This document shows, piece by piece, positions 1 through 64,000 of a stretch of DNA of 64,000 nucleotides; within the stretch, counting starts at the first letter, position 1; the number at the start of each line of letters is the position of its first letter. Source of the stretch: Antedon bifida (lineage: Eukaryota > Echinodermata > Crinoidea > Comatulida > Antedonidae); contig OY727101.1 of the NCBI GenBank assembly GCA_963402885.1, positions 18,824,417 to 18,888,416 on the forward strand, read 5' to 3'. A program made the translations under genes and the position numbers. The notes below the pieces were generated by a model that saw only the letters and a list, made by a program, of their open reading frames with translations, was not told where the DNA came from and did not search any database.

Positions 1-167
1 GTTTATAAGTTACTCAGTACAGGCCTATGAGAGGATCGAATATATTATAACAGACCTTGATTTGATTTCCAAGAAGAGATGGTTGTATGTCTATTGCCAA
101 AGGCATGAAGCATGCCAGGAGGTTGATTCAAATTAGAAATGACATGTAATAATAAATTTGTGTAACT

Positions 168-455
168 TCAGAAAATGTTTTTATTCTGATTGCCATACTC
201 TATAATATAAATGAACATTTTTCAAATTATTGATAATTGTGTTTGAGATAATCTTTAATTTAAAAGTATTTAATTATATTTTTGTAACTTTAGAAAACAT
301 TTTTATTCTGATTGCCATACTCTCTATAATATACTATGAACATTTTTCAAATTATTGATACATACTCTCTATAATATACTATGAACATTTTTCAAATTAT
401 TGATAATTGTATTTCAGATAATCTTGAATTCAAAAAGTATTTAATTTAATATAAA
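168..455. repeat. Imperfect tandem duplication with internal 46 bp repeat
   Basis: A ~120 bp AT-rich block (containing TTTTTATTCTGATTGCCATA) occurs twice in direct orientation, and the second copy holds a further ~46 bp direct repeat (about 314-359 and 360-405). It lies in the USP34 intron left of the first visible exon. The rest of 460-1060 shows nothing I can name. Confidence 0.8.
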
Positions 456-1061
456 AGTTTATTTATCAAGGTATGAATTATAATATTTGATGATTGAAAA
501 CTCCATATGTTATCTTTATAACCCAGGGTGGGTTATTTAATTTAATTTTTTTCATATATTCTTGCATTTTGTTCTGGGATTGTTATTAACAGTGTACCAT
601 ACCAATTTACTAGACTATGTACACATGTATAGTAGTTTGCCTGCAGGGCTGTAGCCACCAGTATGGTTGGTAAGGTTTCAACCTGACCACTTTTTCACAG
701 AGGCCTTTGACAACCCACTGGCTTGAACAAAGATTGTCTTGCGAAAACCACTTTTTTTCTTGTGGCTACATCACTGGCCTAGAGTAACCACACTTAATGA
801 ATAAGGAAATAACAATAGACAACTAACATAGAAAACTGAACAGGAAACATTATTATAATATTTAATAGTAAACAAATGTCAATTATCACACTACTTCACA
901 TTAAATTGCCATTCAATGTATTTGAATTAAGTGTAATGGGATAGGTATTAGACAGAGAATTACAAAACTAGTTTAATTAGACTGAAACAAGTTCGCATGT
1001 GAAAATGATAAACATTTTAATTACACATTAATTAAATTTGATTGCTACAAAACATTTGATT

Positions 1062-1522
1062 TACAGTATGACCCTATTAAGGGGACACTTTTGGGACCCA
1101 ACAAAGTTTCGTCCTATAATAGGGGTGTCCCCTGAATGGGGGTTAGCAATAGTGTTAAAACATATATAAGATAAATATTTTATTCGTTCAATAACTTTTA
1201 GAAATTTGCTTTTCTTTGGCATTGTGACTGTCACATTGAAATACTTAAAATTACTTACATACATAATACAGTAAAATAATTTAAATACAAATGAGTTAAG
1301 TAATAAAATTACCACCGTACAACCTGATTAAAGTAAAAATTGAATTTGGATTTAAAAAGAATTCGTGTATTACGTCGTACGAGTACGCGGTACACATAAT
1401 ATTATGCCAGACTATCTATTATTGGATTAATAATATAATTTCCCCTCATTCATTTTATGAGAAAGTGTCCCCTTAATACAGGTGTCCCCTGAATAGAGGT
1501 GTCCCAAAGTAGGTATTCTAAC
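1062..1522. mobile_element. MITE-like family B element (inverted ends, full length ~460 bp)
   Basis: The left end reads ACAGTATGACCCTATTAAGG and the right end has the reverse complement pattern (GGTGTCCC...GTATTCT). Many copies of the same ACAGTAGAACCCC...GGGGACAC pattern occur in this window, as at 8345-8602. No coding capacity. It fills part of the USP34 intron before exon 1613. Confidence 0.6.
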
Positions 1523-1612
1523 AAAAATAGAATACAGCAGCATTTTCTACATAATGTCATGAGTTGTGGAAGCAATTAATTAATTTGAATATTTTCTTTT
1601 ATGTTTTTGTAG

Positions 1613-4600
1613 GACCTGGAAGTTCCCATCCTGCTCCTTCGTAACGTCTGCTTTTTCTGTGACAGCAATGGCCTGTCCGTTATGCATAACTGCTTTGATG
1701 GTTCAACGCCGGAAGCCTTACACTTTGGCCTAGCTCATGGACTCATCGCTGTTGTAGCTAACGTAAGTATATATATTTAGCATAAACATCCATTCAGAGA
1801 GAATGAAAAGATAACCAGAACTAGAACTCTATGGACTACCAGACTATGGACTTCAGGTTACATTTTTTGTTTGTTTTTTAAATCTCATTTTTGTCCTAAA
1901 GCTCTGTCTACACTATGAAACTAGTTTGACTAAAAAAGTGTGATGTGGCCAAATACAGTAGTGGTATGCCCAAATATATTAGTGATATGACATCATTTCC
2001 ATATATGGCCACATCACATTTTTTTGTCACATTAAGTTTGATAGTGTAGACAGAGCTTAAGTGAATAAGTGTGACATATAGCATATTCAATAACAAACTT
2101 TTTTTAATTCACTTCAACAGGACAATTTTTCTTAAAATTTTTATTAGACAGCTTTATGTAATTTTTTTGCGTGGTAAACAATTTATTCAATTCATTTATT
2201 GACTTTCACCGCACATTCAATATTGTCATAATATATAGCAAACAAAACTACTATACAATGCTTACATAGTGGCATTATAACAATTGACATCATCCGCACT
2301 AAAACACCCACCAACCTTCATTAAAAAAATTAGAATAAATAAAGTAATTGGAAAAGTTTTTGTATTTTTTCAGCTTCGTATCTGGCTACATATCCACGCC
2401 GTTATGCAGTATGTTGCGCCACTACGTGCCCACGTCATCAGGTAAAATAAAACATTAACGTAACACATTTAATTTTTATATGTTACATTTCATTCATAAA
2501 ATATGTAATGTTCTACTAAACGCAGTCCAAGTTGACGTACAGTATGTGATATCATAAATATCTACCTGTTCTTTTAACCTAATATCATTTATGAGGTATT
2601 TCACAGTTCTCAATACTGTAAAATATGGCATTGTTTGTTCAGTGTATCAATATAGATAAAGTGGTACATGTGTGTGTCACACATGGTTACCGTAGCATGT
2701 ATTTTTTAAGTTAAGTTATTTCTGCATGGTTAAATACAGAGGTAACATGGTATACATGTGATGCTGTTACATGGTAAAGCATCACGTTAATAGAGGTGTC
2801 TTCTTAATAGGGGTTTCCATGATTGGGGTTTCCCCTGAATAGGTTGTCCCAAGAGCATTATTTGTCCTATCAGGTTAAGGCAGAAATCATGAATAATTCA
2901 TGATCCTAATTATTTTCTATGATAAAGAATTAGCTGATCTACTTCCTAAATATAACTTAACCTAACCCTCTAAACTCTCTCACCTATTAAAATAAACATG
3001 GATGATGTTAATGGGCATCGAACCCAGGACAACATACCTTTAGTCTGAAGCCTACACCTCTCGACCATATATTTGGTATGGCAAAACCTGTTGACACAAG
3101 GTATTTGATGTCTGTCCATGTTAATATATAGCGTTGGTCATGAATTATTCATGATTTCTGCCTTAACATTATAGGAGAAAAAATAACGCGTCCCAAGAGA
3201 GCATTTCCACTGTAATATAAAAATTGAGTTGACTTGATTTTGTTTCCATTCATAAAACACTAAATTTTATTTTTACTATGAATATTAATGTTTAATTCGA
3301 TTGCAAATGTATTTTTTTATAATTCCCAATTCGCAGGTATCTCTGCAAATTGAACGACAATGATCTACGTCAAACAAGTGCTCGCAATATGGCGGACATG
3401 ATGTGGAACATGATAAAGGAGCCGATCGAAACCGCTTTACATTTTGATGGAGACAGTCTTGAACTAGCTTATAAATACTTTCTATCTTCTACTCTGACGA
3501 TGCGGCTCACAGGGTTGAACCAAATAACGGTCAGTTGATTTTTATTTAATTATTTTTTTGCGTTATGGAAAAATTAGAATAGAAAATATTAAAATAAATG
3601 TTAATTTGAATTTAATAGAGGACAAAATATAATTAAAGATGTATTGTCCCCTGAAAATATAATTTTTAAATATTTTTAATGTCACATAAAAGTGATCATT
3701 TTTGACCGAAAATTGGACGGAAAAAATGTATTTACCTGAAGAATCAGTAATTTAAAGCAAAAAAAATTAATTCATAATCAAATTGGCTGCCAGCCAGTCT
3801 TTCTTCAAATTGATTAAAACAATATTTGAACTGTACTTGGACTGTATTATATTTCGCTGTCTTTAGTTCAATACTATTGTATCACATTTTGTATTGTTTT
3901 TTGCAGAGTCAAATTCATCTTTATAATGAAATCTGCAGTAGTGAATCTATAACAGACAGTGAAAAGTAAGTAATTAAAAATATTGAAAAGACAGAATAAT
4001 AATAATGACATGAATAATGGATTGACAAGAAAGCTGTATTTTATAGAGGGCAATTTGCAAATGAAAGCATAGTCTTGACCTCTAAGTTTTGGGAAAAAAA
4101 ATAAAAAAATACAACATCAGGTTCTTAATTTTATAATTGTTTGGCCCTGGGCACCTTCCCCTCTTATTTCAAAATCCCTGAAAAGTCTCAATGTGCTGAA
4201 CATTTTTTAAAAAGTAATAAAAGCAGAACAAAATTAGAGTAAAAACAGACATTTTTATGAACTTTTGGCAGTTCTTTCCAGACAAGATAGACAAAGAAGG
4301 TTTTAATTCATTTGTTTTTATTTTTTAGTGTTGGAACACAACTGGCCAACTGGCTGTTAGAAAAAGAAGTTGTGGAGCATATATTTGGTCCTAATTTGCA
4401 TCTAGAGGTTAGTTACTAACTAAAAATTAGTATTTTTATTTTTGCATGTGATTGGCCCCAGAGAAGAACAACAACCATGGGTTGATGTGGGCCTCTGTGG
4501 TTAAATAAACTGAACTAATACATTCAATCTTTTATTTCAGAATCTCTGGTCCATAGAAAGTAAAATTATGTATAAATTAATTTTTTTTTTAAAGAAAACT

Positions 4601-7152
4601 GTATTTACCACAACTCATCTCAGGATTATGATGATTAATATAAATAAATGAAAGGTTAAATGAAAATGTAACATTAAAATTTCCAAAGATAAGAATGCAT
4701 TACACGCAAGGATCATCAGGAAAAGGCGTGTCGTTAAAAGTTTTAAAAAATATATTTTTTAATTGACTTCACATGATTACTAAACTAAAAAGTAAAAGTT
4801 AAACTAGAATTTATGCAAAAGTGTGATTATTTTATGATTTATTTATAGATTGTAAAGCAGTGTCAGGTAATTTTGAATTTCTTAGCCGCCGATGGAAACA
4901 TCACCACCAAGCATATTGACTGCATCTGGAACACAGCCCAACTTAAACACTCTAGTCGTTATGTACATGATCTGCTACCTCACCTCATCAAGCACCTGGA
5001 ACCTGTACCCCTATTTCATCTATTGAAACTTGTATCTAGCCTCCCACCCTCGGCCCACACTGAACAGGTTAGTGGATAGATACACATTTTTCTGAATTGG
5101 TAAAGTTTTATTTGCCATTAAATCACCTATTAGTACATAATATAGATACAAACAAACTATATCATTCCTAATCATTATCAAAACCAGGATTTTATACTGT
5201 TCAACAGTATAAAATCCTGGTTTTGATAATGTTCTCATATATTTGTGACTCATTTCTCAGTCTTCGTGCTATCTGTATGAGTCACTTCTGCTATCTTCCA
5301 TTCTAATTTGTGTCAGGTGTGTGTAAGGTAGTATTTCCCATGGGTGAACTGGTCCTAAGAGACAATTTCCTGTTTAAATATTAGAAACATGCTGCTTGAC
5401 TGGAATAGTAAATACTATCTTCTGAAATTGTAATTGTGTAAGAAATCACATGATGCTTGCTACTATATTACACAGACATAGATAATTTAAATTAAATTAA
5501 TAATCAATGTTTCATATTATTAGATAATTATATAATAATGCCCCTCTCATATAATAATTTAGTCGATAATAATCCTTCTATTGATATTTTATATTGAGGT
5601 CTTAGTGCCTTTAAAACCTGTTTAAAACATTCATTCAATTTTTAACCATCAGTTGTCATTTGCTTTTTGCCCTTTCTTTTTTATACCGAGCATTCGTTTA
5701 CCCTTAATTTTTACAATTGTTACCGTTTTTTATTTGTAACCTATGCCTGTCTACCTGTTGTTTTCGTCTTGTTGTTGTTTCTGTGTTTTTTTTATATTTA
5801 TATTATGTCTTTATTTAAGACATCCTGTTTAGCCTTGGCTATTGGATGTAAATGTGAAATAAAATTTTTTTAAATAAAAATAATGATTGGTGTAACAATG
5901 TTTGCCCTACTACTGATTGTACTTTATGTAAAGTACATATTGAGATACATTGTTCTTAGTCATACTATAATTCACAGTTCTAACCAATTTATGACAAAAA
6001 GACAGGTTTATTTACACACATGTTTATAACAAATAACAATGCTCTGAGTATTATAGTATAGATAATGCACAGCAACGCTCAACAAATTTGTGCAAAAAAG
6101 GCTTGCAAGGATTGATGACTGGTATACATACATATTTAGAACAGAATTTTGGGCCAAATAAAGACACAGTAATTGTTTGTTTCTAACTCATTTAATTTTT
6201 TTGTATTAATATATTTTTTCAGACATTATTTTTAAGTCAAGTTCTAACCAAGTGCATTTGGAGCAATGCTCTATCAACTCAAGTCGTTACGTCTACCCCG
6301 CATAAAAAGCCCCAAGCGCAGTATCCTGTTATTAGAAGAAATTTACAAGGTAAATCCTGTTTAATTAGAGAACAGTAGAACTTCGGAACACCCTATAAAG
6401 GAGACTTTCTTTCTTGTTAAATGCACTAGAAGCAATATATGTTTAAACACTACAGCCAACATCATTCAGGGAACACCCCATTTGAGGGAATACCCCTTTT
6501 AAGGAGAACATTTCTTGGGAAACGAACTAGAAGAATGTTTAAACAGCTACAGCCAACACTATTCAGGGAACACCCATTTAAGGAGGATCACCCTCATAAA
6601 ATATTGTTGAAATAAAATAAAAAATAAGGAGACCATAAAAAAGAATGGCAATATATATTAAAGGGACACTTTGTTGTCTCCTTTAAGCCCTGTCTACACT
6701 ATCAAAAAAGTGTGATGTGCCCAAATATGATAGTGATATGACATCATCGTGTCCATATATGGTTACATCACATTTGTTTTTCATATAATAAAGGTTTGAT
6801 AGTGTAAAGAGAGCTTAAGGGTTTTTGTGTATTAATAATACTGATTTGGTTGATTTTTTTCTTGATTGCAATACTATACTACCTGGAGAAATGTTTTAAT
6901 ACTCTTAAGCTGTCTACACTATCAAACTAGTTTGACAAAAAAAGTGTGATGTGACCAATATATGGGCACATCACATTTTTTGTCACATACAGTTTGATAG
7001 TGTAGATAGAGCTTTATTATGAATTGTATAACTTGTGTTTAGGTATGCGTCATGCAGGGCATCACAGTCTTAGCAATAGCAATGAGAGTATGCACACACA
7101 AGTTAGTGATGTTGAACAGGAAACTCATCACCACTTCCATAGAGATGATGAG
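1613..7152 (+). CDS. USP34: USP34 exons 1-8 of window: N-terminal helical-repeat region
   Basis: Exons: 1613-1762, 2374-2441, 3337-3529, 3907-3965, 4329-4407, 4849-5067, 6223-6349, 7043-7152. They encode about residues 1-335 of the visible protein. Motifs matching vertebrate USP34 include RIWLH, RYLCKL, SARNMADMMW, LTMRLTGL, VVEHIFGPNLH, HIDCIW and QLKHSSRYVHDL. This part is an ARM/HEAT-like helical scaffold ahead of the acidic linker. The last two exons turn low-complexity (several His and Ser), where vertebrate proteins also have a variable linker. Phases across all seven junctions agree (for example 68+193 and 59+79 nt are multiples of three). Exon 1 here has an in-frame acceptor (AG at 1611-1612), so it is an internal exon and not the true first exon. 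Confidence 0.95.
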
Positions 7153-10100
7153 GTAAGCATAGATGACCATAAAAGGAATTACAGTGTCCAAATTAGGAGT
7201 GTTCATCTGTTTTAACAAAAAGTTAAAATTACAATCTACGTGTTAACATGTATTTAACCTGTGATCGCTGACATTAAGCGAACTTACTTAACTTGTTCCA
7301 CAAGATCCTAATAGTAAGATCAATACATACGTTATGCATTATAGTAAACAAACAAACACAAAGGGAACCTTAGGGAAGAGAAAGTTATTGTGTCATCAAG
7401 TTGTAGGTTATTCCAACACATTTACATTATAGTATTGAAATGTCCATGAGGTTGTAAATTGCCAGACAAATTCATGTAACAATTGTAATATGGGATTCAA
7501 ATTGAATTTTTAAATATATATTGCTAATTTTTACAGGCTGAAGAAATGTTAGATGTTGTTGGAATGGAAGACTCCGGTGAGTGCATCAAGCTAGATGGTT
7601 CATCGAAAGATTTCACTATTCCTCCGAAGAAATGTATACATAAATGCAGACTAATCAAAAGACACCGAACGAAACGTAGACAGCAGATGTTGAGCAGGCA
7701 CTCGTCGTCGAATGAGTCAAACGGGGACGATTCCGATAACATAGATTCCGAGAACGAGGCTCTCGCAACCAGTCCCGAACCTATGGATAGCGAGAGTGGG
7801 GAATCCAACGAAGAACAAGCTGGTAGTGAAGCCAGTGAATCAAGTATGGACACGCCAACAAAGTTATCACCGTGCCTAAAAAATATTAAGGAATGTAATC
7901 GGAGCGACGGTAGTAGCGTAGGTAGCAGTAAGCACGAGCTTGAAGAGATAGATCGGTTACGAGAAGACTTATCTGAAAGTCCGATCAAAGCCAAACGAGC
8001 AACGATAAACTTAGATCATACCTTTAAAAGACAAAGACTGCAAGCGTTGCGCAAGTCTAAACCGTTTAGACTAAAAGACGAGATTCTTTCAGATAGCGAC
8101 AACGATGAGGAAGATGAAAGCGTTAAAAAATGTGAAAAGTTAGTCCAGGTTGTTTCGGGGATGCACGTTTACCCTAATGCCTCCGATATTTTGGACTCTG
8201 ATGTGGATAATTTAATTGTGTTGTCTTCTCAACGGCGGTGTTCACAATCTGAGGAGTTTGCCGGCGAGATTAGTGCTGACGTGGAAGTTTATGATTGTAG
8301 AGGTTTTAAACCGTTTCCCCAGGGGATTAGAAAGTAAGTGAGCTATAATAGAACCTCTTTTAAGGGGACACCTTAAGGACCCAAAACAGTGTCTCCTTAA
8401 TTCCCCACTCCCTTGCCTGAATAAGGGTTAGCCCTAGCGTTAAAACATATTCTTCCCCTTGTTCGTTTTAGAGGCGTCTACTTAATAAATAGATGTTTTC
8501 CTTGAATGGTGGTTAGCCCTGGTGTTAAAACACATACCTCCTCTTCACAGAAAAGTGTGTCCCCTGAATAGGGGTGTCCCAAAAGGAGGGGTTCTACTGT
8601 ATTAATAATTTTTAAAGTTCTCTAAAAAGGTGTTAGTATACATCTTTTACCTGTTTTATCTCCTGATAGTGTTAACATTTTTAAAAATGTGATAGAATAT
8701 AGTACTTAAAGAATCTTTCTTTGATTGAATCTAGCATTGATATTTTAAGCCCTGAGGACATAAGCTGTAGCAGTTCCCAGGGCAGTACCAAATCAGAGAA
8801 GAACATGGCGGACTTTGATGGTGAGGACTCCACTGGTGAGGATGAATTTATCCAGTTGAATCAGCAACTACATCTGCAATTGAAAGGGCAGCTTAGTTTG
8901 CCAGAGATTGACTCAGTGTATGCAAAACATGCTAAAGGTTAGTCATAAAGTGATTCAGGTGTATTTCTTTGAAAGAGAGATTAAACCTGCTGGAGAATCA
9001 TACTCAAATACTTCTCTTGGTGTTAAATATTAGAATGGTGTTATCAGCCCTAATGCACTTGTATGACCCACTGTATGACCCCCGGGAGAGGTGCGTCATT
9101 TGTCCGATGTATGTCATACCTTATGAATACCATGACACACCCCTGCTCCAAAAAGTGACTAACTTTTAGGTGACCATGACGCACCCATTTTGACGCACTG
9201 TGACCATGTTCTTCATGATATGGTGTGTGGTAAAGTGACAGACATTGACACGCCATTGTTCATTGACACATACCATCTAGGTGTTTTGAAGCACCCCTGC
9301 ATCAATGATTATTTGTAAATGATGAATCCATGACGCACCTCTCCGGAGGGTCGTATAGTAGGTCATACAATTGACAAGTGCATAATGTCTTTCTAAAGAA
9401 AGATTACTGTGCACAACGATTTAGGCCTACTGTGTACATAATTGAATAAAAACAATTATTCTTGTTGACACATCTTATAATGTAAGCTCCCTAGCTTATA
9501 ATCTTTGTAAACATTGACCTCTTTCTCTCATCAATTGAATTGTTAGTCTGTGATCTTTGATAGTGCCACCCACGGCTAATAATGAGAATTAAATAATGAT
9601 GGGATAATTCTTATCCTAAAATCCTGAAAATTAAAATATGTTTTGAAATTAAAATGTATTTTTAAGTTAAAAATTATATGACATGCTACAATTCTTATAG
9701 GTACGTGCTCTCTGAGGAGTTCTTGTGATGATCAACAAGGGCCGTATAAGGATTTCAATTTTGATGTAGTTTGTAAGAAGGGACACACTCTTCTTTGGGA
9801 CTTGGTGCAAGATAGTATTGCTGTAAGTATCACGTCATAGTCTTTTACCTTTCTTCTTTACACTGGGTGACCTCTCTGGGTCAAGACTGTTCTCCTAGTT
9901 ACAGGACCATCATCAGCACGCAGTGGCGTAACGCGTGTTTGTGGCTAAGTTTGTAACTAGTTTTTATACAATTATTAATTGGTTTATATTTCTTACCTTT
10001 TTTCAGTCCCAGCTTGGAGAAGGCTTAGCTGTAGAAGCGGAGAAGATGCTTAGTACACTAGTATGTGTTTTCCCTGAGAGGGAAATACGGATGAAGTTCG

Positions 10101-13100
10101 TTGAAGGATGCCTTGATAATTTAAAACACCACCGGTACGATTTTTGTTTTTAAACTGTTCTGTAAAACTGTAGGTCCAGTATTCACAATTCGCTTATTTG
10201 TAGATTATCTCCTGTAGATAACAGTAGGGAGTTACTTGTACATATTTCTTGTCATTGATGAGTGGTTGCCTGTAGTGGCGGCATTGACACGATGTGACCT
10301 GGAGAGGAAAATTCATCATTCACAACTGTCGGGTGCTTCATATTATTTCAATAATTTATATTACTTTTCTTTTTCAGATCCGTTGTCGTATCTTTAAGAC
10401 TTCTACCTAAACTGTTTGGTTCTTTTCAACAATATAGGAATAACTGTAATACCCATTGGATTACTATGTAAGTTTATTTGATTAAAAAAATTGTTTTATT
10501 ATATATTGAGAAGTTGGTAATTCAGAAATTTTAAACAAACACTGTTGTTTTCGTTAATCTAAACATCAGTGCCAGAATTCACCAATTACAGTCAGATAAC
10601 ATTTCAAATTTTTTCTGTTTTGTTCGTGAATGTATGATGGCCAAGTGTACAATTTATAACTGATTTATGATACAGGGATGCACAGTTGTTCACAAGTTGA
10701 TATCTACAAACTCTTTTTTGCAGGTGGGCAGAAGAGGAGCTTCACATGATGGAACATTTCTTTAAGGATTTAGTTTATTATACACAGAAAAGAAAGAATG
10801 GAGAAAGGGATAAAGGACTGTAAGTTCCATTTTAGGTTTATATAATTATATTAGAAAGGACACCTTCAATACTGTATATCCTTAGTGGTGTATCCTTCAT
10901 TAAACAGGAAGTGTCTCCTTAGTAGTCTCTTGTAGTGTAATTGTATTGATTGAATATATCATATTTGCCATGAGTAATGTTTTTGGCTGTTATTTTAACT
11001 GCATTTTATATTGTTTTCTTGCAATATCTGTTTCTACTGTTCATTTGAAAACTCCTGTATGCATACAAACAGGGTCTCAATACATTATAGCATTAAATAA
11101 ATATAAAACCACAGGAACAACATACACATATAATAAGTAATACATGATTATAAAAGATGTTTATTCTTTTTATTTATCAGATATTCCCATTCAACCGAAG
11201 TGCAAGTCCGTCTTCAATTTCTAAACTGCGTGTTTTCCACACTTGGTTCTCCGGATGATTTCAGTAAGTGAAATAACTAAATTGGTATTATCTTATTAGA
11301 ATTCAAATTTGTTGTGACACAAATCTTTTTTATTGTTATTTGTAGGGTTATCTGTAGATCAAGTGGACATTCTTTGGTCTTGCCTTGCTACGGACGAAGA
11401 GTGTTCTGATGGTGCTTTAAACTGGTTTTTAAACCAGGCTAGGAACAAGGATCAACAGCATCCACTGGGCCTAGAAACATTTAAACATATCTTTTTTAAC
11501 AAAGTAAGTCTATTGTAAATGTAACCACACAGCTAAAAGACATGCAGGCCATCGTATGTACCCTGCAATCTGTAGGCTTATATATTAATTCCTTCTCTCC
11601 AGTATAGTATTTTTGTCCTCCACACTTCCTTAGGCTGCCGTCGCTGCATCAGTCTATCTCCTGTACCCAAGCTTGTTCATTTTCTACAATTCTCCCCGTT
11701 TTCTTTAGGTCTCCCTACTGTTCTCTTGCCTTCCGATAATCTGTAGGCTTAGCTCCAGATTTTCTACTTTAAACATACCTTTACAGGCAGACATGTGGGC
11801 CATCATATATTTGATATGCCATGTATTAAAACAGTAGGCTTAGCTCTTGATTGCCTACATGTTGTGTTCAAGTAAAAGGGGAATGGTTGAAACTATACCA
11901 ATCAGATAGCATCAATTAATTTTGAGGGTCATGACTATGTTGAGGGTCATGGTTATTAACCAATCAGATCACATGTTCTAACTTCATGGTTATTAACCAA
12001 TCAGATCACATGTTCTAACTGCATGGTTATTAACCAATCAGATCAGATGTTCTAACTTCATGGTTATTAACCAATCAGATCACATGTTCTAACTTCATGG
12101 TTATTAACCAATCGGATCAGATGTTCTAACTTCATATCACTCTTATATTATTTATTTCAGATGCCTTTACTTGAAGCTGACACAATCAGTATGACTGGTT
12201 TAAAGCTATTTCAACAGTTATGCAGCTTAGCTAGACTGGCTAACTCATCTTATGACAGCCCTGCGGTAGAGGTATGTCATTTTTCTAAACAAGAGTATTT
12301 AATAGATTTTAAGAACTGTTTATTTTCTGTTATCCTTGCATATTCTAAAATTTAGATAATGAATATGCAACAATACTACTAGAAATCATTTTATGAATCA
12401 CTTATTTGCAATGTGTTTTCCTAATTGTAAGATTATTTTTTTCTAAGATGCCTGGGATTGAACAACTGTGGAAAATAGCATTACGAGCCAAAAATACAGA
12501 TGTCAGCATATCTGCTATACAGTACTTGAATACTTATTATATAAATGGTGAGATTTCTGATAAAAATGTTTTTTTACTTCTGTTTCTTTGAGGTGTAATA
12601 TAGAAAGCCGATTAAATTGTGCTTAGCACTCATGGCAATCCTCAAGGTGCTGCATCGTTTTCATTGTATTTTTTGTTAATTTTTTACCTGAAGATTGAAT
12701 AGAACAAAACAATAATAAAGTGAATTGATTTATACTATAATTAATTTGATATCTAAAATTGAATCATTTTATTTTGTTGGCAGCTGGTAATGGCACATTA
12801 GAGAAGGAGGAGGAGTTTATTCAGCTATGCATGGAGAGTTTATCAGGTGCGTCAGCGAAGCTGGCTGACTCGCAAGAATCTAGTTTACTGGTGCTACAAA
12901 GAGGTTTAATTTTATTAAAGACACATTTAGAAGCTTTTAAGAAAAGGTAATTTTTTTCATTTTAATAGTTTACTATTGCTATGGCAGATGAGATATGCCA
13001 ACAAAATATATATATAATTTTTTTTTTTAATTCAATAAACATTTATTTGCCGTACAAATAATACAGAGCATAAGTTATAAGTCACCTTAGGTTTAACCTA

Positions 13101-16100
13101 TAGACCAAACATAGCCACAATGTAGCGCCTAGCATCAGTAGAGAGAGATCCCTTACTTTATTATAAATTTTATGTGCACATGACCAACAATTTTACATCC
13201 CATCTAAAGGACAAGCCAATGAGCATATGAGCAATATGGCACAGATATTTCTCGAACCCATGCCTCTTGCATGCTATTCGTATATCCCCATCTATTATGC
13301 CATATTTCTTTCATTTAAACAAGGCATTTTTAATCACCTCTTTGCGTTTTTTATCACAGATATTCATATCACTTACGGCAATGGCAACTGCTCAGTAAGG
13401 GCATCACAAGTCATGAAAAAAACAAAGTACAAAATGATGCAGAAGTTATCAGAGTGGTCTGTCAGATGGCTAGCATGTCTGAAAAGGTAGGGAAAAACTT
13501 TACTATTGTATAAATACTGTTTATACATAAACATAATCAAAATAAAGAAGTCTCATTTAGTTTGTTTCTCAGTAATTATTGTTGTTCAGTTTAGAATTAT
13601 TTAGTTAATAACTTACTATATAATTAAATTATTTCTATTATAAAATTATTAAATGTTTTAAAAAAATTATTCAAATACATTTTTTTCTTCTTTTTTCCTC
13701 TCTCTCAGTTCACCTTAGAATTACATCTTAATGACCTAGTTGCTGACCTTAGGGCAGAGGTCACACATTTCTCTGAACGGCTACAAAAGCAGCGTGATGA
13801 CAAACCCCGACAGCCTATCACATCCACGACCCATGGCTTCTCCAGCCTGTCCAGTTTTCTACTGGATAATCACGGACCGGTGCGAATGATATCGGCTGGA
13901 CATGAGCTCACGTCGGATCTTGACGAAAAAATGCTGAAAGAGATGGCTTTTGTAGACTTCCAGGTATGTACTGTCAATGAAGTACTATATTTAGCTCTGT
14001 GGTGGTCTAACTGTATGGTACTTTCCTTGCCATTGAGTGGTTGCAGGTTCAAATCCCGCCAGAACATTTTTTTTTATTATGATAAGCTATGCTTTTTTAT
14101 GACGTCATGTTCCATGTAAAGCATTTTCCATTATTTTATTTTTGATGGGTCAGACCTTTTAATCTCATTACCTCACAGTTTCATAAGCTATGTTCTATAC
14201 GTTTGTGAAGTCATTATCCAGGAACCTGTTTTTATATCTTGGCCTGGTTTTAAATTATACGCCAATTTTTTTAATAAAAAGGTTTTTTAATTCAATATAA
14301 ATTATTAATAAATTGTATTACAGCTTGTTTATGTATCTTTTGGAGCTATACGAAGAGAACGTAAACGGGACACAATGGATCTACCGTCGTCATGTCTACC
14401 GCCCCCACCTCGGGAGAAGTTACCCATGATGCTTCTTCTGCAAGAACCATACTTTAGTTGTCTTTTAAACCTTCTACAACAATTGGAAGATATGAAGTGT
14501 GAATCACAGGTAAACACTAGCTTACCTAAAATGACCACTATTCAGAAAGTGCTGTTGCAGAAAAAACTTTAAAAAAAATATTTCTTTTACCTGAAAAATG
14601 TAAAACAAAAAATGTTTTTGGTTAAATTTAATTTCTTATATTGTCAATTTAGAAGTGAAATCATTATTTTTGTTTGTTTTTGTTCTATGGAAGTGAATAA
14701 CTTTATTAAAACTGAAAAATCTAATTTTTCATGTTTTGATGGACAATACATGTTTAACTTGCTAAAGTAAACCACTGACTTCTGGAACCATTTCTTGACC
14801 CTGTGGAACTAGACACTTTTTTCTTAAATACAAGACTATTTTTTTATTACGATCCCTTTTTCATCATTGTCTTATATTTATTATACAGTAATAGGTAGAG
14901 TATGTTCTTTAAATCCTTAAAACCTAATTTATAATATTATATAGATATAATTACGTTAATATTTGTCTTTGTTTTATTGCAACAGGATGAGCAAAACAAA
15001 CAAGACTACATGTCCAGGGCTCAAGTACTATCAAGAAACGTCTGGGATCTATTAATGCTCCTACCAACCAGTGCTGATATGCTTAATAAATTTAAGAATA
15101 TTAAAGTTACTACTAAGGTCAGTAGAACCTCTATTAAGGGGACACCTTTGTGACCCAACAAAGTGTCCCCTTAATGGTGATTGCCATAGTGTATATTGCT
15201 TTCTTGTTGGTTTCACAGGAGTTCATTTAAGTTCATGGATCGAAAAAAAAAAATGATTTACCTGAAAAAAGGTAATTTTCAAAGCAAAAATACTTAAATT
15301 GCCTGTCAGACAATGAGGTTTTGGTTAAACTTAACCATTTATATTGTCTTTTTACAAGTGAAATGATTGGGTTTTTTTTCTACAGAAGTGAATAACTTTA
15401 TTACAGCTGCAAAATAGCATATTAAAAGTCTGATTTTATTAATCTTCATTTTTCATGTTTTTGGGGGAAAATACATCTTTAATAGGAGAATATATTAAAG
15501 GATAAGCAAGACTGTGCCATTACTGTAGATTTAATTATTGAAATTATTGAAATAAATTAACTTTTTAAAAATGGAATAATAATTTATTTAATATTTGTGA
15601 TGTTTAGGAAGAACAAACCAGTAGAAGGTTATCAGATGGCAATGTGCAGTCAAGCGTTAACTGGAGTGAGTTGTTAGATGAGAGCAAGTTGCATAAATTA
15701 CTGTACTCATTACAAATCATTGAAACACTTGGACAACCTGCTAAAGGAAGCAAAAGAAGCAAGTCAGTGGTAAGTATTAAGAAATTTATTTCTTTTGATC
15801 ATATCATGCAATGTGGAGAATCATGGATTTTGAAATATGGGGCAGAGTGCCTAAAGCTCTGTCTACACTATCAAACTTTATGTGACAAAAAAATGTGATG
15901 TGCCCATATATGGACATGATGATGTCATATCCCTACCATATTTGGGTACATCACACTTTTTTTTGTCAAATTAGTTTGATAGTGTAGACAGAGTTTTACA
16001 CTTTTTTATACCATCACCACCCATGATTGGGTCGTAAAATCTAATGCATCTTTATGGCTGGCCATCTTGAACCAAAAGAAGACCAACAATGGACCATTTT

Positions 16101-19100
16101 AATTTAATCTTCATGTCCATTCCTTCAGAACACCTCAATTTTAAATTGTTGGAATAACAATAAATGTTATATTTTGTAGGCTGCTATTGGTAGGGCTGAT
16201 ATTTCTCAACAACCTGGGACTTCAGATTTAGGCACCTTACAGGTTAGTAGTAGTATCATATTATTGTAAGTACTTACTTGGATAAACCAATCAATGCCAT
16301 TGTTTTCTCTTTGAATTGCCACATGTTATAATATTTACCTTCATCCAAGTAGCATATAACCTTATTAAATATATGCCAATGTTTTACATTGAATACAGTA
16401 TTTGAACTTATTACTTTGCTTATACAAACTTATAACAAATATTGTTTTTTATTTGTTTTAGGCTTCTAAGAGTGACTCGTGTTTGTATAGTACTGAATCA
16501 GATGATGATAGCAAAGATGTATGGTCATTAATGGTAAGAGTCTCATACTTAAAAACATATGAGCATGTACAGAATGACTTTTGTACTCAACAGCTACTTA
16601 TTCATGATAATAAAAGCTCCTTATTCTTTCTACTACTAAGTTTTTTGTTAGGACTTGGTTGTTTTAATGCTTTTGATTGTGTTTTTTCGTTGTCACAGTT
16701 TATCAAGACCGGTGGTTTAAAACATCTTTTTAGCATCTTCATGTCTGGCCATCTTGAACCAAAAGAAGACCAACAATGGACCATTGTAAGTTTAATCTTC
16801 ATGTCCATATATGGGCATACCACATAAAGTTTGATAGTGTAGACAGAGCGTTAGAAATGTAAAACATATGTACTATGTATATGAATTGCTTGAATACTTT
16901 ATTTTGTTTTTATTTTAGTGGCAACAAGATTGTTTAGCTTGTGTTCTTAAACTGATCAATGAGTTTGCGTTGGACCAGGTGACAATGGAAATTGGACAAG
17001 ATGACGTGTTTGACAGTTTGCCAGAGTTTGACGTATTACCTAAGAAGTCAAGGGGCGGGAAGAACAAACCATTCACGGATGAGAAGAAGTCTGTCAAGCG
17101 GCTGTCACAAGTAAGTAACTTACTCTCTAAAGAAATTTCTGAAGAGTAGAAAATCTGATGGTTTTTGGACTTTTCTGGTTGTTCTGAGAGTTTTTGACAA
17201 AAGTTTATGCTTTTTATTTTAGGAATTGTTAGAGATGATGTCACAAGAAGGAGTATTAACTAAGTTAATGGATGTTTTGTACCAAGCAGCTGCAATGCGG
17301 GAGACTGGGCAAGTGCAATCGGGCTATTGGGGTAAGCAGATTCAACAAATATTTTGTCAAACGCAACCGACAAGTCCTTGTGGCTGTATTCAACAATCAT
17401 ACAGGCTAAGGGAAACAGTTGCACTTAAAATTTTACAAATTCTCCTATGACTTTAGGGGAACACTTAAATATTTATTGACTAAAGTGAAATACTTTAAAG
17501 GAAAGATCTCACTTAAGTGTAATTGATTGAATTTGAATCATACAACATACTATTAAACTCTAAATTTACTCTACAACATAATAGTGTATAGATTTAAAGA
17601 AACATTAATTTATTAATTAAGATCATTTATGCTTACAGTTGTGCATTATGCAATGATGCTACTCAAGTCCTGGGGAACGAGCAACTCAACGGTCAAGAGT
17701 CAGTTGGTCAAAAGTCCAAACTTTGACCAATGGCTACTTCGCATGGTGTTAAAAACACCAGAGGTATGTTTTGGGGTCTATTTTTATCAACAGTATAAAA
17801 AGTGTTATTTTGAGTTTTTTTTAAAATTCTAGTAGATTTTTATTTTAACAGGCTTTTCAACAGATTTAGAATGCTTAGAATACAGTAGATATATTTATAT
17901 TATGAATGGTAATGAGGTGCACTTTTTTATATATATATGTTAGTTGTTTTGTCAGTTATGTATTCTTTGTCCTGAAGAGGCAAGTATACAGAAAAAATAA
18001 ATTAAATTAAACCTAAAATACTAATATTTTTCAGAGGTACGTTCGGAATGAAGTTCGCAACGGTTTGTTTGATCTTTGCGAGGACAACAAAGAACCTTGT
18101 CAGAAATTTATATGGTCCCTTCTTTCAACTCTCCTTAATTTCTTACCAGTTGCCCAAGAAATTAAACCAAAGAAGGTGAGTGGATTTATTTATTGTCTGT
18201 CAAACCATTGTCTGACAGACAATTTAAGTATTTTTTACTTAATTACATTTTTTTCAGGTAAATAATTTTTTTTTCTATCCAATTTTTGGTCAAAGTGAAT
18301 AACCTATGTGACATTAAAATGGCATATTAATTTTTTAGGAGGACAATATATCTTTAATGTAACAAAACCAATCATCATAATATTCATTCATAGTTTATTA
18401 TTTTTTTTAGTATGGTTTTTACTAATTTGTGCTCATATACTTTGTTACTATTAAAAATGGTTAAGGCAATTAAAAAACAATTTCTACTTCCTGAGTACTT
18501 ACATGGATAAAATAGAAAATGCCATCATTTCACAATTGCTTTTACCAATCTTCTCCAGTTTGATGATGAGTATGATAATCCAGGACCTGGTTGCCGTGAC
18601 TACTTCTGGTTATTGTGCGCTCTAATGGACAAGGTACAACGACCAGAGGATGATGATGAGTTTGAGAAGATGATCATTAAAATTAATTCCATAATAGAAC
18701 ACCTTGCAGAGGCACTTACGAGGTAAATTTATGAATTTTCTATGAAACATGACCAAGTGATTTACCTTTTACAAAATTCGAAAGGATCCCAATGGAAATA
18801 AGCTAATAAGCTTTTTGGGATATCCTAGACTTTTTTTTGGTAAATGTCAGTAATCAATAATTTTCCAAATAAATTCAAATTAAAGATAAAATAAGATGTA
18901 GGAAACTTTATTGTCAAATTTACAACTGAGGTAAACATGGATTCTTGGTTGTTGACCATGAATCATAGTGAGTTACAATGTATAGTCTAGACATATTTAT
19001 TATAATTCTCGCAGACACATTATAAAAATAGAATAAAAAATATAAATATAAAGGCATCACATAAGTAGAAATTTATCATTAATAATATAAAAAGGAGCCA

Positions 19101-22100
19101 GTGATAGAAAGAGACTAACAGGTTACAGAGTACATAAATAAAAAGAAAAAGAACATTGTAAATTAATATACTGTAATAGATTATCTCAATTTTTAAATTT
19201 ACAAGTGGCCATACCCTTTTTATTTTTCAGGCAATTCAATTTTTTTTTAGCTTAGAATTTTGTCTTATGACACATAATACATACATTTCATTTCATGACA
19301 TTTTTGCTTTATTTGACAGTCGTCCAATATTTGAAGATCGCCACACGACTGATGAAGACAAAACACTAACAGGATTGTTAAAGCTCAGTACATCAGCACT
19401 CAAGCATGACCCGCCTTTCAAATTTAGCAAGGAAGGACAGGTTTGTTTTCCCATTATTATTATTATAGTTGAGGTCACTATAGCCACAATATCTATAAAG
19501 TTGCAAGAAATTATGTGACTCTGGTTGTAGAACACGTATTAATAAGGAATTAAAAACTGGAGGTTTAGTGTACTCATGTTCACTTAAAAAAGAACCCAGT
19601 GCATCTATCTGAAAGAGTAGTGGTTATTCAGGTGTTCTAGTTCTACTCATCTCCTGTCATTAATCATGGTTAACCAGTTCAATAACTTCATTACGTTAAT
19701 CCACAAGATAGAGAATTCCAACTAATAACTTTGACTGTATAGAGTATTATGAGTACTATAACTACTATTTACATACATATGCACTTTACATATACTTTTA
19801 TTCCACAGAGAACATTTCAATAATAGACCTGGCTAGAAAAAATACATAATTTGATCAATTTTGTTGTTAATTTAGGCATTTTTAAACAATGTTTTTGACT
19901 GTCTGTTTGCGGTTCCTTCAATTGATAATCGTAATCTACCGAAATGCAAGTCAAGAGAAGCTAGGCACGCTGCCTTTGATCTATTGGTGAAGTTAGCTGA
20001 CAGCTGTCAAGATAATTACACCAACCTTCACAAGAGAATGCTAAGTCAGCATAGACCAGGTTTGTATTTATATAATTTGTATACTGTACATCCTCGGATA
20101 TAATCCCACTTCGGGTCTAATCCCACCCCATACTTTATGTCTAATTTCACAAAAAGGCATAGTCCCAGTATTGACTTTTGGTCTGGATGTATGGCGTGTT
20201 ATTTGTCACAAATGGAGTTCCATATATATTTTTTCCATTTTCCTAGGCTCTCACATCCCCTATCCATGGCAGTACTGGCCTCTTGATGATGGACGTTCAC
20301 CGTGTGGCTACGTAGGCCTAACTAACCTTGGTGCAACCTGTTACATGGCTTCCTGTATGCAACAACTGTTCATGATGCCTGAGGCTAGGGCTCCTATACT
20401 CAATGGAAAGGTTAGCTTGTTTACTATTTTTGTTTAGATAACAATAGTTTGTTTATTGTTTGTTCAGACAATAGTTTGTTCACAACATAAAAATCATTGA
20501 TTCAAAGTTTTATATACAGTATACTGTAAAGTTATGGTGTGATGACTTATTAGTGTCTTTAATTAAAACAATTCAATTACAGTACAATAGTAAGATAAGA
20601 TAACTTAAAGGCGCAACAAAATGTCAACTTTAATAGGAGTGTCTGAATATATATTGCCACTGTTGCATTAACATGTATGTTTTCTGAATAGGGGTATTTC
20701 AATAGAGAGTTTCTACTGTTATTAAAATAACGTAATTCTGATCTTTGTCTCATATTTAAATATTTTACATGTATAGCATTATTCCTTATTGATTCAACTT
20801 ATTTTAAAGATAACCGAACACACAAAACACAAAAACACGCTGTACGAGCTGCAGCGTATGTTTACATTCCTTCAAGAAAGCGAACGCAAAACCTACAATC
20901 CACGCAGCTTTTGTAAAGTGTACACAATGGATAAGCAGCCTTTGAATACCGGCGAACAAAAGGACATGACCGAATTCTTCACAGACTTGATAAGTAAAAT
21001 GGAAGAAATGACACCTGAACTTGTAAGTATATAGTTATATTACTAAAAAAAGGGGAATTCCCCCAGAATATCTGACTTCATGATTGGTCGTCCTTTGAGT
21101 TCACCTGGAAAGAAGTGATCAATTTATAGCACTGTAAATTATGTATTTCAATAATAATAAATAAACATAAATCTTAAATCTTTAACTGAGAAAAAAAAAA
21201 GTGTTCAATTGGCACTAATGACCAATAAAAATGAAAAAATTATTTTTGTAAAATATAATCAATATTTTCAAACAAATGAACTTTCAAGTCTCACAGTCAA
21301 ATTTTCAATTGTTACAATCACGGTGGAATCGCTGAAGCGTCACATTAGCAGGCAACTCTTCAACTCCCTGGGAGATAGCGTTACAATGTATCATTCTGTG
21401 TACGTGGTTTTCTCAATAAGTTTCTTTTGTTTTTTTTTTTTGTAGAGAGAACTTGTTCACAGCTTGTTCAAAGGAGAGTTGACAAACAACGTGGTGTCAT
21501 TAGACTGCCCTCATGTGAGCCGAACAACTGAGGAGTTTTTCACTGTTAGATGTCAAGTTGCTGACATGAAAAATCTTTATGTAAGTCGATCTTTTTTTTT
21601 TAGTTTTATATACAATTTATTATTTTAATATTTTATTCATAATAAACTTTGTTTAGTTATGCGTTCTCTTCAAGGAGACCTTAAAGAACCCCTTCTTTGG
21701 AACACCACTATGCAGGGGACACCCTTCTAATGTGGACACTCCTGTGAAACCAATCATGCGGAACAATATGTATTTCAACAATATGGCCAATTCTTATTCA
21801 GGGGACACTTTGTTGAATAAATATAGCCAGTCTAGAAATTATTATAATAATAATGTATATTTTTTTAGGAATCACTTGATGAGGTAACTGTTAAAGACAC
21901 GCTAGAGGGCGATAACATGTACACATGTTCGCAATGTGGGAAGAAAGTCCGAGCAGAGAAAAGAGCATGTTTCAAGAAGCTGCCTAAAATCCTGTCGTTC
22001 AACACAATGCGATACACCTTCAACATGGTTACAATGATGAAGGAGAAAGTTAACACTCACTTCTCATTCCCTGTACAACTGGACATGTCGGGCTACACAG

Positions 22101-25100
22101 AGGACGCCCTCATGGGTAACAAAGTGCAAGGTATGACGCACCTTTTATATTATTTCATTATAACATTTTTCTACTGCAACATACACACTCACTGTTTATA
22201 AATTGTTTGTTTTTTATAATATACAAAATTAGTTTGTTTCATTGTCATTGTTTATGACATATGAACACCATCGTTACAGAGGAGGCAATATATCTATATA
22301 TAATGATATTCAAATAATAAAATATTTTTATTTTTACAGGTGAAGAAGATAATTTAGATTATCTATATGGGTTAGTGGGTGTGACAGTGCACACAGGGAC
22401 AGCAGACGGTGGCCATTACTACAGTTTTATCAAGGACCGTATACACAGCGACGCCCAGCGTGATAGATGGTATATGTTTAATGACGCAGAAGTTAAACCA
22501 TTTGATTCTACCCAGTTAGCTGCCGAGTGCTTTGGTGGAGAAATGACGGTAAGACTTGGATTTTGATTTTTCGGATATGTTACACTGATAGGCAAACTTG
22601 GATGTATTGTCCCCTAAAAACGTAAAAAATAAAGATTAATAAAATCACACTTTGAATAGATTATTTTGTAGTTTTAATAAAGTCAATCACTTCACTGGAA
22701 AAAAATGGAAAAAATCAATGTTTTCACTTATAAAATGACAAAATAATCGGTTGATTTCAACCAAAATCCCATTAGCTGGCAGCTAATTTGACTATTTTTT
22801 GCTTTAAATTACAGTTTTTTAGGTAAATAAATTTTGTTTTTTCCAAATTTTCGGTCAAAGTGGATAACTATTAGGTGACATTAAAACAGCATATCAAAAC
22901 AAAAATTTAAGAATTATTTTTTTCAGGGGGACAATATACATCTTTTAAGTAAACACTGAGTTTGACATGAAAAGTTTTCTAGTGTAGACCAGTTGATAAA
23001 CTACATATACATGCATTAAACGGGAACCAAAGATTAGTATAAATTTGATTCATGCTCAATATTGTGATCTGTTCAACTGCTTTTCATTTTCAGACAAAGA
23101 CGTATGATTCTGTGACTGACAAGTACATGGATTTCTCTTTTGAAAAGGTACTGCAATGATAACATGACATTAATTGTAATCTTGGGACATCCCTATTAAA
23201 GTCACACTTTCTGTAAAAAAAACATGGCGCGATATATGTTTTTAATACTATGGGCAATCCCTATCCCTGGAAAACCCCTATTAAGAGTGATCTCCTTATT
23301 TGAGTTTGTACTGTGTATTGAACATAAAAGATGGAATATGATTTATTAGAAATGCTTTCAATTACAGACACACAGTGCATATATGTTATTCTATGAGAAA
23401 ATAGAACCAGAGGAGTCTAAGAGGAAGGCAGCTAGTGTCTTGGACCAGGTCCAGATGTCTAAGGAACTTGCTCAGGTAATTAGCATACTTATACTCATTC
23501 AATATCCTGTTAGCCTATAAAACTGTTAGCTGTTAATTCGTGAAAAAAAGGCTTAAAGAAATGCTTTTGTTTAATTACTGGGTGTCATTATAAACAGTGC
23601 CAGGAGTCTTACTTGTGAATGTTTGTTTTGTGAAAATTTTGTTTAATTTTTAAATGACTAAAAATGACTTAGATGTAAAATCCCTAGGCTAGGCCTAGCT
23701 ATCATAGGTCTAAATCATCCAGATTTTGGGGGGGAAATAACTAATTTCGGGGAGGTGGGGATCTGCATTAAAAATGGGAAAACACTTTTTTTTTTTCAAG
23801 TTGTTGACTGCACATCCATAATTGCCATATGTTAAACTGACCAATCAAAAATGATTTAGGTTTCATAATGCATTGCATATGTATGAAAACAGTATAGCAT
23901 TAGCAATTGTTTTTAATTTGTTAAACTATTGTCTTCTTCTGTAGTCCATATGGCAGGATAACATGCAGTTCTTACGGGATCGTTTCATCTTTGATCGTCA
24001 GTACATGGACTTCATGTGGAAAGTATGTCACCCACTTCCAGCTACGCTACCACAACCACAGAGCTTTCAACCAATGAGCTCCAAGGTAGAGTGCTTGCAA
24101 TTTTTCTTTTTATGCTCCACTAACTTTTGTATAATACCACTTTTTTGACACTGCCAAGCTACACTAATAACAAATCAGTGTTTGGATAAATTGACGTATC
24201 ACTTTACCCAGGTGGTTCAGCAACCCAAGTAAATTTTATGTTTACACTGATCTACATTTCCGTATTTGTGCATCAGAGCATGACTCGAGTTACATATTTG
24301 CAGGTAGTCTTCATGTTCAATTGACCATCCATAAATCCTTTGATTCATTCTTATATAGCGCATATAAGCAAGCTCTCAATGCGCTGCACATTATTATCCC
24401 AGTAATTTTTTTGTTAAAACATGTATCGAAACATACTCCCATAATAATACTCCTAGCTAGTAATCAGTGCAAAAGTGTGTCTTGATCTGAACGATACCCA
24501 TTTTATACACCTGGGTGGAGAGAGGCAAATGTAAGTAAAGTGTCTTGGCTAAGGATACAAGCAATGCGGCGAGAGTAGGATTCGAACCACGATCAGTAAT
24601 CCAACGTCCAACACACTGCGCTACACTCCCTTACACATATATTTATATATATATATACAGTAAATATAATGTGTTGTTGATTTGTTTTTACAGTTGACAA
24701 CCTGTTTTGTGCTTGAGACGTTAATCCATGCAAAAGAAAAACCCATTATGGTGCAGTGGATGGAACTGATGACGAAGCAATTCCACACATGTCCTGAAGC
24801 GTGTGAGGTAAATAATAATACTATAATGCTCAGATTTCAACAGTTGGTTCCCTAAAGGCCAATTTACACAGACGAGCGGTAATGGTAATACAAATATAGA
24901 ATGTTATTTCTTATGGCCATTTACACAAGCAGTGGAGCGGACGGGTGGTTTACACTCACGATAAATACTGTAGGACAAGCTACGCGCTTTTCCGCTTACT
25001 GCTAGTTTGTGTAAATGGTATAAATTTAATAAATGTTTTTCAGCTAAATATGGACAAAAGCCTGAATGTGCAAAGTGGCTCTAATGTAGAAAATAATGCA

Positions 25101-28100
25101 TGGCATGTGACACGAAATAAACCAATCAAATGGAAGAATACACTTGTGTTATAAATGACAATAATGGAAATGTATAGTTCCTGTATACAATTTACATTTA
25201 GTTTCTGGTTTTATTCTTAAAATCTGTTTATTTGTGCCATAACCATTTGTTCCATGTTTATTATCGATGGTAATATAGTCTTGTTCCTTTTGCAGTGGTT
25301 TCTTGACTTCATGGCTAAAGATGACTGTTGGCCGATACAGATTCTTATCAAGTGTCCCATACAAACGGTTAGGCAGTTGTTTCAACGACTCTGTATTCAT
25401 GTTATACCACAGCTAAGGGAGAAACATGCTCCTTTGTACATACATGCTGATGTTGATAGGTAAGTCATTACTTATACCCTTTTCACATCTGTATAAATTG
25501 TTACAACTTGTTTGATCTCCCGATTTATTAGACCTTTTCATACACGCATATAATAATCTTGGAAGGAAAGCGTAGTTGCATGCTATTTGATTACTATAAC
25601 TGGTCAGTTTGATACCAAGAACTCGGAACAAAAACTAGCCTCTCATCAGTGTGTTTTCCACAAAATTGTATTCACACTATGCAAACCTGGTTAAAACTTG
25701 TTACAACTTGTTACATTTTGCAGATGTGAAAAGGGTATTAGTAGTTGATTTTGTCCCAAACGAACTTGGATTATTATTATAGTAAGTCCATAGTCAATAT
25801 GCTACTGATAGCATGAAATAGAGTTCCAGTTTCCTTAATATATGTTTTAGCACTGCAGTTAACTCCTATTCAGGGAATACATTTATTGTATGGACACTTG
25901 AGTATTTATTTTATGCAAATTTAATTTGAATTACAGTGATGAAGATGGTTATATATCTCCGTCTCACATTGGAAACTGTTCATGCGTGACAAGGTTTATC
26001 AAGAAATTACTTTCTATTGTAAGTACTATTATAACCATATCTATAATTTATTGTATTTGTGATGTTTGCCTTTTGTTTTATTGAATAAAAGTGGTATAAT
26101 AAAATATGATATGTGTTGTTTTATTTTGCAGATTGAGCATGGGGTGAGACCTCATTGTAAACATCTGACAGAATACTTCTCACTGCTCTTTGATTTTGCC
26201 AAGATTGGAGAAGCAGAGGCAAGTTGGTTTTAATTATTTTAGTAAAAACATTGATTAAAAGCTCTGCACTGATATCATACTGCTTTAACTGAAACAGGCA
26301 GTGAGTAGCATACTATTAGACCATATATGGAACACTGCACACCTTCTTTGATTAAAAATTTGTTATCTTTTTTTTTACAGTCTGCATTTTTACTGTCAAT
26401 AGAAGCAATAACAATTATGGCTAACTTTTATCTTGGAACCAAATCTGCTGAATATGTAAGTTTGTTTTTTCATATACTAATACAGTAACAAATATTAGAT
26501 AATTTTTAAAGCACTTTCCAAACCTTTAAATATTTTCTCTTCATTTATTTTTAGGTAGAAGTATTGTCTGATGACGACAATGATGAAGATGATGATGACG
26601 ATGATGTCATCTCGTTAACTGAAGACAAGTACAGACCAATCTCGTTAGAAAAGATGATTGCCCTCATGGCGTACTTGGTAGAGCAGTCTCGACGAGACCG
26701 TCAACTTACGCTGTCTCAGAGTGATTATGCTGTTCTCGTAGGCGGCAAGGTGAGGAATTGTTTTACAAATTTCTTTGTCCCAAAGACTTGTAATAAGACT
26801 TTGTTTATGTAGAGCATCTTGTGTATGTGTTTGTCTTGTGAACCTCTGAGGGTCCCTAATGATCAGCAATAGCTGGATGGAAAAAAATAATGATGATTAT
26901 TAAAATTGCCTTTTATCACTGTTCAGGTTTTGCAAGCTCGAACTTAGCATAAGATAACGATTTCTTGTCAAGTTATCATCTTAAAATAATTTGTTATATT
27001 GTTAATTTTTATTTTTAGGGATTTCCATTTCTTTATCAACAAATTCGTGACAATATTAACATTCAACAAACGAGAAATCTGATATTTAGTCTGACGAGGT
27101 TTGCACCAAGACTTGCAGAACAGGTTAGTCTATTGTTCTTAACTCTTTTGTTTTTTTGTTGTAGTATAAGAGGTACATTTTATATTTAAAATAATGCAAC
27201 TGTAGTTTTTGCCATCATTGCAAACTCAGTGGTCTAAGAATGAATGCTTGGCTAGTGATCTGGAGATCATTGGATCATATCCCAACAGAGAACAACATTT
27301 TACTAATTTCGTACAATTACAGATAGGCAAACATGTTTCTGTGCATTGCAGTTCAGTTCCTTTTTGATGTGTTGAATTTGTATGTTTATTTTTTAGATTG
27401 TGGCCATGATATTCAATGCAATTGCTAAACTAAATCAAGAGGTAAGTTATGCCAGACCATTCTAAAGCTCTGTCTACACTATCAAACTGTATGTGATGTG
27501 CCCATATATAGACATGATGATGTCATATCACTACCATATTTGGCCACATCACACTTTTTTGTCAAAGTTCACTAGTGTAGACAGAGCATTATACTACTGT
27601 TCTCTTTATTCCCACATATCACACATGCTCTGGACAATTGCGGTCATAACTTATTTAATAATGAAGTTAACAATGGATTCATTTTCTTTGTTTTTTTCTA
27701 GGCTGGTCAACCTTTTTTCAAGCTTCTTTCGATGCTAGTGGATATGGTAGGAGGACCTCCTGGCCTGCCAAACTTCACCCCATTGATACTTCAGAGAATG
27801 TGGGAGGTAGGTATACAGAAGATATATTGTAAGGCACTGTCTAGTATAAAAAATATCTGGTCTATGAGAGTTATATCATTGTGAGAGTGTGCTTAGACTA
27901 TTCTATTTTGTTTTTGAGGGGTGTCTATATTTTGGGACATGTCGAAGCTATATACAAGTGGGTTTCTCAATCATAGACTACCAACGGCAATGTTGATTTG
28001 TGTATTTTATTAGATTGACTGTAGAAAGCTATATTATAATAGCACTAAAATAGCAACTAAAAATTAATTTCGAACTGATGTTTTTTTTTCCTTAGATTGC

Positions 28101-31100
28101 TGAGTACAATCCCCATCAAGTACTTGATTGGCTCGCTGCTCATGTACCTAGGAACAAGATAGCTCATCATTGGACACTACAAGGCATTGAGAGCTGGATT
28201 GAACATTTCTTATTAGAACATCACAACGCACGTGTTAGGAGCTGTAAGTTTGATATTTTATGTCAAAGTTTATAATTTCCACTATATGTATATATATCTC
28301 ATGCTATAATATATTTATTGCCATTATATATATATATTTCCTACACTTGTTTGTTTTGCAGCGGCTGCCTACTTGCTAGTCTCCCTTGTACCAGACATTC
28401 AATTCCGGCAAGGTTATAGGTCATCTAGGAGTATGCATAATCCACAAAAAGAACTTAACGTAAGATATACATTCGCAAATTTTACCCATACAAATACATA
28501 CTGTAGTTTGCTTAAACTTCCTAATGATAGATAATTTTGCTTTTCTCTTTTTGTTTATATAGCTAAGTTCAGAGGCTCTTGAGGTGTTACATGAGGTGTA
28601 CAGGGTGCTACTGGAGTTACTTAGAATTGCCAGGCCATTTGCAGGTACGTACATGCATAATCCAGGGAATTCCTTGCATATCCAGGGAATTCCTTGTATA
28701 ATCCAAGGTAGTCCTTGCATATCTAGGGTAGTGCTTGCATATCCAGGGTATTCCTTGTATAATCCAGGGTAACCCTTTCATATCTAGGTTAGTGCTTGCA
28801 TATCCAGGGTATTCCTTTTTATATTCCAGGGTAGTCCTTGCATAATCCAGGGTAGTGCTTGAATATCCAGGGTATTCCTTGCATAATCCTGGGTAGTCCT
28901 TGCATTATCCAGGGTAGTCCTTGCTGTAAAAGATAGTTCATGATAGTCAGGATTTTAAAAACAAATAATCTTGCATAGAATAATTAATATTTAATTATTA
29001 TTTTTATTTGTCTTTATCAAATTAGATGCATCGGTACATGGTACTGCCAAACTCGTATCGTTCTTCTCGCTTCTTAATTACTGCCTTATATCAAACACTG
29101 AGAAGCAGATGGTAAGCTTTATTGATTTATTAAATTGGATAAATTGATGAGTATAGAATTCTCTTTTCAACGAGAGTTCTGAAACATTTTGTAATTTAGT
29201 GTAGACTTTTATTGATCATAACTTTAATTTTCTTTACAGTTTAGTCCATATTTTGAAGATCTTTGGAACATCTATCTGCCAAAATTATCAGAACCACCAA
29301 TTTCATGCAATCATAACAAAGAGGTACTGTATTACTAAATAATTATGTAAAGTATAAAATAAAAAGTTTAATCAAGTTTAATCATGCCAACAAATAGATT
29401 TGTTGTAAGATATATGAATGAAATGAAATTAGAATTTTGTTGCCATCTTGTACATTGTTATAATATTTTATTTATTTCACAGGCTCTGTTAATATTTTGG
29501 TATTATGTGTGTAAAGATTGTCCTGAGAACGTACAGTTGATCGTCTCAAATTTTTTGGTTACCAAACACCTACCCTACAACTACATTTTGTAAGTATTAT
29601 ATGTTTTAAATGGTTAATGGTTTTAAATTTGTATATCGCATAATACAAATAGTCTCTATGCGCTGTGGACTCAGATGTTACACTTACATACTTCTCCCCG
29701 TCATGTCAGTGCAGCCACTATAAGGCACTCTCTCACCTGTCCACAACACAGTGGCTGAGTGAGAACTAGTACACCGGGGTAACCCCCTACTTGTCTCGAA
29801 AGATGTACTAGGTTCTAAGTGCACACGAGCAATGTGTGTATACTGGACCTACGGTTTATAGTCCTTATCATGGAAGACTTGTTTCTACCACCAGAACCAT
29901 GGAGCGAGTGAGGCTCGAACCCTAAATAATGCCACAAAAGGGCACAAACTTCTCTTTTTATTAGTGTTGATATTTGTATTTAACTACTGTGGAGTAGCTT
30001 TGTAAATTTCATTTGTTTTTAAATAATAATTTTTTTTTTAGAGCGGACCATGAAGATCAAGAGGTGGTGATGTTCAATCGTGTCATGCTACCTGCGTACT
30101 ATGGACTACTCACTCTGTGTTGCCAACAGTCTAAATCATTCACAAGACAATTAGCTTGTCAACAGAATCTACAATGGGCATTTGAACATCTCACACCGCA
30201 TGCTAACCAATATCCTACGGTAAGTTTAGCCATCAAGGTAAACTTTTAGATAATAAAGTGGCGCTGTGCCTTGGGTGTTTACATTCTTGCTTACCAATCC
30301 CAGGGTCCTCGGTTCAAATCCTGTTTAATTCCAGGATTACAGTGCCACAAGTACCTAATGAGACTTGGTTTAGAAAGTACAGGTCTCCCAATTAATTATG
30401 TGACATGACAGTGTTGGGTCCTAAAAGTGTCCCTTTATTAGAGGTTCACTGTATAATAATTTGTTCTTCAAAATAACAGTGGCATTACTTGTCTTGTTGC
30501 TAATTAGTATAAATTAATAATAGGATTCTTAAAAAAATTGTTTTTTCAATTGTGTTGCGATTATTATATTCTGTATTAATATATAAAAAGCAGAAAGAGC
30601 CAAAATATTCATAATACTGTTCTTGCTATTCTAAGGTTGTTGAGGAACTTTTTAAGCTGATGGAATTATTTGTAGAGATTGAAGCAGAAACAACTGAGCA
30701 AGAGTTGCAACAGATCAAGGATTTTAAGAAACAGACTCTCCACATGTATCTGAAGTGTCTTGAGAAGAGCTCTTGTTGGACAACAATCATCAGTGTGTTC
30801 CGGATCCTGGTGGAGAACAAAGATGACCACTTATTGGTTATCCAGAACCATGGCCTAAGCAGGTTATATGATGTAAGTCCAGTGAGGTCTGTTGTGGAGT
30901 TGTAGCTTATTGGTCAAATTCTGTCTAAACCCACGACCCTGAGATTGATAGGTTCATGGATTCAAATCCTATCTCAAGCAAGGATTTGTTTCTCACCTCT
31001 TCACTCCCAAAGTACAATACATGAATCACATTTAAGTATTGAAGGTATTCACAATAGATAAGGTAGTTTTCTTAAGCCTAAGTATAAATAATGAATATGG

Positions 31101-34100
31101 CCTTATGGTCATAGCATGGATCTATTTTATAGTCAGAAGCCTGGATGTTTCTCTCCACTCCACAACCAAAATGGCCCAATCAAACTTAAGTGAGATGTTT
31201 GAGTATTTTGCTTATTTAAGAATTTGATAATAGAGTTTTTAAATTTGAAGAGTGTTTTCCTTAGCCCACAAATAACCCCTGTCTACATTGTCAAACTTTA
31301 TGCGACAACAAAATGTGATGTGCCCAAATTTTGAGTGATATGCCCAAATTTGGTAGTGATATGACATCATGGGCACATCACATTTTTTTGTCGCATAAAG
31401 TTTGATTGTGTAGACAGAGCTTAATCTTGCTAATCACTCCAATTTCTTTGATAACCGAATTCTATCTAACAATGTTATTATTTTCAATAGGCATTTAACA
31501 CTGTGCATCTAATGTACCATGAAGCAACAGCATGTCATGTGACTGGAGATCTGGTAGAACTGCTGTCAATCATTCTAGAGGTACTGAAATGTGCCAACTC
31601 ACACTCAGAAGATAAAGGTAAGTAACACGCATTCAGAGGGTTTTAATGTGTAGTAGCGGAGTCGGCTGTTTCTTTTTATATGTTTCAACACAGCACCTTT
31701 CAACAATAAAAACAACATTGTTAATTTATACAGAATGCCTTTCTTATGAAGTTTATGTAGCGGTACTGAATTGAACCAATACTCTCCATCTATTCTACCA
31801 CTATTCTCTTTCATTCTAGATACAGTAGAACCACCTATGTGTTAACAATACAGCCAACACCTGTTCAGTTGATACCCCTATTAAGGGGACACTTTCCTGT
31901 GAAATATACATTTTAACAATACAACCAACACCTATTCAGGGGACACTTTGTTGATTCCCGAAAATTTTATTTGTTTATATATTTTTCTAGAAATTATTCA
32001 GTCCCTGATTGCATGGCAAGAACGCCTGGAGTTTGGACAAAAGTTATTGACTTTATTAAACTCCTACACACCAGACAGTGTCAGGTCAAAGGCCATTAGT
32101 AAGTATTGTAGCAAAAACTCTGAACTTAGATCGTTTTCCAACTTGGAAACTCTGGTATCTGTTACTTGATTTGACAATTCCACTCGACTTTATACTTGAT
32201 TGACCAATTTATAGAACCGGTAGTATTTAAAACCCTACATAATACCAGTAAGTTTTTAAAGTATGAGAGTGCAATGTCCATGTACCTAAAGGTTCATTCC
32301 TAACCTAATGTTCTCACCTCTGGCTAAAACATGGTTTAGAATGCTCCCAACCTCTTCACCAAATCTTGCATCAGCCATAGTTAAGGTTCCAACTAGGACG
32401 CAGCAATAAAATCACAATCGAGTTTACCAATGACAAGTGACAGGTTGAATAATCTCTCATTTGTAAATTTGTCAAATTACCTGAATGACGAGTTAAATTC
32501 TAGTTTGTTTATACGTTGCTTTATTTTTCAGGCATATTAACTCAACTTTTAATGATATATCCCAAAGAGTGTGTGAAAGAGCTTGGTCTTATCATGCATC
32601 ATGCTCACAACCAATTCCAGCGCACAACTATGCCAGGTATAAGATACAAATAATAATTTAAATAGGTCTACTGTAAACTTTGAATGCATATTACTGTACA
32701 AATTCAAGTAACATTTCTGGATCTGACAAATTCTTAAAAACTCCAAGTGCACCTGAATCGCTGTAGTGTACCTCCACATATGGCATTATCTGTTCAGTGT
32801 CATAGACAAATTCTGTAATACACTGATACAGTGTCATATATGGTGCATGTATTGCCTATGATGCATCACATGTGACGCTTTATAGACTATTTTTCTATGA
32901 TACTATGATAAAACTTATATACTGTATATTCAGAATTTAGAATCGGCTACCAAATGTCCTTTTCAGCCATCAATATGATGACCTTAACATGTCAAACTTC
33001 ATAGGTCAAAGTTTACAACATTCATTCGTACAGCTTAAAATGTCAATTTATTGTAAATATCCCTTTTCTTGATTGTGCTTTTCTCTTTTTATAATTTGTT
33101 TACGTGATTCGTTATTTTCTAGTTCCAACTGGCCCATACTTTCCATTCCGTTCACCCAAGCCAGCTTTTAATAAAGCTGGGATTCGTCCTCCTAGGCCAG
33201 AGCTGCAGATGTTCCTACATGCCAGTCAACTAGAAACATCAAAGGTAACAACAATTATTATTATTATTAAAATCGATGTTGCTACCCAGATTATCTTGAG
33301 ATTTGTGAGGTCTGAAAGACTGTCCTATAAGGTTTGAATGAAGTGTGTATTTATATTTTCAGGGTACTGATATTGCATATGACAATAGGCTATTGGACTT
33401 TTTTCTCCCATACAACGCATTTATTGATTTACTATGCAGGACAGCCGTGGCCGAGAATATGCTATCAGAAACTGTTATCAAACTTAGTAAGTGTTTAAAC
33501 ATTTTAATAATTTTATTGATCCAACTACATTATACAAAAAAATATTATGGTACTGAACTGTTGTTTTTGTTATAGGTGCGCTTGTTGCATTAGAAGGAGT
33601 ACCTCTACAACTAACTTGGTTTGCAAATTTCTGGAAAACCATTTATGTAACCGAGGTATGTGAGATGTTAATTAATTATTGCTGTTAATAATATCATATT
33701 ATGTCAAGTACCCTTACAGAATTAGTGTTAATAAAAATTGTATAGCATTTTTAATGACTTTTGATTATAAAATGTTTGAACTCACAGGACTAACAATTAT
33801 GTTATAATCAAAATTAAACTGTTTCTTGATTTTAAGAACTGTATACACTATCAAATATGGTATTGATATGACATCATAGTGTCCATACTATACAGTATAT
33901 GGGCACATCGCATTTTTTTTGTCAGATAATGACAAAACAAAAGTGTGAAGTGCCCAAATATGGTAGTGATACTGTATGCTTAAATATAGTAGTGACATTA
34001 CATCATCATGTCCATATATGAGCACATCACATTTTTTTTGTCAAACTAATTTGATAGTGTAGACAAAGGCTCAGAAAAAAATCCCAAAACAAAGGAACAA

Positions 34101-37058
34101 ACCATTTCATTATAGGGGTGTTAATTGTTTTATTGTTGTGGATGCTTCACATTTCATTTGAATATTTTGTTTATATATATTTCATCATCAGGATGTTGAC
34201 AAGGAATGTATGGAGATGCTGTGTAACTATCATGTATTCCATGAGTTTATGGAATCCGTTCTTCTTGATGAGCGTACGTCATTCAACAATCCCACTATCA
34301 ACTCATTTTTCTACATGTTCTTTCCAAAAGTAAGCTACTCCTGTGTTTTATCAATTAACAAGACTTCATTTAAGATAAGCGTGTTGAGCCGAAACATCCT
34401 ACTTTAATGTGGGACGAAACTTCTCAAACCAATGATTGTTAATATACATTTTTGGGGTATTTATCAAGTTTTTAAAGGTGTTTGAACTACCATTTAATAA
34501 AATATTGTATTGATATTTCTAATGTTGTTATAATATATAAAATAAATTACTGAAAAAATGTAATTTTATATGCAATTATTTTTTTGTTATTAATCATTCA
34601 AAAATGTCATCAACAACAGAGGGCATATTTTGTTTACATCATTGCTGGGGCTAAAAATGATCATTTTCGGCAATGTTTTAGGCCTTATATTTTAAAAATA
34701 TTTTATTGCACCATTACCCCTAGTAGTACTACCCCATTGTCTCTCTGAAGTTTGGAAATTATTATGAAATGCATATCAAAGCCGATAAATATAAGTGGAC
34801 CGAATTGTCCCGGGCCGGAATTGTCTCAGGGCCGAATCGTCTCAGGGCCGTATCATCTCAGGGGTGAATCACCCTGCTAGCCTCATACCCTTCATTTATC
34901 ACACATACTGTACATAGACTATTGTGATATTGCTGACAAATTGCCCAAAAAGAGTATTGTCACTGAAAATCAATCAACCGTATCAATATTATGTATTTTA
35001 TTTAATGATTGCCATGTTATTATATTGTTATTAATTGTTGTTGTATGTTTTATGTAGGTATACAAACATGTGTTGTGCAATAACTGGCATAGTTTAGTGA
35101 ATACAGTGGCTGCAACAATTATCTCAGAAAAGGATGACATCAGCAATTATAAGCCAAAGCAACTAAATCTGGTTGCATATAATTTGAATGGGGTAGGTAA
35201 ATGGTCATAAAAGCTGTATGACTCGATGCAGTACTATTACACAGTGTCACAATGTTAATATTATAACACACCTAAGTAAATCTTTGTCATTTGATTGGTT
35301 AATTTCTCCACATGCCATGCATTATTTTTGTCCTATGTTAAATGCTTGAAGGTACTATTGCTTTTTGTAAAATGATTTAAATTTTTGTCAATTACAATAG
35401 GCCTGAATATTGTGCAACAGGGGAACCCCACCTGTAGAATGCACTGTTTTTAACTGCTGCTCTTATGGCCAAAACCGAGTGGAATTTTTTAGCTATGGCC
35501 TAGCCTTTGCCGTTCGATTCAATTAGAATTAGTATTGAATAAAATTGACTCCAGACAGTAGGTTTTGTAGGTAACATATAATCCACAGTTAATTAAGCCA
35601 GTGGAAAAAACAGTTAAGATCTATGTTGTGAACTGCAATGATCAGAAATACATGTATTTTTTTTAAATTTCAACTTATTTATAGAGGGTAACCCTTCCAG
35701 CTGGACAAATTAATGCCAGTTGATGTTCAGGGACCCTCTTAAATTCCAATAAAATACATAAAAAAAGATAAATTTCATTATGATAAAATACATTATTTAC
35801 AAAAATTGGCTATAAAATATATTATATACAATGTAGTATAGTATAACAGGCCTAGTATAAAACAATACATACACAACTTTGGTTTAAATAAATCTATTAT
35901 TTGATTTGTTTTTTACAGGATCTACGAGCACTTCTTCTAATGTTCTCGGTTTCTCCACCGAGGCAGCTAAGCCCTGTATTTGTGCCGGCTCTCAGAATGA
36001 TCCTTAAGCGATGTAAAGAGTATCGGCAAGAGAGGGCTGACCAGTTAGAGGCTAAGGCGTTGAAACAACCTGCCACTGAGTCTCAGATTAAGCGTAGTGA
36101 ATCCAAGGACCAATCAGAAGTAACAACAGGTAACAGCGAAAATAATTTTCAAATTTGTCAATATTATTTGAGAAGATAAAAATTGGTAGATGTGTGTCCC
36201 ATCGCAAAAAGAAAACGGTTTAAGTTTATCAATTATGTTTAGTCTACACTGCCACCCTCACACTGAGCTCTTGAGTGTTTCAAGAAATGTTTTCCTTAAG
36301 CTCTGTCTACACTATCAAACTTTATGTGACAAAAATGTGCCCATATATGGACACGGTGATGTCATATCACTACCATATTTGGGCATATCACTATCATATT
36401 CGGGTACATCACACTTTTTTTATCAAACTAGTTGGATAGTGTAGACATAGCTTAGGTTTACTAACTGACAAACTTTGGCAAATTGCAAGTCTAGAGTTTG
36501 CAATAAAAATCAGCATTTTGAGATATTGGGGTGTGTTTTCTTCACTCAATTTTGAGAATTCTATAGGTCAAGGTCTAAGGTCGCCCCAAATTGAAAAATT
36601 CCCTGATTTAACCTGAAACCTTATTTTTGGGATTATTTTAATTTTGAACTTTTTTTCCAGAACCTGACTCAAATTTAAAGAAACGAAAAGCAGAAGATGA
36701 GCCTGAAAGTACGGATGAGAAATCACAATCACCGAACGAATCTACAAAAAAACAACGAGTTGACACGGATCTTACTGACAATGAAGAATCAACCTCGGAC
36801 GACCAGAGCGTGTCAAGAGAAGATAAAGGAGACACGTCCAGTGAAGAATCCAGCGAGGAGGGAACCTCTACTGGTGTCCGATTAAAGAGTTCTGCCACTG
36901 AAGATGTCCCGAAAGAGCAGTTTAAGTTGTCGGAGGTTATGAAAAAAGCCGCAAACCGGTTTCAAGAAAATGTTGACATACTTGTTAAAACCATCGATAA
37001 AATGTTACTGTTGTTGGAACAAAGTGGACTACTGGAAAAAGAAGAAGTAAATGAGTGA
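1613..37058 (+). CDS. USP34: Ubiquitin-specific protease 34 (5'-partial, 69 exons in window)
   Basis: Giant cysteine deubiquitinase; in vertebrates it stabilises nuclear Axin in Wnt signalling and acts in NF-kB and DNA-damage control. I joined 69 exons by AG/GT boundaries and reading phase; they total 10,002 nt (3,333 codons plus TGA at 37056) with no frameshift or internal stop. The first visible exon aligns near residue 200 of the ~3,550-residue human protein, so the start and the first ~200 residues lie to the left. Order of parts (visible numbering): helical repeats 1-300, acidic Ser-rich linker about 335-650, more repeats, ubiquitin-like domain ~1040-1165, USP catalytic core ~1730-2090 with Cys1757 and His2009, long helical-repeat C-terminal region, charged tail ending in an amphipathic helix. 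Exon coordinates are given in the block entries. Every intron is GT-AG except one GC-AG. Identification is very secure; a few weakly conserved linker boundaries are less so. Confidence 0.97.
1898..2060. mobile_element. MITE family A copy 1
   Basis: Ends are terminal inverted repeats of about 22 bp, AAGCTCTGTCTACACTATxA and its complement, around a ~120 bp core with GTGATGTG and ATGACATCAT. Flanks suggest a TTAA or TA target. Non-coding. Within the USP34 intron. Confidence 0.85.
2790..2865. mobile_element. Family B fragment
   Basis: Degenerate run of AATAGGGGTTT and CCCTGAATAGG motifs shared with the longer family B elements. Short and partial. Confidence 0.4.
2873..3172. mobile_element. Inverted-repeat element enclosing a tRNA-like segment
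   Basis: The left end GTTAAGGCAGAAATCATGAA and continuing ~33 bp is repeated inverted at 3140-3172. Between them, on the minus strand, about 2990-3072 looks like a tRNA-derived SINE head: a D-arm-like GGTCGAGAGG and a B-box-like GGGTTCGATGCCC. Either a SINE inserted into a MITE or a composite element. Confidence 0.65.
3630..3835. mobile_element. Family C repeat copy
   Basis: Shares GATGTATTGTCCCCTGAAAA, the GACCGAAAATTGGACGGAAA stretch and the CTGCCAGCC segment with copies near 14565, 15246, 18185 and 22600. The best copy (22600-22945) has inverted ends, so this is probably a MITE-like element. Right end truncated. Confidence 0.55.
5173..5231. repeat. Perfect 59 bp palindrome (29 bp arms, 1 nt centre)
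   Basis: Arms 5173-5201 and 5203-5231 are exact reverse complements around a single C at 5202. It lies in the intron after USP34 exon 6. No similarity to the MITE families here was seen. Confidence 0.95.
5640..5880 (+). mobile_element. Possible non-LTR retrotransposon 3' end
   Basis: A T-rich segment ends in TGGATGTAAATGTGAAATAAA followed by A-rich sequence, the look of a 5'-truncated retrotransposon 3' UTR. The short ORF inside it is T-rich and unrecognisable. Weak call from composition and tail only. Confidence 0.3.
6366..6683. mobile_element. Family B element
   Basis: Starts AGTAGAACTTCGGAACACCC and contains repeated AACACTACAGCCAAC and ACACCCATTTAAGG blocks like other family B copies. 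Directly abuts a family A element at 6684. Confidence 0.5.
6684..6818. mobile_element. MITE family A copy 2
   Basis: Left end TTAAGCCCTGTCTACACTAT, right end GTTTGATAGTG...GAGCTTAA. Part of the left arm is deleted. Flanked by TTAA on both sides. Confidence 0.8.
6905..7016. mobile_element. MITE family A copy 3 (short, ~112 bp)
   Basis: Both ends intact with an internal deletion. It ends 26 bp before the acceptor AG of USP34 exon 8, so it occupies the place of the branch-point region. Confidence 0.85.
7537..9822 (+). CDS. USP34: USP34 exons 9-11: acidic/serine-rich linker
   Basis: Exons: 7537-8333, 8735-8937, 9701-9822. The 797-nt exon is the largest in the gene and encodes a Ser/Glu/Asp-rich, probably disordered segment with basic patches (KRHRTKRRQQ) that could serve as a nuclear localisation signal; that role is inference. 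The next exon carries the conserved block SCSSSQGSTKSEKNMADFDG, nearly identical to vertebrate USP34, which anchors the frame. Exon 11 encodes VCKKGHTLLWDLVQD, again conserved. A long antisense ORF over the big exon is a shadow of its biased composition. The 400 bp intron after exon 9 carries a transposon-like repeat. Confidence 0.94.
8345..8602. mobile_element. Family B element with inverted ends
   Basis: Left end AATAGAACCTCTTTTAAGGG, right end GGAGGGGTTCTACTGTATT, an inverted pair. Internal GTTAGCCCTxGxGTTAAAACA occurs twice. It begins just after the donor of the largest USP34 exon. Confidence 0.6.
9052..9384. mobile_element. Inverted-repeat element, ~47 bp ends
   Basis: The left arm AATGCACTTGTATGACCCAC continuing through GAGAGGTGCGTCAT is repeated inverted at the right end (ATGACGCACCTCTCC to AAGTGCAT). 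Interior repeats GTGACxxAC and TTGACACxCC. Single copy in the window; non-coding despite short ORFs across it. Confidence 0.75.
10007..12946 (+). CDS. USP34: USP34 exons 12-19: central helical repeats
   Basis: Exons: 10007-10134, 10378-10467, 10724-10819, 11181-11263, 11346-11503, 12161-12271, 12448-12547, 12784-12946. Conserved peptides include SLRLLPKLFG, THWITMWAEEEL, STEVQVRLQFLNCVFSTLG, VDILWSCL, TISMTGLKLFQ and LLKTHLEAFKKR. Several exons end in phase 1 or 2 and only join correctly in this order, which supports all boundaries. This region is a helical scaffold with no catalytic residues. The intron before exon 17 holds a 5 x 37 bp array described separately. Confidence 0.95.
10850..10945. 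mobile_element. Family B fragment
   Basis: AGGACACCTTCAATACTGTA and GTGTCTCCTTAG motifs match family B; short relic in a USP34 intron. Confidence 0.35.
11948..12132 (+). repeat. 5 x 37 bp tandem array carrying CCAAT motifs
   Basis: Five consecutive 37 bp units, each containing TTATTAACCAATCAGATC (one unit has CGG for CAG). A sixth CCAATCAGAT stands upstream at 11899-11908. The array ends 28 bp before exon 17 of USP34. ACCAATCAG is a strong match to the NF-Y/CCAAT-box consensus. Confidence 0.95.
13360..14509 (+). CDS. USP34: USP34 exons 20-22: ubiquitin-like domain
   Basis: Exons: 13360-13486, 13709-13963, 14324-14509. They encode YSYHLRQWQ, then VIRVVCQMAS, ADLRAEVTHF, RMISAGHELTSD and LVYVSFGAIRRERK, the ubiquitin-like fold that precedes the catalytic region in USP34 and related large USPs such as USP9X and USP24. 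The loop between the two halves (FSERLQKQRDDKPRQP and following Ser-rich stretch) differs from vertebrates. The exon after the fold continues LPPPPREKLPMMLLLQEP, a conserved linker. All three exons are read in frame. Confidence 0.93.
13985..14068 (+). mobile_element. tRNA-derived SINE head
   Basis: GCTCTGTGGTGGTCTAACTG resembles a tRNA 5' part with A box, and GCAGGTTCAAATCCCGCC a T-arm with B box; both are followed by a T-rich tail. No matching acceptor stem, so it is a SINE or pseudo-tRNA. It begins shortly after the donor of USP34 exon 21. Confidence 0.55.
14565..14756. mobile_element. Family C repeat copy
   Basis: Shares TTTTACCTGAAAAATGTAAA, GTTAAATTTAA, AAGTGAATAACTTTATTA and GATGGACAATACATxTTTAA with the copies at 15246 and 22600. 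Confidence 0.55.
14986..20059 (+). CDS. USP34: USP34 exons 23-34: pre-catalytic helical repeats
   Basis: Exons: 14986-15117, 15608-15769, 16180-16242, 16462-16533, 16699-16785, 16919-17110, 17223-17331, 17639-17763, 18035-18175, 18559-18722, 19320-19440, 19876-20059. Anchors: VWDLLMLLPTS, NWSELLDESKLHKLLYSLQIIE, GGLKHLFSIF, GCRDYFWLLC, LTGLLKLSTSALKHDPPFKF and the basic patch before the catalytic core. Exons 25 and 26 (63 and 72 nt) encode a variable Ser/Asp-rich loop. Exon 27 has a partial duplicate about 690 bp upstream. The acidic peptide in exon 32 (PEDDDEFEK) is less conserved. Confidence 0.93.
15121..15225. mobile_element. Family B left end
   Basis: AGTAGAACCTCTATTAAGGG followed by GACACCTTTGTGACCCAAC, the typical family B start, beginning 4 bp after the exon 23 boundary at 15117. 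Confidence 0.5.
15246..15482. mobile_element. Family C repeat copy
   Basis: Contains TTACCTGAAAAAAGGTAATT, CTGTCAGACAATGAGGTTTT and GGGGGAAAATACATCTTTAA; same order as the copy at 22600-22945. Confidence 0.6.
15852..15998. mobile_element. MITE family A copy 4 (full length)
   Basis: TAAAGCTCTGTCTACACTAT to GTGTAGACAGAGTTTTA with the whole core, ~147 bp. Lies 50 bp before the exon 27 partial copy. Confidence 0.9.
16049..16121 (+). pseudogene. Partial, splice-dead copy of USP34 exon 27 and its donor flank
   Basis: This stretch matches 16735-16808 (3' half of exon 27 plus 23 bp of intron) with a 40 bp identical core starting TGGCCATCTTGAACCAAAAG. The donor GTAAGT of the real exon is TTAATT here and there is no acceptor upstream, so it cannot act as an exon. 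It sits one intron position earlier, between exons 24 and 25. Confidence 0.9.
16801..16852. mobile_element. MITE family A copy 5 (right half only)
   Basis: ATGTCCATATATGGGCATAC through GTTTGATAGTGTAGACAGAG; the left half is missing. It joins the exon 27 flank at the shared word CATGTCCAT. Confidence 0.85.
18182..18362. mobile_element. Family C repeat copy
   Basis: CTGACAGACAATTTAAGTAT, TTTTTTCAGGTAAATAAT and GGACAATATATCTTTAATGT match family C. Starts within 15 bp of the exon 31 donor. Confidence 0.6.
20247..23475 (+). CDS. USP34: USP34 exons 35-41: USP catalytic core
   Basis: Exons: 20247-20410, 20810-21022, 21446-21580, 21869-22130, 22340-22548, 23094-23147, 23368-23475. The Cys box GLTNLGATCYMAS has its nucleophile codon at 20339-20341. 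The QQL and CKVYTMDKQPLNTGEQKDMTEF blocks follow (quoted in parts: CKVYTMDKQ, NTGEQKDMTEFF). A zinc-finger-like CSQC lies in exon 38. The His box GTADGGHYYSF has its catalytic His codon at 22414-22416, followed by FNDAEVKPF with the third-residue Asn/Asp. Spacing from Cys to His is 252 residues, close to the vertebrate enzyme. Everything needed for peptidase activity is present, so this should be an active deubiquitinase. Confidence 0.97.
20600..20722. mobile_element. Family B relic
   Basis: AACAAAATGTCAACTTTAAT, GAATAGGGGTATTTC and GAGTTTCTACTG are diverged family B motifs in the intron between USP34 exons 35 and 36. Confidence 0.35.
21665..21840. mobile_element. Family B element
   Basis: Runs of GGAGACCTTAAAGAACCCCT, CAGGGGACACCCTTCTAATG and ATTCAGGGGACACTTTGTTG. 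Intron between exons 37 and 38. Confidence 0.45.
22600..22945. mobile_element. Family C element, best copy (~345 bp, inverted ends)
   Basis: Starts GATGTATTGTCCCCT and ends AGGGGGACAATATACATC, an imperfect inverted pair. Core has AAAGTCAATCACTTCACTGG, the GCTGGCAGCTAATTTG segment and TTTTCGGTCAAAGTGGATAA. Non-coding. Defines the family. Confidence 0.7.
23178..23315. mobile_element. Family B element
   Basis: Contains CATCCCTATTAAAGTCACAC and CCCTATTAAGAGTGATCTCC with TTTGTACTGT end. Intron between exons 40 and 41. Confidence 0.4.
23945..29589 (+). CDS. USP34: USP34 exons 42-57: post-catalytic helical repeats
   Basis: Exons: 23945-24085, 24694-24807, 25296-25459, 25937-26018, 26132-26218, 26381-26455, 26555-26749, 27019-27123, 27397-27441, 27702-27806, 28096-28243, 28362-28459, 28563-28644, 29026-29111, 29240-29323, 29483-29589. 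Anchors: WQDNMQFL, LETLIHAKEKP, QILIKCP, FQRLCIHVI, KHLTEYFSLLFDFAKIG, EKMIALMAYLVEQSRRDRQL, GGPPGLPNF and CPENVQLIV. An acidic run (DDDNDEDDDDDD) in exon 48 matches the acidic run of vertebrate USP34. The intron after exon 46 begins with GC instead of GT. Confidence 0.95.
24340..24633 (-). mobile_element. tRNA-derived SINE with Deu/core-like domain
   Basis: Read on the minus strand: tRNA-like head GGGAGTGTAGCGCAGTGTGT with B box GGTTCGAATCC (complement at 24578-24588), then a core with GCCAAGACACTTTACTTACA and CTCTCCACCCAGGTGTATAA, then a tail with GCGCTATATAAG-like words. The core resembles the deuterostome Deu-domain SINEs. Inserted in the intron before USP34 exon 43. Confidence 0.75.
24856..25022. 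mobile_element. Inverted-repeat element H
   Basis: Left AAGGCCAATTTACACAGACG, right CTAGTTTGTGTAAATGGTAT, an imperfect inverted pair around a GCGG-rich centre. Non-coding. Confidence 0.5.
25474..25740. mobile_element. Inverted-repeat element F
   Basis: Left TACCCTTTTCACATCTGTA, right GCAGATGTGAAAAGGGTATT. TTGTTACAACTTGTT occurs near both ends. Starts 15 bp after the exon 44 donor of USP34. Confidence 0.7.
26219..26380 (+). other. GC-AG intron in USP34
   Basis: Exon 46 ends GCAGAG and the intron begins GCAAGT, an otherwise perfect donor with C at +2; it ends TTTTTTTACAG. The spliced protein reads KIGEAE then SAFLLSIEAI, aligning without a gap to vertebrate USP34. No GT nearby gives a conserved frame. 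Confidence 0.9.
27462..27591. mobile_element. MITE family A copy 6
   Basis: TAAAGCTCTGTCTACACTAT to CTAGTGTAGACAGAGCATTA with the core. Starts 21 bp after the exon 50 donor. Confidence 0.88.
28655..28925. repeat. Minisatellite, ~23-24 bp unit, about 11 copies
   Basis: Unit near CATAATCCAGGGTAGTCCTT with variants. Starts within about 10 bp of the donor of USP34 exon 54 and fills most of the first part of that intron. Confidence 0.9.
29630..29935 (-). mobile_element. SINE-like element
   Basis: Minus strand starts with a B-box-like AGGGTTCGAGCCTCACTCGC and ends with words around GCGCATAGAGACTATTTGTA. GC content is higher than in the surrounding intron. Structure fits a tRNA-derived SINE or a fragment. 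Confidence 0.5.
30042..37058 (+). CDS. USP34: USP34 exons 58-69: C-terminal repeats and tail
   Basis: Exons: 30042-30219, 30636-30872, 31491-31617, 31991-32098, 32532-32636, 33123-33244, 33363-33486, 33576-33655, 34192-34329, 35058-35192, 35919-36129, 36661-37058. Anchors: VMLPAYYGLLTLCC, LACQQNLQWAFEHLTPHA, YHEATACHVTGDLVELLS, WQERLEFGQKLLTLLNSY, RPPRPELQMFL and DLRALLLMFS. The last exon encodes a Lys/Glu/Ser-rich tail and then an amphipathic helix (NVDILVKTIDKMLLLLEQ) comparable to the one that ends vertebrate USP34. The stop is TGA at 37056-37058. The tail is shorter and more diverged than in vertebrates. Confidence 0.94.
30253..30350 (+). mobile_element. tRNA-like SINE head
   Basis: GTGGCGCTGTGCCTTGGGTG followed by CTCGGTTCAAATCCTG (B box). 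No proper acceptor pairing. In the intron after exon 58. Confidence 0.45.
30895..31000 (+). mobile_element. tRNA-like SINE head
   Basis: GTTGTAGCTTATTGGTCAAA (A-box-like) and CATGGATTCAAATCCTATCT (B-box-like) in order, then a TTGTTTCTCACCTC tail. Right after the donor of exon 59. Confidence 0.45.
31275..31423. mobile_element. MITE family A copy 7
   Basis: CCTGTCTACATTGTCAAACT to TTTGATTGTGTAGACAGAGC. The core contains a duplicated GTGATATGCCCAAATTT. Confidence 0.85.
31814..31957. mobile_element. Family B element
   Basis: ACAGTAGAACCACCTATGTG, CCTATTAAGGGGACACTTTC and TATTCAGGGGACACTTTGTT. It ends about 30 bp before the acceptor of exon 61. Confidence 0.5.
32383..32465. mobile_element. Degenerate half of family D element
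   Basis: GGTTCCAACTAGGACGCAGC, ACCAATGACAAGTGACAG and GAATAATC match the left half of the family D copy at 61107-61264. Confidence 0.5.
33835..34072. mobile_element. MITE family A copy 8, nested or dimeric (~238 bp)
   Basis: Two full sets of the internal core (GACATCAT...GGGCACATC and a second set) lie between one left and one right end, joined by TGACAAAACAAAAGTGTG. Either one MITE inside another or recombination of two tandem copies. Confidence 0.8.
34797..34870. repeat. Short GC-rich tandem repeat
   Basis: About four units of a 16-17 bp sequence near GGGCCGAATCGTCTCA, in otherwise AT-rich intron sequence before USP34 exon 67. Confidence 0.85.
36297..36454. mobile_element. MITE family A copy 9
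   Basis: TTAAGCTCTGTCTACACTAT to GTGTAGACATAGCTTA, with a duplicated GGGCATATCACTATCATATT-like core piece. Confidence 0.9.
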
Positions 37059-37613
37059 GAAATGAATTAAAGATGTCCAGTTAAAAAGAAGTATGAGGTT
37101 AAAATATAAATATATGAGAGAAAATATTGTTGAATTACGCTTTTGTAATTATTGAAGAAAGCTTGATAATGATTGTAGGCATTTGCTTATGTATATGCAA
37201 TTGAAGGCTTCTGCTATGTTCATAGGTCGCACTTGATGAGGCCTACAGCAGCAAGATGTACCCTACTATTCTGGTAGGGCCATATAGCTCTCTATGCCGG
37301 GATAAGCCAGATAGATATTGCTGTACTATCTCTATGCCTAGACCAAACTGCAGATCTAGATTTAAACTGCCTTGACTAACTTGTTTGTGCTTGTACTGAA
37401 CTATGAGCCCTAGACCTGCAAGGCTAAGCCAGCTAGGTAAACCATATGTACTGTATGTGCTTGAAGTATGGTGGCTTTAAGTCTCCCTCTTAGACCTAGA
37501 TCTCAACTGAATTCACCACAGGTCTTCTAGTAAGTTAAAGGGTCTTATGTGGGTCTCTATAGGGCTTGACAAACATTTGTTTCTGAAATTGTATTGAAAT
37601 ATGCAAACTTGAC

Positions 37614-37734
37614 TAAAGCTGTGTCTACAATATCAAACTAGTTTGACAAAAAAAGTGTGATGTGCCCATTTATGGTCTGATGCTTATATATGGCAGGTTT
37701 TGTCCCATAAAGTTTGATAGTGTAGACAGAGCTT
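37614..37734. mobile_element. MITE family A copy 10 (in USP34 3' UTR)
   Basis: TAAAGCTGTGTCTACAATAT to GTGTAGACAGAGCTTA, about 121 bp. It lies upstream of the putative polyadenylation signal, so it should be transcribed and could fold as a hairpin. Confidence 0.88.
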
Positions 37735-37957
37735 AATAACAATGGTTATAACCATTTTAAAATTTAGGACATTTGAAAATATATATTGATAACGAACGAT
37801 TGACAGTCCAACTGGATCGATCGTTCATTGTCAATATCATGATAAGATTTTAGTTTTATCCTATGTAATTTGATAATTAAATTGTTTTTGTTATCACTTT
37901 ATTATAGTTGTATTGTTATATGTTATTGGAGTTTATGTAATTACTACATCGGATAAA

Positions 37958-37963
37958 AATAAA
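37958..37963 (+). terminator. Putative USP34 polyadenylation signal AATAAA
   Basis: Canonical AATAAA hexamer about 900 nt after the USP34 stop, followed within 10 nt by CTTTTTG and later T-rich sequence. It is the first clear canonical hexamer in the region, but AT-rich DNA gives chance matches. Confidence 0.45.
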
Positions 37964-38280
37964 CTTTTTGTATTGACTTATTTATATACAGTAGTTATTT
38001 TCTGCACACTATAGGCATTGTTGCAAATTACTTTTTAAAAAAATCAATGATTGATAATCGATCAATGCTTATCAATAAATTATTGATTATTACCAGTGTT
38101 TAAACTGGTGGTGTAATAAGTACTGTATTCAAAACATGTGAGGATCCATTCCAACCCTATAACTACAATTTGTACTGGGGTGTTAAGTTAAATTTAGAAA
38201 ATTATCACCGGGCGAGGTTATTTGGGGATTTTCGGGATTAAACAAGACACTCTTAAATGTTATTTGCTGTATTGCTATTT

Positions 38281-38412
38281 AAGCTTGGTTCTCACTAGAC
38301 AGGATGTGATTTGACCAATCACAAGCGATGGATTATTCAAACTGTCGCTTGTGATTGGTCAACTCGCTTGCATTGTGTCTACGTCCTTGCGTTTGAGTTC
38401 TAGTGGGACACT
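38281..38412. mobile_element. Family D inverted-repeat element, copy 1
   Basis: AAGCTTGGTTCTCACTAG to GAGTTCTAGTGGGAC. Interior has GACCAATCACAAGCGATGG and its inverted partner CTTGTGATTGGTCAAC. Confidence 0.75.
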
Positions 38413-38761
38413 TTAGTGCTAGCGCTGCCTCTAAATTTATCAACATATTGTTTGTATTTTCAGGGAAGATTCTGGTATTTTTATCAACATTTTTAGAGGG
38501 GTATTCAAAATCTAATTAATTTTTATGAAGACATATTCTTTATCATATTCATTTTTTACTACCAACATATCAAAACATTTGAATGCATGTAGTTGTTCTG
38601 CACACTGGTTTTGGTGACTCTTTAGCAAGACCTGAATAATTGACCGAGAATTATTTATATAAAACTGGTATCAGATGTAATAATTTCATTGTGCTTCAAA
38701 TAAATTGTTTCACTTTAAAATCAATATTATTTATGCAAAATGTGACCCATATACAGTACAG

Positions 38762-38905
38762 TAAACCCCTCCTATTCAGACAACACCCCTATCAATATAC
38801 GTGGAAATTTTAATTTTGCTATGAAATTTACAAAAGGTGTTATATGTTTTAATCTTACAGCCAAACACTTGGTTGGTTTCTGAGATAGGTGTCCCTGTAA
38901 CAGCG
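38762..38905. mobile_element. Family B element
   Basis: AGTAAACCCCTCCTATTCAG, CTTACAGCCAAACACTTGG and AGATAGGTGTCCCTGTAAC. Between the two genes. Confidence 0.4.
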
Positions 38906-39058
38906 CTTTTGTAAAATTTGAGATTATTTAATTTTTTTTTTCAATGGGTTAAATATTAAGTAGGCTACAGAATCTTACTCTGACAATGGTATAAACACTA
39001 AATTTGGTTAAATTTGGTAGAGGAAAGAGAGTTATACCCGAGAACCAACATTTAGTGG

Positions 39059-39094
39059 CCAGGGAAGAGTGGACTTAATGTCACTCTTCCCTGG
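39059..39094. repeat. 13 bp perfect hairpin, 10 nt loop
   Basis: CCAGGGAAGAGTG at 39059-39071 pairs with CACTCTTCCCTGG at 39082-39094. Located about 1.1 kb after the USP34 polyadenylation signal; function unknown. Confidence 0.7.
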
Positions 39095-39617
39095 TGTGGC
39101 TTATCTTGTGTGAATGGTTATACTAATTCTCTATGGTTTGTTTATGTTAGGTTTTATTGGATACAACAGTAATGTAGCTTAAGTCCAGTAAGCTATCTAA
39201 CATGTATGTTTATAAGTATAAGTATAAAATATGTTGACTCCATGATTATAGTAACCGTATCATTCATCGTAACGATGAAGGACGGTGTTTTTCGTTCGCT
39301 ATGATATTTACTGTAAATAATTTTAATTTTCCAAAATCTGTTAAAAATATATCTTGCCAAGTATATCCTTGAGTCTTTAGATAAAAAAAATAATATGGCT
39401 GTTTTTAATTTTTCTTTTTTAATACTCGATATTTGCTTGGAAGAAATATTTCTAATGTTTAAGGTGTCGGCAGAGAAAGAGATGTATTCGGTATAAAGCG
39501 TACTCATTATTTTATGCAATAAACAACTGATACCTTCCATGTCCTCTTGTACATTTCAATTCTTAAAAAGTTTGTCACTTTTTTATCATATAATTTTCAA
39601 CATCTTCAATAATTTAT

Positions 39618-40436
39618 AAATTCATCATTGTTGCTATATAAGTTCATCATCATTGCTATACAACATGCTATATATGTTCATCATCATGCTATATAAGTTC
39701 ATCATCAATGCTATATAAGTTCATCATCAACATGCTATATAAGTTCAACATCAATGCTATATAAGTTCATCAATGCTATATATAAGTTCATCATCATTGC
39801 TATATGAGTTCATCATCAATGCTATATATGTTCATCATCATGCTATATAAGTTCATCATCAATGCTATATAAGTTCATCATCAACATGCTATATAAGTTC
39901 ATCATCAATGCTATATAAGTTCATCATCAATGCTATATAAGTTCATCATCATTGCTATATAAGTTCATCATCAATGCTATATAAGTTCATCATCAACATG
40001 CTATATAAGTTCAACATCAATGCTATATAAGTTCATCATCAATGCTATATATAAGTTCATCATCATTGCTATATGAGTTCATCATCAATGCTATATAAGT
40101 TCATCATCAATGCTATATAAGTTCATCATCAACATGCTATATAAGTTCATCATCAATGCTATATAAGTTCATCATCAATGCTATATAAGTTCATCATCAT
40201 TGCTATATGAGTTCATCATCAATGTGCTATATAAGTTCATCATCAATGCTATATAAGTTCATTATCATTGCTATATAAGTTCATCATCAATGCTATATAA
40301 GTTCATCATCAGTGCTATATAAGTTCATCATCAATGTGCTATATAAGTTCATCATCTATGTGCTATAATAAGTTCATCATCAATGCTAGTATAAGTTCAT
40401 CATCAATGCCAACTTCATCACCGATGCCAACTTCAT
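39618..40436. repeat. Satellite, ~21-24 bp unit, about 35 copies, each with CTATATAAG-type motif
   Basis: Unit near AATGCTATATAAGTTCATCA with AACATG, ATTG and ATGAG variants. The order of variants partly repeats (for example the run with TTCAACATC, then CTATATATAAG, then CTATATGAG occurs twice), which indicates higher-order duplication. It ends about 135 bp before the TATA-like motif of the presumed Pellino promoter. Confidence 0.97.
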
Positions 40437-40570
40437 CATAATACTAGAGCCTCTGTGAGGTGATAAAAATAAAACAGTTCATCTTTAAACATTTTTTCAT
40501 GAAAATCAAACATTCATCATCCACTGCTATATTTTAATTAATCTGGTTAAATAATAAATTAATGTGCGAA

Positions 40571-40626
40571 TTATAAATAGAACATTCATTTATTCTGGCA
40601 ATCCTTTGTCTTCTCACTACTTCCGG
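40571..40626 (+). promoter_or_regulatory. Candidate Pellino core promoter (TATA-like and ETS motif)
   Basis: TTATAAATA at 40571-40579 resembles a TATA box, and ACTTCCGG at 40619-40626 is a perfect ETS-factor consensus on the opposite strand. Both lie just before the GTAAGT donor of the presumed first exon. Position and motifs fit a promoter, but this is motif reading only. Confidence 0.35.
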
Positions 40627-40757
40627 TATCACGACCTCTCGAGAAAAAACACAACACAACGTCAACGTAAAGTGAAATCGTAGTAAAATTTCATTACAAA
40701 CAGAAACAAAGGAAATATTCAGGGTATTTTGTTGTTATAACACATAATAAGTGAAAG
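40600..40757 (+). other. PELI1: Probable Pellino non-coding exon 1
   Basis: A sequence of higher GC than its surroundings ends in GAAAG followed by a perfect GTAAGT donor at 40758. It contains no ATG. It is the best candidate for the first exon, to be spliced to the acceptor at 42118-42119. Start is a guess from the TATA-like and ETS motifs nearby; the donor is the firm end. Confidence 0.5.
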
Positions 40758-41968
40758 GTAAGTAAGGCACGAAATGTACGCAATTAGTTTTATATGTTTG
40801 TTTTAGTCTATTTTCATTTTACTTGTTTTCTACGAGGCCGATACTCTGTTTTGAATCCATCCACCACCACGGGGCCACCCCACCACCACCACCACCAGGC
40901 ATAAATTTGCTTGGCCTTGGCTGGCGGTGTCTGTCGTAACAATAGTAAAAGGCCTAGGAGAGTAACCAGGGTAGATTTGTTTGTTAGGCCAATCTAGGCC
41001 TACTGTACTACTATACATTACTATAATTTATTTTATGAGAAGAAATTTTATGTTTAATTGAATTTTTGAACTAGACCTCATGATATTAATTATTATTAAT
41101 ATTAATGATTTAATGTAAATATAATAATATGAAAAGAAAGGTATGACCACAGTTCCAGTTCATAATGTGGATTACCCATTTTCAATTTTATTTTTTTAAA
41201 TTAAAAATATAAATGATCTTATGATCCATTGTTTTTTATGTGTAGTAGTAGCAGCAAATTCATTTTCAGCTATTTCTTTGCTTTTGTTAGCGAACATAAT
41301 GAATAAAATTATTATTATAAATAAATGAATACATTTAACATTATTATGTTTCAAACTAATGAAATACTGTACCCTGATGCTCCGCACATGCCAAATTTCT
41401 AGGAAAATCATGCCGCAACTTTAAACCTGTGGAATTGTGAATGGAGTCGGAATTCATTAATCTTTCTTTATAATACATTTGTTGAATACTACATCGTCCT
41501 TTAAAGCACAGATGTCAGCCTCCATTGTGACTGTTTTTCACGACTGTAAGATCCTTGCTGTCTGTACCTACACCATACATAACACCTATCCCTATAATTA
41601 ATAATATAATATTAAATCTTTAACTTTACTAAAAGACAAAAAGAAAAAATGTGAAGAATTGAACCCACAACCTTCATATTACCAACGACACCACTACCAT
41701 ACTACTGTACCATCACTATACCAGTCATCCAGTCGACCAAGACAGATTGTTCAAATATCAAGCCTACTGCTCGAAAAAGAGCATTCGTTAGCTTTTTTTA
41801 CCTGACTCAGCAGACTTATATTTGGGATAGGTGTCTTCATTTTAATATTACTGTATATTGTGCCTGTTATTCAGTCTCACAATATTTACAAAAAGTTGAG
41901 CATGCAATAGTACCTTCAATCATTAAAATGGAAAAAATATATGAATTCAACCAATGAAATGGCTAGGA

Positions 41969-42042
41969 TCATAGAGATATTATAGTGAACTATAATATCT
42001 CTATGCTAGGATACAGCACACTAATACTTCAGTGTGCTGTAT
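41969..42042. repeat. Two adjacent hairpins before Pellino exon 2
   Basis: CATAGAGATATTATAGT and its complement flank GA (17 bp perfect arms), followed by ACAGCACACT/AGTGTGCTGT around an 8 nt loop. A degraded relative of the first hairpin is at 56905-56937. Probably a small inverted-repeat element, in the first Pellino intron. Confidence 0.8.
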
Positions 42043-42119
42043 AAGAATACTTATATAATGCTTGCCTGTAAATAAGTGGATTTGTTATTGAATAATTGGT
42101 CAATGGATTTCTCTTTCAG

Positions 42120-42157
42120 GATATGGATTAATGGAAGGATACCAGGAATAAAACGAT
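42120..42157 (+). promoter_or_regulatory. PELI1: Pellino 5' leader with two overlapping micro-uORFs
   Basis: After the acceptor at 42118-42119 the leader has ATG GAT TAA at 42123-42131 and ATG plus five codons and TAA at 42131-42151; the stop of the first overlaps the start of the second as TAATG. The main ATG follows 6 nt later at 42158. The first uATG has a purine at -3 and G at +4. Such uORFs typically lower translation of the main frame; that effect here is inference. Confidence 0.5.
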
Positions 42158-45100
42158 ATGCCTTTCATGTACGTTTCAAATATAATACTCTATTTAATTA
42201 AGTAGTAATTTATAGTATTATTACTGTATATGCCAATTGCATATTTTTTTGACTGACACTATTTTAAAGCTCTGTCTACACTATCAATGTGAAAAAATGA
42301 TGATATCATATCAATATCATATTTGGTCATATTCCTACCATACCACATCACATTTCTTTGTCAATCTAGTGTGATAGTGTAGACAGAGCTTCAGTTATAC
42401 ACTGTGGTCTTCATAGGAGAAGAAGGCTTGTATTGAGGTCTTTTGGAGTGAGGTATTAATAAAATAAAAAGGTGTGAGGTGTGACTGAACCAAGGACCCT
42501 AAGATTTGTAGGCAATCATTGTAACCACTGATATAGTAAAACCCCTCTTTTGCGACACTTCTATTTAGGGGCACTTCCATTAAGATCACCCACTATCAAG
42601 GGGACACTTTTCAGTGACATCGAACAAGAAAAAATGTTTTATCACGATGGCTTACTATATTCACTCTCGGGGACACATTGTTGGTTCTTGGAGGTATCTC
42701 CTAGAGGTTCTTAACAATGTCTCATTAATTGTACTGACATAATGTTTTATGAATGTTGAAATGTGAAAGATAGAAAATGATAATACAGTAGGCTACTTGA
42801 CAGGTTCAAGTACGAGCTTAACAGCGATTTCTGTACTTAAGTTTTCTTTTTAAACTACCAGCAACAAGCATGTTATTGTTATATCATTTGCCCTAATTAA
42901 ATTTAACCTTCAATACTATTAAGTTCTTTATCATTAATTCTTAAACTCCTGAAGTATTTTTGTGTATAAAAACATTACATAATTACAGCTCTTTTGTAAG
43001 TACTGTACACGTTTTTATTTTAGGTCTTTGCTCTGAGCTCAATAATAAGCATTTATTAAATTGCTAAGATACTACAGTATGTAGGTTGTTATTCAACCAC
43101 ATTTTCTTAATTAAAAATATAACATATTTGTAGGCCTACATGTATGTTTATAAAAAATAAAAAATAGTCGGCGTCATGAAAGTGGTGGGCGGAAATTCTG
43201 AGGACGGGGCCAACCAACGTGACAAGTACCTATCATGACTACTGGGAGAAAATCCCAAATACATAAAACAAGCCTAGAATTTGGTTTTAGTCATTTGTAA
43301 AGGATTTTCCAAGTTATATCTTTAGTCAGGCCTTGTTATTTAAGGCGAGTGAGTGCGATCACTCACCTAACACACTCCTAAACTACCCTTGAGGAGTGCG
43401 ATTTACAACACGCCTTAATTTGGTAAACTTCTATACACGAAAATACAAACAGCACACCTACAGCACCCCTGAATGTATTGAGGAGTGCAATTTGTAGCAC
43501 ACCTATGATTTTCAAAAGACAAGGCCTGTTTAGTATGCGTGTGGTGTACTGTGGCATAGGGTCATTTTTAACTGATATTTGATGATTTTTTTTATTATTT
43601 ATTCTAGGAAAGAAAATCAAGAAGCCACCTCACAGGCTGACTATGGTGCAATACAGGATATAAGCAGTATTAAATATGGTGAACTAGTGGTTTTAGGGTG
43701 AGTCTAATATGCTACAGTATACAAATAATGAATGCTTATGAGTGACATTGACAAATCATGAGGTGTTAATAATAATAATAATAATTTATTTGGAGTTTAC
43801 ACTTTTACAACAGTGGCACTCGACCAAGTGGAAGGTGCATCCATAAGAAATATAAAAAAAAAAAAAAAAAAAATTATGATATAGTAAACTACAATTACAA
43901 TAAAAAAGTTGATGTAGGTCAAATATATAACACATTTTCATCTTTCACTGAATTAAATTATTTGTACAATTTCACGAATAAAACATTCAGTATTTGTTTT
44001 ATAAAATATAACACACCTACTTTAACAAGAGGCTAGGCCAAGGCCTAAATGATTTGAAGAGGCAGAGCCCCAATTTTAGACGTGGAATAGAGTGCACAAT
44101 ACATGTTGAGTAACATAGTTTTTTTTCAGTCGTTATTTAATCTTTGTTTCTGAAATCAAAAGTTATTGTTTTGTGTACATGTTTACTGTACATTTTATAC
44201 AATTAATATTTTTATAATTCAAATCAGTTTGTGGATAAGCTAACCTAAATGATTAATAATGTTAAAGCCCCAAAGACCCAACAGCTTGAGATGTCATCCG
44301 GAGGACGAGAGTGTGTCTTTATATCTTAAATCGAATGTTTTATATACATGTTTACTTTACATTTTATACAATTAATATTTTTATAATTCAAATCAGTTTG
44401 TGGATAAGCTAACCTAAATGATTAATAATGTTAAAGCCCCAAAGACCCAACAGCTTGAGATGTCATCCGAAGGACGAGAGTGTGTCTTTGTATCTTAAAT
44501 CGAATGTTTTGTGTACATGTAGATTTTATACAATTTTATGATTCGAATCAATTTGTATACTCTACTGTATAAACCCCTAAATGATCAACAGCTTGAGATG
44601 TCATCTGAAGGACGAGTGTGTGTGTAGGACAGTAAACTGTAAGATGCAATTAACCTCCTTTGTCATGTACTGTACTAGTACCTCAGGACTAGAGTGACAT
44701 TCCTCACTAATTAATGTTTATAAAGTGACATTAATTATGTGAATGTTGTAACTTAATCCATGTCATTAATTATTCAATTGACCTTTTGACCTTTTATTGA
44801 ACTTCAAACCAAATATGTGAACCAGTGCTGAGACAAAACCTGAAAATCATTACAATTTAAAATCAAATTTTATTAGTTGAGGAATATAATTCACATTAAA
44901 ACAAAACAATGTGTAAAATTATAAAACATGCTGGGACATTTTTTCACTTTTTATCTTATTATATACTGTACTGTTTTATTTACATACTTTTAGTTTAGAC
45001 TTTTTGTCTTTATCTAAAAAACTGGTATGAATTATAAAACAGATTTATCTATATATAAAAAACAAATATATAACTCAAATGCATACTGAAATTAGTATGA

Positions 45101-48100
45101 ATTTTAAACAGATTAATTTATCTATATATATTTATCTTATTTATATTCTTATCGAAAAACAATTGTTGGTCTCAGATGTTTTCACTTCTTATCTTTACTG
45201 TTTTACATTTTTTTGATTTAAGACTTTTTCTCTTTACATCAAAAAAATAGATGTAATATAAAACAAATTTCTAATCTTACAATTACATTATTACATATCA
45301 TTAATCCCCAAAATATACAGATGTTTTATAAAATAGATAATTGTGATTTTTGCAAAGCAAATTTTGTTTTGAAGTTTATTCATAAGAGATACAACCTGAA
45401 GACATTTCGAGGTCACTACAGATCAGTTTGCTTTGCAAAATACCAAGCATGTAAAATAAAATAAGAAAACTTGCAGGTGCACTGGATCTGATAATCGCCT
45501 GCAGGTCGATAGAATTACGAGAGACGTGACTTCTAAAGATATACCAACAGTAACTGCATAGTATAACCACTTTACACAAATTAGCTGGTACAGACAATAA
45601 ATTCTAGATTTTTGGAATTTAATTTGAAAAACATATTTTCGTGCATGTGTACTACTATGTATAGAACCCCTGTTAAGGGGACACCTGCAGGACCCACAAA
45701 GTGACTGCGCCTATGTGCCTGAAAAGAGCCAGAAATAGATGGTCAGAGTGTTAAAACATTGTACTTACCCCTCCTTTGTTTCACAAAGGTGTCCTCTGAA
45801 TAGGGGTGTCTCAAAGGAGATGGTCATTCATAAGGTTTGTTCACACTGGACTTCAACAATTGTAAATTTAAGTAGGTACAGAATAGAAAAGTTTTTTTTT
45901 CCCCATCTTTTTGACACAATACTTTTCAAATACAAATGCTATACAGTGTACAATGAATAGACTTTACCATCTCAATTTCTAAACAACAATTTTATGAATA
46001 AATAATTGCCAATTATCTATTAATGATTCTGTAGGATCAGTAGAGTGGGTGGTCATTATCAAGTAGTAATTATTCCGGCAGGCACATGGATTAAGCCAAA
46101 ATGGCTTGTTCCTATACCCCCTGGCACCTGGATTACATGTCAACCCACTGGGAAGACCACATCATAACACTAACTATGTACAGTTTTTTTACGGTTTAAA
46201 CAACATTTATATTTTATATTTAAAACATTGTAAAAGACAAAATACTGCAATAACTACTAACATTATTTTAAATTGTTTAATTAGTAGACTTATGATGATC
46301 ATTATCATCATCATCCATTTTCATCATCATCATCATCATCTATTTTCATCATTATAATCATTATCATCCATATCATCATCATTATCACCATAATTATCAT
46401 TATCATCATCCATATCATCATCATCATCATCATCACCATAATTATCATCATCATTATCATCATCATCATTATCACCATCAAAATCATCATTATTATTATC
46501 ATCCATATCATCATTATCATCACCATAATTATCATCATCATTATCATCATCATTATCATCATCATCATTATCACCATTAATTTCGTCGTCATCACCATCA
46601 TCATACATATCATCATTATCATCCATATCATCATTATCATCATCTAACATCATCATCATCATCCATATCATCATTATCATCATCCATATCATTATCATCA
46701 TCATCCATATCATCATCATCATCCATATCATCATCATCATCCATATCATCATTATTATTTATCATCATCCATATCATCATTATTATTTATCATCATCCAT
46801 ATCATCATTATCATTTATCATCATCCATATCATCATCATCTTCCATATCGTCATTATCATCATATTCTCTTCCCAACATCATCATCATCTTTAAATATTA
46901 CCCGACGACTCTTATTATAATGTAAAACATAAAACGTAATAATACAGTACACACATCATCGCATGAATATTACTACACAATATGATTGATGTGTAGACAT
47001 ACATGTAACAAATACAGATTCACTTCTATCAATCATTCACACATAAACTCACTCCTTGTTGTATTCAATGTGAAAATAAAAGCATTTTGTCGCCATAAAA
47101 CAACAGTGAAAGTGAGAAAGCAAACAAATTTTCTAATTTCATATAAAATGTTACTTTAAATAGAATTATGATGATATTTAATAATAAAATATGTTACATT
47201 GAAACTTTCAGGTAAAATATTTAGTAAAATTCTATTGTACATTTACAGTACTTCTGAAAAAATTATTTTACGGTCATGCTAAAAAATCTTTAACTTTAAA
47301 CAAACAGCATCCTACCTAGTAACATACTTATTAATGTAGCATTATTTATTGAATTTAATAACATAATTATACAATACAGTACACGTAGGTGTGGTTGTTT
47401 TTTTCTAGTTCTAGTAAATTTCACTTCCAGGAATACTGTACTATGTAGTAATTAGTATGCGTGGCACCTACTTAGCATGAAGTGGGACATTGCCTGCTGA
47501 TATCAGCTGAATGTACTCTAACATGTTGTGAGCAATGTGATGAATATGTAATATGGACAATATGACACTTCTTTTTTGAGAATTATCACTATTTCAGAGT
47601 ATATCTTAAATTTCGTCATAGCAATAAATGACAATGGTATATAAGTAAGTTTGATTGGTATTGTATGGTGCACAATACGGAGCTTTCATTTTCGATTTGA
47701 TATAAACCAAACTTATGTAAATGTTAGTTCATTGTGCGCATGCGTAGATATGCGGACATGTGTCCCCGCTCCTCATCTCAACACATAAGTTTGATGGTTT
47801 AAGTGGAATTTTAAGTCCAGTCGACCACAGAGGACTGACGACCAATCTCTAGGGCAGGTCAATCAAAAGCTTCCTAATGACCCATTGCCGAAAGAGAGCA
47901 TTATAGGACCTGGGAAATTCTGTTTAAAACAAGAAAACTTTGGTCTGAGTCTAAGATGTTTAGGCTGAGGACCCTGTTTGTTTCTGCCCAGTAGGCCTAC
48001 AGCTATTGTACAAGTACACACTGTAAAATATGGGGAGCTACCCGAAAATAATTAATGTAGTATACTCAACCATTAGACCAATGAATAATCTTAAACAGGT

Positions 48101-51100
48101 TCTTTACGTTTTATTTATGAGGGTAATAAACTCAAGAGTATGATGAATCTCAATTGGAATTTACTAATAGAAAGTGTACAGTAATATGATCAGAATGTTT
48201 AATCATTAAATGAACATTCTTTTTTATATTAAGACCATGATGTAGCATCTATCAAAGATTTTTTTGGGTGGCTACTGTAAATCTATGAAAAGTACTACAG
48301 TATGAGAGGCGCCGCTGTGAAATGTTCTGTAAATTGTATTCTAAAAATGTAACTAATTATTTATGATTGGTCAGATGTTTTGCCCTACTCTGACGTAATT
48401 TGTACTTTGTACTACAGTAAAGAACAGTGAGAATACTTGCGAACAAATTCTTGTGTGGGACTCGAACCCACGACCTCCAGGTCACTAGCCTGGCATTCAT
48501 ACAGTACCTCTAGACCATATTTAAGATTGACTAAAAAAATGTTGGCTACAGTTCTACAATATCGACCACCTCTATCGAATATTAAATTTGTGAAACATCA
48601 CCAGGCAAAACATATGAAAAGTACTATGGGTGGGAGGTTGTGAATTGTAGTGCTGTTCTACAGTAAATATGATCTTAAAATGATTTAAGAGTGACTGAAA
48701 CATGTTTAGGTACAATACTGCCCACATCTGTCCATACTAAATTTGTGAAAAATCAATTGGTTGTTGGTTACACAAGTCTCTTAAAAAATTAAGAGAATTT
48801 TATTTTGGGTAGAATTGAAACACATTTGACATTTCCATGCCTATGTATATACTTCCTTTAAACAAGATATTAAATAGAAAGGTGATACTGGCCAGACTGT
48901 AGGTAGAGTATGAAAGACAACCAGTACTAACTATAGAAGATTAGGAATCAAGTCAAATTTTATTTCTGTTTATACAAATAAAGCTTTGTCCAATTTTTTA
49001 ATTTCCTTGTTCCTGGTATTTGGACATTCCTCTTTCCTTGTGAGCATTCCAGACAATCAAAGTGAACATTTATTTTTCCCAAGTGTATCAACCTTTTGAA
49101 CTTATTGTCAGCAAAAAAAAATTATTGTAACTTTAAAATTCTATTCTACCAAAGCTACCCTGTGAAGGAACGACCTAATTTAAACATGTATTACATTTAA
49201 AATGTATGCGTTTGCAATTTAGTTTTATAAATCATGACCAGCTGTAGATTAGAGTAATAATGAATAAAATATATTATTGATGGACTGGAATTGGTTGCCA
49301 GGTTATTCTCCATTTTTACCCTATCAAAGCTATTTCAATCTGCTTGATTTTTTTATGACATTTCAATTTGAATTAATTTAATTTTGTATGAGAAACTACA
49401 GATGTAATGTTACTCTATTAATATTGACTGCTATGTACTGTAAAGTAGTAGATACATTTATTCTTCATTCATCAAAATCTGTTTCTATATTATTGGATAG
49501 AGATCTGTATAGGATTTAATTTAAATTAAAAAGTATGGAACCATTTTATGCAAGAGGAATATGCAGCTACCACAGTTATAGACGATGATACCTGTTGCCT
49601 GTATATTATATGATTTTTTTCTTTTGCCAGTCATGGAATTATTATTAATTAGGGATCATACATATTCATGTTTATGCATAATTACTAACATTCATATTCA
49701 TGTTTTTTTTGTAGGTATAATGGCTGTCTTCCTTCAGGCAACAGAGGTCGCCGACGTAGCTCATTCCAGTTAGAGAAAAGGTCAACCGGGAATGGCGTTA
49801 AACCGTCCACGCATTATGAAATTAATTCATCACAAACCGCTCAGGTGCGTACAAATTGTTCATTCAAATGTGTAGTGTAATTTTGTTTTATTGCATACTA
49901 TTAAATGAATAGATTTCAACTTTATATGAGCACACATTGTTGAAACTACAGTATGTGCCCTATGCACATTATTACCATACTAATATTTATCCAAACGTAT
50001 TGTTTTAATATCATCCCAAATAAAAATGTCACAGAAGATATTTAGATTCATATTTTGTATATTGCTGAAATACAAAATTATACAGCATTAATTTCTGGTT
50101 TCTACAGTAAAGTACGTATACGAGTATTTGAAACAATTAAACATATTCTAAACCATACTGTACTGTAGCAGTGCCTCTGGGTTGTGATACAGTATACTAC
50201 ATGCATAGGGACAGACTTCTTCTTCTTCTTTTCTTCTTTTATTCAATTTTGACAGACATACTGTAAATTTACATTATATAGTCAATTGGATATTACAATG
50301 TAATGTCAACTTGGAAAGTTTTGTTTTCATAATGTATGTTTCAAAAAGAAACAAACATTGGGATCGTTACTATCCAAGAAAGTTGACTGGGTTTTTAGAT
50401 TTTTAAGTGTTTTGTCTTTGGCAAGAGACAGAGGTGATAATGAAAGCGAGAAGCCACTGAACAATTACATCATGATATTGATTGATATAAGCGGCTTCTT
50501 TGACACCTGCACATCTGTAGTTTGCAGAAAGTGTTCAATTGATTCAATTTCAATGATTTCCTACATATGTACAGAAACCCTGTGGGATACCTTAGGTAAA
50601 ATGTTCTGGTGAAGCTGGAGATCTCCTTATTCATTCAAAAATTATTCAATATACCAATAGAATATGTAAATAATTTGCAGGGCTGTATAAAATATACGGT
50701 TAATAAAGCCTTGGTGATGTGCCCAAATATAATAGTGATATGCCCAAATATGGTAGTGATATGACATCATCGTGTCCATATATGGGCACATCACATTTTT
50801 TTTGTCACATAAAGTTTGATAGTGTAGATAGAGTGCTTTAACAAACCACTTTGGGCTAGCGAATTTCTTTATTTTTGTGCTAGTGAAAATTTAACACTAT
50901 TTCCCAGCACCTGGCTCATTTAATCATCAGATTTTTCACAGAACGTTTTATAAGCATGTAGTTCTGTTCGGGCTAGCAAGAATAAATAAATCAAATTTAC
51001 TTGGTGAGCTAAATGTAATATATCATATCATTTATTTTGCCAAATTTCAAATACAGTACAAAGTAAGACATAAAAACAATACAAAAGTAAAAAGAATTAA

Positions 51101-54100
51101 AATATACACATAAAAAACATGAATTCCTATAAAATTACAGATAAAACGTTAAAAAAATAGGACATTTTTTAAACCATAATAATGTGTGTATGAACAGAAA
51201 TATAATTCTGTACAGTACGGCACTGTACACACATATGATAAACTATTTGATGACAGAAATGAGAATTATATTGAGTTTAATACATGAGCTAAGCATATTT
51301 GATAGATATCTACCCTTTACATAGTAAATCTACATGGTTGAGATAATATACAATGTATAACAGACTACAAAGAATATGCATTACAATCTAGCAACAAACA
51401 ATTAAAGTGGCTGTGTGCATTGTAGTAATAATAGTGTATTGTAAAAAAAACCTATTGTTCATTTATTGCTTGTACTTTGTCCATACAGATATTCAAGTGT
51501 TGTTTTTTTTGTTTATTTTCTAAAAAAATGTACTAAATGATTATTTAGTTTTAATACATAAAGTAAAGAGAGAAACTAAACAGTCCAATGATAAAGTGAA
51601 CTTTTAACACTTGTAGACGTCCTACCATTATGGTATATGCACATGTTACACAATTAATGATTTAAATACAGAAAACAGCCATTACTTTTACAATCATTTT
51701 CTTAATATAATAATAAAAATTATCTTTTATCACTTTGTTGACAATCATTATAAATATTTGTGGTTTTCCACACCCTTTTTTCTGCTTTTCTATTTTTCTT
51801 TACTTTTACACCACAACAAGGAAATTATATTATATTTTTTATTTCCTAGAAGTATAAATAAAAATGCAATGCAGTAAAAAAATATTATTTATTAAAAGAT
51901 TATATTATTATAAAAGACTATTTTTTGTATATAATTTACATCTGAGGCAAATACTAGATGCAGGGGCTGCTATAATGGTCAGCAGTGCTGATTTCAAATG
52001 CCTGATGGAACCCAAGTTCCATGTACAGCAACCAATAGTGTCAGATGATCTCCCATCTAAACTTTAACCAGCCCTAACGTTGCCTAACTTTGGTGATCAG
52101 ACGGTGTTTCAAAGACTGTATCAATAAAACAATATGAAGGTTTATTTTAATATGTTTTTATTTCTCTTGCAGGTGGTGCAAAATGAATCGCAACATAGCA
52201 TATCATACACATTATCAAGGAATAAAACAGTGGTAGTAGAATACAAAGTTGACCCTGAACTTGACATGTTCCAGGTCAGTGCACACATTATGTTATGTAA
52301 TGATGAAAACCGTATATGGTACTGCAGTAAATGATTGTGTTAATTTTCGTAAATTGATCAAACAATGTAGTGAAGCTTAAGTTTCTGATTAGTATCTATC
52401 AAATTTATGTGTTTATTTTTTGCTAAAACCTCTTTGAGACACCTTCTGGGAACACTTCACTGTTAAATGAACGAGAGGAAATATATGAGCATTCACTGGC
52501 TAAACCCAGGGCCCCAGAGCTTAAGGGGCCCCAGAGCATGAGCAGGCCATTGCAATTACTCTGTGTAAGAGGGCCCTTAAGAGTGGTAAACCAGGGGCAT
52601 AATGCCCCTTACGTTTCGCCACTGCGTCTCCGACCAACCCTCATTTTGGGCACACACTTGGTGACATTTTGACAAAAATGTTCCCTCCTTTATAGGTGTT
52701 CCAACTTTAGATTTAATAATGGTCATAATTGGACATTTTATTTATAGGTCGGACGTTCAACGGAACCAGTCATAGATTTTGTTGTCATGGATACTGTGCC
52801 TGGAGCGTGTACGTTAGAAGATTGCACAGTAACAGAAAGCACCATTTCACGGTTTGCGTGTCGTATCATGGTTCAGCGAACGCCACCGTACCAGGCAAGA
52901 ATTTACGCAGCAGGTTTTAACAATGCTAAGAATATATTTCTAGGGGTACGATATCTTTTTAATATTTCATTTTTATAAATTTAAGGTTTCATAGTAAAAT
53001 ACTATAATAAATTAATAGGGGGAAAGCTAAAGTGCTACATCAAGGTTAAAGGTAATATGTTGTCAACTTTCCAAATACCGGACATCCTTCGGCTGGCATT
53101 TTTTGGAGAGTTTCTGGTTTTCAGAGAGGTAATTCATCAGGGCTGGTGGAAAACAGACAACAAAATAAACTACATAAAATGAAGGAAAATCATACAAAAA
53201 CCTTTGTAAAAATCATAATTTATATAGAACTGCAATCAATTAACTATCTTAGTACCACCTAACCCATGTAACCACAAATTACTGTATTAATAATCTTTGT
53301 AGGAAAAGGCTTGTAAATGGAGGACAGAGGATGGAATGGACGGTCTAACAACAAATGGTATTTTGATTATGAAACCAATCGGTGGTTTTGATGGTAACGC
53401 GAAACCAGGTGTATGGCGGGAGGTTTCAGTTTGTGGGCATGTGTACAAGTTACGAGAGACGCGCTCTGCTCAAGAACGAGGCAGTCTGGTATGATTTATT
53501 ATATTAATGTAATATTTATTTTAAATTTCTATTTGTTTGAGCTTAGTCAGTACTATCTGGTGTAAACCTTTGGTTAAAACTTGTTACCATGTTTGTATCT
53601 GGTTTAAAGGGTGTTTCACACCAGTTCCGGTTCAGGTTCGTGCCAGATTGCATGTACTGTATAGCTTAGCAACTCTCCGTTTACACAAGTAAAACAGGTG
53701 TGAAGGATGCTTTATACATAAGGCCAAATGTATCGATTATAAAGATCATCTTTAAATATGGACATACATTTAGAATGTATAGTTATACCCTTGGATGGGC
53801 TTATATGCAAGGGTGGGCTTATACCTAAAGGTGGGCTTATACCTGAGGGTGGGTCTATAACTGAGCCAGTATTATATTATTCTCTTTTATTCAAATTCTA
53901 TTGTCGATTGTTTAATAAAAATGTTTACAATCTTCTGTCAAACAAGACACTTAAACCTATCTGTAAATATAAGTCATTTAAACTTTAGTATCGTAGACCT
54001 TTCACCCATACACTGCACTTCAAAAGTAGCACTATGTGTAACTTCTGTATCCCAATAATTAAAGGATGTGCTAGCAAAACGTTTTATTTTAACGCTATTA

Positions 54101-57100
54101 AAGCATGGAACAATCTTCCTCTTTATATCAAGAAATCGTCGAACATCACTTCTTTTAAACAGACTCTAAAATCATTGTATTTTTAAATTTGTTTAAAAAA
54201 GCATTTTATACAAATTTTAAATATTTTGTATTTTACATTTTGGATTTTAACTTTTAATCTAATCTCTTTTTAGTATAAGGAATCTGTGCAATTTGTTTCT
54301 CTGTGTTTCTGCACCCCAATGGAAATAAGTTTTTTTACTTTTTGGGATATCCTTTTAACTCGAGTCTGTTGTACTGATTTTTAATTGTTTACATGTTTTT
54401 ATTGTATGTATCTGTGTTGACTCAGTTAATAAAGAAATCAATCAATCAAATCATAACTTTTAATACTGTTGTTATAAAAAATGATAGTGTGCGTATCTGT
54501 CATATGATGAATTTCCAATCCCAGTGTCATAAGTTTTGCTTCTGGTCCAATTACCATTTTAGGTAGTGTTCTCATGGCTAAAACCAGTACTACTTCAGCT
54601 ACCAAAAGGGTATGGGTGAGAACAGCAAGTTTAAAAATGGGCGCAAAGTTATTCAAACAACACCAGTTAAAGGGGTTTCTTGGGGTTAAAACAAATTGGA
54701 ACACCTTTTTATGTTCTACCCAGCACAAACACATCTATGCTAATAAACTAAAATCAATATTTGTTTTTTCAATAATAACATAGCCATGTCACTTTTAGTG
54801 CTAGATATTATAATATAATGTCCATGTCCCTTTCACCCTGCAATGCACTTTTCCACAGCAGACATCCATATGGTTGGCCATAATTAAGAGACTAAGAATT
54901 TCCAGGCCTGACAATGTGTCATTTCTAGGTTACAGTTGAATGGGCAGCAGACAATGAAAGAAATAATGGTGAATACTGCATATAGTAGAGCCCTTTGGGA
55001 CATACCTATTTAGAAGACACTTCCTATAGAAACATGTTAACACTATAATAGCCAACCCCCTATTCAAGGATACCCCTATTAAGGGGACACTTGTTGGTTC
55101 CTTAATGTGTTCCCTTAACTGTATTTAAACTGTTAAAGTTATTACTTTTTTTTTTTCTGTACTTCAGATTGAAGGTGAGGAAAATGTGCTTGTTGATGGA
55201 ACGCTAATTGATCTGTGTGGTGCAACGTTGCTATGGCGATCTGCTTCTGGACTAATGAGAACGCCTGTAAGTAAACATTGTCTATCGAGGATTCTAATTG
55301 GTTGAATATTTTGAACCTCTCATAAACCACCATCAGTGATATGTATAGTTGATAACAAAACTGTTTTATTTTACTTTTTAGACTCAACGGCACCTTGAGA
55401 TGTTACGACAAAACATTAATGATGCACGCCCTCAATGCCCGATTGGTTTCAATACGCTTGTTTTACCTTCAAGTAGACGTTCCAGGGTAGGTTGTAGTTA
55501 TTTTACCGCAATTAGAAATTTGTTTTTTAATGGAGAATTCCTAAGTGTACATTTTCTCACAGCATAAATTTATTATTTTTTGTTTTAAATGTGTAGGTGT
55601 TAACAGAAAAACAGCCCTATGCTTACCTCAAATGTGGACATGTACACGGCTATCATCACTGGGACAGCAAAGAAAATGAGAGTAAAGGGGATCGTACATG
55701 CCCAATGTGCCGAGTCGTGAGTGGTTATATGTTTGTGATTAATTTAAACGTTAAAAGTGGTCTTTTTAAAAGCAGGACTCGATTTCATAGTAGCCTGGTT
55801 ATGTGAAACCTATACAGGCTGGAGAACATGGCTTGTGCCTAGTAGGCTAGTTAAAATTGGTTTTAAGTTAATTTCTATACTAGTACAAGGCCAGTTTGAC
55901 AGCAGAAATGTCTAGATCCTATGGGCAAATAACATTTACAGCTAACTAGCCTAGTTGGCCTGCTGGGAAATATAGAAAGAGCTGCAAAAAATACTTACAA
56001 GGCTTTTTAAAATTAAATTTCTTTATTTTAAGCTCACAAAAAAAGCATGACACGTTGGCTTGCTATCTAAAGCTACGTCTACACTATCAAACTAGTTTGA
56101 CAAAAAAAGGTGTGATGTGCCCAAATATGATAGTGATATGACATCATCATGTCCATATATGGGCACATCACATTTTTTTGTCATATAAAATTTGATAGTG
56201 TAGATAGGGCTTAAGTCTTTGTTCTAATTCTGTCAAAGTTCAATTTACTTATCTTCCTTAAAATCTACAAATTGTACAATCATATGAATATTTTATTAGC
56301 AATTAGTATTGTCGTGTAAACACCCGTTCTACTTGATGAATAATATAAGTTGTCAATAGATTGTACAGTATACAGATATTGCCTGCTTAGAGGTGAAATA
56401 AGATTTGACATTCTCAAGGGAATAAAATTGTCATGTGATGCAGTTTCAACCAATCACATTCACGTATTTACATAGGCTATGTAATATTACTATATAGCAC
56501 CATAGATCCTAGTTTCAATGTGGTTTTTGTTAGAACGAAAACACATATGTGGAATCTCTTTGTTATGATGTTCATCTCTACAATTAATTCATAGTCAATT
56601 TCTAAATTATGCAACAATGCTATTTCAACCTTGAATTATCAATGATATAAGCTTTGCATATGATAAAAGTATTATGTATACAAAATAAGCGCTATTATTT
56701 AGCCAATGATTTGTGAATTTATTTATTCAAATGCATCGGGTAAAAATCATTTTCACAATTTCTTAGCTCGTTTGTTCCTAATTTTTTTTTTCATGGGTAA
56801 TTATGTGGGGAATTTGCTATATAATTCATTGTTTTCTAAAAATGTTATTACCCACAGCACCTATTTGTTATTTTTTATATGACAACATTTTATGTACGTT
56901 TTATCATAGAGATATTATAGTGAACTATCTCTATGGTTTTATCTACTAGTTTTATAGTATTTTTTATATGAGATTGTGTAGTTTTTTAATCAAATATATT
57001 TTCCAGTTTCCAGTTAGTTTTAGAGTAGTTTTTTTGCTAGAAACAATTTTCATTTATTTCAGTGTTTACATTTTATATGACGAATAAATAAATAATGTTG

Positions 57101-57696
57101 GATTTTTACATTTTTTTTTTGTAGGTCGGTTCGTATGTTGCCTTATTTATGGGAAATGAGCCAAGCTCGTATGTAGACACAGGTGACCCAACACATGCAT
57201 TTTGTCCCTGTGGCCATGTGTGCACAGAAAAAACGGCCAAGTAAGTGAATAAAATATCTGTTTTTAACAAAGAGGTTATATAATTGGCTAAACAGTTCAA
57301 ACATAATTTAATTTTAATAATTATTTTATACCTCCATGGTTCAAATAAGTTTTTATGTCACGCGGTATGGCTGCACAATCATAAAGTCCATTGTGGAGTT
57401 GCACCCCTACTCAGTCACGAAGCACTACGCTTGGGCTACAGCGTGTTCTTTTACAATTCTCGTATTCAAAAATTAAAGACTTTTAACATCAACGTATCAA
57501 AATAAACCTTATTATATATGGTTGAATTTTTGCTTGTAATATATGGTTTTATGTTTGTTATTTTTTTAGATTTTGGTCAGAGGTTCCTCTACCACACGGT
57601 ACACACACCTTCCAAGCAGCCTGCCCCTTCTGTGCTAACCCATTAAGCGGGGACCAAGGCTACGTGAAACTGATTTTCCAAGAAGCTATCGACTGA
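42158..57696 (+). CDS. PELI1: Pellino E3 ubiquitin-protein ligase (complete)
   Basis: Pellino is an E3 ligase that ubiquitinates IRAK kinases in Toll/IL-1 receptor signalling; an FHA-like domain recognises phosphothreonine and a C-terminal RING-like domain binds E2. Eleven coding segments: 42158-42168, 43608-43697, 49715-49844, 52173-52274, 52748-52945, 53303-53488, 55168-55266, 55382-55486, 55597-55716, 57125-57240, 57570-57696 (1,284 nt, 427 aa plus TGA; human PELI1 is 418). The FHA-like part spans about residues 25-270 with KYGELVVLGYNG, HSISYTLSR, VGRSTEP, ISRFACRI and RIYAAGF. The RING-like part uses Cys320-x-His322, Cys342-x2-Cys345, Cys374-x-Cys376, His378, Cys380 and Cys404-x2-Cys407, all present. 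The short first coding segment (MPF plus split codon) rests on splice logic and is the least certain part. Vertebrates have three paralogs, so this is probably the pre-duplication ortholog. Confidence 0.96.
42265..42392. mobile_element. MITE family A copy 11
   Basis: TTAAAGCTCTGTCTACACTA to GTGATAGTGTAGACAGAGCT, about 128 bp with a shortened core. Starts about 95 bp after the first Pellino coding donor. Confidence 0.88.
42465..42718. mobile_element. tRNA-like relic followed by family B element
   Basis: On the minus strand 42465-42535 has a tRNA-like arrangement (CTTACAAATC...GGTCCTTGGTTCAGTC). From about 42534 follow ATAGTAAAACCCCTCTTTTG and CAAGGGGACACTTTTCAGTG of family B. Confidence 0.4.
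43327..43532. mobile_element. Inverted-repeat element with internal direct repeats
   Basis: CAGGCCTTGTTATT at the left and AAGACAAGGCCTG at the right are an inverted pair. TGAGGAGTGCxATTT occurs twice inside. Short; in the Pellino intron before 43608. Confidence 0.45.
44165..44625. repeat. ~169 bp tandem repeat, about 2.6 copies
   Basis: Two near-identical 169 bp units (each with CAACAGCTTGAGATGTCATC and GGACGAGAGTGTGTCTTT) and a third partial, more diverged unit. In the large Pellino intron 43698-49714. Confidence 0.92.
45660..45835. mobile_element. Family B element
   Basis: ATAGAACCCCTGTTAAGGGG, GGACCCACAAAGTGAC and CTGAATAGGGGTGTCTC. Large Pellino intron. Confidence 0.5.
46290..46905. 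repeat. (ATC)n-type microsatellite with longer-period structure
   Basis: About 600 bp of CAT/ATC triplets broken by ATT, CCATA and ACC variants, forming repeated blocks such as CATCCATATCATCATTATCA. Long Met/Asp ORFs on the minus strand are artefacts of it. Large Pellino intron. Confidence 0.95.
47000..49714. other. Rest of large Pellino intron
   Basis: AT-rich sequence without recognisable genes. It contains the tRNA-like segment at 48453-48528 and no other named repeat that I can support. Confidence 0.5.
48453..48528 (-). mobile_element. tRNA-like SINE head or tRNA pseudogene
   Basis: On the minus strand: D-arm-like GGTCTAGAGGTA, a stem CCAGG/CCTGG around CTAGTGA (anticodon position AGT), and a perfect T arm GTGGGTTCGAGTCCCAC. 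The 5' and 3' acceptor sequences do not pair, so a working tRNA is unlikely. Confidence 0.6.
49845..52172. other. Pellino intron, mostly unassigned
   Basis: AT-rich. Besides the MITE at 50704-50839 nothing firm is seen. A coding-looking stretch at 51945-52067 is discussed as a finding. Confidence 0.5.
50704..50839. mobile_element. MITE family A copy 12 (left end damaged)
   Basis: Core and right end (AAAGTTTGATAGTGTAGATA) are intact; the left inverted repeat is reduced to TAAAGCCTTGGTGATGTGCC. Confidence 0.82.
53605..53720. mobile_element. Small inverted-repeat element
   Basis: TAAAGGGTGTTTCACACC at the left and ACAGGTGTGAAGGATGCTTTA at the right form an imperfect inverted pair over ~115 bp. 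In the Pellino intron before 55168. Confidence 0.5.
53850..54450 (+). mobile_element. 5'-truncated non-LTR retrotransposon 3' end
   Basis: An open stretch 53989-54186 (65 codons and TAA) encodes YRRPFTHTLHF then FNAIKAWNNLPLYIKK and SFKQTLKSLYF. The pattern 'WNxLP...S..SFK..LK..' followed by a stop is typical of the C-terminus of CR1/L2/Jockey-type ORF2 proteins. The upstream part is in another frame, so it is broken. The tail ends in (AATC)n repeats after AATAAAG. Same sense as Pellino. A fragment with the same CCAATGGAAATAAG...TTTTTGGGATATCC words lies near 18788-18825. Confidence 0.75.
54985..55130. mobile_element. Family B element
   Basis: AGTAGAGCCCTTTGGGACAT, CCCTATTAAGGGGACACTTG and GTGTTCCCTTAACTGTA. 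Ends 37 bp before the acceptor-proximal exon start at 55168. Confidence 0.5.
56068..56214. mobile_element. MITE family A copy 13 (full length)
   Basis: TAAAGCTACGTCTACACTAT to GTGTAGATAGGGCTTA with complete core. In the Pellino intron 55717-57124. Confidence 0.9.
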
Positions 57697-58050
57697 CCTA
57701 AGCGTTGTTAGATGACCACCACAGCGTCTAATTCTGCACTGACCCTATGACTGTGCGTGTCCAGTGTCTGAACCTGCGGCAAATTCCATGGATATTCCAT
57801 ATATATTCCATAGGGAACCAAAACAAATTCAGCTGGCTCGTTGTATTGCCAATAAAAAAGTTATATAATGGAGCATCTGCGTATAAAGTGTGAAAAAATG
57901 TATAAATAAAAACTGATTATTTCTGTGTTCCTGAAAAACTACCCCTCTTCATCACCCACGATCCCACCCCACCTTCGATTCTGTATTATAAGCTTTTCTT
58001 TCTTACCATAATAAAGTGTAGTAAACATGTGTGTGCACAATAAAATAATT
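57697..58050 (+). other. PELI1: Pellino 3' UTR (proximal part)
   Basis: Non-coding sequence after the Pellino stop. AATAAA hexamers stand at 57905-57910 and 58010-58015, with another near 58042. The UTR may end here or extend further; AT-rich sequence without ORFs continues to about 60.5 kb, so a longer form cannot be excluded. Confidence 0.45.
57905..57910 (+). terminator. Putative Pellino polyadenylation signal AATAAA
   Basis: First canonical hexamer after the stop, 209 nt downstream. A second one at 58010-58015 gives an alternative end. No transcript data are visible. Confidence 0.4.
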
Positions 58051-58615
58051 ATCATTAATTTAATTAATGAAATTGCAAATTAATATGTAAATATGCATAT
58101 TCTACTCACTGTCAAAATTCATATGAATTATATTATATTTTTGTTGATTTTTTATTAAAAAATTTTGCAAAAATGGTGAGTGACTCCATATTGTAAATTA
58201 TCAGATTTATTTATTTATCTGTATTGTAATTGTAAATATATATATAGTTAGTAAGCTAGAATGTACCTCGTCCTCGCTTAGTAGCTTTGTGTGTATATAG
58301 TATTACGTAGTAACCATTCCCGGGTCTTCAAATGTGTGTGCGGTTATGTGGTAATCCCACGTTGTAATTGTTGCGGTATGTGTTTCTTTCACGTACATGT
58401 TGGTTTTAACCAAAGACAGAATGAACTAGCTCTAATATACACTCAGTTTTACAAAGTATACATCTATATTCGTGCGCAAAGCGCCATCTATGGTTAATAT
58501 TTGTGTCCGTGTACATGTATTTACGCAAAATTTATAAAACACTCAATATGTTTTAGATTTTGTTGATTTGTTTAAGATCTTGGAAAGGGTGGTATTTCAA
58601 ATGCAAACTATTATT

Positions 58616-58837
58616 AGGGATCATGTCAATATTATTCTACTGCAGATACTGCAGTAATGTACAATAATTTTTTTTACTGCAAAAATATGTGGTTTTGTTT
58701 GTTTCAATGTAGAAGCTTATATAACATACAGTATGTATGATAATCCAAAAAATGTATGCTAATTAATTGCATAAACAGTAAACAAAATGTAGCTACTGCA
58801 GTAAGTAACTGCAGTAGATAATTTTGACATGACCCCT
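58616..58837. mobile_element. Inverted-repeat element G
   Basis: GGGATCATGTCAATATTATT with CTACTGCAGATACTGCAG at the left and CTGCAGTAGATAATTTTGAC plus ATGACCCC at the right form an inverted pair. Directly adjoins a family D element. Confidence 0.7.
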
Positions 58838-59003
58838 ATAGCTTGGTTCCCACTAGAGACGCAACACAAGGGCGTAGAGGCAACGCAAGCGAGTTGGCCA
58901 ATCAAAAGTGTCAGTTTAGAAAATTCACCGCTTGTGATTCTGGTCAAATCACTTGTATTGCGCTTACGTACTTGCGCTGCGTCTCTAGTGGGAACCAAGC
59001 TTA
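58838..59003. mobile_element. Family D inverted-repeat element, copy 2
   Basis: TAGCTTGGTTCCCACTAGAG and its inverted partner CTCTAGTGGGAACCAAGCTT, 20 bp nearly perfect ends; CpG-rich interior. Confidence 0.85.
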
Positions 59004-59700
59004 ATTATTATTATTTCATATTTAAATAAACTATTATGAAGTAAATAAAAGATCCATAGACATGCATTTATGCAAACTTAAAATAAAATAAAAACAGTGT
59101 ATTTTAGATTTGTGTTATAAAATCTTGGAAAGGTGGTATTTCAAACAAAAGCATAAATGATAATTATTATTGTTTCATATTTAAATAAACTTGGAATGAA
59201 ATAAATAAACAGCCTTTGAATATAATTTAATTTATCACTGCCATGATAATAATTTTTATTGGCACTTAAATGTTACCTTTTATGCACTTTCGAATTAACA
59301 CATTCTTTGTACAGTATCAGTTGATAGGGGAGATTTTCAATTTGCGATGATCTACAACTTATAATGTCATGTTAATTTATTGTGCGTGTTGGATCATGGA
59401 TAACATTTTATCCATGATTTGATCTGGCAATTGTTTGTCTTCTGGTCCAATTTTGCCGATTCTAGGTCCTAGTGACGATCTTGAATTCTGTCAGAAACAT
59501 GCGCATTTCAACCATTTTTTGAAAAAAAAATCAAAATTGATGTTAGTGGATCACAATGAATTGGGACAAATGTTGTAATGTATTATTTAGTCATAAGTTG
59601 TCACAAATCAAAAGCTCCGTAATTTCTACTCTTTGCAGAAATAGTTCAAAGATTAATTTAAAATCAGCACATAGTTTATCTATTTTCTTTTTTTGTTGTG

Positions 59701-59891
59701 GATGTTATGTAATGTTTTTGGTTTGTTTTTTTGGTGCACTGGGTGAAAACAAAATTGAGATGAAAAACGTGAAGAGGTCTAATTCAGCATTTTGACAGAT
59801 GATGTTATGTAATGTTTTTTTTTTTGGTGCACTGTGTGAAAACAAAAGTGAGATGAAAAATGTGAAGAACTAATTCAGCATTTTGACAGAT
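59701..59891. repeat. ~95 bp tandem duplication
   Basis: Two adjacent copies starting GATGTTATGTAATGTTTTT and ending CAGCATTTTGACAGAT, differing by small indels. In the region after Pellino. Confidence 0.9.
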
Positions 59892-60555
59892 GTAAATTTT
59901 ACATTGTTTATTTTAATTGATCAAATCCATATTTTTGTTTAAAAAATGGCAATTTTAGATGTTTCAATGTTGTACTACATTGGATTGTCTTGATTATGTT
60001 ATAGTCTGTTTTATATTTTTTCAAAGGTTCTAAAATCCCATCAATTTATTTAGTGAACTTTTTTTAAAAATTCTGAATGTGTAATTTATGTTGTATTTGA
60101 TTACTTGAAAGTTACAGGAAAGATGAAATATTGTGAAATATCTAATTGAAAACCACTTAAGGGAATCCTCAAATATTTATTGACTTAAGTGAAATTTTGT
60201 AGGGGAAGTGCGATTGATATGTATGGCCACACAGGGTACAACTTGTTTAGGTCAGAGGTCATGCAAATATGAAAGGTTCATCATCATGTGACTGATTGTG
60301 CAGCCTAATGTAGTATTGTAAAGGTTAAAGTTCATCCCAGTGTAATTAGTATTAATATATGCATAGAATTATGATATTTGTATATTCTTTTTCCTGATTA
60401 CCTCCATATCAGAAAATTCTATTTATGTAAATATTAATGTGCTAACATTCCCTGTCGTGTATTATTTATTTTAAGTTCTTTATTTTTCTATATAAATATA
60501 TTGAATGTATATTGTTAGTAAGGTAGACTGTGAAAATGTTGTTTATAAGCAATTA
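59892..60555. other. Non-coding, unassigned
   Basis: AT-rich DNA between the tandem duplication and the palindromic element; no ORF, repeat or motif that I can support. It may belong to a long Pellino 3' UTR. Confidence 0.4.
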
Positions 60556-60958
60556 AGGCCGATGTACACTAGGACGATAACGATCGACGATAAATAGATA
60601 CGCATGTATTTTTCTTGTATGAAACAAAGGAAATTTTAAAAGTTTTCATCGTATAACTATAGAATAACCATATATGCTTTCTTTGATGAAAATTATATTT
60701 TGACACGTCCAATCAATTGACGTCATGATTGATAAGAGCAATACTATCGTGACAATACAACAATTTTATTGTTTTTATTAATCATGACGTCATTTGATTT
60801 GGTTTAAACAAATATTATTTTTATAAACGACAGCAAAAATGATTATTCTATAGTTATAGAACGAAAACCTTTCTAATTTCCTTTGTTTTATGTAAGAAAA
60901 ATGCATGCTTATCTATTTATCGTCGATAGTTATCGTCCTAGTGTAAATGGGCCTTTAT
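60556..60958. mobile_element. ~400 bp palindromic element, ~115 bp arms
   Basis: Left arm begins AAGGCCGATGTACACTAGGA and includes ATCGACGATAAATAGATA and AACTATAGAATAA; the right arm is its reverse complement with mismatches. A second inverted pair (GACGTCATGATTGAT / AATCATGACGTCA) lies nearer the centre. No coding capacity. Confidence 0.85.
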
Positions 60959-61106
60959 GAAATACAGTGTTACGTACACACTGCATTTAATTAAGTTTTT
61001 ATGTAAAACTATATTGTACAAGCTTTGTGGCTTTTATACTTTTACATAGGAATCAGAAGTTGAGCTAAATTTTAATTGATTTAAGGAATGTTTAGTCATC
61101 TTACGT

Positions 61107-61264
61107 TAAGCTTGGTTCCCACTAGGACGCAATGCAAGGACGTAAGCACAACACAAGCGTGTTGACCAATGACAAGCGACATTTCGAATAATCCATCGCT
61201 TGTGATTGGTCAACTCACTTACGTTACGTCCTCGTGTTGCGTCTCTAGTGGGAACCAAGCATTA
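61107..61264. mobile_element. Family D inverted-repeat element, copy 3
   Basis: TAAGCTTGGTTCCCACTAGG to CTCTAGTGGGAACCAAGC, with GACCAATGACAAGCGAC and CGCTTGTGATTGGTCAAC inside. Confidence 0.85.
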
Positions 61265-61929
61265 GGGCGTCTGTAATTACACATTTACCAATTATTTTAT
61301 TTTATTATAAGACCTTTTCTGTTGAAGTACGGTACTTGTAGAAAAATCACAGCATATTTATTGTTTAAACTCGCATGAAGAATTCTAAAAAGAATCTACT
61401 ATTAAAATGGGATGGGGGGAGAGATGTGTGATAGAGAGAGGAAGAACATGAGGACATAATACTAATTTTTCAATTTTTAATATTTATGTTTTTATGCTTA
61501 TGGATGAATAAAAAAAATTTGAAGTAATTTCACTTAAAGAGAAGAGTTGGGTGGATTTTAGAAGAATACTATTAGGGAAAATATAGTAGGCCTACTTGTT
61601 CGGACATCCACTTTTTAGGAATTGATAAAAATCATGAATGTATTTATTTACATAATTTCTTTTTTATATTAAGCGTCTAAACCCAAACTTAGATTTACTT
61701 TATTAATGGACAATCGAATTGAATCTAAACTTCGTTAAAAACGTGTTTAGTAAATTGTTATGAATTGAAACATTGTTATTTAATAATTAAAAACCCCTTC
61801 CCTGCAATTTTGGACGTTTTTTGGAAAATAATACATATATATCACTTTAAAAACATTAAACCATGTCATTCCTTGTCTTAAATGTACGTTTTATGGTAAA
61901 TTATGATAAAAAGTGAGAAACAATGCACT

Positions 61930-62290
61930 ACCTAAGTAGCTCGCGGCGATCGACCTCTCGTGGACGGTCTTAGGCCTAGCCTAGCTAGGCTTAGTTTTGT
62001 AGGCCTAGCTGGTAAACATCGGTAACGTACGAACATCGTACGCTAGCTATATACCTAGCCTGACGTTGTATAGTTGCTGCATTAATTGTCTTTCTATTTT
62101 TGCCAGACTCCGTTGATGCAAATTGGGGAAAAACCCGGTATTTTCGCTGAAAAGTTAGGAGTCTTCCATTTGTTTTGGCCTCACGATCGATCGAAAAGTG
62201 GGCGAATTACAGGTGAAAAACAAAAATATCAATCCGCGCGCAATGCATTTTGGGATTTATAGCGGGCCGCTATAATTATTAGAATCGACT
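61930..62290. promoter_or_regulatory. CpG-richer block, possible promoter
   Basis: In AT-rich surroundings this block has dense CG dinucleotides (TCGCGGCGATCGACCTCTCG, CCGCGCGCAATGC). AATGCATTTTGGGATTTATAG loosely resembles the ZNF143/Staf motif. No exon could be tied to it. It may be the promoter of a neighbour beyond the window or a repeat. Confidence 0.3.
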
Positions 62291-64000
62291 TATTTTTCAC
62301 ATTTTTAACCGTTTAAAGACGAAAAAAGTTATCGCAATAGGACCATATAGTATTATTTTTACATTAAATATAGTTTGTGATCTTAAATTAGATCTAAAAA
62401 ACGTAGGGAATGGGGCTTTAACTTTTGGACAAGATGGTGTTAGAGTTATTATGATTGAGACCAATGCACTGTATTATACAATTATGTATTTAAATATATT
62501 TTCAGTCAACATTAAATGTTATAATTTATTTTTTTTTTTTTAATGAACACAAACACAATTAATGAATTAGTTAATTAAGCAGCATCACTCATAATTTGTA
62601 AAAAAAAACATGTAAAAGTCATGTCTTGTTGCAAATAAATTTTTCAAGTATGGAAAATTAACATAAATTTATTTAGTTTTATTTGTTGTATGTGATGGTG
62701 ATATTTTGTTTGCACTGGTAAATGTTAAAAATTATAGTAATAAAAAAACGTTAAATTAAAGAAATTATGAATATATATAAATGTATTTAGTATGGCAACC
62801 GGTTAAAATTTTGCGTGAGAAAATAAACCGAACATATGCTGGTGGTACTATAATTAACAGGAACTTTATTATTTTGTGAGGGCGGTATACTGAATAAAGT
62901 TGGAGCTGTAAGATCAGCAAAAAGATGCCTAACATGTCCTTTGAGGTAGGCCTAAGTTTTCATTGTATATTTCTTTTTATTCTAAACGCATGTTGTTTAA
63001 TGATAATATAAAAGGTAGTAGATAACCACGATATGTAATAACAAACACTCTGAGCAGTGAAAACCCCTCAAATCAGGCTTGCATGTTAGGCCTAGATAAG
63101 GCACCTCTATACTACAGACGGCTTCGCTACTCCTGGCTAGGCTAGGTCTAGGCTTGACACCTGACTATATTATCATAAGGAAAAGGTCAGATGCGGTAAT
63201 GCTTTTCTATTATAGAACTCAATATTATCTACTGTACTTATGTAATCTTACCTACATCTCCTAACTATTTCTTAATTTCCAGGTGTATAATGACTGGGGT
63301 AATAATAATGTTCAGCGCTTAGAGGTTTCACAACATTATCATTATTAGGCGATATATAAATCCAGGATATTATTATTATTCTAATAAACCCATAAATCAT
63401 GCAATCAGTAGTACAGTATTAGTATAGTAGTCGGAGAATCGGTAACCTACCGACAACTACATTTTCCATAATGGCCCCCTGATATTTGTCCTGTATTTGA
63501 TGTATTAAATATAATAATCCTAGCTGTCCTTTCTTTTCATATGATGTGAAGTTCAAGTCATACTCGTAGTTCTCAAAAGAAGGTCCATAGTTTCTACATA
63601 AATTTGGCACAATTGTGGACGTACAAGAATGAAAATAAAACTAGTCTAAAAAGCTAATTTTTAAGCACTGGTGGCAAAATATGAATGATGAACAACATCA
63701 TAATACTGTAGATACATTCCTTTCTGATGAAGCATATATTGTTATGTTTACTTTAGTATTCCAATTTCACAATTACAGTAATGCTATACCTGATCAATGA
63801 AAGGGTTTTTTGTCTCATAAATGCAAATATCCATTGAAGCGTATGTTTAATTAGTTGAATGATTTGTATGATCCCTTCCAATTTGTTTGAAAAAAAAAAT
63901 TTAATATTTTTTTCATAGCTCAAACATCTGATGGCTACAGTTCTATCTGTGTTAGTCTCATGTACTACATAACAATAAATAATTATCAAACTATTTTATT
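62291..64000. other. Non-coding right end of window
   Basis: AT-rich, with only short chance ORFs. The one recognisable item is the SINE tail at 63285-63385. Confidence 0.5.
63285..63385 (+). mobile_element. SINE 3' tail
   Basis: TAATGTTCAGCGCTTAGAGG, then TTAGGCGATATATAAATCC and a run of ATT triplets. This is the usual 3' end of tRNA-derived SINEs with GCGC...TATAAATCCA and (ATT)n tails. The head is missing. Confidence 0.6.

Follow-up and report, generated by a model that had tools for sequence, protein, structure and literature searches.

Duplications that take in part of an exon, or that lie within introns, have already been catalogued. In the account of Exonize (PMC12343006), full-exon duplications are found in about 4 to 7% of vertebrate genes, and partial, inter-boundary, and intronic events are reported for significantly more genes than full-exon events. 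The copy that we describe here, in an intron of a USP34-like gene of the crinoid Antedon bifida, is such a case, and the duplication is an ordinary kind of event. Like the intronic and inter-boundary duplications described in PMC12343006, it is a degenerate intronic copy of a partial exon in that exon's own gene, but unlike them it takes in only 53 of the 87 exon bases together with the 23 intron bases that follow. It also resembles a class 2 templated sequence insertion (TSIP) as described in PMC5110952, in that a patch was copied from elsewhere, apparently with no long target-site duplication and no poly(A); however, the templates presented there for that class are remote, and RNA is often suspected as their source, whereas the template here is 690 bp away. 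Its short local template is a likeness to MMBIR templated insertions (PMC8421209) and to short-range template switches (PMC7954356). Microhomeology is described at the junctions of templated insertions in PMC8421209, and an imperfect microhomology is possible at one edge of our copy, but the software of that work seeks inverted copies within 100 bp, whereas this one is direct and at 690 bp. A narrow literature search found, among the entries listed, no case at a MITE edge like this one, and we make no claim that such cases are absent.

Results

The duplicated exon belongs to a USP34-like deubiquitinase gene

The window, by which we mean the whole 64,000-nucleotide stretch of DNA that was analyzed, sits on a 21.9-Mb contig of the 315.6-Mb, 27-contig assembly and carries a deubiquitinase gene on its + strand. 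We call this gene USP34-like because a downstream catalytic-domain exon, within the open frame at 22321-22563, fits USP34 (PDB chain 7w3r; E = 4.6e-30) far better than it fits the next-best match, USP9X (FAF-X; E = 1.8e-14). Pfam matches to the UCH domain are present in the gene, and the frame of the duplicated exon itself matches no Pfam family. In our rough self-trained gene model, which has 71 exons, some of them false, the duplicated exon encodes FIKTGGLKHLFSIFMSGHLEPKEDQQWTI, has phase 0 on both sides, and ranks 28th, a numbering that depends on the model (the initial annotation had called it exon 27). The model exons around it (15608-15769, 16180-16242, 16462-16533, and 16919-17110) are likewise joined in phase 0 throughout.

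An intronic copy of the exon end, its donor, and the adjacent intron

Alignment of the exon region with the intron upstream revealed a direct copy of the exon's 3' part in the same gene (Table 1). The initial annotation had placed this duplicate at 16049-16121, within 3 bp of the edges found here, about 690 bp upstream of the exon, and we measured a start-to-start spacing of 687. The pair differs by three substitutions and one deleted base in 76 columns, with an alignment score of 130 compared to a maximum of 28 in 1,000 mononucleotide shuffles, and blastn of the copy within the window gives E = 3e-26. Two of the differences (C>T and T>G) are exonic, both within 12 bases of the left edge of the alignment, and the other two fall in the donor, where the earlier reading of GTAAGT changed to TTAATT was borne out. 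The forty identical bases reported before proved to be an exact run of 41, at 16058-16098. Included in the copy are the final 53 bp of the exon, the donor, and 22 intron bases (23 in the original); the acceptor and the 34 bp of exon next to it are absent. Exon sequence is thus matched inside an intron of the same gene. The direction of copying, from true exon to copy, is clear, because the copy is truncated and outside the gene model and the other member is in frame and properly bounded.

Table 1. Coordinates of the exon, its intronic copy, and neighboring features within the window
Feature	Position	Strand	Details
True coding exon of the USP34-like gene	16699..16785	+	87 bp, phase 0-0
True splice donor GTAAGT	16786..16791	+	Self-trained donor score 5.03
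Template (donor segment) of the copy	16733..16808	+	53 bp exon + 23 bp intron
Intronic copy: exon 3' part, donor, and half-MITE start	16046..16120	+	72/76 columns identical to 16733-16808
Dead donor TTAATT in copy	16099..16104	+	+1 G>T, +5 G deleted; self-trained score -4.13
Full-length MITE upstream of copy	15852..15998	.	Both ends intact; inverted ends 26 nt, 96%
Half MITE directly after true donor	16795..16854	.	90% over 62 bp to MITE at 27460-27521
18-bp quasi-palindrome, one mismatched pair	16801..16818	.	Centre 1 bp past right edge of copied segment
ATCTTCATGTC, left bracketing repeat	16735..16745	+	
ATCTTCATGTC, right bracketing repeat	16795..16805	+	

When the segment 16000-16140 was searched against the 315.6-Mb assembly, with simple repeats and very common words skipped, it matched two places only, itself and the true exon, and so shows no sign of belonging to a repeat family. 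The copy is flanked by AATCTAAT on the left and TCCTTCAG on the right, where the sequence reads TCCTTCAGAACACC, and at most 2 bp (AT) are repeated at its edges. No similarity between copy and template was found beyond 16046 in the left flank (311 of 500 shuffles were as good) or beyond 16120 in the right flank (185 of 500). A search of all 71 model exons for intronic copies, with a low-complexity filter and E values up to 1e-3, found a convincing one for 16699-16785 only; model exon 67 was rejected as MITE sequence, and model exon 47 had a 20-bp intronic match (E = 7e-4) that is near chance.

MITE sequence adjoins the template and lies near the copy

The MITE family at the locus is large, with 84 matches among the 40 that were scored of 3,653 candidates. 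Fourteen stretches in the window match the MITE set, or 11 not counting the two elements at the locus, full and half, and the tail of the copy. The dense family (6673-6830, 6888-7032, and 9 further stretches) occupies about 3.3% of the window, its ends lie near AAGCTCTGTCTACACTATC, and its flanks are often TTAA or TA. One stretch of about 250 bp, at 33839-34090, resembles two fused or nested elements, and a false model exon (33926-33973) sits in it.

As the initial annotation had stated, a half MITE, which spans about 16795-16854, follows the true exon directly and joins it at CATGTCCAT; it corresponds to one half of the element, with the left part missing. The copied segment enters this half MITE by 9 to 14 bp and ends at 16808. 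The left edge of the copy lies in neither MITE: on the template side it falls within the exon, and on the copy side the full MITE ends 47 bp before it, with unrelated sequence in between. The half and full MITEs pair mainly in inverted orientation, although the element, being nearly palindromic, yields a direct match of 26 nt as well.

The bases at the half-MITE join were compared with 39 MITE sequences, 30 fetched and 9 from the window, with one element (in L003 and in the window) counted twice. The word CATGTCC occurs 30 times in these sequences, preceded by ATCAT in 25 cases and by ATCTT in none, and the half MITE carries ATCTT, which is not MITE-typical. Either the half MITE has one substitution or these bases are old intron. 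The sequence ATCTTCATGTCC is absent from 33 of the 36 fetched loci, and the remaining three, L001 to L003, are the duplicate's own place.

The right edge of the copied segment lies beside the centre, between 16809 and 16810, of the quasi-palindrome ATGTCCATA/TATGGGCAT. There are 44 such palindromes in the window, some overlapping, and roughly 0.2% of positions are as close to a centre; this coincidence, noticed after the fact, is suggestive. Single-strand folding of the template region was not above shuffles (z of 0.27 and 0.07), and for a 31-nt palindrome piece z was -1.23, with 21 of 200 shuffles as good.

An 11-bp repeat, ATCTTCATGTC, also noticed post hoc, brackets the copied segment and occurs in the window only at its two bracketing sites and in the copy. 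Random pairs of 30-mers shared an 11-mer in 498 of 20,000 trials with simple repeats left in, and in 32 of 40,000 with the named tandem arrays removed and all four letters required, a run that included the locus itself and so overstates chance. We rejected the excision of a circle between these repeats, since genomic bases that lie beyond each of them, GC on the left and CAT on the right, are retained in the copy.

Dispersed single-copy duplicates are uncommon in the sample

We counted direct pairs of at least 45 bp and at least 88% identity, non-overlapping and spaced up to 3 kb. The 34 sources, 195,254 bases in total, were the window, four stretches of 10 kb each, and 29 MITE-containing loci, each about 3.1 kb long (L001 to L003 overlap the window and were dropped). 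Fifteen pairs passed, namely 10 tandem-like pairs (spacing 98 to 360), 4 MITE pairs, and the exon-copy pair, which is also MITE-tagged through the half MITE inside it and is the only non-MITE direct pair with a spacing above 400 bp. Dispersed single-copy duplicates are uncommon in this small sample. Because wide spacings would not fit within the short loci, the base rate is a lower bound.

The window contains other repeats. A second, older dispersed family, about 72 to 79% identical, occurs in both orientations in the same gene region (15243-15477, 22601-22841, 18205-18358, and 3632-3794), and 14616-14720 also pairs with 15319-15415. A long tandem array at 39588-40446, downstream of the gene model, has about 79 to 89% identity between shifted copies, and shorter arrays lie at 153-446, 11947-12135, and 28643-28924. 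In the simple-repeat stretch 46288-46920, the + strand open frames are rich in His, Ile, or Ser and appear non-coding.

Discussion

We consider that the copy probably arose as a short local templated insertion, by template switch or break repair, and then decayed. At about 16046 in the intron, a break under repair or a stalled fork would have left an end, which then used DNA of the same gene, some 690 bp downstream, as a template for its extension. Roughly 76 bp would have been copied in direct orientation, from mid exon through the donor to the start of the half MITE, before the new strand came off the template close to the MITE palindrome's centre and was joined back. The insert, which had no acceptor of its own, would later have lost both key donor G's. 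Several observations support an insertion: 72 of 76 columns are identical with no flank similarity above shuffles, and a single patch that crosses the exon-intron border has an identifiable template and two genomic places. The pair is also the one widely spaced non-MITE direct pair of our sample, and its right edge lies 1 bp from a quasi-palindrome centre. An insertion, rather than a replacement or a larger old duplication, is our inference, as are the repair or replication step and the part of the palindrome. At the left edge, the match of 10 of 12 bases may be a priming microhomeology; the position of both exonic substitutions within these 12 bases would fit an imperfect match that was present beforehand and served for priming. 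Since the copy carries intron bases and the donor, spliced mRNA is ruled out as its template and a retrocopy of such mRNA is rejected; unspliced RNA is a possible template.

The main alternative, which we regard as unlikely, is that the copy predates the half MITE. On this view, a longer stretch of the exon and its original intron would have been duplicated, and the half MITE would later have replaced the true intron, the MITE recombining or deleting at a shared word of about TCATGTCCAT, so that the right flank of the copy from 16121 would be original intron. The match ends exactly at CATGTCCAT, a word common to the MITE, and the half MITE has no left part; the ATCTT before CATGTCC is not MITE-typical and therefore favors this older origin over an insertion. 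It requires, however, that a word of 9 to 10 bp occurred by chance in the old intron, and CATGTCCAT is found at 5 places in the window, 3 inside MITEs and the other two in the exon-copy pair, compared to 0.63 expected by chance. The right flank of the copy is also unlike the sequence after the half MITE.

The initial annotation had proposed instead that the two MITE copies mediated the event, by MITE-MITE recombination or by capture of the exon fragment, and this now appears very doubtful. Its right-hand part stands, in that the right edge falls within the half MITE, and a full MITE does lie just before the copy, but the left edge falls inside the exon, with no MITE nearby, the full MITE has lost neither end and stands apart from the copy, and the elements pair mainly as inverted repeats while the copy is a direct repeat. 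Closeness to a MITE is weak evidence because a member of this family lies no more than 50 bp away from 8.5% of the bases in the model's introns. We found neither both edges within a MITE nor the fragment in a mobile unit, and the lack of a third genomic place speaks against gene-fragment capture. The same annotation suggested, from the high identity, that the copy is recent; that age, drawn from 4 differences across 76 columns, is not calibrated by an outgroup. An assembly artefact, in which a misjoined or chimeric read put the fragment in the intron, is more improbable still, with four scattered differences exceeding the expectation for an assembly-error copy and both places lying 690 bp apart within one large contig.

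Judged from its sequence, the copy is most likely a dead relic that does nothing, because the exon's first 34 bp, the acceptor, and the donor +1 and +5 G's are lost. The acceptors upstream of it are weak (the best scores 3.25, and the self-trained set has its tenth percentile at 3.32). The chance that random changes hit both donor G's is 0.002 for 4 changes in 76 columns and 0.0005 for 2 changes in 64, both calculated post hoc. Selection against a stray donor may lie behind this loss, a possibility raised because the acceptor at 15988 and an intact donor would form a pseudoexon; the argument is post hoc and no proof. That the copy is useful as a pseudoexon or splicing decoy is scarcely credible: were the donor intact, splicing to the weak acceptor that a MITE supplies at 15988 would produce a unit of 111 bp in frame with the exon, but this unit contains two stops, the upstream acceptors are weak, and the donor is destroyed.

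A further proposal, to which we give little credence, is that the palindromic centres of MITEs serve as sites of breakage or template release, from which short direct copies of neighboring exons are thrown into nearby introns, with selection then quickly destroying the copied donor, this last step being suggested by the presence of both key donor G's among only four differences. One small and probably dead duplicate in one intron is of little weight alone. It shows a route by which exon pieces with live donors drop into introns, and if the edges of such copies fell at MITE palindrome centres genome-wide, a common transposon would be tied to the duplication of exon fragments and to selection against stray donors.
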